From positions 1 to 64,000 of the forward strand of contig JAFZIY010000019.1 in assembly GCA_017554105.1 (NCBI GenBank): a stretch of 64,000 nt of DNA, read 5' to 3'. The DNA is from Prevotella sp. (GTDB lineage: Bacteria > Bacteroidota > Bacteroidia > Bacteroidales > Bacteroidaceae). Within the stretch, counting starts at the first letter, position 1; each line of letters begins with the position of its first letter. Made by a program: the position numbers and the translations under genes. Positions 1 to 64,000 of the stretch are shown one piece after another. A model generated the notes under the pieces. It was not told the origin of the DNA, did no database searches, and saw only the letters and a program-made list of their open reading frames with translations.

Positions 1-1
1 A

Positions 2-853
2 AAGAAAAAAGGAAATGAACTATATCAAGAGGCTTTAATCTGGATGGGCTATCGGTATGCTATTGGTCTTACGGAAGGAAGCAAGGCCATTCAGGAATAT
101 AAACAGTTCAGAGACATCGAATACGACACTCCTGAATTTCACACTTTAGCCGCAGAGATTTCTAATTATCTGCGCCGAAAGAAGATAAAAGACGTTGTTG
201 ACCTTCGAAACCGTCTTGTAGAAAATGACTTGCAATGGTACTCTGTCCATTACGCTTTGGGAAGACATAGCTATGCTTCGGTGCACTGTCACGACATTGC
301 ACAATATGGGCGAGAGGTGCTGGATAACAACAGAAAAGAGTTTATGGCCTTTGACATTCGTAGGGAAATATCAGAACGCCTGAAATGGAGCCTGAATTTT
401 CATCAGCCGATTGGTTCAGAGGACCGACTTAACCCGATAGAAATGCTCATGAACTTTCTCAAAGAACATTCCGTTACGAGTGCTAATGAAATTGCACGTT
501 ATAAATGGATTGAGGTTTCTGAGGAACAGGATGGAACTATTTCATTCCACACAAAGTTCGCCGAGGATGAAACTGGGAGCACAAGCTACTTGTCTTTCTC
601 TTCTACCATAGACGATCTTTTGGGATGGAATGATTTGGCCTCTTACTTCGACCCTAAATGCCATAAGCATTGCAAGGTGAGATATAATAACGAGGAGAAA
701 ATAATAGAGTATTTTGACTCCTGGCATCGATGCTCATATCAAGAAGGAGTATTCCCATATCAAAAAGTAAAAATTGCTATTGAGACTTATGAAAAGAATC
801 CTTCTCAATATTGCTATATTTGTGAAGAGTATGTTATAGAAGATGATATTTGA
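2..853 (+). CDS. Hypothetical mobile-element protein, 5' end cut by window edge
   Basis: No function recognised. The frame is open to the left edge of the window, so the ATG at position 44 is probably internal and the protein is longer than the 269 residues counted from it. It seems to contain a duplicated segment: WMGYRYAIG near the visible start and WYSVHYALGRHSYAS about 65 residues later share a pattern of aromatic residues, A-[IL]-G and a following charged helix. The C-terminal part has several His and Cys residues (CHKHCK, and CYICEE near the end) that could bind metal, but the spacing fits no family I know. It is the first visible gene of a tightly packed rightward operon ending at the 4991 terminator, inside the tRNA-integrated element. 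There is no signal peptide in the visible part, so a cytoplasmic location is likely. Confidence 0.7.
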   Translation, partial: KKKGNELYQEALIWMGYRYAIGLTEGSKAIQEYKQFRDIEYDTPEFHTLAAEISNYLRRKKIKDVVDLRNRLVENDLQWYSVHYALGRHSYASVHCHDIAQYGREVLDNNRKEFMAFDIRREISERLKWSLNFHQPIGSEDRLNPIEMLMNFLKEHSVTSANEIARYKWIEVSEEQDGTISFHTKFAEDETGSTSYLSFSSTIDDLLGWNDLASYFDPKCHKHCKVRYNNEEKIIEYFDSWHRCSYQEGVFPYQKVKIAIETYEKNPSQYCYICEEYVIEDDI

Positions 854-873
854 ATAAACAAACAAGAAACAAT

Positions 874-2451
874 ATGGATTACAAAATAATACAACCCATC
901 ATAAGCAGAGTTCTCCAAAGTGGTCACGACGGAGAATTCTATGTGGATAAGAATTCGTTCGCCTTGGTAAAGGAAATACAAAAGGCGCTCTCCATCTTTG
1001 AGCCTATTGAAGATGACGAGGCTCGCATGATTTGGCTGGAAATACCTCGTGGTACTGCTGAAGAATGGAAAGATTTCGAAGATATGCACGATCAATATGT
1101 AGAAAGCGACATCGCGAGTTACAGGAAAGCATTGGCCGAGGAGTATCCATACGAGAAACGATGGCTCTTCCTCGTTACTTCAACCTATCGTGAGAACTCT
1201 TTCCTGAAAATATCTGACAGGGTTCATGAGTATGTGATATTTACCAACAGGAATCTTGATGGCAAGGAATATGCTCACGATATGAGTTGGTTCTTGGAGC
1301 CACTTCTCCATCTCGTCAAACAACGAGTAGCAGAAATAACAAGGAATCCAGAGGCATACAATCAGCATATTGATGAAGATTTACCTTATCGGCAACGCTT
1401 TGGAAGAATAAAGAGTCGGTTTCTCAACAAGATAATTCCAGAGGGGAAGCTGGTGGTGAAAGACCAAGAATATTGCATCCGAGTTATGAAGGAACTGATT
1501 CGAAGAGAAAAGGTGTACGCATCGGTCAAGGAAGGAGAAGAAGTCGATTGGGAAAAGGAGGGAGTGCCTGCTCCTTTCGACACGATGTCTATCCGTCGTT
1601 TCTGTAAGTACTATCGCATTGCAGATACAATCTTCTGGAAAGATTCCCACTATGAACGTGCAAAGGAAGCTGTCAGTATCGAAGACGATGTGGAATACTA
1701 TCAGAATCATGGCCTACATAATGCGCTGAAGGACTATAACCTGGAAAGTGAAGAAGACTTTAAAAGCTTTGCATGTGACCACTATGGGGAACTTGGCCTG
1801 TCAAGGACTAACGTTCGGGCCTCCCAATACTATGCTGGGGGCAAGTGGATTGTCACTCTGGGAGTGAGCTATTCGTCTTATGTGGACAAGGCTCTGGAGA
1901 TTGCGGTGGCTCTTTATGAGTCGGGAGCTCCGTTCGTGTTCCATGATGCTGAGAACCTCCTTCACATTCTCGAAGAAACCGGAACGGTTCGTATCTCGGC
2001 GTTCACTTTCCACGACTATCTGAAGGGTGATGACGATGAAGGTGTCATCAGTGTGCCTTATATAGAAGACTGCGATAAGGAGGGAGAACTGACTCGCCAG
2101 CAGTATGATGATATCGTACGCTATGCAGAATGGGAACCAAACGACAAAGTAGCACTAGATAAGCGCATTCCGCTGCACGACCCAGTCTATCATCTGATAC
2201 GTGATGAGGTAAACGAGCCTATTACGCTTAGCGAAATTCGAAAGCGGATAGAGAAGAAATATGACTGCTATCTTGGAGTTGCACAAAAGAGCGGATATTC
2301 AGGCTATTATCATGTAGGAGCCTTGAGAAACAGACAAATGTCAGCTGGGATAGAGGGCATCTATTATCCCACTTTCAACGAGGCGATGAAGGCGCTTATA
2401 CTTAGCATAAAGGTTATAGAACAAGATACAAACGAAAATAGAACAGAGTAA
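874..2451 (+). CDS. Hypothetical protein, 525 aa, mobile-element cargo
   Basis: No domain recognised. The ATG at 874 is preferred over the TTG at 850, which overlaps the previous stop codon and would add only a Lys/Asn-rich tail. The product is soluble, rich in Glu, Asp, Lys and aromatic residues, with no signal peptide or membrane segment. The last 80 or so residues (ITLSEIRKRIEKKYDCYLG, then a Tyr/Gly-rich SGYSGYYHVGALRNRQ stretch) look like a small separate alpha/beta domain. It starts 20 bases after the upstream gene and ends 2 bases before the next one, so co-transcription and probably translational coupling are expected. Its role is unknown. Proteins of this style are common as cargo of Bacteroidota integrative elements. 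Confidence 0.7.
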   Translation: MDYKIIQPIISRVLQSGHDGEFYVDKNSFALVKEIQKALSIFEPIEDDEARMIWLEIPRGTAEEWKDFEDMHDQYVESDIASYRKALAEEYPYEKRWLFLVTSTYRENSFLKISDRVHEYVIFTNRNLDGKEYAHDMSWFLEPLLHLVKQRVAEITRNPEAYNQHIDEDLPYRQRFGRIKSRFLNKIIPEGKLVVKDQEYCIRVMKELIRREKVYASVKEGEEVDWEKEGVPAPFDTMSIRRFCKYYRIADTIFWKDSHYERAKEAVSIEDDVEYYQNHGLHNALKDYNLESEEDFKSFACDHYGELGLSRTNVRASQYYAGGKWIVTLGVSYSSYVDKALEIAVALYESGAPFVFHDAENLLHILEETGTVRISAFTFHDYLKGDDDEGVISVPYIEDCDKEGELTRQQYDDIVRYAEWEPNDKVALDKRIPLHDPVYHLIRDEVNEPITLSEIRKRIEKKYDCYLGVAQKSGYSGYYHVGALRNRQMSAGIEGIYYPTFNEAMKALILSIKVIEQDTNENRTE

Positions 2452-2453
2452 AT

Positions 2454-3032
2454 ATGGGAGTAGATATAAGTTTTCACATAGAGGTGCGCCACAGAAACGA
2501 GTGGCGGCCTCTTATATGGCAAATGCCAATGGAATTGAAGTCACACAAAGACGAAAAAGACGAAGGTAAGGAGTGGTTCACCAACAGCTGTTGCTACTGG
2601 TGCCGATATTACCATTTCCGTGACTTCCTAGATGATTATGGTAATGTGGGGTTGCCTGACGATGTGAGTCCCCAAATGAAGACAGAACTATCAGACTATG
2701 AGATGGGGCAGGGCTATTTCATGTTGTCAGATCTTAGTAATTTCTGTGAGCAGCAAGAGAAGGACTTGCTTGTAAGGCTTCTTCAATCACGTGACTATCA
2801 GATTACCAAACAACTGAACCGCATAGAGAGGTTTTTGAAGCAAGAGCCTACAACAAAGGATGAATCTGATGGGATTGGTTATGAAGGAATGAGCATCAAG
2901 GAAATCTATGAGGACTTCCAAGATGAATATTGGTATTACCAAAGCCTACATCTCTCCGTGAGAGGATTCCTGAAAGGAGCCAATAATCATAAAGATGACA
3001 AGGATATCAGGATTTTATACGGGATATGGTAA
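2454..3032 (+). CDS. Hypothetical protein starting MGVDISFHIEV, 192 aa
   Basis: Soluble protein of unknown function. The N-terminus MGVDISFHIEVR resembles the start of a widespread phage and plasmid hypothetical family that begins MG(C/V)DI followed by a His-containing beta strand. That resemblance is from memory and weak. A CCYWCRYYHFRDFLDD patch at residues 47-62 has three Cys and a His close together and could bind a metal. The ATG follows the previous stop by only 2 bases, with no room for an independent promoter. The next gene's ATG lies 19 bases after the stop. It is part of the same operon as the two metallophosphoesterases downstream. Confidence 0.7.
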   Translation: MGVDISFHIEVRHRNEWRPLIWQMPMELKSHKDEKDEGKEWFTNSCCYWCRYYHFRDFLDDYGNVGLPDDVSPQMKTELSDYEMGQGYFMLSDLSNFCEQQEKDLLVRLLQSRDYQITKQLNRIERFLKQEPTTKDESDGIGYEGMSIKEIYEDFQDEYWYYQSLHLSVRGFLKGANNHKDDKDIRILYGIW

Positions 3033-3051
3033 CCATTTAAAAAAAGTAACA

Positions 3052-3822
3052 ATGAGAATACAATACATGAGTGACCTGCATATGGAGTTCGCAGAGAACA
3101 GCAGGTACATCAAGCATAATGAGTTCCCTGTAAAAGGAGACGTGCTTGTGTTGGCAGGTGATACGTTTTACCTGAACAATACGGTTGCTCCGCTCAGTAA
3201 GTTCTGGAAGTGGGCATCGGCCAACTACCGTCAGGTTCTGATAGTGCCTGGCAACCATGAGTATTACCAATTTTGTGACGTGATGGAGCGTGGCTTACAA
3301 TGGAAATGGATGCTCAAAGACAATGTAGGCATCTATCAGAACCAGGTAGTTTGTATTGACAACACCGACTTCATCCTGAGCACGTTGTGGTCAAACATTC
3401 CTGCACAGGATGAGTATTTCGTGTGGAAAGGGTTGAATGATTTCCGTCAAACCAAATACAAAGGGAAACTCATTCAGGTGAACGAGTATAACCAACTGCA
3501 TCAATTCTGTTTGGACTTCATCAGGAAGAGCTTGGCGGAGAGTACGGCAGAGAAAATAGTTGTGGTTACCCACCACTTGCCTACACGGCAGGTGGTGGCA
3601 CCGCAGCATCTGGATTCGCTCATCAATAGTGCCTTCGCTACGGAACTGGGCGATTTCATAGCTAACAGCCGTATCGATGTATGGATATATGGTCATTCCC
3701 ATACCAATATTGATGCTACCATTGGCAAGACGAAAATCGTCAGCAACCAATTGGGGTATGTCTTCAATGATGAGCATCTAATAAATGGTTTTGATGCAGG
3801 GAAGTTTATTTCATTAGTTTAG
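3052..3822 (+). CDS. Calcineurin-like metallophosphoesterase, 256 aa
   Basis: Predicted binuclear-metal phosphoesterase. All five blocks of the superfamily are visible: SDLHMEF (residues 7-13, D-x-H), a GD block (AGDTFYL, about residue 36), GNHEYY (about residue 70), a histidine block (VTHHLPT, about residue 180) and GHSH (about residue 214). The length matches small cytoplasmic members of the family. The substrate (phosphomonoester, phosphodiester or nucleic acid) cannot be told from sequence. The ATG at 3052 is chosen because the conserved D-x-H strand begins five residues later. A further-upstream start would lie inside the preceding gene. It sits in an operon with unknown proteins and a second, unrelated phosphoesterase (4197-4943). 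Confidence 0.88.
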   Translation: MRIQYMSDLHMEFAENSRYIKHNEFPVKGDVLVLAGDTFYLNNTVAPLSKFWKWASANYRQVLIVPGNHEYYQFCDVMERGLQWKWMLKDNVGIYQNQVVCIDNTDFILSTLWSNIPAQDEYFVWKGLNDFRQTKYKGKLIQVNEYNQLHQFCLDFIRKSLAESTAEKIVVVTHHLPTRQVVAPQHLDSLINSAFATELGDFIANSRIDVWIYGHSHTNIDATIGKTKIVSNQLGYVFNDEHLINGFDAGKFISLV

Positions 3823-3826
3823 CCTT

Positions 3827-4183
3827 ATGGAAGAGTCAAAGGATTACGAAGAATTTCTCGATGGGTTCAAAGTGTTTGCAAAACAAATGGAGGCACTAAA
3901 TGAGCAGGCATATTATTTATATAAACCACAAGTAGATGATATTTGCCAAAGAGAAGCTTCTCAAAAGGAAGTAGGTTGGCTCATGGACTGGCTCCTCCAA
4001 TATGCAGGAGATGACCGTATGCTTGGGCTATATAAGCAAGTCTGTCGAGCGTATTGGCAAAAATATCCTGAAACAATCGCCTTCTACATCATGGAATATC
4101 GGAAATGGTATGACCCCGAAAGCCTTAAAGGCACCAAATGGGAATATCTGCTGAACGAAGATAAGGATTTTGAAGAAGACTAA
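3827..4183 (+). CDS. Hypothetical protein, 118 aa, between two phosphoesterases
   Basis: Small, acidic, mostly helical soluble protein with many Trp and Tyr residues (for example WLMDWLLQYAG). No family recognised. It starts 4 bases after the upstream phosphoesterase and ends 13 bases before the ATG of the next one, so it is almost certainly co-translated with them. A partner or inhibitor of one of the flanking phosphoesterases is an attractive guess from position alone. Nothing in the sequence proves it. Confidence 0.65.
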   Translation: MEESKDYEEFLDGFKVFAKQMEALNEQAYYLYKPQVDDICQREASQKEVGWLMDWLLQYAGDDRMLGLYKQVCRAYWQKYPETIAFYIMEYRKWYDPESLKGTKWEYLLNEDKDFEED

Positions 4184-4196
4184 AAAAGAAGTGACT

Positions 4197-4943
4197 ATGA
4201 AACAAATAACAGACAGACCGATATTGTTGATTATACCAGACATACATGGGCGTTTGTTCTGGATATCGGCCACAAAGAAGTATCCTAAATTGCCTGTGAT
4301 TTTCCTTGGAGACTATCTGGACCCATATACATATTATGAGGAAATCCTGCCAAGTGAGGCTCTTGCGAATTTCAAGGAAATCCTGGATTTCAAGAAAACC
4401 AACATGGAAAGGGTAACCCTACTTTTGGGCAATCACGACATTCATTACTTTGACAAGGACATGAACAGCAGCCGTAAAGACAAAGGACGCTATGAGGAGA
4501 TTCATCAGATCTTCAGTGAAAATTTGTCCTTGTTCAAACTGGCTATGACGGTAAAGACAGAAGGAAAGGATTTCCTCTTCACTCATGCCGGTGTCGATTT
4601 GGGTTGGCTAAGGTATAGGATGCCTGAGGTTAATGTCAATGATGTGCATGACATCTGCAAATCTCTCAATGACAAATTGAAAACAGAAGAGTGTCTTTTC
4701 GACTTTCTTTTTAATGGCTTGATGGATGTTTCCGCTTCACGTTGGGGATATTCCAGATATCCATCACCAGTATGGACAGATGAAACGGACCACCAGTACA
4801 TGAGAGAGCGATTGCCCAATGTCTATCAAGTCTTTGGGCATACCCAACAGGAATCGGAACCAGTCATCACAGAGCAATATGCTTGCTTGGATTGTCGCAG
4901 GGCCTTCCTGCTAACAAGCAAGGGCAATATTATAGAAGCATGA
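4197..4943 (+). CDS. PPP-type metallophosphatase, 248 aa
   Basis: Second metallophosphoesterase of the operon, from the Ser/Thr phosphatase-like (PPP) branch rather than the PhoE-like branch of the 3052 gene. Visible motifs are PDIHGR (residues 15-20), GDYLDPY (about residue 38), GNHDIHYF (about residue 78), THAGVDLGW (about residue 130) and FGHTQ near the C-terminus. Relatives include bacterial protein phosphatases, ApaH-type dinucleotide hydrolases and RNA-processing phosphatases. Substrate is unknown. The ATG at 4197 is preferred to the TTG at 4170, which overlaps the upstream gene and adds a Lys-rich tail. The operon ends at the strong hairpin at 4991. Confidence 0.85.
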   Translation: MKQITDRPILLIIPDIHGRLFWISATKKYPKLPVIFLGDYLDPYTYYEEILPSEALANFKEILDFKKTNMERVTLLLGNHDIHYFDKDMNSSRKDKGRYEEIHQIFSENLSLFKLAMTVKTEGKDFLFTHAGVDLGWLRYRMPEVNVNDVHDICKSLNDKLKTEECLFDFLFNGLMDVSASRWGYSRYPSPVWTDETDHQYMRERLPNVYQVFGHTQQESEPVITEQYACLDCRRAFLLTSKGNIIEA

Positions 4944-4990
4944 GGCTATAGGCTTGTTCCTACAAAAGAAATATACTGGGAAATAACATT

Positions 4991-5018
4991 ACTCGCGCAA
5001 AAAAATGCGCGAGTTTTT
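4991..5018 (+). terminator. Rho-independent terminator of the cargo operon
   Basis: A perfect 9-bp stem (ACTCGCGCA paired with TGCGCGAGT), a six-A loop and a run of T. It lies 47 bases after the phosphatase stop codon and closes the 1-4943 operon ahead of the HipBA promoter. Confidence 0.85.
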
Positions 5019-5100
5019 GAATTCTTGAAGCAACTGTTTAAGTCTCAATACAAGAGGCCAAGGTATAAAAAACACCTTATTAAGAAAAATATTTCAATAT

Positions 5101-5163
5101 AATAGCTTATTATTAAACTATTATTTGTATCTTTGCAGCACAAAAGTTTATTATAGAGCTATT
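5101..5163 (+). promoter_or_regulatory. hipBA promoter with inverted-repeat operator candidate
   Basis: A -7 box TATCTTTG lies at 5128-5135. The upstream -33 region is weak (TTA rather than TTG). Two copies of an imperfect inverted repeat flank it: AATAGCTTATTATTAA at 5101-5116, and the reverse complement AATAGCTCTATAATAA at 5148-5163 (12 of 16 positions equal). The right copy abuts the HipB start codon. HipB-type antitoxins bind such repeats to repress their own operon, so this is the likely operator. The binding is inferred. Confidence 0.6.
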
Positions 5164-5514
5164 ATGGATGATATATACATGCTTGCAGACGCCATTATCC
5201 TTAACAGGATAGGCAGTCACTTGAAAGCTGTCCGGCTGAGACAGAATATCACCCAGCAGAGTCTTGCAGATGCTGCTGGGGTGTCTCTTTCTTCTTTGAA
5301 GAAAATAGAGAAGGGGGAAATCGGTTCGTTTGATTCTCTGCTAAGAGTACTGCGTACCTTGGGCAAACTTGACGTGCTTCAGCCTTTGGTGGATGAAGAA
5401 CAACTGAGTCCAAGCGAATACTATAATCTCGTTCAATCCAATACAGCCAAGCACCAACGCCAGCGAGCAGTTGGACAGCTTAACAAAACAAATAAGGAGG
5501 AGTCTACATGGTAG
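5164..5514 (+). CDS. hipB: HipB-like antitoxin, Xre-family HTH regulator
   Basis: Helix-turn-helix protein of 116 residues that should neutralise the adjacent HipA kinase and repress the operon. The HTH spans about residues 18-70: IGSHLKAVRLRQNITQQSLA, then AAGVSLSSLKKIEKGE, the classical Cro/C1 layout. The C-terminal 40 residues are polar and probably form the flexible part that contacts HipA. The ATG at 5164 is chosen. A TTG at 5125 would start upstream of the -7 box (5128-5135) and cannot be in the transcript. The gene overlaps hipA by 7 bases. A strong AAGGAGG ribosome-binding site for hipA lies in its last codons, unusual for this phylum and suggestive of foreign origin or a need for tight stoichiometry. 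Confidence 0.88.
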   Translation: MDDIYMLADAIILNRIGSHLKAVRLRQNITQQSLADAAGVSLSSLKKIEKGEIGSFDSLLRVLRTLGKLDVLQPLVDEEQLSPSEYYNLVQSNTAKHQRQRAVGQLNKTNKEESTW

Positions 5515-6785
5515 ATGTTGCGAAAGTCAGTATGTTCGGCATACCCGTCGGCATCTTTAATTGGGATGACAGGTATGGAGTTGCCAGATTTGAATATGAC
5601 CAGAGTTTTATAGGCCGTGGTTTGGAACCATCACCGTTGATGATGCCAGTTCGAGAAGGACGAGTCTATTCCTTTGCCAATTTGGGAAGGGACACCTTTC
5701 AGGGCCTACCTGGTATGTTGGCGGATTCTCTGCCAGACACTTATGGACGTGCGCTGTTTGACAGATGGCTGTCTCTGACGGGTCGCACAAGTGGCAACCC
5801 CATTGAATCTCTCTGTTTCTTAGGAAAACGATGCATGGGGGCACTAGAGTTTGAACCTGCAATAGATGTTTCTTATAATAAAGAAGCCAAGTTTGAGATT
5901 GACAAGTTGGTTGAGGTAGCCAAAGAAGCGCTTTCGGAGAAATCATCTTTTGCCACAAATCTGGAAGATGACAAGAAAACTGCTATTGCTGAAATACTGC
6001 GCCTGGGCACTTCTGCTGGTGGCCAACGGGCTAAAGCCATCATTGCTTATAATAAAGAAACAGGTGAAGTACGTTCTGGCCAAGTGGAAGCTCCCGCTGG
6101 GTTCGACTACTACCTCATCAAACTTGATGGAGTTTCTGCCAAGGCTGGATTCAGAGAGACGGAGAACTATGGACGACTGGAATATTCTTTCTACAAGTTA
6201 GCCAAGACCTGTGGCATAGAGATGTCAGAATGTTCTCTCATTGAGGAGAACGGACGTGCTCATTTCCTTACAAAGCGGTTCGATCGAAAAGAAGGGAAGA
6301 AGGTACACATGCAGACACTTTGCGGAATTGCACATTTTGACTATCGACTCCATCGAGCTTATTCATACGAACAAGCCTTCAACGTGATGCGGGCATTACG
6401 ATTGTCTTACCTGGAAGCAAGACAAATGTTCCGTCGAATGGTGTTCAACGTAGTTATTCGCAATCAAGATGATCATACCAAGAATATCTCTTTCTTGATG
6501 GGAGAGGATGGGAAGTGGCATCTCTCGCCTGCTTACGATATGAGCTATGCCTACAATCCAAATGGTGGCTGGACCGCCACACATCAGATGTCCATCAATG
6601 AAAAGTTTGACAATATTACCCGAGATGACCTGCTGACATTCGCTTCCAAGAACAACATCAAAGATGCAGCATCCATTATCGATGATGTTTGTGAAGCAGC
6701 TTCGCATTGGGTGGGTATAGCGAAAGATTGCGGTGTTCCATCATCTATGATAGATGCTATTATTCCCAATATGATTTTCGGCTGA
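5508..6785 (+). CDS. hipA: HipA-like serine/threonine kinase toxin
   Basis: Full-length HipA-fold kinase, 425 residues (E. coli HipA is 440). HipA of E. coli phosphorylates glutamyl-tRNA synthetase and induces dormancy; the target here is not known. Visible parts are the N-terminal HipA domain, with LGRDTFQGLPGMLADSLPD at about residues 58-76; the Gly/Ser-rich activation loop GTSAGGQRAK at about residues 167-176, where autophosphorylation occurs in HipA; the catalytic loop RNQDDHTKN at about residues 318-326; and the Mg-binding SPAYDMSYAY at about residue 340. All catalytic residues look intact, so the toxin should be active. It is translated from a start overlapping the hipB stop. It is the last gene before the gene-free repeat-rich end of the element. 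Confidence 0.9.
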   Translation: MVDVAKVSMFGIPVGIFNWDDRYGVARFEYDQSFIGRGLEPSPLMMPVREGRVYSFANLGRDTFQGLPGMLADSLPDTYGRALFDRWLSLTGRTSGNPIESLCFLGKRCMGALEFEPAIDVSYNKEAKFEIDKLVEVAKEALSEKSSFATNLEDDKKTAIAEILRLGTSAGGQRAKAIIAYNKETGEVRSGQVEAPAGFDYYLIKLDGVSAKAGFRETENYGRLEYSFYKLAKTCGIEMSECSLIEENGRAHFLTKRFDRKEGKKVHMQTLCGIAHFDYRLHRAYSYEQAFNVMRALRLSYLEARQMFRRMVFNVVIRNQDDHTKNISFLMGEDGKWHLSPAYDMSYAYNPNGGWTATHQMSINEKFDNITRDDLLTFASKNNIKDAASIIDDVCEAASHWVGIAKDCGVPSSMIDAIIPNMIFG

Positions 6786-6825
6786 TAAAACATTTGTTAT
6801 TTGATGGGCCACAATATAGAATTGT

Positions 6826-7158
6826 TGCGTAAACAAGAAAAGAATAGTCGGAAGCCTTCTGAAGACCTTACCAAGTATAGTCAGAAGGCCTTGCCGTCTT
6901 TTGCCGAAAAAAATCAAAAACGTTATCGGAATAGAAATAACGGATTCTCTATTGAATTGATAAACAGAATGTTCAAAAGGCATTTCTGCGTAAACAATGC
7001 GTAAACAATGCGTAAACAAAACGGTTTTTTAATGGCAAATTTTGCTTTTTTACCGTCTATGAAGTTCTTTAACCATAGTCTGAAGGCCTAAAAATGAGCC
7101 TAATTCAACCTAAAAACATGCCAAAACGCAAAATTCTGCGTAAACAATGCGTAAACAA
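6826..7158 (+). repeat. Six direct copies of TGCGTAAACAA (candidate integrase arm sites)
   Basis: An exact 11-base unit, TGCGTAAACAA, occurs six times in one orientation: once at 6826-6836, three times head to tail at 6987-7019, and twice head to tail at 7137-7158. The 11-base period puts adjacent copies on the same face of the helix. The block lies in the gene-free 480 bases between hipA and the tRNA-derived end. Arm-type sites for tyrosine integrases and binding sites for excision factors are found in this position in other integrative elements, so that role is inferred. No convincing gene lies in 6786-7270. Confidence 0.7.
6845..7090 (+). repeat. Second direct-repeat family, TAGTCnGAAGGCCT
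   Basis: Interleaved with the TGCGTAAACAA copies is a different motif. It appears at 6845-6858 (one G missing), 6878-6892 and 7076-7090, and a degraded copy (TTCTGAAGACCTT) is at 6857-6869. All are in the same orientation. Two separate repeat families at one element end would fit two DNA-binding proteins, such as an integrase and a directionality factor. This is inference. Confidence 0.5.
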
Positions 7159-7270
7159 ACTATTTCAGTCAGGGGTATTTTGTGAGTTTCTGTGAAAATC
7201 ATAAAATCACAAGTGGTTGACTATCAATGCTTTCTAAAATCATAGACTATCATGAAAAATCATTTTTTAG

Positions 7271-7314
7271 GACTCATAATCTGGAGGTCACAGGTTCAAG
7301 CCCTGTCTGGTCCA
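7271..7314 (+). other. tRNA 3' half (anticodon CAU): attachment-site remnant
   Basis: The sequence from the anticodon loop (CTCATAA, 7273-7279) to the discriminator base A at 7314 folds as a tRNA 3' half: variable loop AGGTC, T stem ACAGG/CCTGT with loop TTCAAGC, and acceptor strand CTGGTCC. No matching 5' half (GGACCAG and a D arm) exists upstream. The anticodon stem is only partly paired. This is the scar left when an element integrates in the anticodon loop of a tRNA-Met or tRNA-Ile2 gene. It places the mobile element to the left and native chromosome to the right. Confidence 0.82.
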
Positions 7315-7324
7315 CAATAAATAA

Positions 7325-7355
7325 AGGAGTTACGTTTTAATCGTAGCTCCTTTTT
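7325..7355 (+). terminator. Terminator of the disrupted tRNA gene
   Basis: Stem AGGAGTTACG pairs with CGTAGCTCCT (one G-T pair) across a 7-base loop, followed by five T. It lies 10 bases after the tRNA discriminator base, as expected for the native tRNA terminator left on the chromosome side of the integration site. Confidence 0.82.
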
Positions 7356-7404
7356 ATTTCTACGGACTCTTCAATGCTTTCTTATTAAATAATTTGAAAA
7401 ACCG

Positions 7405-7434
7405 TTGCTTTACAAAATAAAATGGCTATCTTTG
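7405..7434 (+). promoter_or_regulatory. Promoter of the NUDIX-Vsr gene, giving a nearly leaderless mRNA
   Basis: TTG at 7405-7407, 19 bases, then TATCTTTG at 7427-7434 match the Bacteroidota -33/-7 consensus. The ATG at 7441 is only 6 bases after the -7 box, so transcription should start at or next to the start codon. Confidence 0.7.
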
Positions 7435-7440
7435 CATTTA

Positions 7441-8355
7441 ATGAAACAGGTAGAAGTCGTAGCAGCGATTATTCGCAAAGGAGATAAGATATTTGCCACA
7501 CAGCGAGGGTATGGCGATTTCAGGGATTGGTGGGAGTTCCCTGGCGGTAAGATGGAGGCTGGGGAAACACCAGAGGAGGCTTTGAAGCGTGAGATACTAG
7601 AGGAGTTATCGACGGAAATCAGTGTTGATGAGTTTCTCTGCACTGTCGAATACGATTACCCCAAATTTCATTTAACCATGCATTGTTTCTTCTGCTCGTT
7701 GCTGACGGAAGCATTACACTTGAACGAGCATGAGGCAGCAAAATGGCTCTCGAAGGATGAACTGGATAGCGTAGAGTGGTTACCAGCGGACTTGGAGGTG
7801 GTGGGGAGAATAAGGCGTGAGCAGGCTCGGCGATCAGCCAACATGGCGGCGATTCGGTCAAAGGACACGAAGCCGGAGATGATTGTGCGTCGTGGGTTGT
7901 GGAAGAGAGGGTTCAGGTATAGGCTTAACCATAAGCGACTACCTGGGCATCCGGACTTGGTGCTTCGTAAATATCGCACATGTATCTTTGTGAATGGTTG
8001 CTTCTGGCACGGACACAATGTGGCGATGCCACAAAATGAAAATGGAGAATTGATAATTGATAATTCACCGTGTTGTAAGATTCCGAAGACGAACAGGGAT
8101 TTCTGGGTGGCGAAGATTCGAAGGAACAAGGAGCGCGACAAGGAGGAGCAGAAGAAACTGGCGGCGATGGGTTGGCACTGCATCACGGTGTGGGAATGTG
8201 AGTTGAAGCCGTCGAAGCGGGAAGAGACGCTGGAATCAATAGCTTTTACCTTGAACCATATATGGCTGCAAGACCATAAGGTCCATGTGAATCCTTATCC
8301 CCAGTTAGAGGAAGAGGATGTGCAAATGCATATAGCGGCGGAAGACAACGACTAA
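7441..8355 (+). CDS. NUDIX hydrolase fused to Vsr mismatch endonuclease
   Basis: A 304-residue fusion. Residues 1-120 are a MutT-type NUDIX domain. The NUDIX box runs from G36 to E55 (GKMEAGE, then REILEEL), with Ser where the box usually has its last Gly. Residues about 125-275 are a Vsr-type endonuclease: RRSANMAAIRSKDTKPE, the catalytic Asp in PGHPDLVL (D172), NGCFWHGH (residues 185-192) and VWECEL. In E. coli Vsr the first position of that last-but-one motif is the catalytic His64; here it is Asn, which I believe also occurs in other Bacteroidota members. An AT-rich repeat encodes extra residues between the presumed zinc ligands H192 and the following Cys. Start 7441 is chosen because an earlier TTG lies in the promoter. 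No cytosine methyltransferase, the usual Vsr partner, is nearby. Likely role: clearing damaged nucleotides plus T:G repair. Confidence 0.88.
   Translation: MKQVEVVAAIIRKGDKIFATQRGYGDFRDWWEFPGGKMEAGETPEEALKREILEELSTEISVDEFLCTVEYDYPKFHLTMHCFFCSLLTEALHLNEHEAAKWLSKDELDSVEWLPADLEVVGRIRREQARRSANMAAIRSKDTKPEMIVRRGLWKRGFRYRLNHKRLPGHPDLVLRKYRTCIFVNGCFWHGHNVAMPQNENGELIIDNSPCCKIPKTNRDFWVAKIRRNKERDKEEQKKLAAMGWHCITVWECELKPSKREETLESIAFTLNHIWLQDHKVHVNPYPQLEEEDVQMHIAAEDND
8044..8068 (+). repeat. TAATTGA-type repeat inside the Vsr coding region
   Basis: AATTGATAATTGATAATT at 8048-8065 is the same repeat seen between genes at 29971, 36474, 57085 and 60039. Here it is read in frame as ELIIDN within the Vsr zinc loop. 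Confidence 0.7.
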
Positions 8356-8404
8356 GTAGTTTTTTTTCTCTTGCTTAATCGCGTCATTGTAAATTCCCCA
8401 ATGT

Positions 8405-9220
8405 TTATTTGTCGCCTGCTGTCAGTGCCTTTTTGATGTGTGCTTCCAGGATATGGAAGGAAGGGCCAACCATTGCGCCGTGGTCATGGCCGCCGATTTC
8501 GTAAAGATATGTTTCGTTGTGCCCCACCAACTTCATCATGCGGGCAAGATACTGATTTTCGTCATAACGTCCAAAGAGTTCTAACTCACGGTCGCCACAG
8601 ATGAGTACCAGCGGAGGGCAGTCGTTGCGCACCCAATAGATTGGCGCATATTCGTCAATCGTAACCTGCAACGGCTGCAGTCCTTGCATCTTCCTCACGT
8701 TATAGTGGGTTACTGCCTGACCACTGAACGGCACATACATCAGTACATCATCAGCGTTGACGTCATATTTTGCCAGCCATGCCTTGTTGAGGCATAGCAA
8801 CATTCCCAGATAACCGCCTGCTGAGTGACCTGTCACTACTATTTTCTGCTTGCTGCCTCCATACTCGTTGATGTGTTTGAACACCCATGCCACGGCCTCT
8901 GCGGCATCGTCAAGCGTCTTGTCAATGGTCACCTTGGGCAGCAACCGGTAGTTGATGCCCACGACAACATATCCTTTACCCTTCAACTGTTCTGGTATTT
9001 CTTTGTTGCCGGCCTCCAGTCCTCCGCCGTGAAACCATACTATCACGGGACATTGTCCCATTCCTTCGGGGTAATACACATCCAGTTTCAGCCGTTCCTT
9101 GGCATAGGCATCATCCTTGACGGTATAACTGATGTCACTTACTGTTTTGTAGTTTTGTCCCCACGCCATCGCGGTAATCATCAATGTCACCAGCAATGTC
9201 CAGTTCTTTTTTGTTCTCAT
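8405..9220 (-). CDS. Secreted alpha/beta-hydrolase esterase, 271 aa
   Basis: Predicted carbohydrate or carboxyl esterase exported to the periplasm. The start MRTKKNWTLLVTLMITAMAWGQ gives a clear type I signal peptide; the longer version starting at 9289 would bury it. Catalytic features of the hormone-sensitive lipase/BD-FAE-like fold are HGGG (oxyanion hole), GHSAGG (nucleophile Ser), ICGDRELE (acid) and GGHDHG (His). Such enzymes often remove acetyl groups from xylan side chains, which suits the neighbourhood, but the substrate is inferred. It is divergent from the hybrid two-component regulator at 9503. The 280 bases between them hold both promoters. Confidence 0.85.
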   Translation of the reverse strand: MRTKKNWTLLVTLMITAMAWGQNYKTVSDISYTVKDDAYAKERLKLDVYYPEGMGQCPVIVWFHGGGLEAGNKEIPEQLKGKGYVVVGINYRLLPKVTIDKTLDDAAEAVAWVFKHINEYGGSKQKIVVTGHSAGGYLGMLLCLNKAWLAKYDVNADDVLMYVPFSGQAVTHYNVRKMQGLQPLQVTIDEYAPIYWVRNDCPPLVLICGDRELELFGRYDENQYLARMMKLVGHNETYLYEIGGHDHGAMVGPSFHILEAHIKKALTAGDK

Positions 9221-9445
9221 AGGTTGTTTGTTTACATGATTCTGATTAATAATAGCATGCTTTTCTATACCTTTTATAAGTCGTGCCACAAAAATACATA
9301 TTTTTTCTCAAATCACTTTTTGTTATGTTGTTTTTTTTATGTAACATGTTCATTTTGACTATGAAGTTCTCGTTTTTCGTGTGCTATTTTCTTTCTTTTA
9401 TATCTCATTGATAAAGATTTTTTCAAAAGAATTTGTGGAAAAGTT

Positions 9446-9475
9446 TTGTGTATGTCGCAATTATTAGTAATTTTG
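9446..9475 (+). promoter_or_regulatory. Promoter of the hybrid two-component regulator
   Basis: TTG at 9446-9448, 19 bases, then TAATTTTG at 9468-9475. The ATG follows at 9503, giving a leader of about 22 bases. Confidence 0.65.
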
Positions 9476-9502
9476 CAACGTGAAATAAACTTTGCCATAA
9501 CT

Positions 9503-12500
9503 ATGAGACGTTTTTTACTGACCTTATTATTGCTTGTATCTGTGAAGATGTTATGCCTTGCCCAGTTTGGCAGGTTGTTTACCCCCGATGATTTATTATC
9601 GAGCAGTTTGGTCAATGATATCATACAGGATCCCAAGGGTTTTGTGTGGATTGCTACTCAGGATGGTCTGAACTGTTACGACTCTCATCATATGACTGTA
9701 TTTCACAGGGGTGATAGCAGTGGATTGCAGAGTAACGACATCAACTGTGTTTGGTTTTCCAAGGACGGCCGTATCTTTGTCGGAACGAGTGAGGGCTTGC
9801 AGTACTTTAACTTCAATACTTCCCATTTCTATGATATTCCATTGCTTATTAAGGGCATTGCTGACTCAACGGCTTTTGTAACCAGTATTACCGATTCCCG
9901 TGAGGGTGACGTATTGGTGAGCACCTCTGGTCGTGGTGCTTTCAGAATCAAGAAAGGTACTACGAATGTTTCCAGGATTACTCCCTCGTGTGGCGAATAT
10001 CTGCGTAACATCTTCGAGGACTCGCACGGTAGGTTGTGGATTTCTACGGATAACGACGGTCTGTATATGATCAGTGGAAACAAGAAGGTGCAGTATCTTG
10101 CTGATGAACAGCATCGTGGTGAGGTGTCGAGGGTTGTCGAGGACCGTATGGGAAATATCTATGTTTCCACCCTTACCGACGGACTGTTCATGCTCAGTAA
10201 CACCACGGGCGATTTCAGTGCCGTTGATGTTACTCATGGCATCAACGTCTCGTCAGTGAAACTGTCGCATGATGGCACGATATATATAGGTAGTGACGGC
10301 AACGGCATGATGATATACGACCCTATGGCGAAGACCATCCGCACGGCCAGTTTCTATAGCAGCGAAATAAACATCAACCGTGCCAAGGTACATAGCATCA
10401 TGGAGGATGCCTCGGGCAATATATGGATTGCAGCATTTCAGAAAGGAGTATTCTTGATACCTGCCGAAACAGGTGGATTCAATTATATCGGTCATCGCTC
10501 AGCCACGTTTAACTGCATCGGCAACTACTGCGTGATGTCTTTGAAGGTCGGTCACGACGGAGTGCTGTGGGTGGGCACCGACCAGGATGGTCTCTATTCC
10601 ATCAATCAGGATGGCAGTTGCAGGGCTCACTATGCTGCTGGCCAGAATGGAATACCTGCCACTGTACTTAGTATCACTGAGGATGAGAACCACAACCTCT
10701 GGCTGGGTTCCTATCTTGAAGGTGTAGGTATGTTTAATCCTGCCAGTGGCACGTATCGTCGTATATCATCGTTCACGGGTTTGGCAAAGAATGTCTTTGG
10801 CGTCATGGCTGACGGCAAGGGCAAGGTATGGGCTGTCACTATGGGTGGCGGTGTGTGGGTTGTTGATGTTGCCACTGGTGAGACAGAGACGTTCCGTGCT
10901 GACGGCAATAATCCCAACGCTCTTGTTTCCGACTATCTGCTGTCGATGTCGTTCTCACGTGATGGAAAGAAGGTGTATCTCTGTACCTGTGACGGTCTGG
11001 CATGCTATGACATTGCCAAGAAGAGTTTTATAAGTGAGTTCGGACAGAAGGCCGTTCTCTTAGGACTACAGGTGACCAATGTACGTGAGACAGCCGACGG
11101 TACGCTGTGGGCAGGTGCTGGCGGCGGTCTATATCGCATCCGCAATCACGGTAAGGACGTCAAGTTGTTTACTACTGCCGACGGACTTCCTAACAACACC
11201 ATCCGTTCTATGGAGATAGACGGTGACAATTTCCTGTGGATAAGTACCAACCGAGGACTGTCACACATGGACATTGCCAAGGAAACATTCGTCAACTACG
11301 GCATGGGAAATGGCTTGCAGGGCAATGAGTTCTCCAGCAGTGCCTCTTGTTTCTATGACGGTCGTTTCGTCTTTGGCGGAAACAACGGTATCACCTTCTT
11401 CCGCAATACGGACATTACCCGTAACAAGAAAAAACTTTCTGTGCAGTTGGTAGAGATGCGCACTGCTGAGCAGAAGGTGGTGATGGGTATGAAGTCGGGC
11501 ATATACAACATCGTGGATACGGCAGTAATCGATGCAAACCGCTTTGACCTCTCACATTCGAATAATTCTTTCACACTGCGTTTCTCGGCAATGGAGTTCG
11601 CGAACTCCGAGCAGGTGGTTTATGAGTACCGCATCAACAAGGGCGATTGGGTGCGACTGAGCAATGGCATGAGTGAGGTAACCTTCAGCAATCTACCGTC
11701 GGGAACTTATCGCTTTGCCGTACGTGCCAACTATAATGACACCTATTCTGACGAGCGTCAGTTCACCATAGTGGTCCATCCGGCATGGTATGCCTCGATA
11801 TGGGCTTATCTCCTTTACGCCCTTCTCATTGCCGCGGCGATATGGTTTATTGTGCAACAGCGCCGCCGTAAGGAACAGGAGCGTCTCCGCATACAGGAAC
11901 ACATCCATGCAGAACAGCTCAACGAGGCAAAGATACAGTTCTTCATGAACATCAGTCATGACATCCGCACTCCTATGACGCTCATCATGTCGCCTCTACA
12001 GAAGTTGATAACCACCGATAAGGATCCTACTCGACAGAAGCAGTATCAGTTGATGGAGCGTAATGGCAAGCGAATACAAAGTCTGATTGACCAACTGATG
12101 GACCTCCGTAAGATAGACAAGGGAATGATGCAGATGAACTTCAAGCAGACCGATGTGGTGGCTATGCTGAACGACATAAACTCACTCTTCGACTATCAGG
12201 CCGCAGAGCGTAACATCAGCACCACCTTCAACCATAAGGATAAGATGTTACTTGCAGACATCGACCGCGTCTCCTTCGACAAGATAGTGATGAATGTTCT
12301 TGGTAATGCCTTCAAATACGTTCCTGATGGTGGATGGATAAAGATGGACCTGGAACGTGAGGGCGACACCTTCACGCTGAAGATAGCCAATAGTGGCAAT
12401 GGCATTGAGCCAGACAAACTGGAGCGAATCTTTGACCGTTTCTATCAGGTGGACACAGCGGGCAGTCCTTTCGCCGGCACTGGTATCGGACTTCATCTTA

Positions 12501-13495
12501 CTCGTTCGCTCGTAATGCTGCATGGCGGTAGTATCACAGCCCACAATATTGAGGGTGAGGGATGCTATTTCCTCATAACACTGCCGTTGAAGCAGGGTGG
12601 CATTATCCATGATGTCGATGCTGTCGAGAAAGGTCAGGAGGCAGCAGCCTCCAATATCGCAGACGATGTCATTACCGATGTTGACGAGGAAGGTGCTGTT
12701 GACGGTGCACAGTCGTCGCGTCGCAAGACGGTGCTTATCGTTGAAGACGACAGTGAGATAAGGCAGTATCTTGTCGGAGAGTTCTCTGGACAGTATGCCG
12801 TACAGGACTGCTCCAATGGTAGGGAAGGACTGGAATACGCCTTGAAACATGTGCCCGACCTCATCATTACCGACCTTATGATGCCTGTCATGGACGGTCT
12901 TACGATGTGTCAGAAACTAAAGCGCAACGTGAACACCAACCATGTGCCGGTGATTATTCTCACGGCAAAGACATCTGACGAGGACCGTCTTGAAGGACTT
13001 GGCGCGGGTGCCGATGCATATATCGTGAAGCCTTTCAACATCGAGATTCTGTCACGTGCCGCCATCAACCTGATACAAAGCCGTCAGGTGCTTCGCAACA
13101 AGTTCACGGGCAAGGAAACCCAGGACGAGCGTGTGGAGCAGGTGAAGCTGAAGACTCCCGACGAGCGTCTGCTTGAGCGTATCATGTTAACGATAAACTC
13201 TAATATCTCTAACCCCGACCTCAGTGTTGAGTTCATCTCACAGGAAGTGGGCATCAGTCGTGCTCATCTACACCGTAAGTTGAAGGAACTGACAAACCAG
13301 AGTCCGCGTGACTTCATACGTAACATACGTTTGAAGCAGGCAGCAAACCTCCTTGCAAGCGGTAACCAGAACGTAACGGAGGTGATGTATGCCGTTGGTA
13401 TGCAGAACGCGGCATCGTTCTCTACGATGTTCAAGAACTTCTATGGTGTTTCTCCGAAGGAATATACTAAGGAGCACGGTAAGAAAGAGGAATAA
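9503..13495 (+). CDS. Hybrid two-component system sensor/regulator (HTCS)
   Basis: One-protein sugar sensor and transcription factor of the polysaccharide-utilisation type, 1330 residues. In order: signal peptide (MRRFLLTLLLLVSVKMLCLA); a periplasmic double beta-propeller made of about 14 Reg_prop repeats (motifs such as GFVWIATQDGLNCYD and GRLWISTDNDGLY) to about residue 690; a Y_Y_Y domain (about 700-760); one membrane helix (about 763-786); HisKA with phospho-acceptor His in NISHDIRTPM (about 816); HATPase (N box NVLGNAFKYV, about 928; GTGIGLHL); a receiver domain (VLIVEDD about 1077, phosphorylated Asp in ITDLMMPVMDG about 1122); and an AraC-type HTH (about 1225-1330). In the family, oligosaccharide binding outside drives phosphorelay to the C-terminal DNA-binding domain. 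Likely targets are the glycosidase operon just downstream and perhaps the xus locus. ATG 9503 gives the signal peptide; the earlier TTG is in the promoter. Confidence 0.95.
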   Translation: MRRFLLTLLLLVSVKMLCLAQFGRLFTPDDLLSSSLVNDIIQDPKGFVWIATQDGLNCYDSHHMTVFHRGDSSGLQSNDINCVWFSKDGRIFVGTSEGLQYFNFNTSHFYDIPLLIKGIADSTAFVTSITDSREGDVLVSTSGRGAFRIKKGTTNVSRITPSCGEYLRNIFEDSHGRLWISTDNDGLYMISGNKKVQYLADEQHRGEVSRVVEDRMGNIYVSTLTDGLFMLSNTTGDFSAVDVTHGINVSSVKLSHDGTIYIGSDGNGMMIYDPMAKTIRTASFYSSEININRAKVHSIMEDASGNIWIAAFQKGVFLIPAETGGFNYIGHRSATFNCIGNYCVMSLKVGHDGVLWVGTDQDGLYSINQDGSCRAHYAAGQNGIPATVLSITEDENHNLWLGSYLEGVGMFNPASGTYRRISSFTGLAKNVFGVMADGKGKVWAVTMGGGVWVVDVATGETETFRADGNNPNALVSDYLLSMSFSRDGKKVYLCTCDGLACYDIAKKSFISEFGQKAVLLGLQVTNVRETADGTLWAGAGGGLYRIRNHGKDVKLFTTADGLPNNTIRSMEIDGDNFLWISTNRGLSHMDIAKETFVNYGMGNGLQGNEFSSSASCFYDGRFVFGGNNGITFFRNTDITRNKKKLSVQLVEMRTAEQKVVMGMKSGIYNIVDTAVIDANRFDLSHSNNSFTLRFSAMEFANSEQVVYEYRINKGDWVRLSNGMSEVTFSNLPSGTYRFAVRANYNDTYSDERQFTIVVHPAWYASIWAYLLYALLIAAAIWFIVQQRRRKEQERLRIQEHIHAEQLNEAKIQFFMNISHDIRTPMTLIMSPLQKLITTDKDPTRQKQYQLMERNGKRIQSLIDQLMDLRKIDKGMMQMNFKQTDVVAMLNDINSLFDYQAAERNISTTFNHKDKMLLADIDRVSFDKIVMNVLGNAFKYVPDGGWIKMDLEREGDTFTLKIANSGNGIEPDKLERIFDRFYQVDTAGSPFAGTGIGLHLTRSLVMLHGGSITAHNIEGEGCYFLITLPLKQGGIIHDVDAVEKGQEAAASNIADDVITDVDEEGAVDGAQSSRRKTVLIVEDDSEIRQYLVGEFSGQYAVQDCSNGREGLEYALKHVPDLIITDLMMPVMDGLTMCQKLKRNVNTNHVPVIILTAKTSDEDRLEGLGAGADAYIVKPFNIEILSRAAINLIQSRQVLRNKFTGKETQDERVEQVKLKTPDERLLERIMLTINSNISNPDLSVEFISQEVGISRAHLHRKLKELTNQSPRDFIRNIRLKQAANLLASGNQNVTEVMYAVGMQNAASFSTMFKNFYGVSPKEYTKEHGKKEE

Positions 13496-13562
13496 GGCCC
13501 CCTCCCATCCTCCCCCTTGGGGTGGGGCCTATAAACTATAACCAATAACCTATAACCCCCTA
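13494..13562. repeat. GC-rich hairpin repeat plus ATAACC repeats between genes
   Basis: AGGCCCC at the HTCS stop pairs with GGGGCCT near 13530. It is a member of the CCCCTCC..GGGG palindrome family found at 22659, 32666, 32806, 39276, 45390 and 45525. It is followed by short ATAACCTATAACC repeats. No T tract follows, so read-through into GH3 is plausible. Confidence 0.6.
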
Positions 13563-13574
13563 TTAGCAGCAATT

Positions 13575-16136
13575 ATGAAACGTGCAAATCTGTTATTATT
13601 GTTTTTCGCCGTGTCGTTATCGATAATGGCGCAGTATCCTTATCAGAACCCGTCGCTCAGCAACGCCGAGAGGGCAAAGGACCTGTTAAGTCGTCTTACT
13701 CTTGAGGAAAAGGCACTGTTGATGTGCGATGAGTCGGAAGCCATTCCCCGCCTTGGTATAAAGAAATTCTTCTGGTGGAGTGAGGCACTTCATGGTGCTG
13801 CCAATATGGGAAATGTGACGGTGTTCCCCGAGCCCATAGCCATGGCATCGTCGTTCAACGACGCCCTATTATATAATGTCTTCGATGCTGCCAGTACCGA
13901 GATGCGTGCGCAGTATAACCAGCGCATGCTCAATGGTGGTGAAGACCAGAAGTTCCATAGTCTTTCGGTGTGGACTCCTAATGTGAACATCTTCCGCGAC
14001 CCACGTTGGGGTAGGGGACAGGAGACATACGGAGAAGACCCATATCTGACATCCCGCATGGGACTTTCTGTTGTCTCAGGATTACAGGGAACTCCTAAAC
14101 TCGGAGGTGGCAAATACCTTAAGTTGCTTGCATGTGCCAAGCACTATGCCGTTCACAGCGGTCCAGAGTGGAGCCGCCATGAGGCCAACCTCACCGATGT
14201 CTCTCCCCGTGACCTTTGGGAGACCTATATGCCTGCGTTCAAGACATTGGTGCAGAAAGGCGATGTGCGTGAGGTGATGTGTGCCTACCAGCGTTGGGAT
14301 GACGACCCATGCTGCGGTAGTAACCGTCTGCTCCAGCAGATCCTGCGCGACGAGTGGGGATTCAAGTATATGGTGGTTTCCGACTGTGGAGCCATTGCCG
14401 ACTTCTATAACTCACACAAGACATCGTCTGACGCCACCCATGCTGCTGCCAAGGGCGTGATTGCCGGTACCGACGTGGAGTGTGGCTTCGGTTATGCTTA
14501 CAGTAACCTTCCCGAGGCCGTGCGCCGTGGTCTTATTACAGAAGCGGAGATTGACAAGCATGTGCTGCGTCTTCTTGAGGGACGTTTCTCGCTCGGAGAG
14601 ATGGACGACCCTTCCATCGTGCCATGGTCTAAGATTCCAGCCAGCAAACTCAACTGTAAGGAGCATCAGCAGATAGCACTCGACATGGCACGCCAGAGTG
14701 TCGTACTGTTGCAGAACAACGGCATCCTGCCATTGCAGAAAGGTAAGATTGCCGTTATCGGACCCAATGCCGACAACGAGACGATGATGTGGGGTAACTA
14801 CAACGGAACGCCTAACCAGACAGTTACTATCCTCGAGGGAATACAGCAAATGGTTGGTAAGGGCAATGTCGTTTACCTGCGTGGCTGCGACCTCACCAAC
14901 GACAAGACTCTCGAGAGTTGGTTTGACCAGTGCTCTTTTGACGGCAAGAAAGGTATGAAGGCGACGTTCTGGAACAACCGTACCCGTGAGGGACAGCCGG
15001 TTAGCACTATTCAGGTGCAGCACCCGGTGAATGTAACCACATACGGACAGCATAACTTCGGCCCTAACGTTAACATCGAGAACTTCTCGGCGAAGTATGA
15101 GACGGTGCTGAAGGCAAAGGAGACCTGTGACATACTCCTCGCCATGACGGGATGCTCGCAGTTTGAACTCTTCGTTGACGGCAAGTCGGTGTGCAAGCAG
15201 GACACATGGCGAACAACAGAGACACGCACCATTATTCCTGTGGAGAAAGGTCGTGAGTACAAGATAGAGATACTTTATGCTGACGTGCAGACATGGGCGG
15301 CGAACCTGAAGTTCGACCTCGGCAAGGAGTTGCCTATCGACTATCAGGCTGCAATCAATCAGTTGAAGGGCATCGATAAGGTAATATTCGTAGGCGGTAT
15401 CAGTCCTGCCCTGGAAGGTGAGGAGATGCCTGTTGACATCAAGGGATTCCGTGGTGGCGACCGTACCGACATCGAGTTGCCGGCAGTGCAGCGCAACTTC
15501 GTCAAGGCTTTGCGCGATGCGGGTAAGAAGATAGTATATGTCAACTGCTCTGGCTCAGCCATAGCATTGCAGCCCGAGGCTGACCGTTGCGATGCCATCG
15601 TTCAGGCATGGTATGCCGGTGAGCAGGGAGGAACGGCGATTGCCGAGATACTCTATGGCAAGGTCAATCCAAGTGCCAAGTTGCCTGTGACGTTCTATAA
15701 GAACAGCAGTCAGTTGCCTGACTTCGAGGACTACTCGATGAAAGGCCGCACCTATCGTTATTTCAACGACGCGCTCTATCCTTTCGGCTATGGTCTCAGT
15801 TACACCACGTTCAGTGTTGGTGCTCCATCATACAATGGCAGCAAGGTGAGTGTCGAGGTAAAGAACACCGGCAGTCGTGAGGGAACGGAGGTTGTGCAGT
15901 TATATCTGAAGAACCTTGCCGACAAGGAAGGTCCATCGAAGTCGTTGCGCGGATTCCAGCGTGTTGCCTTGAAGGCCGGTGAGAGTCGTAACATCAGTTT
16001 CTCTCTCAGCGATGAGGATTTCGAGTGGTTCGACGAGCAGAGCAACACCGTACGTCCTATGCAGGGCGACTGGCAGGTGTTCGTGGGAACGAGCAGTGCC
16101 GATAAAGACCTGAAGCGTATCGATATCAAAAGATAA
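13575..16136 (+). CDS. GH3 beta-xylosidase/beta-glucosidase with PA14 insert
   Basis: Exported retaining exo-glycosidase of family GH3, 853 residues, with a signal peptide (MKRANLLLLFFAVSLSIMAQ). The TIM-barrel domain holds the nucleophile Asp270 in VVSDCGAI and the substrate-binding KHYAVHSGPE region (about residue 190). The alpha/beta sandwich domain is split by a PA14 domain (about residues 460-590, KATFWNN to KFDLG). A fibronectin-III-like domain closes the protein (RTYRYF to the end). PA14-carrying GH3 enzymes of Prevotella (for example Xyl3A of P. bryantii) are xylan 1,4-beta-xylosidases, so xylosidase activity is favoured, with beta-glucosidase as the alternative. The gene lies 80 bases after the HTCS and 18 bases before the GH31 gene, so it begins a likely operon. 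Confidence 0.92.
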   Translation: MKRANLLLLFFAVSLSIMAQYPYQNPSLSNAERAKDLLSRLTLEEKALLMCDESEAIPRLGIKKFFWWSEALHGAANMGNVTVFPEPIAMASSFNDALLYNVFDAASTEMRAQYNQRMLNGGEDQKFHSLSVWTPNVNIFRDPRWGRGQETYGEDPYLTSRMGLSVVSGLQGTPKLGGGKYLKLLACAKHYAVHSGPEWSRHEANLTDVSPRDLWETYMPAFKTLVQKGDVREVMCAYQRWDDDPCCGSNRLLQQILRDEWGFKYMVVSDCGAIADFYNSHKTSSDATHAAAKGVIAGTDVECGFGYAYSNLPEAVRRGLITEAEIDKHVLRLLEGRFSLGEMDDPSIVPWSKIPASKLNCKEHQQIALDMARQSVVLLQNNGILPLQKGKIAVIGPNADNETMMWGNYNGTPNQTVTILEGIQQMVGKGNVVYLRGCDLTNDKTLESWFDQCSFDGKKGMKATFWNNRTREGQPVSTIQVQHPVNVTTYGQHNFGPNVNIENFSAKYETVLKAKETCDILLAMTGCSQFELFVDGKSVCKQDTWRTTETRTIIPVEKGREYKIEILYADVQTWAANLKFDLGKELPIDYQAAINQLKGIDKVIFVGGISPALEGEEMPVDIKGFRGGDRTDIELPAVQRNFVKALRDAGKKIVYVNCSGSAIALQPEADRCDAIVQAWYAGEQGGTAIAEILYGKVNPSAKLPVTFYKNSSQLPDFEDYSMKGRTYRYFNDALYPFGYGLSYTTFSVGAPSYNGSKVSVEVKNTGSREGTEVVQLYLKNLADKEGPSKSLRGFQRVALKAGESRNISFSLSDEDFEWFDEQSNTVRPMQGDWQVFVGTSSADKDLKRIDIKR

Positions 16137-16153
16137 ACAACTCAAGTGATTTC

Positions 16154-18550
16154 ATGAAGAAGTCTTTATTGATAATCCTACTGTCGTCTGTTGCCGTGTT
16201 TGCCTCGGCAGCAGACGATTTGCGTTTCAACGTGGCAGACGGAGGGTTGAGCGTCAGTTTCATCACGGCAGACATCGTGCGTGTGCAATACTCTCCCGAC
16301 GGACAGTTCAAAGATAACGGGACAGGTGTCTGCATTTGGCAGAAAGGTGCTGACGTGCCGTTGCAGATTACCGAGGGTGCAGGATATAAGAGCATAGTAT
16401 CCGATAGTCTTGAAGTGCGTGTCAGTCGTGCTGGTGTAGTGTCTTTCTACGACCGTTCGGGTAGGCTATTGCTTACTGAAGATACCGACTGTCCGCATCG
16501 TGCCGAGCGTCGATGGATAGAGAATGTGATTTATCAGGAGGGTTCTGGCGAGGTAAAGCATACCGCCAACGGTGATGTACAGCAGATGAATGTGTTGCGT
16601 CGCGACACCATAGGTGCCACATGGCGCTGCTATCTCAACTTCAAATGGCAGGACGGCGAGGCTCTCTATGGTCTCGGTTCGCACATGGAGGACTACATGA
16701 ACCTTCGTGGCAAGCGCCTGTATCTCTGTCAGCACAACCTGAAGGCTATGGTTCCTGTGATTAACTCCACCGCAGGCTATGGACTATTGCTCGATGCAGG
16801 TTGTGCCATGCAGTTCTATGATGATACAGAACATGGATTCATGTTCGATGCGGCATCCGAGATAGACTATTACTTCATGAAAGGCGCTACGATGGATAGG
16901 ACCGTCGAACGGTATCGATGGCTTACGGGGGAGGCACCCCTTATGCCTCGCTATCTATTTGGATATACACAGTCGAAGGAACGTTATGTAAGCAGCGACG
17001 ACCTGTTGTCAACGCTGAAGACCTTCCGTGAGCGGCATATCCCCGTTGATATGATAGTTCAGGACTGGAACTATTGGCCTGGCGGACAGTGGGGTACGAT
17101 GACTATGGTTCCTGAGTTCTTCCCTGACAAGCGTGCATTGACAGACTCCATACACGCAATGAATGCCCGTCTGATGATATCTATCTGGCCCAATGCCATG
17201 AACAGTCCTCAGTGGGAAGACTTCCGCGACCGTGAACTCCTCTTCCCCGGCACCACTGTATATAATGCGTTTAAGCCAGAAGCCCGCGACCTCTACTGGC
17301 AATATGCTAACAAAGAGTTCTTCAGCAACGGCTTCGATGCGTGGTGGTGCGACTCCTCAGAGCCGATAGATGCCGACTGGAACACATTCCCCAAGAACTA
17401 TAACCCTGCCGACCAGAAGTGGCGTTGGCAGTTAAGCACCGATGCACTGAGTGAGGCCTTGGGTGCCGAGCGCAGTCAACTCTATTCGCTTTATCATGCC
17501 AAAGGAATATATGAACACCAGCGACTGACGACAGACAAGAAGAGAGTGGTCAACCTCACCCGCTCCAGTTATGCCGGTCAGCAGCGCTATTCAACCATCA
17601 CATGGAACGGCGACACCTATGCCTCATGGAAGTCGTTTGCGCAGATGATTCCCGCAGGTCTTAACTTCATGGCTACGGGATGTCCTTATTGGAGTATCGA
17701 TGTCGGTGCATTCTTCGTAGGCACCTCTCGCTGGCAGTGGTTCCATCGTGGTGAGTATCCCGATGGATGCAATGACCCTGAATACCGTGAGTTGTACTGT
17801 CGCATGCTGCAATACGCCACATTCCTCCCCGTGATGCGCAGTCACGGCTCTGAGACTCCGCGTGAGCCGTGGAGGTTTGGTAATAGTGGTGAGCCATATT
17901 ATGAGAGTATCTTAAGTTCGATACGCCTGCGCTACCGTCTGTTGCCATACGTCTATTCGCTTGCCGCCCGTGTTTCCTTTGATGGCTATACTATGACACG
18001 TGCACTTGCTTTCGACTTCGCGAAAGACAGTCGTGTGCTTGATATCAAGGATGAGTTCATGTTCGGTCCGTCATTCCTTGTGGCACCGATGACTGAAAAG
18101 GGTACTTCGCGGAAGGTATATCTTCCCGAAGGGTGTGGATGGACAGACTTCCATACGCAGAAGCACTATGACGGTGGACAGTGGATAGTGGCTGATGCAC
18201 CCATCAGTCGTATCCCTCTCTTTGTGCGTGAAGGTGGCATACTACCTGTGGGAAAGGATGTGGAGTATGCCGACCAAGACCCTGATGCCGTGGGACTGCT
18301 TGTCTATCCTGGTGCCGATGCCTCCTTCACTCTCTATGAGGACAAGGGTGATAACTACGACTATGAAAAGGGTTCCTGTTCTGTCATACCGCTAAGATGG
18401 AACGACAGAAAGCGCACACTCACCATCGACAGTCGTTCAGGTTCCTATCCAGGAATGAGTGGCAGTCGCACCTTCACCATTCGTCTTGCCGATGGAACTG
18501 AAAAGACCGTGAAATACAATGGAAAGAAGAAAGTATTACATTTTAAATGA
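16154..18550 (+). CDS. GH31 alpha-xylosidase/alpha-glucosidase
   Basis: Exported family GH31 enzyme, 798 residues, with signal peptide MKKSLLIILLSSVAVFASA. The N-terminal beta-sandwich precedes the barrel. The barrel carries IVQDWNYW (about residue 300) and the catalytic nucleophile Asp400 in AWWCDSSEP, the GH31 signature. The C-terminus has the DUF5110-type beta domain (LVYPGADASFTLYEDKGDNYDYEKG). The WWCDSSEP form and the context of xylan enzymes favour alpha-xylosidase or a similar side-chain activity; alpha-glucosidase cannot be excluded. It overlaps the next gene by 4 bases (ATGA), which implies translational coupling. A second GH31 paralogue lies at 26463. Confidence 0.92.
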   Translation: MKKSLLIILLSSVAVFASAADDLRFNVADGGLSVSFITADIVRVQYSPDGQFKDNGTGVCIWQKGADVPLQITEGAGYKSIVSDSLEVRVSRAGVVSFYDRSGRLLLTEDTDCPHRAERRWIENVIYQEGSGEVKHTANGDVQQMNVLRRDTIGATWRCYLNFKWQDGEALYGLGSHMEDYMNLRGKRLYLCQHNLKAMVPVINSTAGYGLLLDAGCAMQFYDDTEHGFMFDAASEIDYYFMKGATMDRTVERYRWLTGEAPLMPRYLFGYTQSKERYVSSDDLLSTLKTFRERHIPVDMIVQDWNYWPGGQWGTMTMVPEFFPDKRALTDSIHAMNARLMISIWPNAMNSPQWEDFRDRELLFPGTTVYNAFKPEARDLYWQYANKEFFSNGFDAWWCDSSEPIDADWNTFPKNYNPADQKWRWQLSTDALSEALGAERSQLYSLYHAKGIYEHQRLTTDKKRVVNLTRSSYAGQQRYSTITWNGDTYASWKSFAQMIPAGLNFMATGCPYWSIDVGAFFVGTSRWQWFHRGEYPDGCNDPEYRELYCRMLQYATFLPVMRSHGSETPREPWRFGNSGEPYYESILSSIRLRYRLLPYVYSLAARVSFDGYTMTRALAFDFAKDSRVLDIKDEFMFGPSFLVAPMTEKGTSRKVYLPEGCGWTDFHTQKHYDGGQWIVADAPISRIPLFVREGGILPVGKDVEYADQDPDAVGLLVYPGADASFTLYEDKGDNYDYEKGSCSVIPLRWNDRKRTLTIDSRSGSYPGMSGSRTFTIRLADGTEKTVKYNGKKKVLHFK

Positions 18551-19281
18551 AAATGAAGGGTAGTATTCTTTTTATTTCCCTGTTGTTTGTTGCTATAAGC
18601 GTACATGCTGGCAACAGGGAGAACAAGGTGAAAAGGGTGGATATATACTATTACCATGAAGGTGGATATGGTATATATCATTCACATGCCATCTATAAAC
18701 GCAATAAGAATGTTTTCGAGTTTCATCTCAAGGACTGGAGAAAAACCAACAATGTAAAGAGTCTGCCTATTGCCATTGATGCGTTCTTTGTTGACAAGTT
18801 CGTTTCTGAGATGGACAAAATGCGTAAAGACACATGTGGCGCATACAGAATAACTCAAAAGGACATTGAAAACTACAGAGACTACTTAATAGAGGATTCT
18901 TCCTATTTGTCAATGATGAATTTTGACATAAGAAAGTATCAGTCAGTACCAGACCAGACACTGTTGGATATGACCTGTGGTGAGGTATATGAGGCTTTAT
19001 ATTCTCCAAGCAATAAACTTTATGGTGGAACGGGACCGTTAGAGGAGCGCATTGTCTTTACATTCAGCGATGGGAGTACTGTTGAGTTGCGCCCATACAT
19101 TAATTACTCTGGCATCCCCTGGGTTGTGAAATCGAAGAACGAGAGTTATTACTTGGATTACAGTTTCTTCTACAATTTTATCAAACAGATAGGTTGGGAA
19201 GGGCATTTCGCATGGCAATATGACAGAAACGAAATGGTTTTCAATGTGGTGAGTTATCTATTAAGTAAGCAAGAAAACTGA
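18547..19281 (+). CDS. Hypothetical exported protein, 244 aa
   Basis: Unknown. It has a signal peptide (MKMKGSILFISLLFVAISVHA) and no lipobox, so it should be periplasmic or secreted. The mature part is rich in Tyr and charged residues, with no recognisable catalytic motif. Only two Cys occur, in DTCGAY and DMTCGE. The start codon overlaps the GH31 stop by 4 bases, so it is made with that enzyme. Codon use and base composition are more AT-rich than in the flanking glycosidases, which may mean a later arrival. Last gene before a fresh promoter at 19365. Confidence 0.7.
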   Translation: MKMKGSILFISLLFVAISVHAGNRENKVKRVDIYYYHEGGYGIYHSHAIYKRNKNVFEFHLKDWRKTNNVKSLPIAIDAFFVDKFVSEMDKMRKDTCGAYRITQKDIENYRDYLIEDSSYLSMMNFDIRKYQSVPDQTLLDMTCGEVYEALYSPSNKLYGGTGPLEERIVFTFSDGSTVELRPYINYSGIPWVVKSKNESYYLDYSFFYNFIKQIGWEGHFAWQYDRNEMVFNVVSYLLSKQEN

Positions 19282-19364
19282 GAAGTAGTTTGATGTTTAT
19301 TGGTATCAAATGCTTTGTTTCTTGTATCTTTTTCACAAATAAGCGGGGTATGGGTAGATATGTG

Positions 19365-19395
19365 TTGCAAAAGTAAAAAGATTTTTGTATCTTTG
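19365..19395 (+). promoter_or_regulatory. Promoter of the tandem-GH43 operon
   Basis: TTG at 19365-19367, 20 bases, then TATCTTTG at 19388-19395. The ATG is at 19444, so the leader is about 42 bases. Confidence 0.68.
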
Positions 19396-19443
19396 CAACG
19401 ATGTCCATAGTGGCGCGATTAACTATTTCAAAATACTGACAAG

Positions 19444-22080
19444 ATGAAAATCTACCTTACCTCGGTTGCCTTTCTGCTACTCAGCGTTATGGGAGCAAAG
19501 GCACAGAACCCTATTATACGCGACCAGTTCACGGCTGATCCTACTGCCCGCGTATTTAACAACAGGGTGTATCTTTACCCTTCGCATGACATCTTTCCCC
19601 CTGAGGGACAGCGGCAGGACTGGTTCTGCATGGAGGACTACCACGTGTTCTCCTCAGATAACCTTGTCGACTGGACCGACCATGGTATGATTGTAACCCA
19701 GAACAAAGTGCCTTGGGTGAGGCCGGATTCCTATTCCATGTGGGCACCCGACTGCGTCGAGAGGAACGGAAAGTACTATTTCTATTTCCCTTCTGCTCCT
19801 AATGGAGCCATGCGTGGTTTCGGAATAGGTGTGGCAATAGCCGATAGACCTGAAGGACCGTTCATTCCTGAGCCGGAGCCTATCAAGGGTGTCAATGGCA
19901 TCGACCCGTGTGTTCTCCTGGCATCCGATGGTAACGCTTATCTATTCTGGGGTGCCGGACGTTGCGCCAAACTCAAGGACAACATGACGGAAATTGCCGA
20001 CGACACTCCGAAGGAGACTGTCAAGTGGGGCGAGCGCGAGTTTGAGATGCTCGGTGTAAACTGTCTCAAAGGCCTGCCAAGCCGTCAGGCGGAGGGTCCG
20101 TTTGCCTTCGAGTACAATGGCAACTATTACCTTACCTATCCTTACGTAAGGGAGAACACCGAGGTCCTCGGATATGCCATGAGCAAGAACCCGATGGGTC
20201 CGTACGAATACAAGGGACTTATCATGGCAGAGCATGCCAACGGTTGTTGGACCAACCACCACAGCATTGTGAATTACAAAGGACAGTGGTATCTGTTCTA
20301 TCACCATAACGCTTACTCACCCAAAGACGACAAGCGCCGTTCCGTACAGATTGAGAAACTGTTCTTCAATCCCGATGGTACCATTCAGGAGGTGAAGCCT
20401 ACACTTCGTGGCGTGGGCATCTCCAATGCTTTCGAGCGCATCCAGATAGACCGCTATTCTGCTATCTCTGAAATAGGAGCCAGCATTGAGCTTCAAGACA
20501 CGGTCAACACTTTTAAGGGATGGAATACGCTGATGACTGATGGTGGATGGATACAATATAATGATGTAAAGTTTGATGCTGAGCCACAGATGGTACTCGT
20601 CAACGCCAGTTCAGAGAAAGGCGCTGTTGTCAGGATTTTAGTAGGAAAGGAGTGTGTGGCAAAGGTAAAGATTCCTGCCCGTAGCACTCTTGAGTCCACG
20701 ATACAGAAACTTACCAAAAAGATTTCACCACAGACCTCTGATATCCGAGTGGAGTTGGAAAGTGGTTCTGTAGTGATAGACTACATACAGTTCTGTGCGC
20801 AGATGCCCGTAGTGCAGACGAAGTTCTCTGCCGACCCAGCGCCTATGGTGTACGACGGCAAGGTGTTTCTCTATACCACTCACGACGAGGATGATGCACG
20901 GGGCTATGAGTTCAAGATGAAGGACTGGTTGCTATATACCTCGGAGGATATGGTTAACTGGCAGGACCATGGTGCCGTGGCATCGCTGAAGGACTTCAAG
21001 TGGTACGACGGTGACAACGGTGCATGGGCAGAGCAGGTGATAGAGCGCAATGGTAAGTTCTACATGTACTGTCCCATTCACGGTCATGGCATAGGTGTCT
21101 TGGTAGCAGACTCGCCTTACGGCCCTTTTCATGACCCCATCGGCCAGCCACTCGTTTGGCAGAAGGATCACTGGTATGACATTGACCCTTCTGTGTGGAT
21201 TGATGCCGATGGGCAGGCTTATATGTACTGGGGAAACCCGCACACTTATTATGTCAAGCTGAACGATGACATGATATCAACCTCTGGTGACATTGTGCAG
21301 TTGCCTCATATCCAGGATTATCAGGAAGGACCATGGATCTATAAAAAGGATTCTCATTATTATCTGGCTTTTGCCTCCACCTGTTGTCCAGAGGGCATAG
21401 GCTATGCCATGAGTGATAAGATTACAGGTCCGTGGGAGTATAAGGGACATGTAATGAACCACACCTACAAGACACGTGGTAACCATCCTGGCATTATCGA
21501 TTATAAAGGTCACTCATACGTCTTCGGTCTCAACTACGACTTGTTACGACTGATTACCGACGAGCACTCCGAACGTCGCTCTGTGTCATGTGCCGAGATG
21601 CGCTACAATGCCGACGGTACTATTCAGGAACTGCCTTATTTCCGTGAGAACGTGCTGGAGGCAGTAGGGACATTCAATCCTTTTCGGAAGGTCGAGGCAG
21701 AGACGATGTATTGGGGTTGGGGACTGAAGACAAAGGAGTCGGCCACTTTCCCAAAGAGCATACAACTGTGCAACATCGACAACGGAGAGTCGCTGACGCT
21801 TCGCAATGTGGATTTCGGCTCGCGTGGTGCCAGGAAGTTCATGGCAAACATTGCCTCAGTGAAAGCGGGCAGTATAATAGAGATACACCTTGACAATGCC
21901 GAGGGACAGTTGGTTGGTACGCTCAAAGTGCCGCAGACAGGCAGTCTCGACTCATGGAAGACCGCTTCGTGCAAGATGAAGGGTGCCAACGGAGTCCACG
22001 ACCTTGTCTTTGTCTTTAAGGGAACTGCGGGCAACGACCTCTTCCTTTGGGACTGGTGGAGTATGGAGAAAAGTCGGTGA
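19444..22080 (+). CDS. Two GH43 domains in one protein, each followed by a CBM6-like domain
   Basis: Exported 878-residue enzyme (signal peptide MKIYLTSVAFLLLSVMGAKA) holding two complete GH43 beta-propellers. Module 1 (about residues 22-310) has the base Asp in DQFTADPTARV, the pKa-modulating Asp in GIDPCVLL and the acid Glu in AEGPFAFE. Module 2 (about 455-720) has KFSADPAPMV, DIDPSVWI and QEGPWIYK. Each is followed by a beta-sandwich that looks like CBM6 (about 330-450 and 740-878). GH43 enzymes of this type are arabinofuranosidases or beta-xylosidases acting on arabinoxylan. The two modules are far from identical, so they may have different specificities. First gene of its transcript; the transporter gene overlaps or abuts the 3' end. 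Confidence 0.9.
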   Translation: MKIYLTSVAFLLLSVMGAKAQNPIIRDQFTADPTARVFNNRVYLYPSHDIFPPEGQRQDWFCMEDYHVFSSDNLVDWTDHGMIVTQNKVPWVRPDSYSMWAPDCVERNGKYYFYFPSAPNGAMRGFGIGVAIADRPEGPFIPEPEPIKGVNGIDPCVLLASDGNAYLFWGAGRCAKLKDNMTEIADDTPKETVKWGEREFEMLGVNCLKGLPSRQAEGPFAFEYNGNYYLTYPYVRENTEVLGYAMSKNPMGPYEYKGLIMAEHANGCWTNHHSIVNYKGQWYLFYHHNAYSPKDDKRRSVQIEKLFFNPDGTIQEVKPTLRGVGISNAFERIQIDRYSAISEIGASIELQDTVNTFKGWNTLMTDGGWIQYNDVKFDAEPQMVLVNASSEKGAVVRILVGKECVAKVKIPARSTLESTIQKLTKKISPQTSDIRVELESGSVVIDYIQFCAQMPVVQTKFSADPAPMVYDGKVFLYTTHDEDDARGYEFKMKDWLLYTSEDMVNWQDHGAVASLKDFKWYDGDNGAWAEQVIERNGKFYMYCPIHGHGIGVLVADSPYGPFHDPIGQPLVWQKDHWYDIDPSVWIDADGQAYMYWGNPHTYYVKLNDDMISTSGDIVQLPHIQDYQEGPWIYKKDSHYYLAFASTCCPEGIGYAMSDKITGPWEYKGHVMNHTYKTRGNHPGIIDYKGHSYVFGLNYDLLRLITDEHSERRSVSCAEMRYNADGTIQELPYFRENVLEAVGTFNPFRKVEAETMYWGWGLKTKESATFPKSIQLCNIDNGESLTLRNVDFGSRGARKFMANIASVKAGSIIEIHLDNAEGQLVGTLKVPQTGSLDSWKTASCKMKGANGVHDLVFVFKGTAGNDLFLWDWWSMEKSR

Positions 22081-22115
22081 AGAGTGGTGTAAGTATTTCA
22101 GGCAGAGGATACGGA

Positions 22116-23063
22116 ATGGTGGGTATCTGTTCGGTGCTTCATTTCCTTGTCGATGGTTTATGCCTGTGCTGTGCCTACCTGCTGACCGCTCCCTTCAGCC
22201 TTCAGTCTTCGTCCTTCAACATTCTTGAGATATTCCTTACATATAATATCCTTGCCTTCCTTACCCAACCCCTGACGGGATGGGTGGCAGACAGGATAAG
22301 CCAGAAGCACTGGTTGTTGATAGGTGCGGTGGTGCTGCTTTCACTTGCGGTATTGCTGACACCTTTTGCCATCTCCTCGGGTACGGCACCGGCGATGTTT
22401 GCCGTAGTCATTTTGCTGGGCATCGGCAATTCGCTGTTTCATGTGTGGGGTGGTAAGCAGGTTGTGATGAAGGTGGGCAACGACATCCGTGCGCTTGGAG
22501 TATTCGTCTCCACTGGTGCTTTCGGACTGGCAGTTGCCACGGTGCTTTTCTCATGGACGTGCCTTTACATCATACTGTTAGCCATAATTCTTCTCGCAAC
22601 GACATACGTCCTGATGGACCTTCCGCATACTAACCAATGTACATCGCGTCTTGAGCATCATCCCCCCCAGGGGGGAATGTGGGGGGCCATTGCCATTGCA
22701 GCCATTGCCGCCTTCGTGATGTTCCGTTCTTATATAGGCACGGAGTTTTCTATCGGCGGCGACAAGAGCAATGCCGTGATACTCGCCATAGGTTTCACCT
22801 CGATGCTCGGTAAGATGGCGGGAGGCTGGATATCCCGTTGGCTCGGCATAGTGCGTGCGCTCATAGTGATGCTCGTCGTTGTCCTCATATGCATACTCAC
22901 GGGTAGCAAGGACCTCGTGGTGGTGCTGTTAGGACTGTTCATGATAAACTGCACGATGCCCATCACCCTGTATCTCGCCAACTACGTGCTCCCCGGCAGG
23001 GAAGGCCTGGCATTCGGAATCCTTGCCGCGGCACTGATGCCGGGTTATCTGTTGACTATCTGA
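22116..23063 (+). CDS. MFS-type membrane transporter
   Basis: Polytopic membrane protein with about 10-11 helices and the pattern of a major facilitator. A GWVADRISQKHW loop after TM2 matches the MFS loop 2-3 signature, and GGWISRWLG after TM8 repeats it. About 315 residues is short for an MFS carrier (usually 380-420), so an end may be missing. The start is uncertain: ATG 22116 leads straight into TM1, while a GTG at 22077 overlaps the GH43 stop (GTGA). A GC-rich palindromic repeat is read in frame in the central loop (EHHPPQGGMWG). Position after GH43 suggests sugar uptake or export, but the substrate is unknown. Confidence 0.75.
   Translation: MVGICSVLHFLVDGLCLCCAYLLTAPFSLQSSSFNILEIFLTYNILAFLTQPLTGWVADRISQKHWLLIGAVVLLSLAVLLTPFAISSGTAPAMFAVVILLGIGNSLFHVWGGKQVVMKVGNDIRALGVFVSTGAFGLAVATVLFSWTCLYIILLAIILLATTYVLMDLPHTNQCTSRLEHHPPQGGMWGAIAIAAIAAFVMFRSYIGTEFSIGGDKSNAVILAIGFTSMLGKMAGGWISRWLGIVRALIVMLVVVLICILTGSKDLVVVLLGLFMINCTMPITLYLANYVLPGREGLAFGILAAALMPGYLLTI
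22659..22692. repeat. GC-rich palindromic repeat within the MFS gene
   Basis: A run of seven C, then AGGGGGG, then AATGTGGGGGG matches the intergenic hairpin family of this genome. It encodes HHPPQGGMWG in the loop between the two halves of the transporter and keeps the frame open. Confidence 0.6.
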
Positions 23064-23078
23064 CTAATTTGACATAAC

Positions 23079-23426
23079 ATGGAATCCGTTGCTCCCATAC
23101 TGCTTGCTCTTTTGGCAACGATAATAATAGAGGTAGCAGTGCTCCTGCTGCTCGGTGAGAAGCGTCGCAAGGTACTTCTTGCGTCGGTCGTGATAAACAT
23201 CATCACCAATGTTCCGCTGAACATTATCGCCCAATACGTAGGCTTGTCAACGGTGGGAGTAATAACAGGTGAGTTGATAGTGGTAGTGGTTGAGGCTTTG
23301 TGGTATTACCTCTTTGTGAAAAAGGCGAGTCAGGCGTTGGTTTACAGTCTGCTGTGCAATGCCATCAGTTTCCTGATAGGTTTGATATGCACCACTCTTC
23401 CCGACATTTGTTACCATCTCGCTTAA
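23079..23426 (+). CDS. Small four-helix membrane protein, 115 aa
   Basis: Unknown function. Four hydrophobic segments fill nearly the whole protein (ILLALLATIIIEVAVLLLL, LLASVVINIITNVPLNII, ELIVVVVEALWYYLFV, ALVYSLLCNAISFLIGLI), with a short basic loop GEKRRK after the first. It starts 15 bases after the transporter stop and is probably co-transcribed. A partner of the transporter is possible from position only. Confidence 0.68.
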   Translation: MESVAPILLALLATIIIEVAVLLLLGEKRRKVLLASVVINIITNVPLNIIAQYVGLSTVGVITGELIVVVVEALWYYLFVKKASQALVYSLLCNAISFLIGLICTTLPDICYHLA

Positions 23427-23477
23427 ACTCTATAGAAGGAAATAAGTCAAACAATAAAACCCTAAACAAAAATAATT

Positions 23478-23807
23478 ATGAACACATTATTATTAGACAT
23501 CATCTCTCCTGGGGGACACAGACCTCATAGGCCGATAATAATAGACAGGCCAATAGATCCTCCTGTTGACAACCCTGTGGCAGATAGTCTGCAAAATAGT
23601 GGCAATACGGCGATTGACACCTTGCAGCAGGTGGGCGACCAGGCAGTCGATACCTTGTCACAGAGTCAGTCGTTGCTGATAGACTCAGGTGTTGGAGGCT
23701 CTTCGTCAACAGCATTATGGACTGTGGTGATAGCAGTCGTGGCACTTATCGCCTGCATCTCCCTTGCCATTGCCTACCGTCGTCGCACCATGACAGCCGG
23801 AGCATAG
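23478..23807 (+). CDS. Small Pro/Gln-rich protein with C-terminal membrane helix
   Basis: Unknown, 109 residues. The N-terminal half is disordered-looking, with HRPHRPIIIDRPIDPPVD and two imperfect copies of an (N/D)TxxDTLxQxGDQ-like heptad region (NTAIDTLQQVGDQAVDTLSQ). A single hydrophobic segment (ALWTVVIAVVALIACISLAIAY) is followed by YRRRTM, which would place the C-terminus in the cytoplasm. No signal peptide is evident before it, so tail-anchored topology is likely. Located 51 bases after the four-helix protein. Confidence 0.6.
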   Translation: MNTLLLDIISPGGHRPHRPIIIDRPIDPPVDNPVADSLQNSGNTAIDTLQQVGDQAVDTLSQSQSLLIDSGVGGSSSTALWTVVIAVVALIACISLAIAYRRRTMTAGA

Positions 23808-23840
23808 CCTTTCATCGTATCATTTTCTTTTGATAGAGTG

Positions 23841-23874
23841 TCAATTCGCCCTTTTATTGAAAATGGCGAGTTGA
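23841..23874. terminator. Hairpin after the small membrane genes
   Basis: TCAATTCGCC pairs with GGCGAGTTGA (one G-T pair) across a 14-base loop. There is no clean T tract, so termination strength is uncertain. A new promoter follows at once. Confidence 0.45.
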
Positions 23875-23878
23875 TGTG

Positions 23879-23909
23879 TTGTGTTTGTATGAAAAAATCA
23901 TTATCTTTG
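23879..23909 (+). promoter_or_regulatory. Promoter of the DUF3237-GH97-GH31 operon
   Basis: TTG at 23879-23881, 20 bases, then TATCTTTG at 23902-23909. The -7 box is part of a small palindrome (TTATCTTTGCAAAGATAA, 23901-23918) that could bind a regulator. Confidence 0.65.
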
Positions 23910-23954
23910 CAAAGATAATCATAAACTATTTCTATTAAAAGAATTTGTCAACCG

Positions 23955-24449
23955 ATGAAAAAAGGTAAGATTTTATTGTTCTTATTAGCCCTTGCATTTG
24001 CAACAGGCGTAAAGGCGCAGCAGCAACCACAACCAACTCTGGAGTTTGTTATGGAACTGCGCGTGAAGATAGACAAGCCGTTCTCTGTGGGAAGGACACC
24101 TCACGGACAACGTACAGTGATTCCAATCCTTGGTGGTACTTTCGAGGGACCGCTGCTCAAAGGCGAGATACTCAGTGGCGGTGCCGACTATCAGATGTCT
24201 GATGAGTTAACCCATCGTACTGAGATAGAGGCTATCTACTGCATCCGTACCGATGACGGTGTGAATATCCATATTCGTAATGCCGGACTTATAACGATGG
24301 GTGAAGGTGGGGCATATTTCTTTACCACACCGCATTTCGAGGCACCGCACGGTTCGAAATATGAGTTCCTGAACAATGCCATTTTCGTGTGCCGACCAGG
24401 TAACTCAACCATGGAATACCTTTCACTCCTGGTATGGAAAGTAAAATAA
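23955..24449 (+). CDS. Exported DUF3237 (UPF0311) family protein
   Basis: Small beta-barrel protein of the DUF3237 family, recognised from LEFVMELRVKIDKPFSVGRTP, the GGTFEGPLLKGEILSGGADYQ core and the later IHIRNAGLI segment. Biochemical role is unknown for the family. This copy has a signal peptide (MKKGKILLFLLALAFATGVKA), so it acts outside the cytoplasm, which is less usual for the family. Length (164) fits a signal peptide plus one domain. It leads an operon with GH97 and GH31, suggesting a part in glycan handling. Confidence 0.82.
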   Translation: MKKGKILLFLLALAFATGVKAQQQPQPTLEFVMELRVKIDKPFSVGRTPHGQRTVIPILGGTFEGPLLKGEILSGGADYQMSDELTHRTEIEAIYCIRTDDGVNIHIRNAGLITMGEGGAYFFTTPHFEAPHGSKYEFLNNAIFVCRPGNSTMEYLSLLVWKVK

Positions 24450-24506
24450 CCCCCAATTCCTATCTCCTAACTCCTAACTCCTAACTTCTAACTCTAAACT
24501 CCAAAC
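24450..24506 (+). repeat. CCTAACT-type tandem repeats before GH97
   Basis: Seven or so imperfect copies of a 7-8 base unit (TCCTAACTCC, TTCTAACTC, TAAACTCC) fill the short gap between DUF3237 and GH97. No hairpin or promoter is evident. Confidence 0.55.
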
Positions 24507-24511
24507 TCTTT

Positions 24512-26458
24512 ATGAAAAGACTTATTTTCGCAGTATTCGCAGCGATAAGTTGCATTGCTTCCTTTGCTTCTGGTGAGAAGCAGATAACAAGTCCCGACGG
24601 AACGTTGATTGTCACAGTAAACGATGCTGACGGGAAACCGACATACAAGATAGATTATAACGGCAAAGCGGTTCTTCTGCCATCGCCGCTGGGTGTAGTC
24701 ACAAGTCTTGATGACATGACTCAGGGCCTGACACTGGCGCAATGCGATGTGGAGAATGCCAGTGCTGACTACTCGCTGCGCAATATAAAGCAAAGCAATG
24801 TGAGTGTTACTGCAACGAAGGCGGTATGCCATTTCGAGAAGGAAGGCAAGCCAGTGTTGGACATCATCTTCTGGGTAAGCAACCGTGATGTGGCATTCCG
24901 TTATGCCATCCTGTCTAAAAGGGACAAGCACTCTATCGTAGTGAAGAGTGAGGCTACAGGATTCATGATGCCTGACGGCACCACAACATTCCTGTGTCCG
25001 CAGTCGAAGCCGATGACAGGTTTCGCAGGCACAGCACCAAGTTACGAGACGAACTATAACCATGATGCCGCAACAGGTACCAACGGATGGGGTGGGGGAT
25101 TCACATTCCCATGCCTCTTTAATATTGGTAAGACCTCGCTCAACACATGGATACTCATCAGCGAGACAGGCACCGACGGCAGTTATTGTGGCTGTCGCCT
25201 GCTCAACGACCATGACGGTCTCTACCGCATCGGCTTCCCGCAGGAGGGTGAGTGCAACGGCATAGGCTCTGTCACTCCGTCGATGTCGCTGCCTGCGATG
25301 ACTCCATGGCGCACCATCACCGTGGGACCGCTGAAGAACATCGTGGAGACAACAGTGCCTTTCGATGTTGTGGCACCGAAATATGAGGCTTCGCAGGAGT
25401 ATATCTATGGCAAGGGCTCCTGGTCATGGATTATCGGCATGGACCCAAGTTGCAACTTCGATGAGCAAAAGCGCTATATCGACTTCTCCGCAGCCATGGG
25501 CTATCAGACGGTGCTCGTCGATGCGTTGTGGGACACCCAGATAGGTTATAAGGGCATTGAGGAACTTGCACGCTACGGTAAGTCGAAGAATGTGGCTCTC
25601 TTCCTCTGGTATAACAGCAACGGCTCATGGAACGATGCTCCGCAGACTCCTATTGGTAAGATGAACAATGCCATAGAGCGTCGCAAGGAAATGAAATGGA
25701 TGCACGATACCGGCATTCGTGGAATAAAGGTTGACTTCTTCGGAGGCGACAAGCAGCAGATGATACAACTCTATGAGGATATTCTCGCCGATGCCAACGA
25801 TTACGGGCTGTTGGTAATCTTCCATGGCTGTACCTTACCGAGAGGATGGGAACGCATGTATCCTAACTATGCGGCTTCCGAGGCGGTGCTCGCTTCAGAG
25901 AACCTGCATTTCTCACAGGGAATGTGTGATGCCGAGGCAAGTAATGCCTGCCTGCATCCGTTTATCCGCAACACGGTGGGCTCAATGGACTTCGGTGGCT
26001 CGGCACTCAACAAGTTCTATGGTGCTGACAACAAGCACGGAAACCAGCGCCGCACCAGCGATGTGTTCGCCCTTGCGATATCAGTGCTCTTCCAGAGTGC
26101 GGTGCAGCACTTCGCCCTCGCGCCCAACAACCTCACCGATGCTCCCTCATGGGCAATCGATTTCCTGAAGGAAGTGCCCACGACATGGGATGAGGTGCGT
26201 TTCATCGACGGTTATCCAGGCAAGTATGTCATCCTTGCACGCCGCAGTGGCAGCCGTTGGTATGTGGTGGGCATCAATGCTGAGAAGCAGCCTCTTAAGA
26301 CCACCCTCAGCCTTCCGATGTTCCCGTCAGGAAGCGAGCTGCGTCTCTATAGCGACGACGCGGAACTCAATGGCGGCGTTAAGAGTGTTAAGCAGAGTAA
26401 GAAACAGCAACTTACAGTGACCATCCCCTGTAACGGCGGCGTAGTGATAACAAATTAA
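24512..26458 (+). CDS. GH97 retaining alpha-galactosidase-like enzyme
   Basis: Exported family GH97 enzyme, 648 residues, signal peptide MKRLIFAVFAAISCIASFA. The N-terminal beta-super-sandwich (TSPDGTLIVTV to about residue 270) precedes a TIM barrel. The barrel has the retaining-type nucleophile Asp408 in GIKVDFFGGDKQ; inverting GH97 members use Glu residues elsewhere and lack this Asp. That assigns it to the Ca-dependent alpha-galactosidase branch (as BtGH97b), although other alpha-linked sugars remain possible. A C-terminal beta domain ends the protein. It is followed after 4 bases by a GH31 gene. Confidence 0.9.
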   Translation: MKRLIFAVFAAISCIASFASGEKQITSPDGTLIVTVNDADGKPTYKIDYNGKAVLLPSPLGVVTSLDDMTQGLTLAQCDVENASADYSLRNIKQSNVSVTATKAVCHFEKEGKPVLDIIFWVSNRDVAFRYAILSKRDKHSIVVKSEATGFMMPDGTTTFLCPQSKPMTGFAGTAPSYETNYNHDAATGTNGWGGGFTFPCLFNIGKTSLNTWILISETGTDGSYCGCRLLNDHDGLYRIGFPQEGECNGIGSVTPSMSLPAMTPWRTITVGPLKNIVETTVPFDVVAPKYEASQEYIYGKGSWSWIIGMDPSCNFDEQKRYIDFSAAMGYQTVLVDALWDTQIGYKGIEELARYGKSKNVALFLWYNSNGSWNDAPQTPIGKMNNAIERRKEMKWMHDTGIRGIKVDFFGGDKQQMIQLYEDILADANDYGLLVIFHGCTLPRGWERMYPNYAASEAVLASENLHFSQGMCDAEASNACLHPFIRNTVGSMDFGGSALNKFYGADNKHGNQRRTSDVFALAISVLFQSAVQHFALAPNNLTDAPSWAIDFLKEVPTTWDEVRFIDGYPGKYVILARRSGSRWYVVGINAEKQPLKTTLSLPMFPSGSELRLYSDDAELNGGVKSVKQSKKQQLTVTIPCNGGVVITN

Positions 26459-26462
26459 TATT

Positions 26463-28844
26463 ATGAGAAGATATCTTACAGTAGCATTTTCCTTTATAGT
26501 GTCATGCGTGTATTCCTATGCGCAGAAGACGGAGATAATCTATTACACTCCCGACATCGTGAGGGTGGTGAAGTCGCCGACGGACAATCCGGCAGAGCAT
26601 CACAGTATGGTGGTCAAGGCAAAGCCGCAGACCGCAGGAAAGAAAAACGTCATTGTGACCAAAGACTCTGATGGACGGCTCACATTCAGCGACAGCAAGG
26701 GAAACGTGTTGCTGCGCGAGGGCAGTCACTTTGCAATTCAGCATACAAACGGTGCCGATAAAGGTACATGGCGTATAACACAGTCGTTCCTGCTCGATGC
26801 TGACGAGCCAATCTATGGCATCGGCATGCTGCAGAACGGTAAGATGAGCCAGAGAGGAGAGCATCGCCGCATGATACAGTCGAATCTTGAGGACTTCGCC
26901 CATTTCTTCCAGAGCATCAAGGGCTACGGAATCTATTGGGACAACTATTCCCCGACGCAGATTGATGACGATGGGAAGACGCTGACTCTGGAGTCTGAGG
27001 TAGGCGAGACAATCGACTATTACTTCATGTATGGTGGTTCGGCAGACGGCGTAATCAGTCAGATGCGATGGCTGTCGGGCAAGGTTCCCATGCTGCCTTT
27101 GTGGACCTACGGCTTCCATCAGAGCCGAGAGCGGTATAAGAGCAGTGCTGAACTCCTCAGTGTCGTTGACACCTACCGCAGTACTGGAGTGCCTCTCGAC
27201 GGCATAATACAGGACTGGCAGTACTGGGGCAGCAACTATCTGTGGAATGCCATGGAGTTCGGAAACGAGGATTTTGGCAACTATCGTCAGATGATAGACC
27301 ATGTCCACAACACCGGAGCACACATCAGCATCAGCATCTGGGCAAGTTTCGGTCCGATGACAAAGCCATACAGGGAACTCAACGAGCGCGGACTGCTCTA
27401 TGACTTCTCCACATGGCCACAGAGCGGAATGGGCTTCTGGCCGCCGCGCAAGGACTATCCCAGTGGTGTGCGTGTCTATGACCCATACAGCAAGACGGCG
27501 CGCGAGATCTATTGGAAGAACCTCTCACGTCTCCATAAGGCCGGGATAGATGCGTGGTGGATGGATTCCACCGACCCTGATCACCTCGATTTCAAGGAGA
27601 GTGACCTCGACCAGGCACTTCCTGTTACCGACCCGGTGACGGGAAAGGACGTTGTCCGTTCGTTCCGTTCGGTGCGAAACGCCTTCCCTCTGGCTTCTGT
27701 GGAGGGTGTCTATGATAATCAGCGTGCCGTTGACAGCAGCAAGCGAGTGTTCATATTGACGCGCAGTTACTTCGCTGGACAGCAGCGTACGGGCGCGAAT
27801 ACATGGAGTGGTGACGTGGGTTCGTCATGGGACAGTTTCCGCAAGCAGGTGCCGTTGTGCCTTAACCACACGCTGACAGCCAATCCTAACGTGAATACTG
27901 ACATCGGCGGTTTCTTTGCAAACGTGTATAACAAGACGAGTCAGGACCAGACGGCGACAAAGAACCCCCTCTTTCAGGAACTCTACGTGCGTTGGATGCA
28001 GTTCGGACTGTTCTGTCCGATGATGCGCAGTCATGGCACTGAGGTATGGCGTGAGATATATCACTACGGAAAGCCCGGCGAGCCGGTCTATGACGCGTTG
28101 CTCGGTGCGATAAAGATGAGGTATAAGTTATTACCTTATATATATAGTACCAGTTGGCAGGTGAGCCAGAACGACGACAGTTTCATGCGCGCCCTTATGA
28201 TGGACTTCAAGGACGACAGCAACACATGGGACAACAACCGTGAGTATCTCTTCGGTCGTTCGCTGCTCGTGGCACCTGTCGTTGAGGCTCTTTACACTCC
28301 CGAGACAGCCAATCCCACCAACCCGATATCGGGATGGGATGCCACTTCCAACAGCCTGTATCAGGAAGGATACACCACCGACTGGAATGCGAAGAAGACC
28401 TATAACGTATATCTTCCAAAGGGAACAAAGTGGTATGACTATTGGACAGGCAAGGTGTATGACGGTGGTCAGACCGTTGCCGCAGACGGTACACTTGCCC
28501 ATTGTCCCGTATTCGTCAAGGCAGGAAGCATCGTTCCGCTATGCGTGAAAGACGTAATGAATGCCCGTGTTGCCGATTGGCAGAGCCTCGACGTACTGGT
28601 ATATCCCAGCAACGATGCCTCGTTCATACTCTATGAGGACGAGGGCGACAACTACAACTACGAGAAAGGGGCTTACAGCACCATTCCTTTCACATGGAAC
28701 GACCGCTCGCGCACCCTTACCATCGGCAAGCGTAACGGCTCCTTTGAGGGTATGAAAGCCTCGCGCACCTTCAATATCCGTCTGGCAGACGGAACAACGA
28801 AGACTGTAGAGTACAACGGAACGGCAAAGAAGATAAAGTTCTGA
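26463..28844 (+). CDS. GH31 alpha-glycosidase, second paralogue
   Basis: Exported GH31 enzyme, 793 residues (signal peptide MRRYLTVAFSFIVSCVYSYA). The barrel shows IIQDWQYWG (about residue 245) and nucleophile Asp368 in AWWMDSTDPD. The C-terminal DUF5110-type domain (LVYPSNDASFILYEDEGDNYNYEKG) closely resembles that of the 16154 enzyme, so the two are paralogues. About 25 residues (ALYTPETANPTNPISGWDATS) near residue 610 form an extra loop not present in the first copy. Likely alpha-xylosidase. Last gene of the operon, ending before the 28874 hairpin. Confidence 0.92.
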   Translation: MRRYLTVAFSFIVSCVYSYAQKTEIIYYTPDIVRVVKSPTDNPAEHHSMVVKAKPQTAGKKNVIVTKDSDGRLTFSDSKGNVLLREGSHFAIQHTNGADKGTWRITQSFLLDADEPIYGIGMLQNGKMSQRGEHRRMIQSNLEDFAHFFQSIKGYGIYWDNYSPTQIDDDGKTLTLESEVGETIDYYFMYGGSADGVISQMRWLSGKVPMLPLWTYGFHQSRERYKSSAELLSVVDTYRSTGVPLDGIIQDWQYWGSNYLWNAMEFGNEDFGNYRQMIDHVHNTGAHISISIWASFGPMTKPYRELNERGLLYDFSTWPQSGMGFWPPRKDYPSGVRVYDPYSKTAREIYWKNLSRLHKAGIDAWWMDSTDPDHLDFKESDLDQALPVTDPVTGKDVVRSFRSVRNAFPLASVEGVYDNQRAVDSSKRVFILTRSYFAGQQRTGANTWSGDVGSSWDSFRKQVPLCLNHTLTANPNVNTDIGGFFANVYNKTSQDQTATKNPLFQELYVRWMQFGLFCPMMRSHGTEVWREIYHYGKPGEPVYDALLGAIKMRYKLLPYIYSTSWQVSQNDDSFMRALMMDFKDDSNTWDNNREYLFGRSLLVAPVVEALYTPETANPTNPISGWDATSNSLYQEGYTTDWNAKKTYNVYLPKGTKWYDYWTGKVYDGGQTVAADGTLAHCPVFVKAGSIVPLCVKDVMNARVADWQSLDVLVYPSNDASFILYEDEGDNYNYEKGAYSTIPFTWNDRSRTLTIGKRNGSFEGMKASRTFNIRLADGTTKTVEYNGTAKKIKF

Positions 28845-28873
28845 CGGCTGTTGATGCTATATTAAAAAGTAAA

Positions 28874-28904
28874 CCTGCCAGGATTGCTGACCAATCCTGG
28901 CAGG
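28874..28904. terminator. Bidirectional terminator between convergent genes
   Basis: A perfect 13-bp stem (CCTGCCAGGATTG) with loop CTGAC. A second hairpin, CAATTTCGGTGAAATTG, follows near 28934-28950. The structure separates the GH31 operon from the converging esterase gene on the minus strand. The rest of 28845-29001 holds nothing else. Confidence 0.7.
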
Positions 28905-29001
28905 ATTACTTACCAATTTCGGCGAATTTACTCACCAATTTCGGTGAAATTGCTTTCCAGATGCTATCTACTGATAGTGTCTGTTTTTGTTTTCAGGGCT
29001 T

Positions 29002-29958
29002 TTATTGCGCTGTCTCGCGCGCCTTGTCGAAGAAGTTTATCATGCGTGCGAGATTCTCCTCGGTGTACATGTTGAAGCCATGTCCACCGCCCTCAACTGG
29101 ATTGAACTCCGACTTCACGCCGTTGTCCTGCAGTGCGCGGTAGAATATCTCGCCCTGACAGAAGGGAACCACGTTGTCCACAGTGCCGTGGAAGACGATG
29201 ATAGGCACGTCGGTAGGCTCAAGGTAGGAGATTGGTGAGAGAGTCCTGTAACGGTCGGGATTATCCTCTTTCTTCACTCCCAGCAGCACTTCCTCAGGAC
29301 TAACCTCCATTTTCATACCCTCTCCGCAGTCCATGCGAAGCAGGTCGATAGGGCCGGACCAGTCGGCAGCGGCATTCACACGGCTGCAGAAGTCGGTATA
29401 TGGTCCCACGTTGCCCTCAAGGTCTATCTGCTCAGTGCCTATGGTGGCATTCTTCGTTCCTGATGTGGCAGCAGTGAGCGATGAGAGATGACCTCCTGAA
29501 GAGAAGCCTGACATTGCTATGAACGATGTGTCGAAGTTATATTCTGCCGCCTTGGCACGTATGAAACGTATCACGGCCTTGATATCGTGTATCTGAGCAG
29601 GATATTTTGCGTCCATGCTTGAGCGGTGGTTGGGTGTTACTACGGCATAGCCTGCCTTGAGCAGAGCGGTGCAGATGGTGCCGAGGTCGGCCATTCCCTT
29701 ACTGTTGTTGCTGAACCAAGCACTGCCATAGATGTGCACCACAACGGGATATTTGTCCTGTTTCTTCTCTGGCAGATAGATATCGAGGGTGTGATAAGCC
29801 TCGTTGTCGCCGGCATAGTTGATGTCGGTGAACTTCTGTGAGTAATGCATGTCTTCTGCCGACAGTTGCTGTCCTCCGAAGCCGAAACCGCCAGGCATCT
29901 GTGCGTTGGCACCAATTGCGAACAGTGCCGCCACAAGTGATAATAATACTTTCTTCAT
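29002..29958 (-). CDS. Secreted alpha/beta-hydrolase esterase, 318 aa
   Basis: Exported serine esterase; starting at MKKVLLSLVAALFAIGANA gives a clean signal peptide, while an upstream start at 29982 adds eight residues in front. Features are VVHIYGSAWFSNN (oxyanion region, HGGG replaced by a Gly/Ser form), GFSSGGH (nucleophile), HGTVDNVVP (acid) and GGGHGF (His). A Gly/Met/Phe-rich stretch follows the signal peptide (MPGGFGFGGQQ). Similar to acetyl-xylan or feruloyl-type esterases of gut Bacteroidota; substrate inferred. It is third in a leftward operon with the GH43 at 31430 and the 32185 gene. Confidence 0.85.
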   Translation of the reverse strand: MKKVLLSLVAALFAIGANAQMPGGFGFGGQQLSAEDMHYSQKFTDINYAGDNEAYHTLDIYLPEKKQDKYPVVVHIYGSAWFSNNSKGMADLGTICTALLKAGYAVVTPNHRSSMDAKYPAQIHDIKAVIRFIRAKAAEYNFDTSFIAMSGFSSGGHLSSLTAATSGTKNATIGTEQIDLEGNVGPYTDFCSRVNAAADWSGPIDLLRMDCGEGMKMEVSPEEVLLGVKKEDNPDRYRTLSPISYLEPTDVPIIVFHGTVDNVVPFCQGEIFYRALQDNGVKSEFNPVEGGGHGFNMYTEENLARMINFFDKARETAQ

Positions 29959-29970
29959 ATTCTTTTTACT

Positions 29971-30000
29971 ATCAATTATCAATTGTCAATTATCAATTAC
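29971..30000. repeat. TAATTGA-type intergenic repeat
   Basis: Four units of the ATCAATT(A/G)TC repeat fill the gap between the esterase and GH43 genes and run into the GH43 stop codon. Same family as at 8048, 36474, 57085 and 60039. Confidence 0.7.
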
Positions 30001-31430
30001 TTCAGTCTCCACTTCGAGTTGTCGCTGTTGAAGTCGAACTCTGCGAGGGTAGGAGTGCTGTCGGCGATGGAAACGAGAGCCAGTTTGCGGTCTGTTCCAG
30101 GCACTTTCTTAGGCATGATGCGGAAAGTACCGTCGATGAGTTGGTCGATGCGCCACAACTGTTCAGGTGCGGCGGTGAAGTTCTCCACGCTGGTTACCTC
30201 GCAGTCGGCAGTGGCTGCCAGTGCGCGGTGAGTGCCCTCAATCTCAATCTTATAGTATGGCTGTCCCAGATAACCGCCTACATCGGGAACGGCAGTGATG
30301 GTCCAGCGCTGGTGTGGACGTACCATGTTGTCGCCGCAGCGCACTGCGATATCACCACTTGGCCAAGAGTCCTTCACGTCTTCGAGTTTCTGCATGTCGA
30401 TAGGAGTGACAGGTTGGTTGGAGTCGCGACGGAACCAGAAACGGCGTCCTGACTCGATACGGGTGAAGTCAACAGCCAGTTCGAGTGCATAGCCGCGACG
30501 CTCGGAGATGATAGAGTAGGTGCCTTCGTGGAATGGGTCACCAGCCTCAGGCCAGCCGTTCTTCCACAGCAGTGGACGAATGCCAAGAACACTGTATCCG
30601 CCTTGGTCGAAGTCAGCCTCGAAGTGGCAAGACATCTTCTCAACGCCTTCCTCCTCAACGATACGGCCGAAGTGACCGGGACCGGTAACGCGCTCATGAG
30701 CGGCGATAACCATTCTTCCACCGCCTTCCAGCATCGAGCGGCCTACGTTGTCGATATATGGGCCAGTGACGTTGCGTGAGCGTCCCACCACGATGTTATA
30801 GGTAGAGTTCACTCCGTCGCAGCATGTGCCGTGAGTACCCAGCAGGTAATACCAGCCGTCGCGATAGATAAGGTCTGTTGCCTCGCAGTCGATGGCGATA
30901 TTGATTGCCTCGTTCCCCTCGACGCGCTTTCCTGTCTTCGGGTCGAGTTCCACGAGACGTATGAATCCGAAGTATGTTCCGTAGCACAGCCACAGACGGC
31001 CTGTTGTTGGATCCAGCAACATTCCCGGGTCGATGGCGTCGCAGTCTTCGTTGCCGTCGGTGTCGGCCACCTGAATAGGCTCAGTGTATTTGAAGTCGGG
31101 AGAGTTGGGGTCGAGAGTCTTGTTCCACATAGTGAGGATTCGTCCGTTGTGACCACCACCGAGACCACCGCCCGTTGCACCGTATGCAACAAGATAGCGG
31201 TCGCCTATTTTCAGTACGTCGGGAGCAGCGCCACCGCCAGGACGCACGGCGTCCATATCCCATGTCCATCCGTCCTCTGAACTTAGTCCTCCCTGGCCAG
31301 TGCCGAAGGTGTAGTATTTTCCGTCACATTCCTGAATCGTCGACGGGTCGTGGATAAAAGGCTTTCCTGTCTGTGCCGAAATGCCTTGTGCCATTGCCAT
31401 GGCTACCAATATGCTGATATATTTTTTCAT
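29997..31430 (-). CDS. GH43 arabinanase-like enzyme with C-terminal beta domain
   Basis: Exported GH43 propeller, 477 residues (signal peptide MKKYISILVAMAMAQGISA). The catalytic set is HDPSTIQ (base Asp, about residue 28), AIDPGMLLD (second Asp) and DCEATDLIY (acid Glu). The layout resembles endo-1,5-alpha-L-arabinanases and related GH43 exo-enzymes. From about residue 330 a beta-trefoil-like (ricin-type) domain follows, with repeated QxW-like motifs (RWTI, LWRI, KWRLK), probably binding sugar. It lies in a leftward operon between the esterase (29958) and the 32185 protein. The gap to the latter is filled with CTAGA repeats. Confidence 0.87.
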   Translation of the reverse strand: MKKYISILVAMAMAQGISAQTGKPFIHDPSTIQECDGKYYTFGTGQGGLSSEDGWTWDMDAVRPGGGAAPDVLKIGDRYLVAYGATGGGLGGGHNGRILTMWNKTLDPNSPDFKYTEPIQVADTDGNEDCDAIDPGMLLDPTTGRLWLCYGTYFGFIRLVELDPKTGKRVEGNEAINIAIDCEATDLIYRDGWYYLLGTHGTCCDGVNSTYNIVVGRSRNVTGPYIDNVGRSMLEGGGRMVIAAHERVTGPGHFGRIVEEEGVEKMSCHFEADFDQGGYSVLGIRPLLWKNGWPEAGDPFHEGTYSIISERRGYALELAVDFTRIESGRRFWFRRDSNQPVTPIDMQKLEDVKDSWPSGDIAVRCGDNMVRPHQRWTITAVPDVGGYLGQPYYKIEIEGTHRALAATADCEVTSVENFTAAPEQLWRIDQLIDGTFRIMPKKVPGTDRKLALVSIADSTPTLAEFDFNSDNSKWRLK

Positions 31431-31440
31431 CGTTGTTGTT

Positions 31441-31512
31441 TTTTAGGTTTTTCTAGATTTTCCTAGATATTCTAGATAATCTAGATTCTCTAGGCAATCT
31501 AGATTTTCTAGT
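31441..31512. repeat. CTAGA repeat cluster
   Basis: Eight CTAG tetramers occur in 72 bases, most inside TCTAGA or CCTAGA, at spacings of 8-12 bases. CTAG is normally rare in bacterial DNA, which makes the cluster stand out. It overlaps the stop codon of the 32185 gene. Confidence 0.65.
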
Positions 31513-32185
31513 TAATAGTCAGATTCTTAATCGGTTCTCCTTTCTCGTCAACGAAACGTACACAGAAGTCGCTCATTCCGGGGCCGTTGATTACTGCGCC
31601 GCGAATGATGTTCGTGCCTTTCTTCAGGGTGATGCGTTTGCTCATACCGTCGTCAACAACCATGCGGCGGTCGCCAGAGAGGAGCAGTGCCTCTTCACCG
31701 TTTACCCACCACATAGAAGCCGAGTTGCTTCCCACTGCAAGACGAACGTTTTTCATCTCCTTGTCACACTTAACCACGGTCACTGCCCAGTAGAGCACAC
31801 CGTAAAGCCTGTTCTTGGTGGCCTCGCCGAAGCGGAACAACTTGACATTGTAGTTGTCGCTCTCAAGAGAGTGCCATTGCAGTGTCTCTTCGCCGATCTT
31901 CACCTTGTCCCCGTCTTTGGGAACCACCGTCTGCTGCCCTTTGAAATACTCGTGACTGAATGCGTCGCGAAGGTAGCTGTCGATAAAGACGATGTTTGAA
32001 CGGTTTTCTTTCACAATAGGTTCAAGTAGTGACCAACGCCTGATGAATCCTTTGTCATCGGGTGTTGATGTGGCACTTGTTGGCTTGGAGAAGTAACCCT
32101 TCACCTGTGCCGACGCAGTCGTGCATGTTGCTGCCATGACAATCGCTATGGCAAACAATGATTTTTTCAGATTATGCATATACAT
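31508..32185 (-). CDS. Exported beta-sandwich protein, putative glycan-binding, 225 aa
   Basis: No firm family. Signal peptide LKKSLFAIAIVMAATCTTASA. The mature part looks all-beta: a segment containing SLLEPIVKENRSNIVFIDSYLR is followed by VLYWAVTVVKCDKEMKNVRLAVGSNSASMWWVNGEE, which is like the galactose-binding-type folds attached to acetyl-xylan esterases in Prevotella. No catalytic triad is seen, so a stand-alone binding module is the likely role. It is first in the leftward operon with GH43 and esterase. Start could be 32185 or 32179. Confidence 0.68.
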   Translation of the reverse strand: MYMHNLKKSLFAIAIVMAATCTTASAQVKGYFSKPTSATSTPDDKGFIRRWSLLEPIVKENRSNIVFIDSYLRDAFSHEYFKGQQTVVPKDGDKVKIGEETLQWHSLESDNYNVKLFRFGEATKNRLYGVLYWAVTVVKCDKEMKNVRLAVGSNSASMWWVNGEEALLLSGDRRMVVDDGMSKRITLKKGTNIIRGAVINGPGMSDFCVRFVDEKGEPIKNLTIN

Positions 32186-33121
32186 TATTATATATTATAT
32201 TAATTCATCCACAAAAATACAAAAAAAAACTATACGGGAAAGAATTACGCCAATCCTTTTTTTTGTAAAAGCGCAGTTTGATACATAAAAACAACTTTCT
32301 GTGTCAGCGACTAAAGAGCAGACGAGTAAAACGTGTCTCTTTACACCCATCGCTCTCCACTAACACCCACCACCCATAACCCATCATCCAATTCCGTAAG
32401 GTGTTCGTATCTTGAAACATAACGTAAAGTTTATGAAACTTTCAAGTAATAATGTTTAGAAATTTATGATTAAATTTGCAACGTGAAAATATCACGATTT
32501 CATAGCTGAATACGTTTTGAAAGTTTGACGTGAGTCAAGCCCAGAAAATACAGATAAGCATTTTTAAGGTTACAATTGTTAAGTATTAGTTATTAGCAGT
32601 TAGTTTTTTCATTTTTTGAGTTCAGGCGCGTCGTGACGATGCGCCTATTCTTTTAGAAAGCGGGATACCCCACCCCGGCCCCTCCCCTCAAAGGGGCGGG
32701 GAAACATTAGAGTTAGGAATTACGAATTAGGAATTACGAAGTAATAAACTTACCTCATGCATCATACCTCATACCTCATACCTCAACCCAACACCCGTTC
32801 TAACGTCTCCCCGCCCCTCGAAGGAGAAGGTAGGGGTGGGGTCCAGAACTGAGCCCTGATTGATGCCAAAATATGTCGCCGTTAGATATAAAAACAGAGT
32901 CGATTGCATATACTTTCGCACCTGAAAAGTGACAAAATTTCCATCAACTTCTTAACAAACGCACCTTAATTGTTTAATAAATGTAAAGCGGTCTAAAAAG
33001 CCATTTTCCTTTCCCGAACTGTTAAAAATGGCGGAAATGTTACGTTTTGTAACAAAAATGTTACATGAAGCAACATTTTAGAGATGTAGAATAAACCGCA
33101 TTTATTAAATAATATTTAACT
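32186..33121. other. Gene-free 0.9 kb between divergent operons
   Basis: No open frame with coding character. It holds a possible minus-strand -7 box (TATTTTTG reading left from 32219), ACCCATAACCC-type simple repeats near 32340-32390, a possible plus-strand TAAATTTG at 32471-32478, the inverted pair of GC-rich repeats at 32666-32843, and AT-rich DNA up to the SusC promoter. Confidence 0.6.
32666..32843. repeat. Inverted pair of GC-rich repeats enclosing short AT repeats
   Basis: A 38-base GC-rich repeat at 32666-32704 (ACCCCACCCC, then AGGGGCGGGGA) recurs as its reverse complement at 32806-32843. The 100 bases between hold GAATTACGAATTAG and TCATACC tandem repeats. The arrangement resembles a small non-autonomous mobile element (MITE-like), although no target duplication was identified. 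Confidence 0.55.
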
Positions 33122-33168
33122 TTGTCCCCGATAATTTGAACCTATCTTTGCGATAATTTGAACCTATC
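33122..33168 (+). promoter_or_regulatory. SusC promoter overlapped by an 18-bp direct repeat
   Basis: TTG 33122-33124, 18 bases, then TATCTTTG 33143-33150. CGATAATTTGAACCTATC occurs exactly twice, at 33129-33146 and 33151-33168, a period of 22 bases or two helical turns. The copies cover the spacer, the -7 box and the start point. A regulator binding here would block or recruit polymerase; AraC-type and other activators often use such direct repeats. Confidence 0.7.
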
Positions 33169-33232
33169 AAAATGTTTAATAACCAAATTCTATACATTAT
33201 TTATTAATAACCTTTCATTAACTTAACAAAAA

Positions 33233-36200
33233 ATGAGTAATTCAAGACCTTTAAAAACTTTCTTGATGTCGCTGTTTTTGTTGTGTCTGTTCCCTCTGGG
33301 AATGGCAGCACAGGGCGTTGTACGCGGAACAGTGACTGATGAGGCTGGCGAACCAGTAATTGGTGCGACAGTCAAAGTACAGGGAAGCAATGAGGGAGCC
33401 ATTACCGATTTCGAAGGAAATTACAGCGTAAAGGCAGCCTCTAACGCTACTCTAAGTTTCTCCTATGTTGGTTATGTACCACAGGAGGTTAACGTAGGTG
33501 GAAGAAGCACCATCAATGTAACGATGGCTGAGGACAACACTACTCTGAACGACGTGGTTGTCATTGGTTACGGTACAATGAAGAAGAAACTGGTGACTGG
33601 TGCTACAGTTCAGGTTAAGGGTGAGGACATCGCCAAGCTGAACACCACCAATGCACTTGAGGCTATGCAGTCAAGCACCCCAGGTGTACAGATTACCCAA
33701 AGTTCTTCACAGCCAGGTAAGGGATACAATGTAGTTATCCGTGGTAAGGGTACTAATGGTGACACAGCTCCATTGTACGTTATCGACGGTGTTGTTGGAA
33801 GTCTCGACGGCATCAACCCCGCTGATATCGAGAGCATCGACGTTTTGAAGGATGCTGCTTCGGCTGCCATCTATGGTGCCCGTGCTGCAAACGGTGTTAT
33901 CCTCGTTACCACAAAGCAGGGTAAGGCTGGTAAGATCGAGCTCAGCTACAACGGCGCTATCGGTTGGTCTAACGTTTACAAGCGTCCACAGTTGCTCAAC
34001 GCTCAGCAGTACATGACTATCATGGACGAGTATTCTTTCAATACATCTGGCGCAAAGATGGACTGGGCAAACTCTGTTCCAGCAGATATTCTTGCCAAGG
34101 TTGCTGACGGTTGGCAGGGAACTGACTGGTGGGATGTATTTACGAACAAGAATGCTGTACAGCACAACCATTCTGTTACTTTGACCGGTGGTTCAGACCG
34201 TTCAAAGTTCATGGGTTCTTATACCTTTACTAGCAACGAAGGTATCATGGGTGCTGACATGGCTTCTTACTACAAGCGTCACACTGTTCGCTTCAACAGC
34301 GACCACGTACTCTTGAGAGTTAAGGACTTCGACGCTATCACCATCGGTGAGAACATCTCTATCGGTTATAACAAGAGCCACGACCTCGCTGAGGCTGGTA
34401 TGTACTGGAGTTATATCCACAGTCTGATGCAGGTCAATCCGCTTCTGCCACAGTATGATGACAATGGCAATGTTTACGATTACCAGAATGCTGATGGCGA
34501 AGTCACTCATGGTAAGGGGTGGCTTGGCGCTATGTTCAACAACCCATGGGAAAACCTTTCTAAGGGTGGTTTCAACTCTATGGCAGAGAGCCGCAACATC
34601 AATGCTGCTGCTACAGCATTCGTTGTTATCCAGCCGATTAAGGATTTGAAGTGGCGTACACAGTTCAACTACAACTGGGGTTCTGGTGCATATCGTAACT
34701 ATGAAGAACCACATAACGAAAACTCTCAGCCAACTCATGGTAGTTTTTATAGTATGAGCCAGAGCACTTGGTTTAATACCAACTGGTCTATTTTCAACAC
34801 TCTTACCTATGACCTCCCAATTTTCAATGGTCACAAGTTTACCGCCATGTTAGGTCAGAGTTTTGAGAGTACAGCATGGAGTACTAACCTCGGTGGAAGC
34901 AACAAGGTTGCTTATGGACAGCAGCTCGCTTCTTTAAGGGATTGGGATTCTGCATGGCTTTCGAACATCCTTCTTGAAAATGCAACTGACGCTACTCTGA
35001 CTGGTAGTCCAAACGATGAAGACTATCTCGCTTCTTGGTTCGGCCGTGTAAGCTGGGACTTCAATGAGACCTATATGGCAACCGTAACCGTACGTGCTGA
35101 TGGTTCAAGCCATTTCGCAGACGGTCATCGTTGGGGTTGGTTCCCATCAGTATCTGCTGGTTGGGTAATGACCAATGAGCCTTTCATGGAGAGCACAAAG
35201 AGTTGGATGGACTTCTTCAAACTCCGCGCATCTTGGGGACAGAACGGTAACTGTAATGTGGCTAAATACCAGTACATCTCTCCTATCATTTTGTCTAGCG
35301 TGGGCGGTTACAAGTTCGGTTCAGACTTGGCTACATCTGTTGCAGGTTCTCCAAACTCTGGAGCATACGCTAAGAATGTTCCTAACCCTGACCTTACATG
35401 GGAGACATCTGAGCAGCTCGACTTCGGTTTCGACGCTCGTTTCCTTAACAGCCGTCTGGGTGTAAACTTCGACTGGTATAGGAAGACTACAAAGGACTTG
35501 ATTATCCTTCGTGACCCTCAGTATGACTTAGGTAAGGAGTCTCCTTACTTCAATGGTGGTGACATCCGTAACACTGGTATTGAGCTCGCTGTTACATGGA
35601 ATGACAGAATTGGCAGTGACTTCAGATACAATGTGGGCGTGAACTTTGCTACTAATAAGAACAAGGTAATTCGCGTAAACAACTTGAACCACTATATTAA
35701 CGGTAATGGTGGTATCCTTTCACAGGGTACTGAATACATCTCACGTATGCAGGAAGGCTATCCTATCGGTTACTTCTACGGAATGTCTTACAGCGGTATC
35801 TGGCAGAATCAGGCACAGATCGACGCTGCACGTCAGGCAGGTAAGGCTGTTCTTGATGATGCACAGCCTGGTGACTGTATATGGGACGACTGGAATGGTG
35901 ACGGCCTTATTACTTACGCTGAGTCCTTTGACGCTGATGGCAATGACATTTGCGACCGCCATGAGATTGGTAATCCTAACCCAGACATTATGCTCGGTAT
36001 CAACCTCGGTTGCACATGGAAGGGCTTCGACTTTGCTATCAATGGTGCAGGTGCTTTCGGAATGCAGGTAATGCGTTCTTACCGTTCTTATAGTGATGCT
36101 CCTTATCAGAACTATGATACCTCTATCCTGAATCGTTGGTATGGTGAGGGCACCTCAAATGAAATGCCACGTATTTCAAGTACTGGTCATCCGAATACTA

Positions 36201-36475
36201 ACTGGAACTCTATACGTTATATGGAGGATGCTGACTACTTCAAGATCAAGACCGTTACTCTCGGTTACGACTTCAAGAATGTTTGGAAGAACTGTCCATT
36301 CCAGCAACTCCGTCTCTATGTTCAGGCTCAGAACCTCTGCACATTCACTGGTTACACTGGTCTCGATCCTGAGGTTGGTAACACTGGTGGTGACGTAACA
36401 TGGGCATCTGGTATTGACCTGGGTCTCTATCCACCATCTCGTACTTTCCTGATTGGTGCAAGTATCAAGTTCTAA
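33233..36475 (+). CDS. SusC-like TonB-dependent outer-membrane transporter
   Basis: Glycan importer of the outer membrane, 1080 residues. Signal peptide (to GMAAQG), carboxypeptidase-D-like domain (VVRGTVTDEAGEPVIGATVKV, about residues 28-115), the SusC box with TonB motif near LNDVVVIGYG (about 105-114), plug domain (VIRGKGTNGDTAPLYVIDGV to VILVTTKQGK) and a 22-strand barrel ending in SIKF. All parts are present, so it should be functional. It pairs with the SusD gene 29 bases downstream and the surface lipoprotein at 38432. Substrate is unknown; the leftward GH43/esterase operon next door suggests a hemicellulose or arabinan. Confidence 0.95.
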   Translation: MSNSRPLKTFLMSLFLLCLFPLGMAAQGVVRGTVTDEAGEPVIGATVKVQGSNEGAITDFEGNYSVKAASNATLSFSYVGYVPQEVNVGGRSTINVTMAEDNTTLNDVVVIGYGTMKKKLVTGATVQVKGEDIAKLNTTNALEAMQSSTPGVQITQSSSQPGKGYNVVIRGKGTNGDTAPLYVIDGVVGSLDGINPADIESIDVLKDAASAAIYGARAANGVILVTTKQGKAGKIELSYNGAIGWSNVYKRPQLLNAQQYMTIMDEYSFNTSGAKMDWANSVPADILAKVADGWQGTDWWDVFTNKNAVQHNHSVTLTGGSDRSKFMGSYTFTSNEGIMGADMASYYKRHTVRFNSDHVLLRVKDFDAITIGENISIGYNKSHDLAEAGMYWSYIHSLMQVNPLLPQYDDNGNVYDYQNADGEVTHGKGWLGAMFNNPWENLSKGGFNSMAESRNINAAATAFVVIQPIKDLKWRTQFNYNWGSGAYRNYEEPHNENSQPTHGSFYSMSQSTWFNTNWSIFNTLTYDLPIFNGHKFTAMLGQSFESTAWSTNLGGSNKVAYGQQLASLRDWDSAWLSNILLENATDATLTGSPNDEDYLASWFGRVSWDFNETYMATVTVRADGSSHFADGHRWGWFPSVSAGWVMTNEPFMESTKSWMDFFKLRASWGQNGNCNVAKYQYISPIILSSVGGYKFGSDLATSVAGSPNSGAYAKNVPNPDLTWETSEQLDFGFDARFLNSRLGVNFDWYRKTTKDLIILRDPQYDLGKESPYFNGGDIRNTGIELAVTWNDRIGSDFRYNVGVNFATNKNKVIRVNNLNHYINGNGGILSQGTEYISRMQEGYPIGYFYGMSYSGIWQNQAQIDAARQAGKAVLDDAQPGDCIWDDWNGDGLITYAESFDADGNDICDRHEIGNPNPDIMLGINLGCTWKGFDFAINGAGAFGMQVMRSYRSYSDAPYQNYDTSILNRWYGEGTSNEMPRISSTGHPNTNWNSIRYMEDADYFKIKTVTLGYDFKNVWKNCPFQQLRLYVQAQNLCTFTGYTGLDPEVGNTGGDVTWASGIDLGLYPPSRTFLIGASIKF

Positions 36476-36490
36476 TTGATAATTGATAAT
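36474..36490 (+). repeat. TAATTGA-type repeat between SusC and SusD
   Basis: AATTGATAATTGATAAT starts within the SusC stop codon region and fills most of the gap to SusD. Confidence 0.6.
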
Positions 36491-36504
36491 AGAAAAAGAT
36501 AATT

Positions 36505-38412
36505 ATGAAAAAATATATTTTGTCATCGTTGGCTGTTCTCGCGACAGCAACAATGTTCACATCATGCAACGACATGCTGGATACAGACCCTCGTAAGACT
36601 GAGGTTACCGATGCTGTCTTCCCAGGTAAGGTTGCAGATGTAGAATCTGAACTTTCAGCAACCTATGCTATCATGAATACCATGGGTGGCGGCGACTCTG
36701 ATAACCAGAATATCTTCTTCTGGTGGGAGGTTATGTCAGACGACTGCTACGGTAGTGGCGGTCTGCAGGACAACAAGGTAAAGTCTCTCCACCACCTTGT
36801 AGAGATGAGTGTTAATCAGTATGCAGAGCCTTACAAGCTTCTCTATGGCGGTATTGCTCGTGCCACTACTACTATTGAGACTATCAACAATGTGCCTTGG
36901 AAATCAGAGCAGCAGGCTCTGCGTAATCAGCTCCTTGGCGAGGCTTATTTCATGCGCGGTCTTTACTACCTCTGGCTTACCCAGTTGTTCGGTGACGTGC
37001 CTTTGATTACATCTTCTGTCATTACTCCAGAAATGGAAGAGGAGTCTGACGCTGCAACGCAAATCTTCCCACAGATTCTCTCTGATATGGTTTCTGGAAA
37101 GACTCTCATGGGTACCGACAGGGGACATGGTGACGGACACGCCAATAAGTATGTTGCTGAGGCTTTCATTGCCCGTGCGTATATGTTCTGGGCAGGTTTC
37201 TACCAGGGCGTTGGCGAACTCGCTACCGGTTCTGCTCCAGCCATTGACCTTGTTGAGCAGGAGGGATGTAACGTAGCATCTCTTTCTAAGGACGATGTTA
37301 TCTCAGGTCTTAAGGACATTTATAACAATGGTGGTTACAAACTTTGCGAGGACTTCCGTTCACTTTGGCAGTACTCTAATAGTTTACTTTGGTCTGAGGC
37401 GTGGGATGCTGAAGGTCATGCATACGAGTTCATCAAGGATATGAAGCGTGAGAACTGCTTCGACCAGCCAGGCATGGGTAACGGCAACACCGAGGAACTC
37501 TTCCAGATTCAGTTCATGAATGCATCTTCTTGGAATATCAGTGGTTCATACAACGCTCAGCGTATGTATTCTAACTACATTTCAGTATTCTGGGGTCTTC
37601 GTAATGGTTCAACCGCACAGAATGGTGACCGTAACTTCACTTATCCATTCAACCAGGGATGGGGTCAGGGTACTCCTTCATGCAATATCTGGGACGACTG
37701 GACAGCAGCAGAGAAAAGTGGTGGTGCAGGTAATGAATATACTGACCTCCGTAAGAAGGCTTCTTTGATTGACCTTGACGCAGAACTTGAATCCTATACC
37801 TATGAGAAGGACGACTGTGAGGAGTCTGGCTATTCTGTAAAGAAGTATGCTGAGGTTAACCTTGATGCAAACGATGCAAACAATAAGACTTGGTGGGGTA
37901 AGTGTGAAGGATACTCCAGCAGTTCACTTGGAAACGAAATGCAAGGTGACCACTTCGAGGACTTCTACCTGATGCGTTATTCTGACGTTCTCCTGATGCT
38001 CACTGAGCTCACTGGTGATGCTCAGTACATGAACATAGTTCAGCGTCGTGCTGGTGTTCCTGAGACTGCTTACTCTTTGAAGGCAGTTCAGGATGAGCGT
38101 CGTTGGGAGTTCGCATTCGAAGGACTTCGCTTCAACGATATGCGTCGTTGGACAGGTAAGGATTGCTCTAACAGCCAGTATGCTCCTAATGCTCTTCAGG
38201 CTCAGCGCGGCAAGCAGATTATTTGCTTGGGCGACAAGGCTAACAAGCGTACAATGGAACACATGACATGCTCTTGGACCAAGCGTTATACCGACACCAA
38301 CGGCTTCTTGGCTAAACCTCAGTCTGAGATTACTGTGAAGAATGGTAAACTCAAGCAGAACGCAGGTTGGGATGCTGCTAATCCTGAGACACAATATAAG
38401 ACACTTTATTAA
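36505..38412 (+). CDS. SusD-like surface glycan-binding lipoprotein
   Basis: Outer-membrane lipoprotein partner of the SusC at 33233, 635 residues. The lipobox is FTSC (MKKYILSSLAVLATATMFTSCND). SusD/RagB features are EAYFMRGLYYLWLTQLFGDVPL (TPR-like helix), LMRYSDVLLMLTEL and RRWEFAFEGLRFNDMRRW near the C-terminus. It forms the lid of the pedal-bin transporter. Acidic residues soon after the Cys (NDMLD) fit surface export. Confidence 0.94.
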   Translation: MKKYILSSLAVLATATMFTSCNDMLDTDPRKTEVTDAVFPGKVADVESELSATYAIMNTMGGGDSDNQNIFFWWEVMSDDCYGSGGLQDNKVKSLHHLVEMSVNQYAEPYKLLYGGIARATTTIETINNVPWKSEQQALRNQLLGEAYFMRGLYYLWLTQLFGDVPLITSSVITPEMEEESDAATQIFPQILSDMVSGKTLMGTDRGHGDGHANKYVAEAFIARAYMFWAGFYQGVGELATGSAPAIDLVEQEGCNVASLSKDDVISGLKDIYNNGGYKLCEDFRSLWQYSNSLLWSEAWDAEGHAYEFIKDMKRENCFDQPGMGNGNTEELFQIQFMNASSWNISGSYNAQRMYSNYISVFWGLRNGSTAQNGDRNFTYPFNQGWGQGTPSCNIWDDWTAAEKSGGAGNEYTDLRKKASLIDLDAELESYTYEKDDCEESGYSVKKYAEVNLDANDANNKTWWGKCEGYSSSSLGNEMQGDHFEDFYLMRYSDVLLMLTELTGDAQYMNIVQRRAGVPETAYSLKAVQDERRWEFAFEGLRFNDMRRWTGKDCSNSQYAPNALQAQRGKQIICLGDKANKRTMEHMTCSWTKRYTDTNGFLAKPQSEITVKNGKLKQNAGWDAANPETQYKTLY

Positions 38413-38431
38413 TATTTAGAAAGGAAAGAAT

Positions 38432-39214
38432 ATGAAAAAGATATTTTTGTTATTTGCCGCAGCATGTGCGCTTGTAGCTTGCGATCCTGTTCATGAGGAT
38501 ATAGGCAATGCTGGCCACATCACTCTTGACGAGCTCTTAGCGAAGACTTCTGTGACTGTTGATGTCGATCCTGCTACTGGCGTGAATGGAAATCAGATTT
38601 TCTGTTCAACCTCTGCCCCTGTCAATGCAAGGTGGGATATTGACGGCAAGTCTTTCGTAAACAATTATGCATGGAAGAAGATGAAGGTTAATAAGGATGA
38701 TAATGGTAATTATGAGGACACTCCATATACCGTTCTCCTGACCGCTCTTTGTGCAGATGGTACAGTGCTCACTCATGAGTTCCCTGTTACTTGTTCGACT
38801 ATCACTAATGCACTTGAGAAGATTTATATCTTCGGTAGTGCTGATAATGACTCACCTGCTGTCCTCGGTCCTGGTGACGCAGCTGCTGGACGTTTCAGCG
38901 ATGGTGAAGGTAAATTCTTCCCATACCTTTCTGATGATGTTTACTTTGGTAAGAAGACCCTTATCTTTGATATCATCGCAGCAGAGGAAGGTCCGTTCAT
39001 CTGGGGTTCAGACGTTGGTTGTACTTGCCGCGTAATGAACGGTTGGTGGAGCGCTACTTATGCAGACAACGTACCACTTTCTGTAGGTCTGTGGGAACTT
39101 CCTATCACCGATGCCATGGCTGCTGATTGTGCCAAGGGCGGCGACAGCAAAGACTTGGACATCTTGATGACCCGTGGCTCTATTACAGTTAAGTCTGTTT
39201 ACTATGAGGAGTAA
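38432..39214 (+). CDS. SusE/F-position surface lipoprotein, 260 aa
   Basis: Lipoprotein (MKKIFLLFAAACALVACDP, lipobox LVAC) in the place where PULs encode a surface glycan-binding protein. The N-terminal part (TSVTVDVDPATGVNGNQIFCSTSAPVNARWDIDG) looks like a PKD/Ig-type domain. The C-terminal part (IYIFGSADNDSP onward, with FIWGSDVGCTCRVMNGWWSA) looks like a sugar-binding beta-sandwich. No catalytic motif. Located 20 bases after SusD and before a strong terminator, so it closes the operon. Its glycan is unknown. Confidence 0.82.
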   Translation: MKKIFLLFAAACALVACDPVHEDIGNAGHITLDELLAKTSVTVDVDPATGVNGNQIFCSTSAPVNARWDIDGKSFVNNYAWKKMKVNKDDNGNYEDTPYTVLLTALCADGTVLTHEFPVTCSTITNALEKIYIFGSADNDSPAVLGPGDAAAGRFSDGEGKFFPYLSDDVYFGKKTLIFDIIAAEEGPFIWGSDVGCTCRVMNGWWSATYADNVPLSVGLWELPITDAMAADCAKGGDSKDLDILMTRGSITVKSVYYEE

Positions 39215-39241
39215 TCATTCCTTATCAGTATAATTAACATT

Positions 39242-39274
39242 AGGCTGACTCAATAAAATGAGTCAGCCTTTTTT
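39242..39274 (+). terminator. Terminator of the SusCD operon
   Basis: A perfect 11-bp stem, AGGCTGACTCA with TGAGTCAGCCT, loop ATAAAA, then a run of T. Confidence 0.9.
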
Positions 39275-39275
39275 G

Positions 39276-39309
39276 GCCTCCTCCTTCCTCCCCCTGGGGG
39301 GAGGGAGCT
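39276..39309. repeat. GC-rich palindromic repeat
   Basis: GGCCTCCTCCTTCCTCCCCC followed by TGGGGGGAGGGAG is another member of the CCCCTCC..GGAGGGG family, placed just after the terminator. Confidence 0.6.
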
Positions 39310-39411
39310 TGTCATTATCCAAATCGGATAATCTTTTATAGATAATTGCTTGGGTTTAGGAAAGGATAAGGGCTAATTTTCTTCGTCTCAGCAAAAAAAG
39401 AAGTATTTTCT

Positions 39412-39441
39412 TTGTTTTGCCCTCTACTTTTCGTAAATTTG
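39412..39441 (+). promoter_or_regulatory. Promoter of the triplicated membrane/CxxCH module
   Basis: TTG at 39412-39414, 19 bases, then TAAATTTG at 39434-39441; ATG at 39471. It is the only promoter with a good match ahead of the six-gene run to 48742. Confidence 0.68.
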
Positions 39442-39470
39442 CATCGTTATAAAGATAAGTTTAACTACCT

Positions 39471-41264
39471 ATGGAAAAGAACTATCTAAACAAAGTAACT
39501 AAGCCCATTCTCTATGTAAGCCTGCTGGCTTTCATTATATTTGCCTTATACATATTATATATTAATAAGGAGGTACTCTATACCGCACATGACCGTTCCG
39601 AGTTCATCTACGGAGCACCATTCTTCAATACCCTCATGTCGAAGCCTTTCGGCCTGATGCAGTACGTGGGAGCCTGGCTCACACAACTCTTCTATAATCC
39701 TGTATTAGGTGCTGGCGTGCTGGTGGCTATCTGGGTGATGATATTCTATGTGGGTGCTAAGGCATTCCGGTTAAAGGGAGGCGCCCTTGCGCTGATGCTC
39801 TTGCCTGTTGCCTGTCTGCTCACATCGGTTGTCGATTTGGGATATTGGGTTTATATCTCTTCAATCAGAGGTTATTGGTTCTCGCAGTCGGTAGGCTATC
39901 TTGTTATGCTGCTGCTGTTGTGGGCAGCACGAAGTACCCCACGCAAATGGCATCTCTTATGGTATGTATTGGGCTTTTGCCTCTATCCAATATTAGGATG
40001 GTTCGCCTTGCTCTTCGTGCTTTGTCTGGTGGTTGCCGAGAAACCAACATGGCGTGAACTTATAGGCATTGTCTTGCTTATCTTTACCGCCAGCATCTGG
40101 CACACTCAACTCTATTCGAATCTAAAATTCGATGATGTCATGCTGGCAGGGCTGCCTCGTTTCGAAACGCCAAGCGACAGTACAGGACGCCTTTCAATCC
40201 CGTTTTGGGTGCTTGGTGCATTATCTATACTCATTCCATTGCTTAGGCGTTTGGGGGATTGGTCGTTTGGTCGTTTGGTTGTGCCAGTGGTTTGTGTTGT
40301 TGCAGGTATTGTCTTTACTTGTTCGTTCATGTTCCGCGACCAGAACTACATTGACGAGATGCGCATGGTGCGCTATGCCGAGGACGATAACTGGAAGGAA
40401 ATCCTAAGTATGGTAGAGGAGAACAAGAAGCCAACCTGTACGATGGTATTTCTAAAGAACATTGCCTTGATGAACGAAGGCGGGTTGCTTGACCGCTCGT
40501 TTAAGAGTGGTAACATCAGTTTCCCAATCACTAACCCCGATGTTCTCCACGTCACCCTTTTGGAAATAGCCTCTCCATTGGTATATTACAACTACGGAAT
40601 GATGAATGAAGCCATCCGTTTGAGTTTCGAAAATGCAATACAAAGAGGCTTTTCACCCTTCTACTTGAAGATGCTCTCTCGCTGTGCCAAGGTTACAGGA
40701 GAGAATAAACAGTTGGAACGCTATACCACAATACTGAATCATCATCCGTTCTACCGAAACTGGCAGCCGGCACCAGTCTCGGCAAAGGTAAAGGAACTGC
40801 AAAAGTCATACCCCGATGAAGTCACTGGTGTTGAGAACAGCGATAGTTATCTTGTCAACAGCATGTGCTTTTGGTATGAAACTGACAGTAAAGTGGCTTC
40901 GGAACAGGCATTGTTCTACTCCATGATACGTTGTGACTCCCATTGCTTCTGGTCATCGCTGCGTAAATACTTGAAATTGCACGAGGGAGATTTATTCCCT
41001 GTGCATGCGCAGGAGGCTTATATCATATACATGGATAAGGCTCCAGAGGAGAAACGCATGATGATTCCCGTTGAAGAGACGGTTTACAAGCGCTACATAA
41101 AACTATTGGATGTTATGGCGAAACTGGTAAAGCCAGGAAAGACTCTTGGACAGGTTGCAGAAGAAATGCGCGGAGAATGGGGAGATACTTATTGGTTCTA
41201 CTACTTCTTTGGAAGACAATATTCTAATACAGTTGAAAGAAAAGAAAACGAAGTTCAATCGTAA
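39471..41264 (+). CDS. Polytopic membrane protein with soluble helical C-terminus, module copy 1
   Basis: Unknown function; it resembles the family annotated DUF6057 in Bacteroidota (from memory). About nine membrane segments fill residues 10-285, then a soluble region (from FRDQNYIDEMRMVRYAEDDNW) that looks like TPR-type helical repeats to residue 597. Paralogues at 42786 and 46012 share LP or PGG-type loops, Q-(L/F)-F near residue 70 and the R-Y/D-x6-W-(K/N/G)-x-IL motif that opens the soluble part. The gene carries the in-frame DNA repeat for DWSFGRLVV at 40255-40290. It is followed after 7 bases by the CxxCH lipoprotein gene, so the pair probably works together at the inner membrane/periplasm. 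Confidence 0.82.
   Translation: MEKNYLNKVTKPILYVSLLAFIIFALYILYINKEVLYTAHDRSEFIYGAPFFNTLMSKPFGLMQYVGAWLTQLFYNPVLGAGVLVAIWVMIFYVGAKAFRLKGGALALMLLPVACLLTSVVDLGYWVYISSIRGYWFSQSVGYLVMLLLLWAARSTPRKWHLLWYVLGFCLYPILGWFALLFVLCLVVAEKPTWRELIGIVLLIFTASIWHTQLYSNLKFDDVMLAGLPRFETPSDSTGRLSIPFWVLGALSILIPLLRRLGDWSFGRLVVPVVCVVAGIVFTCSFMFRDQNYIDEMRMVRYAEDDNWKEILSMVEENKKPTCTMVFLKNIALMNEGGLLDRSFKSGNISFPITNPDVLHVTLLEIASPLVYYNYGMMNEAIRLSFENAIQRGFSPFYLKMLSRCAKVTGENKQLERYTTILNHHPFYRNWQPAPVSAKVKELQKSYPDEVTGVENSDSYLVNSMCFWYETDSKVASEQALFYSMIRCDSHCFWSSLRKYLKLHEGDLFPVHAQEAYIIYMDKAPEEKRMMIPVEETVYKRYIKLLDVMAKLVKPGKTLGQVAEEMRGEWGDTYWFYYFFGRQYSNTVERKENEVQS
40248..40290 (+). repeat. TTGGTCGTTTGG repeat in coding sequence
   Basis: TTGGTCGTTTGGTCGTTTGG is read as WSFGRLV. 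The same DNA repeat, in the same frame, occurs twice in the paralogous gene at 43213-43256. Confidence 0.6.
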
Positions 41265-41271
41265 GAAAACA

Positions 41272-42759
41272 ATGAAAAGATATATATCCTCATACATCGT
41301 ATTGCTGGGCTTTGCCGTGATGTTCCTTTCATCGTGCGCAAATCATCCCTCTGTGCCCTCTGACGCCTCTGCGTCCTCTGTGCTACCACCTATTTTCCCC
41401 GATTATTGCGATGTTACGGTGCCATGTAATATTGCGCCGCTCAACTTCATTCTCCCTGCTGACCAGTACGAAGAGTGCGTGGCACGTATTACTACTCCTG
41501 ATGGTAAGCAGCAGACATATGGCAATGGTGTGAAGGTGCAGATACAAGAGGATGAATGGCGCGATATGCTCGATGCCTCGAAGGGCAAGAGCATAAAGGT
41601 AGAGGTATGGGGCCAGAAAGACGGTAAATGGCTGTCGTTCAACCCGTTTGTGATACATGTGGCAAAAGAGCCTATCGATGAATATGTGTCTTATCGCCTT
41701 ATCGAACCATCGTATGTGGCATGGGACTTCATGGAGATTGCCCAGCGTAACCTCACCACGTTCGAGGAGACACAGATATTCAATAACGAGATTACCTGTA
41801 ATGACAAGGAAAAAGGCCAGTGCATCAACTGCCACAGTTATCAGAACTACAAGACTGACAATATGCTCTTCCATGTGAGAAAGGCGAATGGAGGAACTGT
41901 CATTGTGAACGACGGTAAGGTTACGAAAGTAGACATGAAGCGTGACTATACCATTTCTGGAGGTGTCTATCCGGCATGGCATCCTACCGCCAAACTCGTA
42001 GCCTTCTCGACCAACCTGACACGACAGGGATTTCATACGGAAAATCATAACAAGATTGAGGTTTACGATCAGAAAAGCGACTTGATTCTATATGATGTGG
42101 TGACCGACTCGGTGAGCATCGTCAGCAACGATTCCACTCTCTTGGAGGTCTATCCTACATGGTCGCCCGATGGCAAATATCTCTATTACTGCAAGTCTGT
42201 TCCGCTTCCTGAAGAAATGCGTGACAAGGATATCGCATCTACATACTCGAAAATACAATACAACCTCTATCGCCGTTCGTTTGACGTGGCAACACATGGT
42301 TTCGGCGATGAGGAACTCGTATATGATGCAGCATCACAGGATAAGAGTGCCACATTGCCACGTATCAGTCCCGATGGCCACTATCTGCTGTTTGCTCTGG
42401 GGCAGTATGGGTGTTTCCATATCAGACACAGTGATGCCGACATTGTTTGTATGCCGCTCGATAATCAGGTCTCTTCAGACATTGACCTAACCGGTCTTAA
42501 CAGCGAAGGCTTTGCTGATAGTTACCCGACCTGGTCGAGCAACGGACATTGGATCATGACTTCCAGTCGTAGGGGTGATGGCAACTTCAGCCGTATCTAT
42601 TTTGCCTATTTCAACAACGGAAAAGTGGAAAAGGCCTTCCTCATGCCGCAGGAAGACCCTGAACATGACACCTACCGTCTGAAGTGTTATAACCGTCCTG
42701 AGTTCATGGTAGAGCCAGTCAAAATAAGCGTCGCAGAGTTCAGCCGTGTGTTCGACTGA
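41272..42759 (+). CDS. Lipoprotein with CxxCH heme motif and PD40/TolB-like propeller, copy 1
   Basis: Predicted lipoprotein (lipobox LSSC after FAVMF), 495 residues. After an N-terminal beta domain with the shared PPIFPDYCDVTVPCNIAPLNF block, it has a single c-type heme motif C-I-N-C-H (about residue 185), with a conserved His 12 residues later (H in FHVR) that could be the second axial ligand. The rest is a propeller of PD40/TolB-like blades, with repeats such as YPAWHPTAKLVAFSTN, YPTWSPDGKYLYYC, LPRISPDGHYLLFA and YPTWSSNGHWIMTSSRRGDGNF. The role is unknown; heme-dependent redox or binding at the cell envelope is inferred. The ATG at 41272 is used because earlier frames overlap the upstream gene. 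Paralogues are at 44492 and 47273. Confidence 0.85.
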   Translation: MKRYISSYIVLLGFAVMFLSSCANHPSVPSDASASSVLPPIFPDYCDVTVPCNIAPLNFILPADQYEECVARITTPDGKQQTYGNGVKVQIQEDEWRDMLDASKGKSIKVEVWGQKDGKWLSFNPFVIHVAKEPIDEYVSYRLIEPSYVAWDFMEIAQRNLTTFEETQIFNNEITCNDKEKGQCINCHSYQNYKTDNMLFHVRKANGGTVIVNDGKVTKVDMKRDYTISGGVYPAWHPTAKLVAFSTNLTRQGFHTENHNKIEVYDQKSDLILYDVVTDSVSIVSNDSTLLEVYPTWSPDGKYLYYCKSVPLPEEMRDKDIASTYSKIQYNLYRRSFDVATHGFGDEELVYDAASQDKSATLPRISPDGHYLLFALGQYGCFHIRHSDADIVCMPLDNQVSSDIDLTGLNSEGFADSYPTWSSNGHWIMTSSRRGDGNFSRIYFAYFNNGKVEKAFLMPQEDPEHDTYRLKCYNRPEFMVEPVKISVAEFSRVFD

Positions 42760-43060
42760 AAACTTGTCAACTCGTTAACTTGTAAATGAAACATATACAT
42801 TATATATATACTCTCCTTTTCGGTGTGGCGGTCCTTCTCTTTTTCGGGCTGGCCTATCCGCATCATCTGCATTATCAGGAGCAGTATCAGCTTTTCCTTT
42901 TCGATAACACATACGTGTGGGACATCGTCAGGCTGCCAGGTGGCGTTGCCGACCTGCTGGGACGCTTCTGTACACAGTTTTTCCTTTATGCCTGGGTGGG
43001 TGCCCTTATCATTGCGCTTCTGCTCTCTGCGGTGCAACTCCTGACACTCCGCCTCCTCAA

Positions 43061-43095
43061 CTATCAATTATCCATTATCCATTATCCATTATTAT
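43061..43095 (+). repeat. TTATCCA repeat in the membrane gene
   Basis: TATCAATTATCCATTATCC and further copies are read as NYQLSIIHYPLLY. Intergenic relatives are the TAATTGA repeats. Confidence 0.55.
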
Positions 43096-43375
43096 ATGCT
43101 CTGAGCTTTGTACCCTCGTTCCTGCTCTGGCTCTTCCTCCTCGACGAGAATGCGCTATTGGGTGGTGTATGGGCAGTCCTGCTCACACTTCTCGCCTCAT
43201 GGATAATGAGTTGGTCGTTTGGGAGATTGGACGTTTGGTCGTTTGGGGGTTGGGGTAAAGCGTTGCGCCTCATTATCCTCTTTGCCGCCATTCCTATACT
43301 CTATTGGATTGTGGGCCCCATCTGCGTACTATTCTTCCTCCTGCAGGTTCTTAATCCCATAAGTTTCGCATCCTC

Positions 43376-43395
43376 TCAAAGTTCAAAGTTCAATT
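43376..43395 (+). repeat. TTCAAAG repeat at the frameshift
   Basis: CAAAGTTCAAAGTTCAA marks the point where the reading frame of the copy-2 membrane protein changes. Similar TTGAACATTGAA repeats lie at 54990-55010 and 61917-61955. Confidence 0.6.
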
Positions 43396-44491
43396 GTAGC
43401 CTTCGTTCTTTTGGCTATAATGCTCTTTATACTGGCATCACATATCCCAGTGCAACCCCGCAGTCTGTGGTTCGGCATACACTACCATCGCTACCCGACA
43501 GTAATCCCAGTCCTGCTATGGTCTGCTGCCCTGTCAGTCTTCGTCCTTGCACTCATTGCCCGTTTCTTTAACAAACCAGCAACATCAAAGTCTCAAAACC
43601 TCAAAACCCTTCTGTTCTGTGCCCTCTGTTTCCTCTGTGGTCTATGTGCTGTATGGAAATACAGCAATCTCAAGGCAGAGAAGGTGATGCAATACGACTT
43701 CATGGCGCGCCATCAGCAATGGAACCGCATACTCGCCACCATCAACGCTGAAAAACCCAACAATCAGATTGGAGTGACGGTGCAGAATCTTGCCTTGGGT
43801 ATGCATGGTCTGCTCGCTGACCACCTGTTCGAATTTAACCAGAATGGCATCTTAGGTCTATTGCCCGATGTCCAGAGCGATGCTACCAGTCCTCTGCCTA
43901 CTGCCGAGGCCTTCTATCAGTTGGGTATGATAAATGTCGCCCAGCGAACGGTGTTCGAGTGCCAGGAGGCTATTCTTGACTTCCAGAAGAGTGGCCGATG
44001 CTACAAACGACTGGCACAGACCAATCTTATCAATGGCAAATATGAAGTGGCGCGCAAATATCTCACGGCGCTGCAGAAAACCCTCTTCTATCGTGATTGG
44101 GCAAACGAGACAATGGCATTGTTGGGAGACGAAAAGGCAATAGCTAAGCATCCGGAATATGGACGCCTGCGCCAGTTCGCCTACAAAGAGAACTTGGTTT
44201 TAGATAGAGACTCCTCACGCTCGGCTAATCCAAGTGAAATTGATGGCTCTCGCTTAACTGGAGAGTTTTACTTCAGTGATCATGTGACTCCCGAAATGCT
44301 CGAAAGCCTTTACTATGGCAACACGGACAATCGTCTGGCCTTTGAATATCTGAAGGCTTACTATATGCTGACGGGCGACCGCGAAGGCTATAATAAACTA
44401 TTACGGGAGTTAGAAGTTAGGAATTAGGAATTAATAGTTAAGAAATGTCGCCTTTGGCGAGTATGAATTATCATTTAAGAATTATCATATA

Positions 44492-46006
44492 GTGAAAAAG
44501 ATTCTATACGCACTATTCTCCCTTTTGATGCTCGTAGCCTGCGACGAAAATGTCAAGGATGCGAAGCAGGAGACGGCTCAGCCTGATATCTATCCCGACT
44601 ACATCGGGGTCACCATACCCGTGAACATCGCTCCTCTTAACTTTTGCATGGCAGATGAGACGGCATCGTGTATCGATGCAGTCATTACGGACCGTCACGG
44701 AAACACTCTGCACAGCCAGGGTGAGGAATCGTTGGATTTCGACATCGACGACTGGCAGACACTGCTCGGTCAGAATCGTGGAGATTCGGTCAGCGTTACC
44801 GTATCGGCGAAGTATGACGACGGTTGGCACACCTATCGTCCTTTCTCAATCTATGTCAGTCCTGACAGCATCGACTATGGCATCTGTTATCGTCTTATTG
44901 AGCCAGGCTATGAGGTGTGGAGCAAGATGGGCATCTATGAGCGTGACCTCTCCTCGTTTGACGAGCGTGCGCTGATCGAGAACACACAGTTTGAGGGTTG
45001 TGTCAACTGCCATAGTTTCAACCGCGGTAATCCTGCTGATATGAGCCTTCATATCCGTGGCCCGCATGGTGCCACATTGTTGCGTCAGAAAAACGGTCCT
45101 TTAACCGCCTACAACACCAAGACCGATAAGACGCTCGGTCTCTGTGTCTATCCCTATTGGCATCCTTCGGGCCGCTATATCGCCTATTCCACCAATACCA
45201 CGCGACAGTTGTTCCACAGTGCCCATCCCAACCGTATTGAGGTCTTCGATGAAGCCTCCGACCTTCAGGTCTACGACGTTGAGAAGAATGAGCTCCTGCT
45301 GTCGCCACTTCTCAAGCAAGACTCGATATTTGAAACCTATCCTGTCTTCTCGGCAGATGGGCGCTCGCTCTATTTCTGTGCAGCCCGTTCTCCCCTCTCC
45401 TTCGGGGAGGGGAAGGAGGTGGGGCTCCTTGATTCTATTCGATATAACCTCTGTCGCATTGATTTCGACCCCGAAACGGGTACCTTCGGCGACAGCATAG
45501 AAACAATTATCGATGCTGCGCATGCCTCCCTCTCCTCCGGGGAGGGAACGAGGGAGGGGCTTTCCATTTCCTTCCCCCGTCCTTCCTACGACGGCCGTTT
45601 CCTGTGCTATACACTCTCCGACTACGGACAGTTCAGCATCTGGCATCACGAGGCAGACCTCTATCTGCTCGACCTCTCCACAAGAGAGAGCCGCCCTATG
45701 ACGGAGGCAAACTCAGAGGATACGGAGTCGTTCCACAATTGGAGCACAAACTCGCGCTGGATGGTGTTTAGTTCGCGTCGTGACGATGGTCTCTTCACGC
45801 GGCCCTATTTCTGTCACGTCGATGCCAAGGGGAACGTCACCAAGGCGTTTATGCTGCCACAGCGCAATCCGCGCCGTTTCTATCGCGACCGTTTCCTTTC
45901 CTTCAATGTGCCTGACTTCATCATTGGTCCGACCCGTTTCGACGGTCATAAGGCCAGTGCTCTCATCAACGATGAATACCGCAAGGACATAGGCGTGCGC
46001 AAGTAA
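44492..46006 (+). CDS. CxxCH propeller lipoprotein, copy 2, with two repeat-derived peptides
   Basis: Paralogue of the 41272 protein, 504 residues, starting at GTG 44492. Lipobox LVAC (MLVACDENV), shared PDYIGVTIPVNIAPLNF block, heme motif C-V-N-C-H (about residue 169) with the conserved His 12 residues on (LHIR), then PD40-like blades (YPYWHPSGRYIAYSTN, YPVFSADGRSLYFC, SFPRPSYDGRFLCYT, WSTNSRWMVFSSRRDDGLF). Two GC-rich palindromic repeats lie inside the gene and are read in frame: SPLSFGEGKEVGL (45390-45427) and ASLSSGEGTREGL (45525-45560). At the second site the two paralogues have about ten residues fewer, so it is a genuine insertion. Confidence 0.85.
   Translation: MKKILYALFSLLMLVACDENVKDAKQETAQPDIYPDYIGVTIPVNIAPLNFCMADETASCIDAVITDRHGNTLHSQGEESLDFDIDDWQTLLGQNRGDSVSVTVSAKYDDGWHTYRPFSIYVSPDSIDYGICYRLIEPGYEVWSKMGIYERDLSSFDERALIENTQFEGCVNCHSFNRGNPADMSLHIRGPHGATLLRQKNGPLTAYNTKTDKTLGLCVYPYWHPSGRYIAYSTNTTRQLFHSAHPNRIEVFDEASDLQVYDVEKNELLLSPLLKQDSIFETYPVFSADGRSLYFCAARSPLSFGEGKEVGLLDSIRYNLCRIDFDPETGTFGDSIETIIDAAHASLSSGEGTREGLSISFPRPSYDGRFLCYTLSDYGQFSIWHHEADLYLLDLSTRESRPMTEANSEDTESFHNWSTNSRWMVFSSRRDDGLFTRPYFCHVDAKGNVTKAFMLPQRNPRRFYRDRFLSFNVPDFIIGPTRFDGHKASALINDEYRKDIGVRK
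45390..45427. repeat. GC-rich palindrome in coding sequence, site 1
   Basis: CCCCTCTCCTTCGGGGAGGGG is a near-perfect hairpin with an AAGGAGGTGGGGC tail, read as SPLSFGEGKEVGL between two propeller blades. Confidence 0.7.
45525..45560. repeat. GC-rich palindrome in coding sequence, site 2
   Basis: CCTCCCTCTCCTCCGGGGAG and its tail are read as ASLSSGEGTREGL; compare SPLSFGEGKEVGL 135 bases earlier. The shared peptide comes from the same DNA repeat in the same orientation and frame. Confidence 0.7.
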
Positions 46007-46011
46007 AGCTT

Positions 46012-47265
46012 ATGAGTATAAAAGCCTTTATATTCCGATTCTGGGAACATGTAGCGGTGGCTCTTTTGGCCATCGTGGTGTTCTGTTTCTGGCTATTCGG
46101 CTATCCTTTCATACCAGTGGCAAGGGAGATGTCGGTATTGTTCCTATGGAACTGTGACTATCTGACAGAGCGCCTTGTGCTGCCAGGCGGAATGGCTCAG
46201 TATCTGGGCGAATGCATTGCACAGTTTTTCCTGAATCCCGTCAATGGGGCTTTGGCCTATGCCATTCTTTTCGTTCTCGCCCAGAAGCTTTCTTCCAAAC
46301 TGCTTCGACAGTTCTTCCCAAATATCAAGGACAAGGTTCGTTTCCTGCTCTCACTCATTCCTCCCGTCATTCTGTGGTATGTGGCCATGGAACCCCTTAT
46401 ACCCCTGACTCCAACAATTGCGGCACTTATGGTGATGGCAGTAGCTTGTGCCGTCATGACCATCCAGTCCAAGCGGACACGGCTCATCGTTCTATGCCTG
46501 TTGATTCCCGTGATGTACTGGCTGACAGGTCCTATGGCAGTTCTTCTCACGCTCTGTTGTATTCGGTGGATACCCGTGACGGCCACCTTGTTTGCAGCCT
46601 GTCTGATAGGCAGTTCGTGGCTGACTCCCTATCCTCTGAGACAAATAGTCAGGGGCATCGACTACAAATGGAGTGATGTCAGGCAGATGGGAACTTACGA
46701 GGAAATGGAGTGTGACATGCTGATACGTCAGCAGCAGTGGGGAAAGATACTGAAGAAGTTCCCCAGTCCCGTATCTCCTGCCGTGAGGAATGCCTGCATA
46801 TTAGCCTTATATCAGACGGGTGGAATCAGTTATAATGAACTCATGTCCAGGATGGTCGTGCCAATAGAGATGTATGAGAGTTCACCCTCCGTGTTCTGTG
46901 CCGGCGATTCGTATGGTATTGTCTATTTTGGCAGTTTGTCATCTGCCTTTATCGTCAGCGAGATAGCCTACCGACTGTTATGGACCGGCATTTCACAGCG
47001 TACTGCCTTCGAAGCGATGGAGTATATCCCCAACTATAATAAGAGCGGCAGGGCACTTAAAATCTTGACGGAGATAAGTATCATTACAGGCCAATACGCC
47101 CTGGCGGAGAAATACCTCTCCATTCTGGATGAAACGACGTTCTATCGCCGATGGGTCAGGAAAATGCGTCCTATGCTTGCCAATCCCAAGTTGATTGAGC
47201 AAGACACATTCATGAAGAGGTCGCGTGACTCGTATCTGAAAACCAAAGACTATTTCTTTATCTGA
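46012..47265 (+). CDS. Polytopic membrane protein, module copy 3
   Basis: Third member of the membrane-protein family, 417 residues and intact. Membrane segments fill residues 12-210 (VAVALLAIVVFCFWLFGY, FLLSLIPPVILWYVA, LIVLCLLIPVMYWLTGPMAVLLTL). The LPGGMAQYLGECIAQFFLN block matches LPGGVADLLGRFCTQFFLY of copy 2. The soluble part opens with ECDMLIRQQQWGKILKKF and stays helical. It is shorter than copy 1 (597), lacking much of the C-terminal helical region. It starts 5 bases after the copy-2 lipoprotein and ends 7 bases before the copy-3 lipoprotein. No repeat insertions are seen, so it is the best reference for the family here. Confidence 0.83.
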   Translation: MSIKAFIFRFWEHVAVALLAIVVFCFWLFGYPFIPVAREMSVLFLWNCDYLTERLVLPGGMAQYLGECIAQFFLNPVNGALAYAILFVLAQKLSSKLLRQFFPNIKDKVRFLLSLIPPVILWYVAMEPLIPLTPTIAALMVMAVACAVMTIQSKRTRLIVLCLLIPVMYWLTGPMAVLLTLCCIRWIPVTATLFAACLIGSSWLTPYPLRQIVRGIDYKWSDVRQMGTYEEMECDMLIRQQQWGKILKKFPSPVSPAVRNACILALYQTGGISYNELMSRMVVPIEMYESSPSVFCAGDSYGIVYFGSLSSAFIVSEIAYRLLWTGISQRTAFEAMEYIPNYNKSGRALKILTEISIITGQYALAEKYLSILDETTFYRRWVRKMRPMLANPKLIEQDTFMKRSRDSYLKTKDYFFI

Positions 47266-47272
47266 ATCGACA

Positions 47273-48742
47273 ATGAGCAGTAGTAAACTCTTCACTCTAT
47301 ACCTCTCATTTCTCACTCTTCTGCTTGTGGGATGCCATTCCTTGCCAAATGATGTGACGGAGAAGGACCAGTTGCCTCAGATATGGCCCGACTATGTTGG
47401 TGTCACCATACCTGTGGGCATCGCCCCACTGAACTTCTCAATGGCTGACGATGTAGTAACGACCATCGATGTAGAGGTGAGGGGCTCCAAAGGTGGCTTG
47501 CTGCATGCTAATGGCGACTATGCCGACTTTGACATTGACGAGTGGCATCGCCTGTTAGAGGCCAACAAGGGCGGACAACTGACGCTGACTGTCTGTGCGG
47601 AGAAGAACGGACAGTGGACGCGCTATCGCAGTTTCCAGATGATGGTGAGCACTGAGCCGCTCGACGAATGGGGCATTACCTATCGTCGCATCCCGCCCAG
47701 TTATGAGATTTACAGTAAGATGGGACTCTACCAGCGCTGTCTCTCCACCTTTGACGAAACACCTTTGATAGAGAACACCCAGATTCCCGACCAATGTATC
47801 AACTGCCATACGCCCAACCGCACCAATCCTGACCAGTTTGTCTATCACGTGCGCGGCTCGCATGGCGCCACGGTCATCGGTAGAGATGGAAAGACGGAGA
47901 TACTCGTGGCCAGTAACGACTCCCTCGGAGGCTCTATGGTCTATCCGTATTGGCATCCCGATGGTCGCTACTGCGCCTTCTCCACGAACAAGACATCGCA
48001 GATGTTCCATGCGTCTGGTGCCAAGCGCATCGAGGTGTACGACAACTCGTCGGATGTCTTTGTATATGACACAGAGACGCATACAATACTGAAGGATACG
48101 CTTACAATGAAATTGTTGTGGGCAGAGAACACCCCGGCTTTCTCGCCCGACGGGCGATGGCTTTACTATACCACTGCCAAGCGGCAGTTCTATCCCACCG
48201 ACTATGACAAAGAGTGTTACAGTCTCTGTCGCGTTGCTTTCGATGCCCATACAGGACGTCTTGGCGAGCAGGTGGACACCCTCATCAATACGACCGTCAC
48301 AGGCAAGAGCGTCACGTGGCCTCGTCCCTCTTACGACGGACGCCACATCATGTACACCCAGACCGACTTTGGCTATTTCTCGGTATGGCATCCCGAAGCT
48401 GACCTGTGGCTACTCGACCTGAAGAATGGTGAGACGCGTCCTATGGACACCGTGAACAGCCCTCAGACCGAGAGCCTGCACAACTGGAGCACCGGCAGTC
48501 GCTGGTTCCTCTTTACCAGTCGCCGTGACGATGGCCTCTATACCCGTATCTACTTCTCCTGTCTGGATGAAAACGGTAAGGCCACCAAGCCTTTCCTATT
48601 GCCACAGCGCAACCCCAAGCAGTATTATCGCCGGTTGCTCTATTCGTATAACACTCCAGACTTTGCATCACGCCCCTTGGACCTCGATTCCCGTGATATG
48701 AGCAGGAGAATCGAGAGTGAGGAACGTGTAAGTACTAAATAA
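47273..48742 (+). CDS. CxxCH propeller lipoprotein, copy 3
   Basis: Third lipoprotein of the family, 489 residues. Lipobox LVGC (LLLVGCHSLP), PDYVGVTIPVGIAPLNF block, heme motif C-I-N-C-H (about residue 180) with His 12 residues later (YHVR), and PD40-like blades (YPYWHPDGRYCAFSTN, TPAFSPDGRWLYYT, TWPRPSYDGRHIMYT, WSTGSRWFLFTSRRDDGLY). It is closer to copy 2 than to copy 1 along most of its length. No repeat-derived insertions. It ends the six-gene run; a long perfect hairpin follows at 48761. Confidence 0.85.
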   Translation: MSSSKLFTLYLSFLTLLLVGCHSLPNDVTEKDQLPQIWPDYVGVTIPVGIAPLNFSMADDVVTTIDVEVRGSKGGLLHANGDYADFDIDEWHRLLEANKGGQLTLTVCAEKNGQWTRYRSFQMMVSTEPLDEWGITYRRIPPSYEIYSKMGLYQRCLSTFDETPLIENTQIPDQCINCHTPNRTNPDQFVYHVRGSHGATVIGRDGKTEILVASNDSLGGSMVYPYWHPDGRYCAFSTNKTSQMFHASGAKRIEVYDNSSDVFVYDTETHTILKDTLTMKLLWAENTPAFSPDGRWLYYTTAKRQFYPTDYDKECYSLCRVAFDAHTGRLGEQVDTLINTTVTGKSVTWPRPSYDGRHIMYTQTDFGYFSVWHPEADLWLLDLKNGETRPMDTVNSPQTESLHNWSTGSRWFLFTSRRDDGLYTRIYFSCLDENGKATKPFLLPQRNPKQYYRRLLYSYNTPDFASRPLDLDSRDMSRRIESEERVSTK

Positions 48743-48760
48743 ACTTCAAGTTTTATATAT

Positions 48761-48817
48761 ACTACGAATTACACGGATTGAACGAATCTTAAAATGACAA
48801 TCCGTGTAATTCGTAGT
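48761..48817. terminator. 20-bp perfect hairpin between convergent genes
   Basis: ACTACGAATTACACGGATTG pairs without mismatch with 48798-48817 across a 17-base loop. No T tract on the plus side. The stem is long for a terminator and matches an AATTACG-type repeat also seen near 32715, so it may be a mobile repeat used as a terminator. Confidence 0.6.
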
Positions 48818-48827
48818 AATAATCCTA

Positions 48828-50624
48828 TTATCGGATGACGGTTTTGCGTCCGTTGATGATGTAAATGCCTGGTTTCAGACCATTCGTTGTATTGTTTTCT
48901 GATACTTTGCGACCGCTGAGGTCATAGCATCCGCTCTTCCTTGACTGTACCTTTCCAGAGTTGGTGTTTATCTCCTTGATACCTGTCGTAACGAACGACT
49001 TGGCCTGTATAGTGGACATTCCAAGTACGAAGTCGGCATTCTTCACTGCGTCGGTGTAAACGGTGAAGACATATTCGCCTGTCTCAGGGATATCGAAATC
49101 AAAGGTTTGTCCCCTGCCGCCAGAGAAACTGTTGCCTGTGTCACCACCGATATTAACGGTAGGCGTGAAGGTCTTGGATGCCACTTCTTGTCCGTTGAGG
49201 TCCTCTATGGTGTAGATGACAGACGAAAACTCCGGGCGGTCCCAGTTACATACCCTGCTCTTGATAGAATAATGTCCTGCATGCAATGTCATGTGCGAAC
49301 GTGCGGTATTATCGCCAAATTTAGCCCATGCCTTTTTTGCATTGCCACCAGGGTTCTGTACGAAGAGTCCGTATTCGAAGCCTTTTTTTGTGTTTGTAAA
49401 GTGCAGAAGGCGACAACCACTGGGATATGGAAGTCCACCACCCACACGTCTTTGCTTGCCGTTGCACACGTACCAGTTCTGTGGCACAATGCCCTCGGTG
49501 GTGAACGTCTGAATCATGTCGTAGTTGGTAGAAGCGACGCAGTTCACCACGCACGAACTCTCTCCTTTCTTTCCATTGGTGTCGGTCACCACGACGCGCA
49601 ACTCATGTTGTCCGGCTTGTGGGGCAGTCAGCGTTGCGGTGTAAGGCTGGGCTGTAAGTGTCTCTAATAGAGTGTTGCCATCATAGAACTCTACCTTCTC
49701 TACCTCACCAACGGTAGCCGTAGCGGTGGCTTCTATGGTGATGTCGGGGAATGTGGCCTCGCCATCAGGTCCCATATATAAATAGGTAGTCTCTCCTGCT
49801 GGCTGAGTGATTCTCGCCTTGGGCTGATTAAGCGTGAAGCGTTTGCAGAAGTTCCAGATGAGACGTGGATTAATATCATTGGGCCAGTGGCCGCCGTTGT
49901 TATATGAATAGAGCCACACCTCGCCACCGTTTGGACCTCCCGTCCATTTCTCCAGGTCACCGTCAAACCAACTGCCACTGGTGGGCTTGTAGCCTATGGT
50001 TTTCGAGTACTTGGTGTGATTGTCATGCAGGGCGTAGTTCTCTATGTAACCATGAATATTATATTCCTCGTAGCCGAACGTTTCGTCGCCGTATGCAATT
50101 ACCTCCAACAGGTTTACAGGCTTATTGCAGTTGTTCCAGGGCTCCTCAGAGAACTGTATGCCGCTCGTGGGAGCAAAGGCAGCAATCTTGTTTTGCATGT
50201 TGGCGATGCAATGGTGGATGAGCATCGAACCCATGGAGAAGCCAGACCAATACACACGGTCTTTGTCGATGTCATAGAGGTTTGCCAATTCATCGATTGC
50301 CTTGATGACGAAGTTCTGGTCTTTCGTGCCGCCGGTATCCCATGTGTTGCCATCGCTGCGCAGGTAGGCTACGACGAACTTCTCGGTGTCAATCAGCATG
50401 TACATCTTGTCGGAGCCATACTGGTATTCCGGGTCTTGGTTCATACCATGGGTGACGATGAACAGCGGTGACTTTGCAGGCAGTACATCAGGAATAAAGA
50501 CCACCATGTTTCGCTGCTGACCATTCACGTTAATGTCAATAGACAATTGCTCATAGGCAGAAGCCTGTAGTGAAAAGAGCAGCAGTAGTGAAATGTAAAT
50601 AGTTAAAAGAAAAGATCGTTTCAT
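48828..50624 (-). CDS. Secreted multidomain esterase (PHB-depolymerase/feruloyl-esterase type)
   Basis: Exported 598-residue enzyme (signal peptide to LQASA). Residues about 25-270 are an alpha/beta hydrolase of the LpqC/CE1 type: VTHGMNQ (oxyanion region), SGFSMGSM (nucleophile), NNGGHWP (catalytic His). Then an Ig-like domain (ARITQPAGETTYLY to SSCVVNC, about 275-370) and a beta-sandwich that may bind carbohydrate (about 375-545). The last 35 residues (CYDLSGRKVSENN, then LKPGIYIINGRKTVIR) are the short sorting-type tail common in secreted Prevotella proteins, which suggests type IX or a similar export route. Feruloyl or acetyl esterase acting on xylan is likely. It is transcribed leftward from 50709. 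Confidence 0.85.
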   Translation of the reverse strand: MKRSFLLTIYISLLLLFSLQASAYEQLSIDINVNGQQRNMVVFIPDVLPAKSPLFIVTHGMNQDPEYQYGSDKMYMLIDTEKFVVAYLRSDGNTWDTGGTKDQNFVIKAIDELANLYDIDKDRVYWSGFSMGSMLIHHCIANMQNKIAAFAPTSGIQFSEEPWNNCNKPVNLLEVIAYGDETFGYEEYNIHGYIENYALHDNHTKYSKTIGYKPTSGSWFDGDLEKWTGGPNGGEVWLYSYNNGGHWPNDINPRLIWNFCKRFTLNQPKARITQPAGETTYLYMGPDGEATFPDITIEATATATVGEVEKVEFYDGNTLLETLTAQPYTATLTAPQAGQHELRVVVTDTNGKKGESSCVVNCVASTNYDMIQTFTTEGIVPQNWYVCNGKQRRVGGGLPYPSGCRLLHFTNTKKGFEYGLFVQNPGGNAKKAWAKFGDNTARSHMTLHAGHYSIKSRVCNWDRPEFSSVIYTIEDLNGQEVASKTFTPTVNIGGDTGNSFSGGRGQTFDFDIPETGEYVFTVYTDAVKNADFVLGMSTIQAKSFVTTGIKEINTNSGKVQSRKSGCYDLSGRKVSENNTTNGLKPGIYIINGRKTVIR

Positions 50625-50678
50625 ATTTATTGTAGTTATTATTTAGGCCTGTAATACATTATTATATATAAGGGTACG

Positions 50679-50709
50679 CAAAGGTACGACGATTTACTGA
50701 ATGCTGCAA
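50679..50709 (-). promoter_or_regulatory. Promoter of the multidomain esterase
   Basis: On the minus strand, TTG (50709-50707), 20 bases, then TACCTTTG (50686-50679), reading toward the ATG at 50624. Confidence 0.62.
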
Positions 50710-50750
50710 GTTTTAGGAAGGAAAAACGTATTATTCACACTCATTTGCGT

Positions 50751-51398
50751 TTAGTCCCATGCCAGCAACTCCTCGGGACGGGAAACGAACGTGGTTGCAC
50801 CATGGCTCAACAGGAACTCACGACTTCGGAAACCCCAAAGGACACTGATGCAAGGGATGCCGCAGTTGTTGGCCGTAAGGATATCGACGTCACTGTCACC
50901 GACATATACGGCGTTATCCTTTGATACATCCAGTTGCCGTAAGGCCTCGACAACCGTATCAGGAGCCGGTTTTTTCCTTATCGACTCTCTTTCGCCGATA
51001 GCCACCTCAACCAATCCCGAGAAGAAATGGTCGCACAGACTTTTTGTGGCAAGATAGAACTTGTTACTTACCACTGCAATGCGTTTTCCCTTGTCTCGCA
51101 TTTCCTTAAGCATATCTATTATTCCGGGATATGGGGTTGTCAGGTCCATATTATGCTCTGAATAATGCTGACGGAAGGCTGCATAGGCATCATTAAACTT
51201 CGGATTCCTGTCACCATCAGGAACAGCCCTTTCCATCAACTTCCTGACGCCGTTGCCGACATACGTCTGCACTTCACTCACGGTGCATTCCGGCAGTCCG
51301 TTTGTGCGCAGGGCATAGTTCGTACTCGCTGCCAGGTCATCAATCGTGTTGAGCAGTGTTCCGTCCAAGTCGAAGATATACGTCTCATATGATTTCAT
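50751..51398 (-). CDS. gph: HAD-family phosphatase, phosphoglycolate-phosphatase-like
   Basis: Cytoplasmic HAD hydrolase, 215 residues. Motif I is FDLDGTLLNT (Asp nucleophile, residue 10), motif II is VVSNK (about residue 108), motif III the Lys in RKKPAPD (about 141), and motif IV GDSDVDI (about 166). A four-helix cap lies between motifs I and II, as in Gph and PGMB subfamilies. Phosphoglycolate phosphatase is the usual annotation, but substrate specificity in this group is not readable from sequence, so the symbol is tentative. It stands alone between the esterase and the xus locus. A possible minus-strand -7 box (TAACTTTG, 51434-51427) lies upstream. Confidence 0.82.
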   Translation of the reverse strand: MKSYETYIFDLDGTLLNTIDDLAASTNYALRTNGLPECTVSEVQTYVGNGVRKLMERAVPDGDRNPKFNDAYAAFRQHYSEHNMDLTTPYPGIIDMLKEMRDKGKRIAVVSNKFYLATKSLCDHFFSGLVEVAIGERESIRKKPAPDTVVEALRQLDVSKDNAVYVGDSDVDILTANNCGIPCISVLWGFRSREFLLSHGATTFVSRPEELLAWD

Positions 51399-51806
51399 AA
51401 AGAGTATCGCTAATGTTTGCTGAGTACAAAGTTATTGAAAATTTCTATATGGTGTACTGTTTTATCGTTTTTTTGTACCCTCGAATCACGACCGACTTCA
51501 TTTTAAGTCACATGGATACTGACTCTGACAATATGTCACATCACTAAGAATTGAACAAAAGGTAGGAACATGGTAGCGATATAGATATAATAACCGTTAA
51601 CTTTGACTTTTTACGTTTAAAATTGTTTCGCACAAGATAGGTTTTATGGGCGCATTTTGTCTCACGTCTCATTTTCTTTCGCATAAAACTTATTGTTACT
51701 AAAAAGAAAGTCAATGATACTATAAAAGTTTGCAAGTCTCTTTAATTTATTTTAACTTTGCATGGATTTTTCAACGATTAATGACTAAAACCAAATATTA
51801 ACTTTT
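51399..51806. other. Gene-free region upstream of the xus locus
   Basis: No supported gene in these 408 bases. It holds the gph promoter region, a direct repeat TA(A/T)GTCACAT at 51504-51513 and 51532-51541 (28 bases apart), and the xusA promoter near the right end. The repeat is a possible site for the xylan regulator. Confidence 0.5.
51730..51760 (+). promoter_or_regulatory. Promoter of the xus operon
   Basis: TTG at 51730-51732, 20 bases, then TAACTTTG at 51753-51760. The ATG is at 51807, so the leader is about 40 bases. Confidence 0.7.
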
Positions 51807-54800
51807 ATGACAACATTTACAAAGCTATTCAAACGATTCGTGCCTACGTTGGCTATGATGCTTTGCTTTACACTGGGTGCTCATGCCCAGAACGGCATTG
51901 CTGTCAGCGGACAGGTAACAGACGAAGCGGGCGAGGGCATCATTGGAGCTACGGTGACAGTGAAAGGCCAGAAGAACGTTGGTACGGTAACCGACTTCGA
52001 CGGTAACTTCCATATCACCGTTCCTAGTGAGCGTTCGGTGATTCAGGTGACATACGTCGGTATGAACACCGCTGAGGTTACCGTTGGCAGGCAACGCACG
52101 CTGAAGATTGTGATGAGTGAGGACAATAACCAGCTTAATGAGGTGGTTGTTGTCGGTTTCGGACAGCAGAAGAAGGCCTCTGTGGTGGGTGCTATTACGC
52201 AGACCACAGGTGAGGTTCTTGAGCGTTCGGCTGGTATCGGTAGCGTCGGCGCTGCCCTCACTGGTAACCTCCCGGGTATTGCTACCATTGCTTCCACCGG
52301 TCAGCCTGGTGAAGAGGACCCACGTATCTACATCCGTGGTGCTGCAGCCTGGAATTTGGATGCTCAGCCTCTTATCCTCGTTGATGGTGTAAAGCGTGAA
52401 ATCAAGTCCGTGGACATCACATCTGTCGCAACAGTGTCAGTGTTGAAGGACGCATCGGCCACAGCCGTTTACGGTGTGGAGGGTGCCAACGGCGTTATCC
52501 TGATTACCACGAAGCGTGGTCAGGAAGGCAAGGCGAAAATCGATGTGGGTTTTAATGCTACCTTGAAAGCGGTATCAAAGCTTCCTCGCAAGTATGACTC
52601 TTACGACGGCTATATGTACCGCAACCAAGCCATCGAGCATGAACTCGACATAGCAGGAGCTTCTGCTTGGGCATACTATCGTCCACAGACATTTATCAAC
52701 CTCTTCCGCAACCAAGACTATACGGTGAGGCCAAACTTTGACGCCAATGGCAACTATCTCGGCGACTACAGTCAGGCAGAGCGCTATCCTAACGTGGATT
52801 GGCAGGAAGAGATGTTTAGAAATACCGCGTTATCTTATAATACGAACATTAATTTTTCCGGTGGTACCAATGCTGTCAAGTATTTCGTGGCATTCGACTA
52901 TCAGAATGAAGGCGACATGGTTAAGATTTGGGAAAACAATCAGGGCTACAAAGGCGGTTATTCGTACAACCGTTTGAATGTACGTTCAAATCTTGACTTC
53001 CAGATTACGAAGACCACCCAGTTCAGGGTCAATCTGGCTGGTTCAAATGCCCAGAAGAAATCTGCGCGTCTTTATGGTTCTAATACAGGTGAATGGTTCC
53101 AGCAGCAGAAGTGGGCTAGTGCCTACGGTATGCCGCCCAACCTTTTCCCGGTTAAGTTCTCTGATGGTTCATGGGGTTACTATCCTTTGATTTCAAATGT
53201 AACGAACTCTCCGATGGAAATTGCATGTCAGGGTTATGAGTTGGTAACAAATACACGCATTTTTACCGACTTCTCGCTCGAGCAGAATCTCGATTTCGTG
53301 ACGAAGGGTCTTGTTGCCCGTGGAACAATCTCTTGGGATAACCAGTTCAATGAGAACAGCCGTGGTATTTCTGACCTACACCAGGTTAAGAACGCATACA
53401 TTCTCCCTGAGGATGGTGTAATGAAATGGGAGAAGGACAAACAGGATAAAACGGGTTTTGATTTTTATGAGGATCGCAACTGGGCCCTAACAGCAGGTAA
53501 CGTATCTGGAACAAGCCGCGCAACTGAAATGTCGCTTCAGCTTTTCTGGGCTCGACAACTCGGTGCCCACAATTTGTCATTGATGGGTAACTGGAAACGT
53601 CGTATCAATGCAAATGGCTCTGAACTGGAGTGGCGTCGTGAGGACTGGGTATTCCGTACCACATACGATTACAAGAGTAAATACTTTGCCGAGTTCAATG
53701 GTGCTTACAACGGTTCACAGAAGTTCTCTCCCGACAACCGCTTCGCATTCTTCTGTTCAGGAGCTGCAGGTTGGATGATGTCCGAAGAGCCATTTATGAA
53801 GAAACTGAAAGACAAGCATATTGTTGACATGTTCAAGATACGTGGTTCTATCGGTGAGATTGGTGATGATAGTGCTGGTGACCGTTTTGCTTACCTTACT
53901 ACTTGGTCAGTCATTGGTCCTTACCACATGGGTGTTGACGATACCAACAGTCCATTCACTGGATATAAGGAATCTAGTATTGCAATGCCTGATCTTCGTT
54001 GGGCAACGGTAAGGAAGATGAACCTTGGTTTTGACTACGCATTCCTTGGTGGTATGTTCGCTGGTAGTTTCGACTGGTTCCGCGATGACCGTTATGATAT
54101 CTTCATCTATGGTTCCGACCGTTCAGTACCTTCGTATTATGGTGCTGCAAAAACTCCTGACATCAACAAAGGTAAGATCAGGAACACTGGTTTCGAGGTA
54201 GAACTCCGTTTCAACAAGGTTCTGAAGAATGGCATGCGTTTCTGGGCCAATACCAATTATACGTACGCGTACAATGTGATTAAACTGAAGGATGACCCTG
54301 AGTTGATTCCAAGTTATCGCAAGGCGCAAGGTTATTCTCACGGACAATTCGTTTCATTTATTGATAACGGTTTTATCGGCACTTATGACGAACTCTATAG
54401 TACGCCTGCGCGTCAGAGTACCGATGAAAGTGTGCTTATTGGCGACCATTATATCGTTGACTTCAATGGAGATGGTGTCGTTGACGAGACAAACGACCAA
54501 GCACCATACGGCTATACGGGAACCCCAGCACATACCTACAATGCCACTATCGGCTGGGAGTGGAAGGGCTTCAGTGTGTTTGCACAGCTCTATGGCGTGA
54601 CAGGCGTCACCCGTGACGTGGGTCTCACTTCTTTCTATAATGGTCTTCTCACTGTATATGACACAGGAAGATGGTGGAACCCAGTAGATGGAACAGGTGA
54701 GGTGGTCGTACCACGACTTACTTCTCAGGTTGCCTATAACGACGGAACACAGTTCCTTTTCGATGGTTCCTATTTCCGTTTGAAGAACGTAGAAATTGCT

Positions 54801-54989
54801 TACACATGGACCAAGGGCTGGATTAAGAAAATTGGTTTTACAAGTCTGAAGATTTATCTGAATGGTAATAACCTCTTCCTTATCACAAAGATGCCTGACG
54901 ACCGTGAGAGTAACTACGGATGGAGTGGTGGCGGTGGCGCATACCCAACCGTAAGACGTTTCAACCTTGGATTTAAGCTATACATTTAA
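51807..54989 (+). CDS. xusA: XusA, SusC-like TonB-dependent xylan-oligosaccharide transporter
   Basis: First SusC homologue of the xylan uptake locus, 1060 residues. Signal peptide to AHAQ, carboxypeptidase-D-like domain (VSGQVTDEAGEGIIGATVTV, about 32-115), TonB box region LNEVVVVGFGQQKK, plug (IYIRGAAAWNLDAQPLILVDGV to VILITTKRGQ), then the barrel, ending in FKLYI. The gene order SusC-SusD-SusC-SusD-unknown-GH10 matches the xusA-xusE/xyn10C cluster described in Prevotella bryantii and Bacteroides xylan loci, which is the basis for the name. Confidence 0.9.
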   Translation: MTTFTKLFKRFVPTLAMMLCFTLGAHAQNGIAVSGQVTDEAGEGIIGATVTVKGQKNVGTVTDFDGNFHITVPSERSVIQVTYVGMNTAEVTVGRQRTLKIVMSEDNNQLNEVVVVGFGQQKKASVVGAITQTTGEVLERSAGIGSVGAALTGNLPGIATIASTGQPGEEDPRIYIRGAAAWNLDAQPLILVDGVKREIKSVDITSVATVSVLKDASATAVYGVEGANGVILITTKRGQEGKAKIDVGFNATLKAVSKLPRKYDSYDGYMYRNQAIEHELDIAGASAWAYYRPQTFINLFRNQDYTVRPNFDANGNYLGDYSQAERYPNVDWQEEMFRNTALSYNTNINFSGGTNAVKYFVAFDYQNEGDMVKIWENNQGYKGGYSYNRLNVRSNLDFQITKTTQFRVNLAGSNAQKKSARLYGSNTGEWFQQQKWASAYGMPPNLFPVKFSDGSWGYYPLISNVTNSPMEIACQGYELVTNTRIFTDFSLEQNLDFVTKGLVARGTISWDNQFNENSRGISDLHQVKNAYILPEDGVMKWEKDKQDKTGFDFYEDRNWALTAGNVSGTSRATEMSLQLFWARQLGAHNLSLMGNWKRRINANGSELEWRREDWVFRTTYDYKSKYFAEFNGAYNGSQKFSPDNRFAFFCSGAAGWMMSEEPFMKKLKDKHIVDMFKIRGSIGEIGDDSAGDRFAYLTTWSVIGPYHMGVDDTNSPFTGYKESSIAMPDLRWATVRKMNLGFDYAFLGGMFAGSFDWFRDDRYDIFIYGSDRSVPSYYGAAKTPDINKGKIRNTGFEVELRFNKVLKNGMRFWANTNYTYAYNVIKLKDDPELIPSYRKAQGYSHGQFVSFIDNGFIGTYDELYSTPARQSTDESVLIGDHYIVDFNGDGVVDETNDQAPYGYTGTPAHTYNATIGWEWKGFSVFAQLYGVTGVTRDVGLTSFYNGLLTVYDTGRWWNPVDGTGEVVVPRLTSQVAYNDGTQFLFDGSYFRLKNVEIAYTWTKGWIKKIGFTSLKIYLNGNNLFLITKMPDDRESNYGWSGGGGAYPTVRRFNLGFKLYI

Positions 54990-55029
54990 CGTTGAACATT
55001 GAACATAGAACTATAGAATATATAACGTT

Positions 55030-57081
55030 ATGAAATACTATAATAATATAAAAACCCTTTTGTGTGGTTCGCTGCTCCTCATGGCTGGCGTTGCTTCCTT
55101 AACGTCCTGCGTCGACTGGCTCGAGAAGGACCCGGAGTCTATCGTGGCAGAGGATGAGGCATTCAAGAACTACCGCAACTTCCAGGGATATATTGAGGAA
55201 ATCTACGACCTGATACCTGACAAGGAGAAAATCAACTGGTGTACTTCGTGGAATTTGGGTGATGACGCTGTTCATAATGCGACTACAGATGGATATGCGC
55301 ACATGGACCATCAGGTGGACCTTGGTAACTATCGTAACTGGTGGAACAATGGAAACTGGTACATGAATGGTGCCAGAAGCTCATTCTGGACAAATGCATG
55401 GTATAGCATCCGTAAGTGTAACATGGGTATTGAGAATATCAAGTCGCTCGTTGGAACTGACGAAGAGCGAGACCTGTTGCTTGGACAGATGTATTTCTTC
55501 CGTGCATGGTGGCATTTTGAACTGATGTGCTACTTCGGTGGTCTGCCCTATATCGACCAGGCTTTTGATGCCAATGATATTCCAGAGTTGCCACGTCTCT
55601 CTTTCCAGGAATGTGCTGACCGCTGTGCTGAAGACTTTGAGAGAGCTGCCAATTTGCTTCCTAATGATCCTCAGGGCTGGGACGAGACACTTGCTGGTAT
55701 GCAGACTACTGGCAAGAACGATTTGCGTATCAACAAGTTCATGGCACTCTGCTACCTTGGCAAGTGCTATCTCTGGGCTGGTTCTCCACTCATGAAGGAG
55801 TTTGAGAAGACCAAGGACGGTGGCGTAGCACAGCTTTTAGGTGCAAGTTCCAATGGCAAGACCTACGACTATGATGTGGCATACTGCAAGAAGGCTGCAG
55901 AAACTCTCGGAAAGGTTCTTGATATGGTGAATAGAGGGCAGGTAAGTTATAAGCTTGCGGAATATAAGTATTCTGACATTTATAACCACACGGCTGATGA
56001 GAATTCCAGTTCGAACTACTCTGACATATTCTATACATATAACCAGAGTTGGCGTCTGCCAGGTTCTACGGAGGCCATCTTCCGTGGTCTTTCTCCTGAT
56101 GGAAACACTTCTAACTGGAACTGCTCAAAGATTTTTGGTCCTAAGATTGAAGAGCTTGTGTCTCATGACTGTATCATTCATCATCCCACAGCAAACCTCG
56201 TCGACCAATACGGTATGGCAAACGGACAGCCCATCTATCTGGTTCGCAACGGAGAGTATGTGCTGAATCCGCTGTCGGGTTGGGATCCAGAGCATCCCTT
56301 CAAGGATCGCGACCCACGATTCTATCATGATATCGTGTTCGATGGTTTCCGTTATGTTATTAATGTAGAGCGTTTGACTGCAGCACAAAAGCCATATGAT
56401 TATTGCAGTCTTTACACTGGAGGTGCCATGCGTGATGTCGTTTTTGGAAGTAGCACGGGCTATTTTATTCAGAAACTTGTGCCTCACCAGTGTAATGAGG
56501 GAGACAAATGGTATGACGCATGGGGTGGCGGAGCACCCTTCCACTGTTATCTACCTTATATGCGCCTTGCTGACATTTATTTGATGTATGCTGAGGCAAG
56601 AACAGCAATAGCCAGTGGTGTGTCAGATCTCAGTGTCAAGGATTATTGTATGTCATTGTCGGCTATTGATGCAGTCAATGCTCTCCGCGATCGTGTGAAC
56701 TCCACAGATTATCCAATGGAGCACGTGCCCGCCAACCTTCGTGATACCAAGGAGCACTTTATGGACGAGATACGCCGTGAGCGTGCTGTGGAACTTTCAT
56801 TTGAGGGCTTCCGCTGGTGCGACCTCCAACGCTGGCTCCTCCTCACCGAGCCTCCTTACACTATGAAATACTCTCATGAGTTTGAGCGTTTGGAAACGGA
56901 CGATTGGTTCTTTAATAAGAACACTCGTGAGCCGGTGCACGACCCTAAAGACGCAAGTGTAGGAAACTTCCGCAAGCAAGAGTTGATTACACGTCGATTG
57001 GAATCAAAGCACTATTGGTTCCCACTTCCTGATAAGGATACTTATCTTTACGTAGGATTTAATCAAAATCCAGGATGGTAA
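55030..57081 (+). CDS. xusB: XusB, SusD-like xylan-binding lipoprotein
   Basis: Surface lipoprotein partner of XusA, 683 residues. The lipobox is LTSC (ASLTSCVDW). SusD features are QMYFFRAWWHFELMCYFGGLPY, LPYMRLADIYLMYAEART and RERAVELSFEGFRWCDLQRW near the C-terminus. At 683 residues it is longer than many SusD proteins (about 550), with extra loops rich in Trp and Tyr near residues 75-130 that may line the glycan site. It starts 40 bases after xusA and leads into xusC across a TAATTGA repeat. Confidence 0.9.
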   Translation: MKYYNNIKTLLCGSLLLMAGVASLTSCVDWLEKDPESIVAEDEAFKNYRNFQGYIEEIYDLIPDKEKINWCTSWNLGDDAVHNATTDGYAHMDHQVDLGNYRNWWNNGNWYMNGARSSFWTNAWYSIRKCNMGIENIKSLVGTDEERDLLLGQMYFFRAWWHFELMCYFGGLPYIDQAFDANDIPELPRLSFQECADRCAEDFERAANLLPNDPQGWDETLAGMQTTGKNDLRINKFMALCYLGKCYLWAGSPLMKEFEKTKDGGVAQLLGASSNGKTYDYDVAYCKKAAETLGKVLDMVNRGQVSYKLAEYKYSDIYNHTADENSSSNYSDIFYTYNQSWRLPGSTEAIFRGLSPDGNTSNWNCSKIFGPKIEELVSHDCIIHHPTANLVDQYGMANGQPIYLVRNGEYVLNPLSGWDPEHPFKDRDPRFYHDIVFDGFRYVINVERLTAAQKPYDYCSLYTGGAMRDVVFGSSTGYFIQKLVPHQCNEGDKWYDAWGGGAPFHCYLPYMRLADIYLMYAEARTAIASGVSDLSVKDYCMSLSAIDAVNALRDRVNSTDYPMEHVPANLRDTKEHFMDEIRRERAVELSFEGFRWCDLQRWLLLTEPPYTMKYSHEFERLETDDWFFNKNTREPVHDPKDASVGNFRKQELITRRLESKHYWFPLPDKDTYLYVGFNQNPGW

Positions 57082-57084
57082 ACG

Positions 57085-57115
57085 CAATTGATAATTGATA
57101 ATTGATAATTGATAG
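57085..57115 (+). repeat. TAATTGA tandem repeat before xusC
   Basis: Four head-to-tail units of the TAATTGA repeat fill the 38-base gap between xusB and xusC and reach to within 5 bases of the xusC ATG, where a ribosome-binding region would lie. Confidence 0.7.
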
Positions 57116-57119
57116 TTTT

Positions 57120-60038
57120 ATGAAGAATATAAAAACAAACATATTTCTATTAGCCATGATCGCATCGTCGCTGACGGTCAATGCCCAGACCACTGACGAT
57201 GTTGATACAGATTCTGTCGTGGCAAAAAAGAAAGTCCATGTCGCTTTCCGCGACATGGATGCGGACCATCTTCTCGGAGGCATCTCATACATTGACATGG
57301 AAGAGCTGTCGAAGAAGGATTATACGACGAGTAGCCTTGAAGACATGAATACTCTTGTAGGTGGATGGAATGGCGGCAACCTTTGGGGCATGGACAATGA
57401 CCGCCTTGACAATAATGACAACAGCAACCTTCCGCTCGTTATCATCGATGGAGTGAAACGTCCGTCCAATAACGTGCTTCCTTCAGAGATTGAGCAGATA
57501 ACCTTCCTCAAGGGTGCTCAGGCCGTTGTGCTCTATGGTTCCAAGGGAGCCAAGGGTGCTATCCTGATTACCACCAAGCGTGGCAAGGTGGATGGTCTTC
57601 AGATTCAGGTAAACGCCAACACCGGGTTCCATGTTGCAAAGGAATTCCCTGAGTATCTCGGATCTGCCGAGTATATGACTCTCTACAACGAGGCTTGTAT
57701 TAACGACGGTCTCGCCACAGGTCCTAAGTACTCCCAGATGGACATCTACAATCATGCCTCTGGACTCAATCCTTATCGTTATCCAAACGTAAACTACTAT
57801 TCAGACGAGTATATCCGAAAGGTTTATAACCGTTCTGATGCAACAGTGGAGATTCAGGGTGGTGGACCGCGTGCTCACTTCTACACGAATATCAACTACT
57901 ATCGCAACGAAGATCTCCTCAACTTCGGTCTGGCAAAGGAAAACTACACCGACCGTTTTAGCGTACGTGGTAATGTGGACCTTGTCGTAAACAAGGTTAT
58001 CAAGGGTTATGCTAATGCCAGCGCTACCTTCTACAATGCCAACAAGAACAAGGGTGACTTCTGGGGACAGGCAGCATCAATGCGTCCAAATTTCCCGGAG
58101 AATGCGGCACCATTGATTGATATTAACTTGGTTGACCCCAATGCCAGCAAGGCTCTCGCCATCCTGGGCAAGTCGCTCAACCTACTCGACGGAAAATATT
58201 TCCCTGGTGGTACTAAAGCCACCCAGACCAATGTCATTGCCGATTGCTACTTCGGTGGCAAGACACGGGATGTCAGCCGTCAGTTCCAGTTCGACGCAGG
58301 TATCATCTATGACATGAACAAGTTCGTTCAGGGATTGTCATTCAAGACATTGTTCTCTATTGACTATGCTGCGAGCTATAGCCTTTCATATGACAACAAG
58401 TACGCAGTGTTCATTCCTACATGGAGTAACTACGGCTCACAGGATGCCATCGTTGCACTTACGCAGCAGAACGATGAAATCGTAACAGGCCACATGAATC
58501 AGTCAGATAGTAAGTATCGCCAGACCATCAGTTGGAATGGCCATTTCGATTATGAGAACACCTTTGCAGGAAAGCACCATGTAACGGGTATGCTGCTCGC
58601 CAATATGTACACTACAACAGCCAGTGGTGAGAAACATCGCTACGCCAATGCCAACTTGGGACTTCAGGCAGGTTACGACTATATGGGTCGTTACTTCGCA
58701 GACATCTCATTGGCAGGTGTACATTCAGCCCGTCTTCCTGAGGGGAACCGTGAGGCAATCTCACATTCGTTCACCCTTGGCTGGAACATGGCGAAGGAGA
58801 ACTTCATGAAGGGTAGTTTCGTTGACGACTTGATGCTCAGTGCATCCTACAGCAACCTGAACGAGGATATTGATGTCTATCTTGGTAGCGAATACTTCCA
58901 ACTCTATGAAGCTCAGTGGGATATCACTGATGGAAATTTCAGATGGAATGAAGAAACGTCCACAAGCCGTACTTTTTCAAGGACAAGCAGCAACCCTGCC
59001 CTTGATTTCATCCATCGCAAGGAATTCTCCGTAAGTCTTCGCGGCTCGTTCTTCAACAAGTTGATAAGCACAGACCTCACATTCTTCAATACTGATATGT
59101 CTGGTTTCATTATCCAGAACCCGACCTTCTTCCCATCATATTTGCAAAATGGTCTTGGTGGTGCTACATTCAAGCCAACCGTCAACAATAATATTCAGAA
59201 CCGCAAGGGTATTGACTTCAGCGTGACGGTTCAGAAGCAGTTCGGTCAGGTTCATGCACAACTTGGAGTAGTAGGTACATATCTCAAGACAAACAACAAG
59301 AAGTATGATGAGATTGTGGAATATGATTACCAACACGTTGAGGGACAGCCTCTTGATGCCATGTGGGGTTACAAGTGTCTGGGATTCTATACCGCAGACG
59401 ACTTTGACCAGGCTCAGTTGGCTGAAGGAAAGTACAAGGTAAGAAGTGATCTCCCGCAGCCGGCAATCGGTGGTAACATCCATCCTGGTGACTTGAAGTA
59501 CGAGGATGTTAATGGCGACGGTAGAATCGACAACAAAGATCAGGTTGTTATTGGCAAGTGGGGTACATACGGATCACCTTTCACAATGGGTGTGAACCTC
59601 ACTCTCAAGTATAAGAATTTCACATTATTCATGCTTGGCAACGGTCAGTTCGGTGCTAATGGAATGAAGAACAATGGTAACAGTTACTACTATATGAGCG
59701 GAGATAACAAGTACTCCGTAAATGCACGTGGTCGTTGGACTCCAGAGACAGCAGATGTTGCTACACATCCACGCCTGACTACGTATGCACACGCAAACAA
59801 TGCTGCAGCATCAACATTCTGGATTTACAGTACTAACCGTTTCAACCTCCGCAAGGTACAGTTGACCTACGACTTCCCAACGGAAATGTTTGAAGGAAAG
59901 TGGGTAAAGGCTCTCTCGGTATATTTGAACGGAAACGATCTCCTCACCATCGCAAAAGAGCGTAAACTGATGGAAACAAGCATTGGTTATGCACCACAGA
60001 CTCGTTTCTATAATCTCGGCGTTAAGGTGACACTTTAA
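57120..60038 (+). CDS. xusC: XusC, second SusC-like transporter, lacking the N-terminal regulatory domain
   Basis: Second TonB-dependent transporter of the locus, 972 residues. The signal peptide (MKNIKTNIFLLAMIASSLTVNA) is followed by a short acidic linker (TTDDVDTDSVVAKKK) and not by the carboxypeptidase-D-like domain present in XusA and the 33233 SusC. The plug region is visible (LPLVIIDGVKRPSNNVLPSEIEQITFLKG to AILITTKRGK), and the barrel ends in LGVKVTL. No clear TonB box was found between signal peptide and plug, so energy coupling is uncertain, or the box lies in the linker. The ATG at 57120 is chosen; a TTG at 57102 lies in the repeat. It pairs with xusD 37 bases downstream. Confidence 0.87.
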   Translation: MKNIKTNIFLLAMIASSLTVNAQTTDDVDTDSVVAKKKVHVAFRDMDADHLLGGISYIDMEELSKKDYTTSSLEDMNTLVGGWNGGNLWGMDNDRLDNNDNSNLPLVIIDGVKRPSNNVLPSEIEQITFLKGAQAVVLYGSKGAKGAILITTKRGKVDGLQIQVNANTGFHVAKEFPEYLGSAEYMTLYNEACINDGLATGPKYSQMDIYNHASGLNPYRYPNVNYYSDEYIRKVYNRSDATVEIQGGGPRAHFYTNINYYRNEDLLNFGLAKENYTDRFSVRGNVDLVVNKVIKGYANASATFYNANKNKGDFWGQAASMRPNFPENAAPLIDINLVDPNASKALAILGKSLNLLDGKYFPGGTKATQTNVIADCYFGGKTRDVSRQFQFDAGIIYDMNKFVQGLSFKTLFSIDYAASYSLSYDNKYAVFIPTWSNYGSQDAIVALTQQNDEIVTGHMNQSDSKYRQTISWNGHFDYENTFAGKHHVTGMLLANMYTTTASGEKHRYANANLGLQAGYDYMGRYFADISLAGVHSARLPEGNREAISHSFTLGWNMAKENFMKGSFVDDLMLSASYSNLNEDIDVYLGSEYFQLYEAQWDITDGNFRWNEETSTSRTFSRTSSNPALDFIHRKEFSVSLRGSFFNKLISTDLTFFNTDMSGFIIQNPTFFPSYLQNGLGGATFKPTVNNNIQNRKGIDFSVTVQKQFGQVHAQLGVVGTYLKTNNKKYDEIVEYDYQHVEGQPLDAMWGYKCLGFYTADDFDQAQLAEGKYKVRSDLPQPAIGGNIHPGDLKYEDVNGDGRIDNKDQVVIGKWGTYGSPFTMGVNLTLKYKNFTLFMLGNGQFGANGMKNNGNSYYYMSGDNKYSVNARGRWTPETADVATHPRLTTYAHANNAAASTFWIYSTNRFNLRKVQLTYDFPTEMFEGKWVKALSVYLNGNDLLTIAKERKLMETSIGYAPQTRFYNLGVKVTL

Positions 60039-60075
60039 ATGATAATTGATAATTGACAATTGATAATTGAAAATT
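60038..60075 (+). repeat. TAATTGA tandem repeat before xusD
   Basis: Units GATAATTGATAATTGACAAT and further copies fill the gap between the xusC stop and the xusD ATG at 60076. Confidence 0.7.
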
Positions 60076-61917
60076 ATGAAGACAAAAAATATTATATTTT
60101 ATCTCATCGGTCTCCTCGCATTCTGCTCATGTGAAGATATGTTCGAACCGGCAGAAGAAAACAGACGACAGTTGGAAGATCTGACAGAGGAGTCTAAGTA
60201 TGCTCATGGCCTGCTGATGTACGGCTATGATAGGCTTCCTTACATGACGAGAATTTCAGACGCAGCCTGTTGGACAGATGTTGCTACGGACGATGCTGTC
60301 ACCAACTTGACAAGCAATAACTATCTGAATATGGCAACTGGTGCATGGGCTGCCGACAACAACCCTATGTCGCAATGGGACAATTGTAGGGATGGTATCC
60401 AGTATATTAACCTTTTCCTCACAATAGTAGATAATGTGAAGTGGGCCCCAAGTGCCGTTTCAAAGCAGCAGATGTTCGTTGACCGCCTGAAAGGTGAGGC
60501 ATATGGTCTGCGTGCGCTTTTCTATTACTATTTGCTGATGGCTCACGGAGGCTATGCCGACGACGGAGTGCTCTATGGCGTGCCACTGCTGACTTCACCG
60601 GAGGACGGTAGTTCTGATTTCAACCAGCCACGTGCCACTTTTGCTGCTTGCGTGCAGCAATGCTTCGATGACTGTGACAATGCAATGGCATTGCTACCTA
60701 TAGATTATGTAAACATCGATGATGCAAATATGGTTCCACAAAAGTATCTGGATTTAGGTGCGCAATTGTCGGGTTATAATTCCGTGTTCGGTTCCTTGTC
60801 AAACGGTCTTATGTCGGGCAGGATTGCCGAGGCTGTTAAGGCACAGGTTGCCCTTCTCGCAGCAAGTCCTGCATTCCGTGAGCAGAGCGGCGTGACTTCC
60901 GCAGAGGCTGCCAAGCTTTGCGCAAATGTACTCAAGCGCATTGGAGGTATGGAAGGATTTGACCCAACAGGTAATACCTGGTACAAGAACAAGACAAAAC
61001 TTGAACCAAGTGCATCAGAAATGCCAGAGATACTGTGGCGAGAACAGCGTAGGAACGAAACTGCTCTGGAAGATGTGTTATATCCTCCAACTTTGTATGG
61101 AAGCGGGCGCATTAATCCTTCGCAGAACCTCGTCGACGCATTCCCCATGCGTAGTGGTCTTCCTATCACAGATCCTACTTCTGGGTATGATCCCCAGAAT
61201 CCGTATGCGAACCGTGACCCGCGTCTTGCAGACAACATATTATATAATGGCACAGTGTTTAAAAAAGGAAAGCCAGCAATTATAACAGGTACATATCCAA
61301 ACGAGAATAACGAGACTGATGACAACCTAAACACCAAGGACAAATCAACCCGTACAGGATATTACTTGAAGAAGCAGCTTCGCGATGACGTTAGTCCTAG
61401 TACAAGTGGATCGACATTAGCGCAATACCACGTATATCCACGCATACGCTACACCGAGTTATTCCTTGCATACGCAGAAGCAGCCAACGATGCATGGGGA
61501 CCCAAGAGCGACCCTACAGGCGTAGGCTTCACTGCCTACGACGTGATTAAGGCCATTCGTGAGCGTGCCGGACTCGGAACCAACGAGATTGGACAACCGC
61601 TTCCAGAAGGCGATGCCTATCTTGAGGAATGTGCAGCCGACCAGGCAAAGATGACGGAACTTATCCGTAACGAGCGCCGCATTGAGCTTTGTTTCGAGAA
61701 CAAGCGCTTTTGGGATATGCGACGTTGGTTGTTGCCTCTCAATGAGCCAATCACGGGTATGCAGATTGACCGCGACGAGGAAACGGGTGTACTCACATAT
61801 AAATTAATTGACGTTGAGAATCGTGTTTACGATAACTCTTATCAGTGCTACGGTCCTATCCCGAAGAGTGAAGTGCTCAAGTTTAGCAATCTCAAGCAAA
61901 ACAAGGGTTGGAGATAA
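60076..61917 (+). CDS. xusD: XusD, SusD-like lipoprotein
   Basis: Surface lipoprotein partner of XusC, 613 residues. The lipobox is FCSC (IGLLAFCSCEDMF), followed by acidic residues. SusD features are GEAYGLRALFYYYLLMAHGG, PRIRYTELFLAYAEAANDA and RNERRIELCFENKRFWDMRRW near the C-terminus. The ATG at 60076 is used; an earlier TTG at 60067 lies in the repeat. It should act as lid and glycan grabber for XusC. Followed after 49 bases, filled by TTGAACATTGAA repeats, by xusE. Confidence 0.9.
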   Translation: MKTKNIIFYLIGLLAFCSCEDMFEPAEENRRQLEDLTEESKYAHGLLMYGYDRLPYMTRISDAACWTDVATDDAVTNLTSNNYLNMATGAWAADNNPMSQWDNCRDGIQYINLFLTIVDNVKWAPSAVSKQQMFVDRLKGEAYGLRALFYYYLLMAHGGYADDGVLYGVPLLTSPEDGSSDFNQPRATFAACVQQCFDDCDNAMALLPIDYVNIDDANMVPQKYLDLGAQLSGYNSVFGSLSNGLMSGRIAEAVKAQVALLAASPAFREQSGVTSAEAAKLCANVLKRIGGMEGFDPTGNTWYKNKTKLEPSASEMPEILWREQRRNETALEDVLYPPTLYGSGRINPSQNLVDAFPMRSGLPITDPTSGYDPQNPYANRDPRLADNILYNGTVFKKGKPAIITGTYPNENNETDDNLNTKDKSTRTGYYLKKQLRDDVSPSTSGSTLAQYHVYPRIRYTELFLAYAEAANDAWGPKSDPTGVGFTAYDVIKAIRERAGLGTNEIGQPLPEGDAYLEECAADQAKMTELIRNERRIELCFENKRFWDMRRWLLPLNEPITGMQIDRDEETGVLTYKLIDVENRVYDNSYQCYGPIPKSEVLKFSNLKQNKGWR

Positions 61918-61966
61918 CTTTGAACATTGAACTTTCAACTTTGAACATTGAAAATTGTATATCATT

Positions 61967-63094
61967 ATGATGAAACTAAAGAAATATATTTACGGAGCAG
62001 TTCTGGGAGTTATATCTCTCGCATTTACATCTTGCTATAATTCGGAGCATGAGTTCCCAGACTATGAAGGAGGTACGACAGCCTATTTCGCATATCAGTT
62101 CCCGGTACGTACGCTCATACTTGGCAACGACATTTATGACAATACGCTCGACAACAATCACAGATGTCGTATATGGGCAACAATGGGTGGTGCATATCAC
62201 GGACGTGACGGATCAGTAAGTTTTGTTGTAGATGAGTCGCTATGCGACAACCTCTGGTTTGTTGATGATGGTGGAAACCCATCAGTTTTGGTGACTCCTA
62301 TGCCATCAGACTATTATGAGCTTCTGTCCAACACCATTCCTTATAAGGGCGACACCCGCGGATATGTAGAGGTACAGTTCACGGATAAGTTCTTCCAGGA
62401 CCCCAAGGCGATAGAGAACACATACGTCATTCCTCTTCGGATGACGGACGCAAAAGGCATCGACCATATTCTCACGGGCACACCTCGTGAAGGTCTTGAT
62501 CCTTCTCGCACGAACACAGATGATTGGGATATTCTGGCAAAGGACTATGTGCTCTACTGCGTTAAGTATGTGAATCCATGGACGGGAAAATATATCCGCC
62601 GTGGTGTTGACAATGTGACTGAGAACGGTTCGACCACACAGATTGTGCGCAAGGATTTCTCACTTGTCAACTCTGACCTTGAGCATTACACGGAAAATCC
62701 AGTGAACGCAAACGATGAGGTATGCGGTATTACTACCAAGAACATGACACAGGCTATATTCCCTGTATCGTTCAAGACCTCTGGTGCTTCCATTTCTTGT
62801 AACCTCATACTTACGTTCAGCGGCAATACATGTACCATATCCACTGACGACGAGAACGTGACTGTCACTGGTTCTGGTGAATTCATTGTCAAAGGAACTG
62901 AGCGTCCTGAGTACAAGGACTATCAGTGGGGTAGCAATAATGGACAGCCTGTTCAGCGTGACATTCTCCGTCTGGCCTACGATGTGAACTTCGAGAGCAA
63001 GAACATACAGGTGTCAACGGCTGATACTCTTGTTGTTCAGACTCGTGAGTCAAACAAGAAAGAATTCTTCTCACCAAAATACGTTAAAGAATAG
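61967..63094 (+). CDS. xusE: XusE, DUF1735-type surface lipoprotein
   Basis: Lipoprotein of 375 residues (MMKLKKYIYGAVLGVISLAFTSCYN, lipobox FTSC) in the position of the xylan-locus protein called XusE. The N-terminal half (TTAYFAYQFPVRTLILGNDIYDN to VEVQFTDKFFQDPKAIENTYVIPLRM) matches the DUF1735 pattern seen in surface glycan-binding proteins; the C-terminal half is beta-rich and ends DTLVVQTRESNKKEFFSPKYVKE. Likely helps capture xylan before cutting by the adjacent GH10. Two adjacent ATG codons at 61967 and 61970 are both possible starts. Confidence 0.82.
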   Translation: MMKLKKYIYGAVLGVISLAFTSCYNSEHEFPDYEGGTTAYFAYQFPVRTLILGNDIYDNTLDNNHRCRIWATMGGAYHGRDGSVSFVVDESLCDNLWFVDDGGNPSVLVTPMPSDYYELLSNTIPYKGDTRGYVEVQFTDKFFQDPKAIENTYVIPLRMTDAKGIDHILTGTPREGLDPSRTNTDDWDILAKDYVLYCVKYVNPWTGKYIRRGVDNVTENGSTTQIVRKDFSLVNSDLEHYTENPVNANDEVCGITTKNMTQAIFPVSFKTSGASISCNLILTFSGNTCTISTDDENVTVTGSGEFIVKGTERPEYKDYQWGSNNGQPVQRDILRLAYDVNFESKNIQVSTADTLVVQTRESNKKEFFSPKYVKE

Positions 63095-63105
63095 GAGACA
63101 AGAAT

Positions 63106-64000
63106 ATGAAAAAGTTTTTTAGAAACGGTCTCATAATGTTGGCTGCAGGGGCACTTGCGGTTTCCTGTGCCGACTATAATGTGACAGACGATTTCAGAGC
63201 CGAGGCCGACCCATCGTTCGTGGAGCCTTACAAGGACTTGGGACCTATAAAGTCTTATATCAACAGAGAGCAGTATCCTAACCTGTCTCTCGGTGCTACG
63301 CTCAAGGCGACGGATTTCAACAAGCAGGAGTTGGCTCATGCTGCGGCAATCACTAACTTCGACAATGTCACTTTCGGAACCTCTCTGATGTCGGGTACCA
63401 TCGTCAATTCCAAGGGTGTGATGAACTTCCTTGATATGAGCGACCTTCTCGACCATGTGGAGGAGATTGGTGCCGAGGTGTTCGGCAGCCCTATCGTTGC
63501 CAATGCCAATCAGGCTGACGAGTGGCTGAAGTATCTCACTTCTCCTATTGAGATTCCTGTTGATTATGTTGAGGGGAAGACAGTTAACTTCAACGAAATG
63601 AGTGTTGGAGATTACACAGGTACTGTGGAAAAGGGTAAGGCTGCTATTGTCAAATATGACGATCAGAACGTGCTTAGAATCGGTACTGCGGCTAATGTCC
63701 GCATCATTGAGGGTTTCGAGGTTGACCCGCTTGCCATATACACCGTTACATTCTGGGCAAAGGCAGACAAGGACATTACCTATAATGTAAACTTCTCTGG
63801 CAACAAAGTCGATGGATCCTATCTTCAAGGAAAGTGGCAGTTAAAGGCCGGTAAGTGGACAAAGGTTGTTGTGGAATCTCAAAGTGCACCGGACGTGACG
63901 GATGGTTACCTGAGAATTGACAATGACAAGGCTGGTGTAATGTATATCCAAAAGGTAGAGGTAGGCTACATGCCTGACAACCACCGTCCACAGACAGAAG
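63106..64000 (+). CDS. xyn10C: Xyn10C, GH10 endo-xylanase with inserted CBM, 3' end cut by window
   Basis: Open to the right edge (298 codons visible). It begins MKKFFRNGLIMLAAGALAVSCADYN, a lipoprotein signal with lipobox VSC. Residues about 60-145 are the start of a GH10 barrel (LKATDFNKQELAHAAAITNF, then DNVTFGTSLMSGTIVNSKG, then VEEIGAEVFGSPIVAN). From about residue 155 the barrel is interrupted by a beta-sandwich of the CBM4/CBM22 type (VNFNEMSVGDYTGTVEKGKA to VMYIQKVEVGYMPD). Such an inserted module is known in the surface xylanases of Bacteroides and Prevotella xylan loci. The acid/base and nucleophile Glu residues lie beyond the window. It probably cuts xylan at the cell surface to feed XusA-D. 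It follows xusE by 11 bases. Confidence 0.87.
   Translation, partial: MKKFFRNGLIMLAAGALAVSCADYNVTDDFRAEADPSFVEPYKDLGPIKSYINREQYPNLSLGATLKATDFNKQELAHAAAITNFDNVTFGTSLMSGTIVNSKGVMNFLDMSDLLDHVEEIGAEVFGSPIVANANQADEWLKYLTSPIEIPVDYVEGKTVNFNEMSVGDYTGTVEKGKAAIVKYDDQNVLRIGTAANVRIIEGFEVDPLAIYTVTFWAKADKDITYNVNFSGNKVDGSYLQGKWQLKAGKWTKVVVESQSAPDVTDGYLRIDNDKAGVMYIQKVEVGYMPDNHRPQTE

Follow-up and report, generated by a model that had tools for sequence, protein, structure and literature searches.

Tandem pairs of DUF6057 membrane proteins and putative c-heme propeller lipoproteins beside SusC/SusD genes in Prevotella

In a stretch of 64,000 nucleotides from a Prevotella sp. genome (contig JAFZIY010000019.1, positions 1 to 64,000; hereafter the window), three alternating pairs of a membrane protein and a lipoprotein with a single CxxCH motif occupy positions 39471-48742 of the + strand, downstream of SusC and SusD genes. 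There is, in our estimate, about an even chance that each pair forms its own cognate periplasmic complex for hemicellulose use, in which a c-heme propeller would be docked on the TPR tail of the membrane protein. The original prediction, made from the sequence of the window, had described the three-pair repeat itself, which stands, but had missed its SusC/SusD plant-polysaccharide setting, a frameshift in the middle membrane gene and a fourth pair.

Organization of the locus

The features of the pair operon and of the unit that precedes it are as follows.

33233-36475, + strand: SusC-type TonB receptor, upstream of the pairs; TonB_dep_Rec and Plug above Pfam cut-offs
36505-38412, + strand: SusD, upstream of the pairs; SusD_RagB above the Pfam cut-off
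38432-39214, + strand: small lipoprotein-like gene in the interval between SusD and the pairs; neighbour cluster 0
39240-39275, + strand: terminator-like hairpin with a T run, read from the sequence, at the boundary of the SusCD unit and the pair operon
39411-39441, + strand: match to the Bacteroidetes-type promoter consensus TTTG-N-TAnnTTTG
39471-41264, + strand: DUF6057 membrane protein type A, 597 aa; PF19529, E 4e-67; model pLDDT 80.5
41272-42759, + strand: c-heme-motif lipoprotein type A; PD40; CxxCH at 41821-41835; model pLDDT 90.3
42786-43571, + strand: DUF6057 type B, N-terminal part of a frame-shifted gene; PF19529 profile 3-190, E 2e-46
43411-44427, + strand: DUF6057 type B, C-terminal part, read in a different frame; PF19529 profile 211-492, E 4e-83
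44492-46006, + strand: c-heme-motif lipoprotein type B; PD40; CxxCH at 44999-45013
46012-47265, + strand: DUF6057 type C, C-terminally short, 417 aa; PF19529 profile 7-448 of 569, E 7e-70
47273-48742, + strand: c-heme-motif lipoprotein type C; PD40; CxxCH at 47795-47809

The gaps within the pairs are 7, 64 and 7 bases, in agreement with the 7-64 bases given originally, and those between the pairs are 26 and 5 bases. The six consecutive genes first described do resolve into three pairs, but not into six intact genes, since the frameshift in the middle membrane gene leaves seven open frames. No Pfam match above cut-off was found for the small lipoprotein-like gene at 38432-39214, and its neighbour cluster contributes one gene each in 37 of 82 sequences. 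The type B lipoprotein gene contains two GC-rich palindromic stretches, and the idea that this palindrome is a genome-wide repeat was rejected, there being only 3 exact matches in the genome.

The window pairs appear, from the sequence, to have their own promoter behind a terminator-like hairpin. The 70-base stretch containing the hairpin has a folding energy of -19.4 kcal/mol, and the letters at 39411-39441 (TTTG...TAAATTTG) fit the Bacteroidetes promoter consensus, in keeping with the promoter match placed near 39412 at the outset. Among the DUF6057 genes paired with a lipoprotein in the window and related loci, 89 are first in their run and 12 of these have the full motif upstream, where shuffles predict 0.5; none of the 48 inner ones has it, 6 of the 143 having been excluded because their upstream sequence was too short.

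Pairing, paralog types and distribution

Related loci were collected by a scan of public genomes, from which the best 80 of 568 relatives were kept, these being the nearest ones and not a random draw. According to their record titles many are from rumen or other ruminant-gut Prevotella and Bacteroidales, and horse faeces, Dysgonomonas, Tannerellaceae and Marinilabilia are also represented. Together with the window and locus L013, these 80 loci yielded 161 lipoprotein genes, 157 of them encoding at least 440 aa. A DUF6057 gene lies immediately upstream on the same strand for 143 of the 161, and 6 of the 18 misses are at locus edges. Tree distances of the partners correlate at r 0.953 across the 143 pairs, compared with a maximum of 0.339 when partners were shuffled within loci. 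The two families are thus not rarely adjacent, the finding that had been named in advance as fatal to the pairing; adjacency and mirrored trees show that the pairs have been duplicated and retained as units. Mirror trees alone are no proof of contact, as two genes that are always co-inherited give the same pattern.

In a quick lipoprotein tree of 85 rows the three window copies fall in three separate supported clades, none of which is concerned by the long-branch warning attached to the tree. Type A groups with the first pair of other loci, type B with the second, and type C with L123 and L159, as well as with L126 by path length. Identity to the second lipoprotein is 37-48% for the other three of this genome. 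By sequence, then, the three window pairs are three old paralog types, each with orthologs elsewhere, as the original description of a diverged, old and maintained triplication had it. Three recent tandem copies were considered and rejected, because each type has its own orthologs.

At 72030-75496, 23 kb downstream on this contig, there is a fourth complete pair, and the genome as a whole has 4 lipoprotein matches, each adjoining a DUF6057 copy. Its 8 DUF6057 matches comprise the three copies of the window, the split one counting twice, the fourth copy at 72030-73943 on the window's contig (contig 17 in the genome search) and a lone copy accounting for three matches. This lone copy is shorter, lies on another contig (contig 19 in the genome search) with no lipoprotein, and adjoins a gene read by eye as a glycogen branching enzyme.

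At the level of the phylum, a lipoprotein match at E <=1e-20 was found in 5 of 296 sampled genomes, of which 3 (one being the window's own) have full-length relatives. DUF6057 matches at E <=0.001 occur in 24 of the 296, and the 3 genomes with a match over the family cut-off are the same 3 that have the full-length lipoprotein, the two genes being adjacent in each. In the GTDB family sample the lipoprotein was found in 189 of 251 genomes and DUF6057 in 214.

The DUF6057 membrane proteins

All membrane products of the window belong to DUF6057 (PF19529), scoring above the curated cut-off of 29.8 bits, and this includes both parts of the split type B protein. The part at 42786-43571 aligns to the N-terminal part of intact orthologs, and seven hand-picked type B orthologs are each a single frame of 463-524 aa; locus L142 also has two overlapping frames at the type B position. 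The split in the window may reflect either a real inactivation or a sequence error carried over from the assembly.

The structure model of the type A protein consists of a membrane domain with a conserved outer loop and a TPR-like helical tail. The membrane domain weakly resembles, in the model, the GT-C glycosyltransferases, a likeness drawn from the VIA list; a search of the DUF6057 sequence against solved structures gave a best E of 0.17. Hydropathy gave 8 membrane spans in 21 of 33 DUF6057 proteins, and the helices of the type A model were read by us as nine. Eight spans and an N-inside start would place the tail in the cytoplasm, which counts against a periplasmic tail. No His column is conserved at >=80% in the DUF6057 alignment, so these proteins are not an obvious b-heme electron conduit, and a quinol-oxidising b-heme membrane partner was rejected as a candidate.

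The lipoproteins and their putative heme site

The window lipoproteins all match PD40 above the Pfam cut-off, match no NCBIfam family above its cut-off, and form, by sequence and model, a family without a name of its own, in which a TolB-like propeller fold is combined with a single CxxCH. In the model, which for type A was built without the first Met, the TolB-like fold extends across the N-domain and propeller, and TolB is the nearest solved fold; by sequence, matches to solved structures are weak, the best being 2ojh and the next TolB. The PD40/TolB-like blades and single c-heme motif first reported are thus borne out by Pfam, motif count and model. TolB membership was rejected by sequence, as scores against TIGR02800 are 21-34 bits and the equivalog cut-off is 343.15. 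A match to a characterised non-redox family, which had been named as evidence against a redox role, was not found by sequence, yet the nearest solved fold, TolB, is without heme. These proteins differ from the TolB of the Tol-Pal system in being lipoproteins, in bearing CxxCH and in having a DUF6057 partner, as well as in falling far below the equivalog cut-off.

The original suggestion had been of a periplasmic or surface system, with a redox or binding function. Among 141 lipobox-bearing lipoproteins of the nearest-relative loci, acidic residues make up 3-37% at positions +2 to +8, compared with up to 92% for 61 SusD proteins. Surface exposure is therefore disfavoured, as the lipoproteins do not carry the acidic export signature of SusD from the same loci; the redox part of the suggestion is plausible but unproven.

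CxxCH is present in 156 of the 157 lipoproteins of at least 440 aa from the window, L013 and the best 80 of 568 loci (4 shorter ones were dropped), and the sole exception, L146, is missing the stretch concerned. In the same set, 142 of the 157 have H and 15 have Y at the position 13 residues beyond the motif His (187 in the second lipoprotein), and two distant homologs were read by eye as having M there. His, Tyr and Met are all able to ligate heme. The AlphaFold model places CxxCH within a strand of the first propeller blade, and a motif inside a strand is unusual for c hemes.

The genome has two CcsA and two ResB matches. Across the GTDB family sample, a CcsA match was found for 175 of the 189 genomes with the lipoprotein and 45 of the 62 without it; when only genomes negative for the nitrite reductase NrfA were counted, the figures are 158 of 172 with the lipoprotein and 28 of 45 lacking it (Fisher p 5e-6, with genome counts uncorrected for kinship). 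CcsA had no match in 14 lipoprotein-positive genomes, of which 4 have a ResB match and 12 are <90% complete; in one of 99% completeness (G333) neither CcsA nor ResB was found. The motif and the attachment genes make it plausible that the lipoprotein is a c-type cytochrome, the heme itself being what we infer from them.

In hydrazine synthase alpha (5c2v_A) the active heme is located, according to PMC12758564, in a middle domain behind the propeller, a different arrangement from the present one, in which CxxCH is at the propeller start. The HZS_alpha middle domain (PF18582) was not among the 25 listed, out of 26, of the families matched by 39 members at E <=1.

Polysaccharide utilization locus setting

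The window holds SusC and SusD together with carbohydrate-active enzymes, the combination by which a polysaccharide utilization locus (PUL) is recognized: its enzymes are a GH43 with CBM6, a GH97, two GH31, a GH3, a second GH43 and a BD-FAE-family esterase, and there are in addition three SusD genes and a hybrid two-component sensor at 9446-13495. The fourth pair has a gene for a GH10 xylanase and two for SASA esterases as neighbours. With home-made profiles from the window SusC and SusD, one or the other was found in 64 of the best 80 of 568 loci, and SusD lies <=6 kb upstream of DUF6057 on the same strand in 53 of these 80; the 16 loci in which neither was found are 10 to 21 kb long. Representatives of neighbour clusters in this set include GH5, GH3, GH26, GH130, GH97 and SASA esterase as well as housekeeping genes. 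The commonest setting is SusC, SusD, the small lipoprotein gene and then the pairs, in plant-polysaccharide loci of Bacteroidales. A RidA/chorismatase-like gene lies beside some pairs (neighbour cluster 3, in 10 loci, and L195 and L196); it was kept out of the model because it is missing from most loci.

In three Parabacteroides records, from P. distasonis, the two families follow each other as they do here, under the names 'DUF6057 family protein' and 'PD40 domain-containing protein', and these annotations state no function, heme motif, pairing or PUL link. In the first record, two pairs are followed by a glycosyl hydrolase, a glycosidase, an MFS transporter, an AGE epimerase and a sialate O-acetylesterase, which we read as a mannan-type operon. 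The second has SusC, SusD, a 6-bladed propeller and an ATP-binding protein upstream of a pair, and in the third a lone pair adjoins pfkA. The gene tables of two of the three stretches, which are incomplete, list no SusCD.

PULs are among the best studied gut gene systems, with importers, binding proteins, hydrolases, esterases and sensors as the parts known so far. The same kinds of gene surround the pairs described here: SusC, SusD, a small lipoprotein gene, a hybrid two-component sensor, glycoside hydrolases and esterases. We know of no PUL scheme that contains a tandem c-heme module. Text searches of the literature found neither DUF6057 nor a module of this kind described, in line with the initial view that no system with this architecture was known, and key-word searches of PMC11107044 and PMC11784079 yielded no relevant passage.

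Proposed mechanism and alternatives

The proposed mechanism builds on what the computation shows: the families and their pairing, the old paralog types, the conserved CxxCH, the attachment genes for heme, the setting of operon and locus, and the folds predicted for two proteins. DUF6057 would sit in the inner membrane with its TPR-like helical tail on the periplasmic side, and the lipoprotein would be a six-bladed TolB-like propeller carrying one covalent c heme, attached by the CcsBA system. Each lipoprotein would dock on the TPR tail of its own DUF6057 protein. In two distant homologs, of 719 and 735 aa, a single chain combines this N-domain, CxxCH and PD40 propeller with TPR repeats behind them, and no DUF6057 match was found in either genome; this fusion makes contact between the lipoprotein and the TPR-like DUF6057 tail the simplest guess. 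In the window, three diverged complexes with their own promoter, beside SusC/SusD, would act on hemicellulose material as the periplasm receives it, and the heme would render that step redox-active or redox-controlled. As to the chemistry, it may consist in a redox step or in redox control, or a heme subunit may take part in a transfer of GT-C type.

We regard it as a minority possibility, though a serious one, that DUF6057 is, or descends from, a glycosyltransferase of GT-C type, with its active acid in external loop 1, its TPR tail binding the acceptor, the propeller lipoprotein presenting or recognising the glycan, and the heme regulatory or structural. Somewhat less probable is that CxxCH is metal-binding or structural, in which case the lipoprotein would have no redox role and would act as a TolB-like scaffold or as a propeller that binds glycans; the near-complete conservation of the motif, the His or Tyr at one downstream position (Met by eye in the two distant homologs) and the presence of heme attachment genes all argue against this.

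The strict one-to-one pairing and co-divergence, together with the TPR-like tail, could also be explained if DUF6057 served only its own apocytochrome lipoprotein, as chaperone or assembly factor, the finished cytochrome working alone. CcmI/CycH, a TPR protein that serves apocytochromes in system I, offers a likeness. We consider this improbable, since the large membrane domain and conserved outer loop exceed a chaperone's needs, a lone DUF6057 occurs without a lipoprotein, and the distant relatives fuse TPR to the propeller in genomes with no DUF6057 match. The BD-FAE-family esterase in the window is compatible with cytochromes that pass electrons to phenolic groups such as ferulate released from xylan, as an electron sink, but pairs also lie near GH26/GH130 genes, in the mannan-type operon and beside pfkA, and there is no reductase among 20 named neighbour representatives (one is an aldehyde dehydrogenase); we regard this as the most remote of the explanations.

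Biological significance

Plant-fibre-digesting bacteria of the gut and rumen carry tandem membrane-protein/putative-heme-lipoprotein pairs beside their fibre-import genes, the pairing is old and tight, and the module is widespread, at 189 of the 251 sampled family genomes. The analysis offers a concrete, testable role for two families labelled just DUF6057 and PD40. If the heme signature holds, a step of fibre breakdown, or its control, would depend on redox state or iron supply. We tentatively suggest, as a speculation less probable than the cognate complex itself, that hemicellulose use in anaerobic Bacteroidales includes a heme-dependent periplasmic step, carried out by a GT-C-like, TPR-tailed membrane enzyme matched with its own c-heme propeller lipoprotein and diversified by locus and substrate. 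If true, this would be a class of PUL machinery so far undescribed.

Within the coding parts of two of the DUF6057 membrane genes there were matching runs with 8-base spacing, of the TTTGGTCG type, at window positions 40243-40278 and 43211-43246, and inspection by eye placed a 7-base repeat run near 43070 in the frame-shifted DUF6057 copy. The second lipoprotein gene (type B, 44492-46006) contained two GC-rich palindromic stretches, at 45379-45426 and 45514-45561, which were 75% alike and which an intergenic stretch at 39286-39306 resembled; the core pattern of these palindromes had only three exact matches across the whole genome.

Beyond the pairs, a DUF6057-like gene encoding 385 aa was present alone, i.e. 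without a lipoprotein gene, at L014:8011-9168 on contig 19 of the same genome, and several relatives without a lipoprotein match had single weak DUF6057 matches. Distant homologs with TPR repeats fused on were observed at L192:7175-9382 and L193:7409-9568, and the genes surrounding them appeared by eye to be unrelated. In some lineages, a RidA/chorismatase-like protein was encoded close to the pairs (L195:10873-12063, L196:6344-7588 and L161:2939-4078).

Cytochrome genes adjoined each of the genome's two loci for the c-heme attachment system CcsBA, at L019:12176-13897 and L020:7237-9384. The product of the cytochrome gene next to the former had, as judged by eye, two CxxCH motifs, and those next to the latter were the nitrite reductase gene NrfA and an NrfH-like gene.
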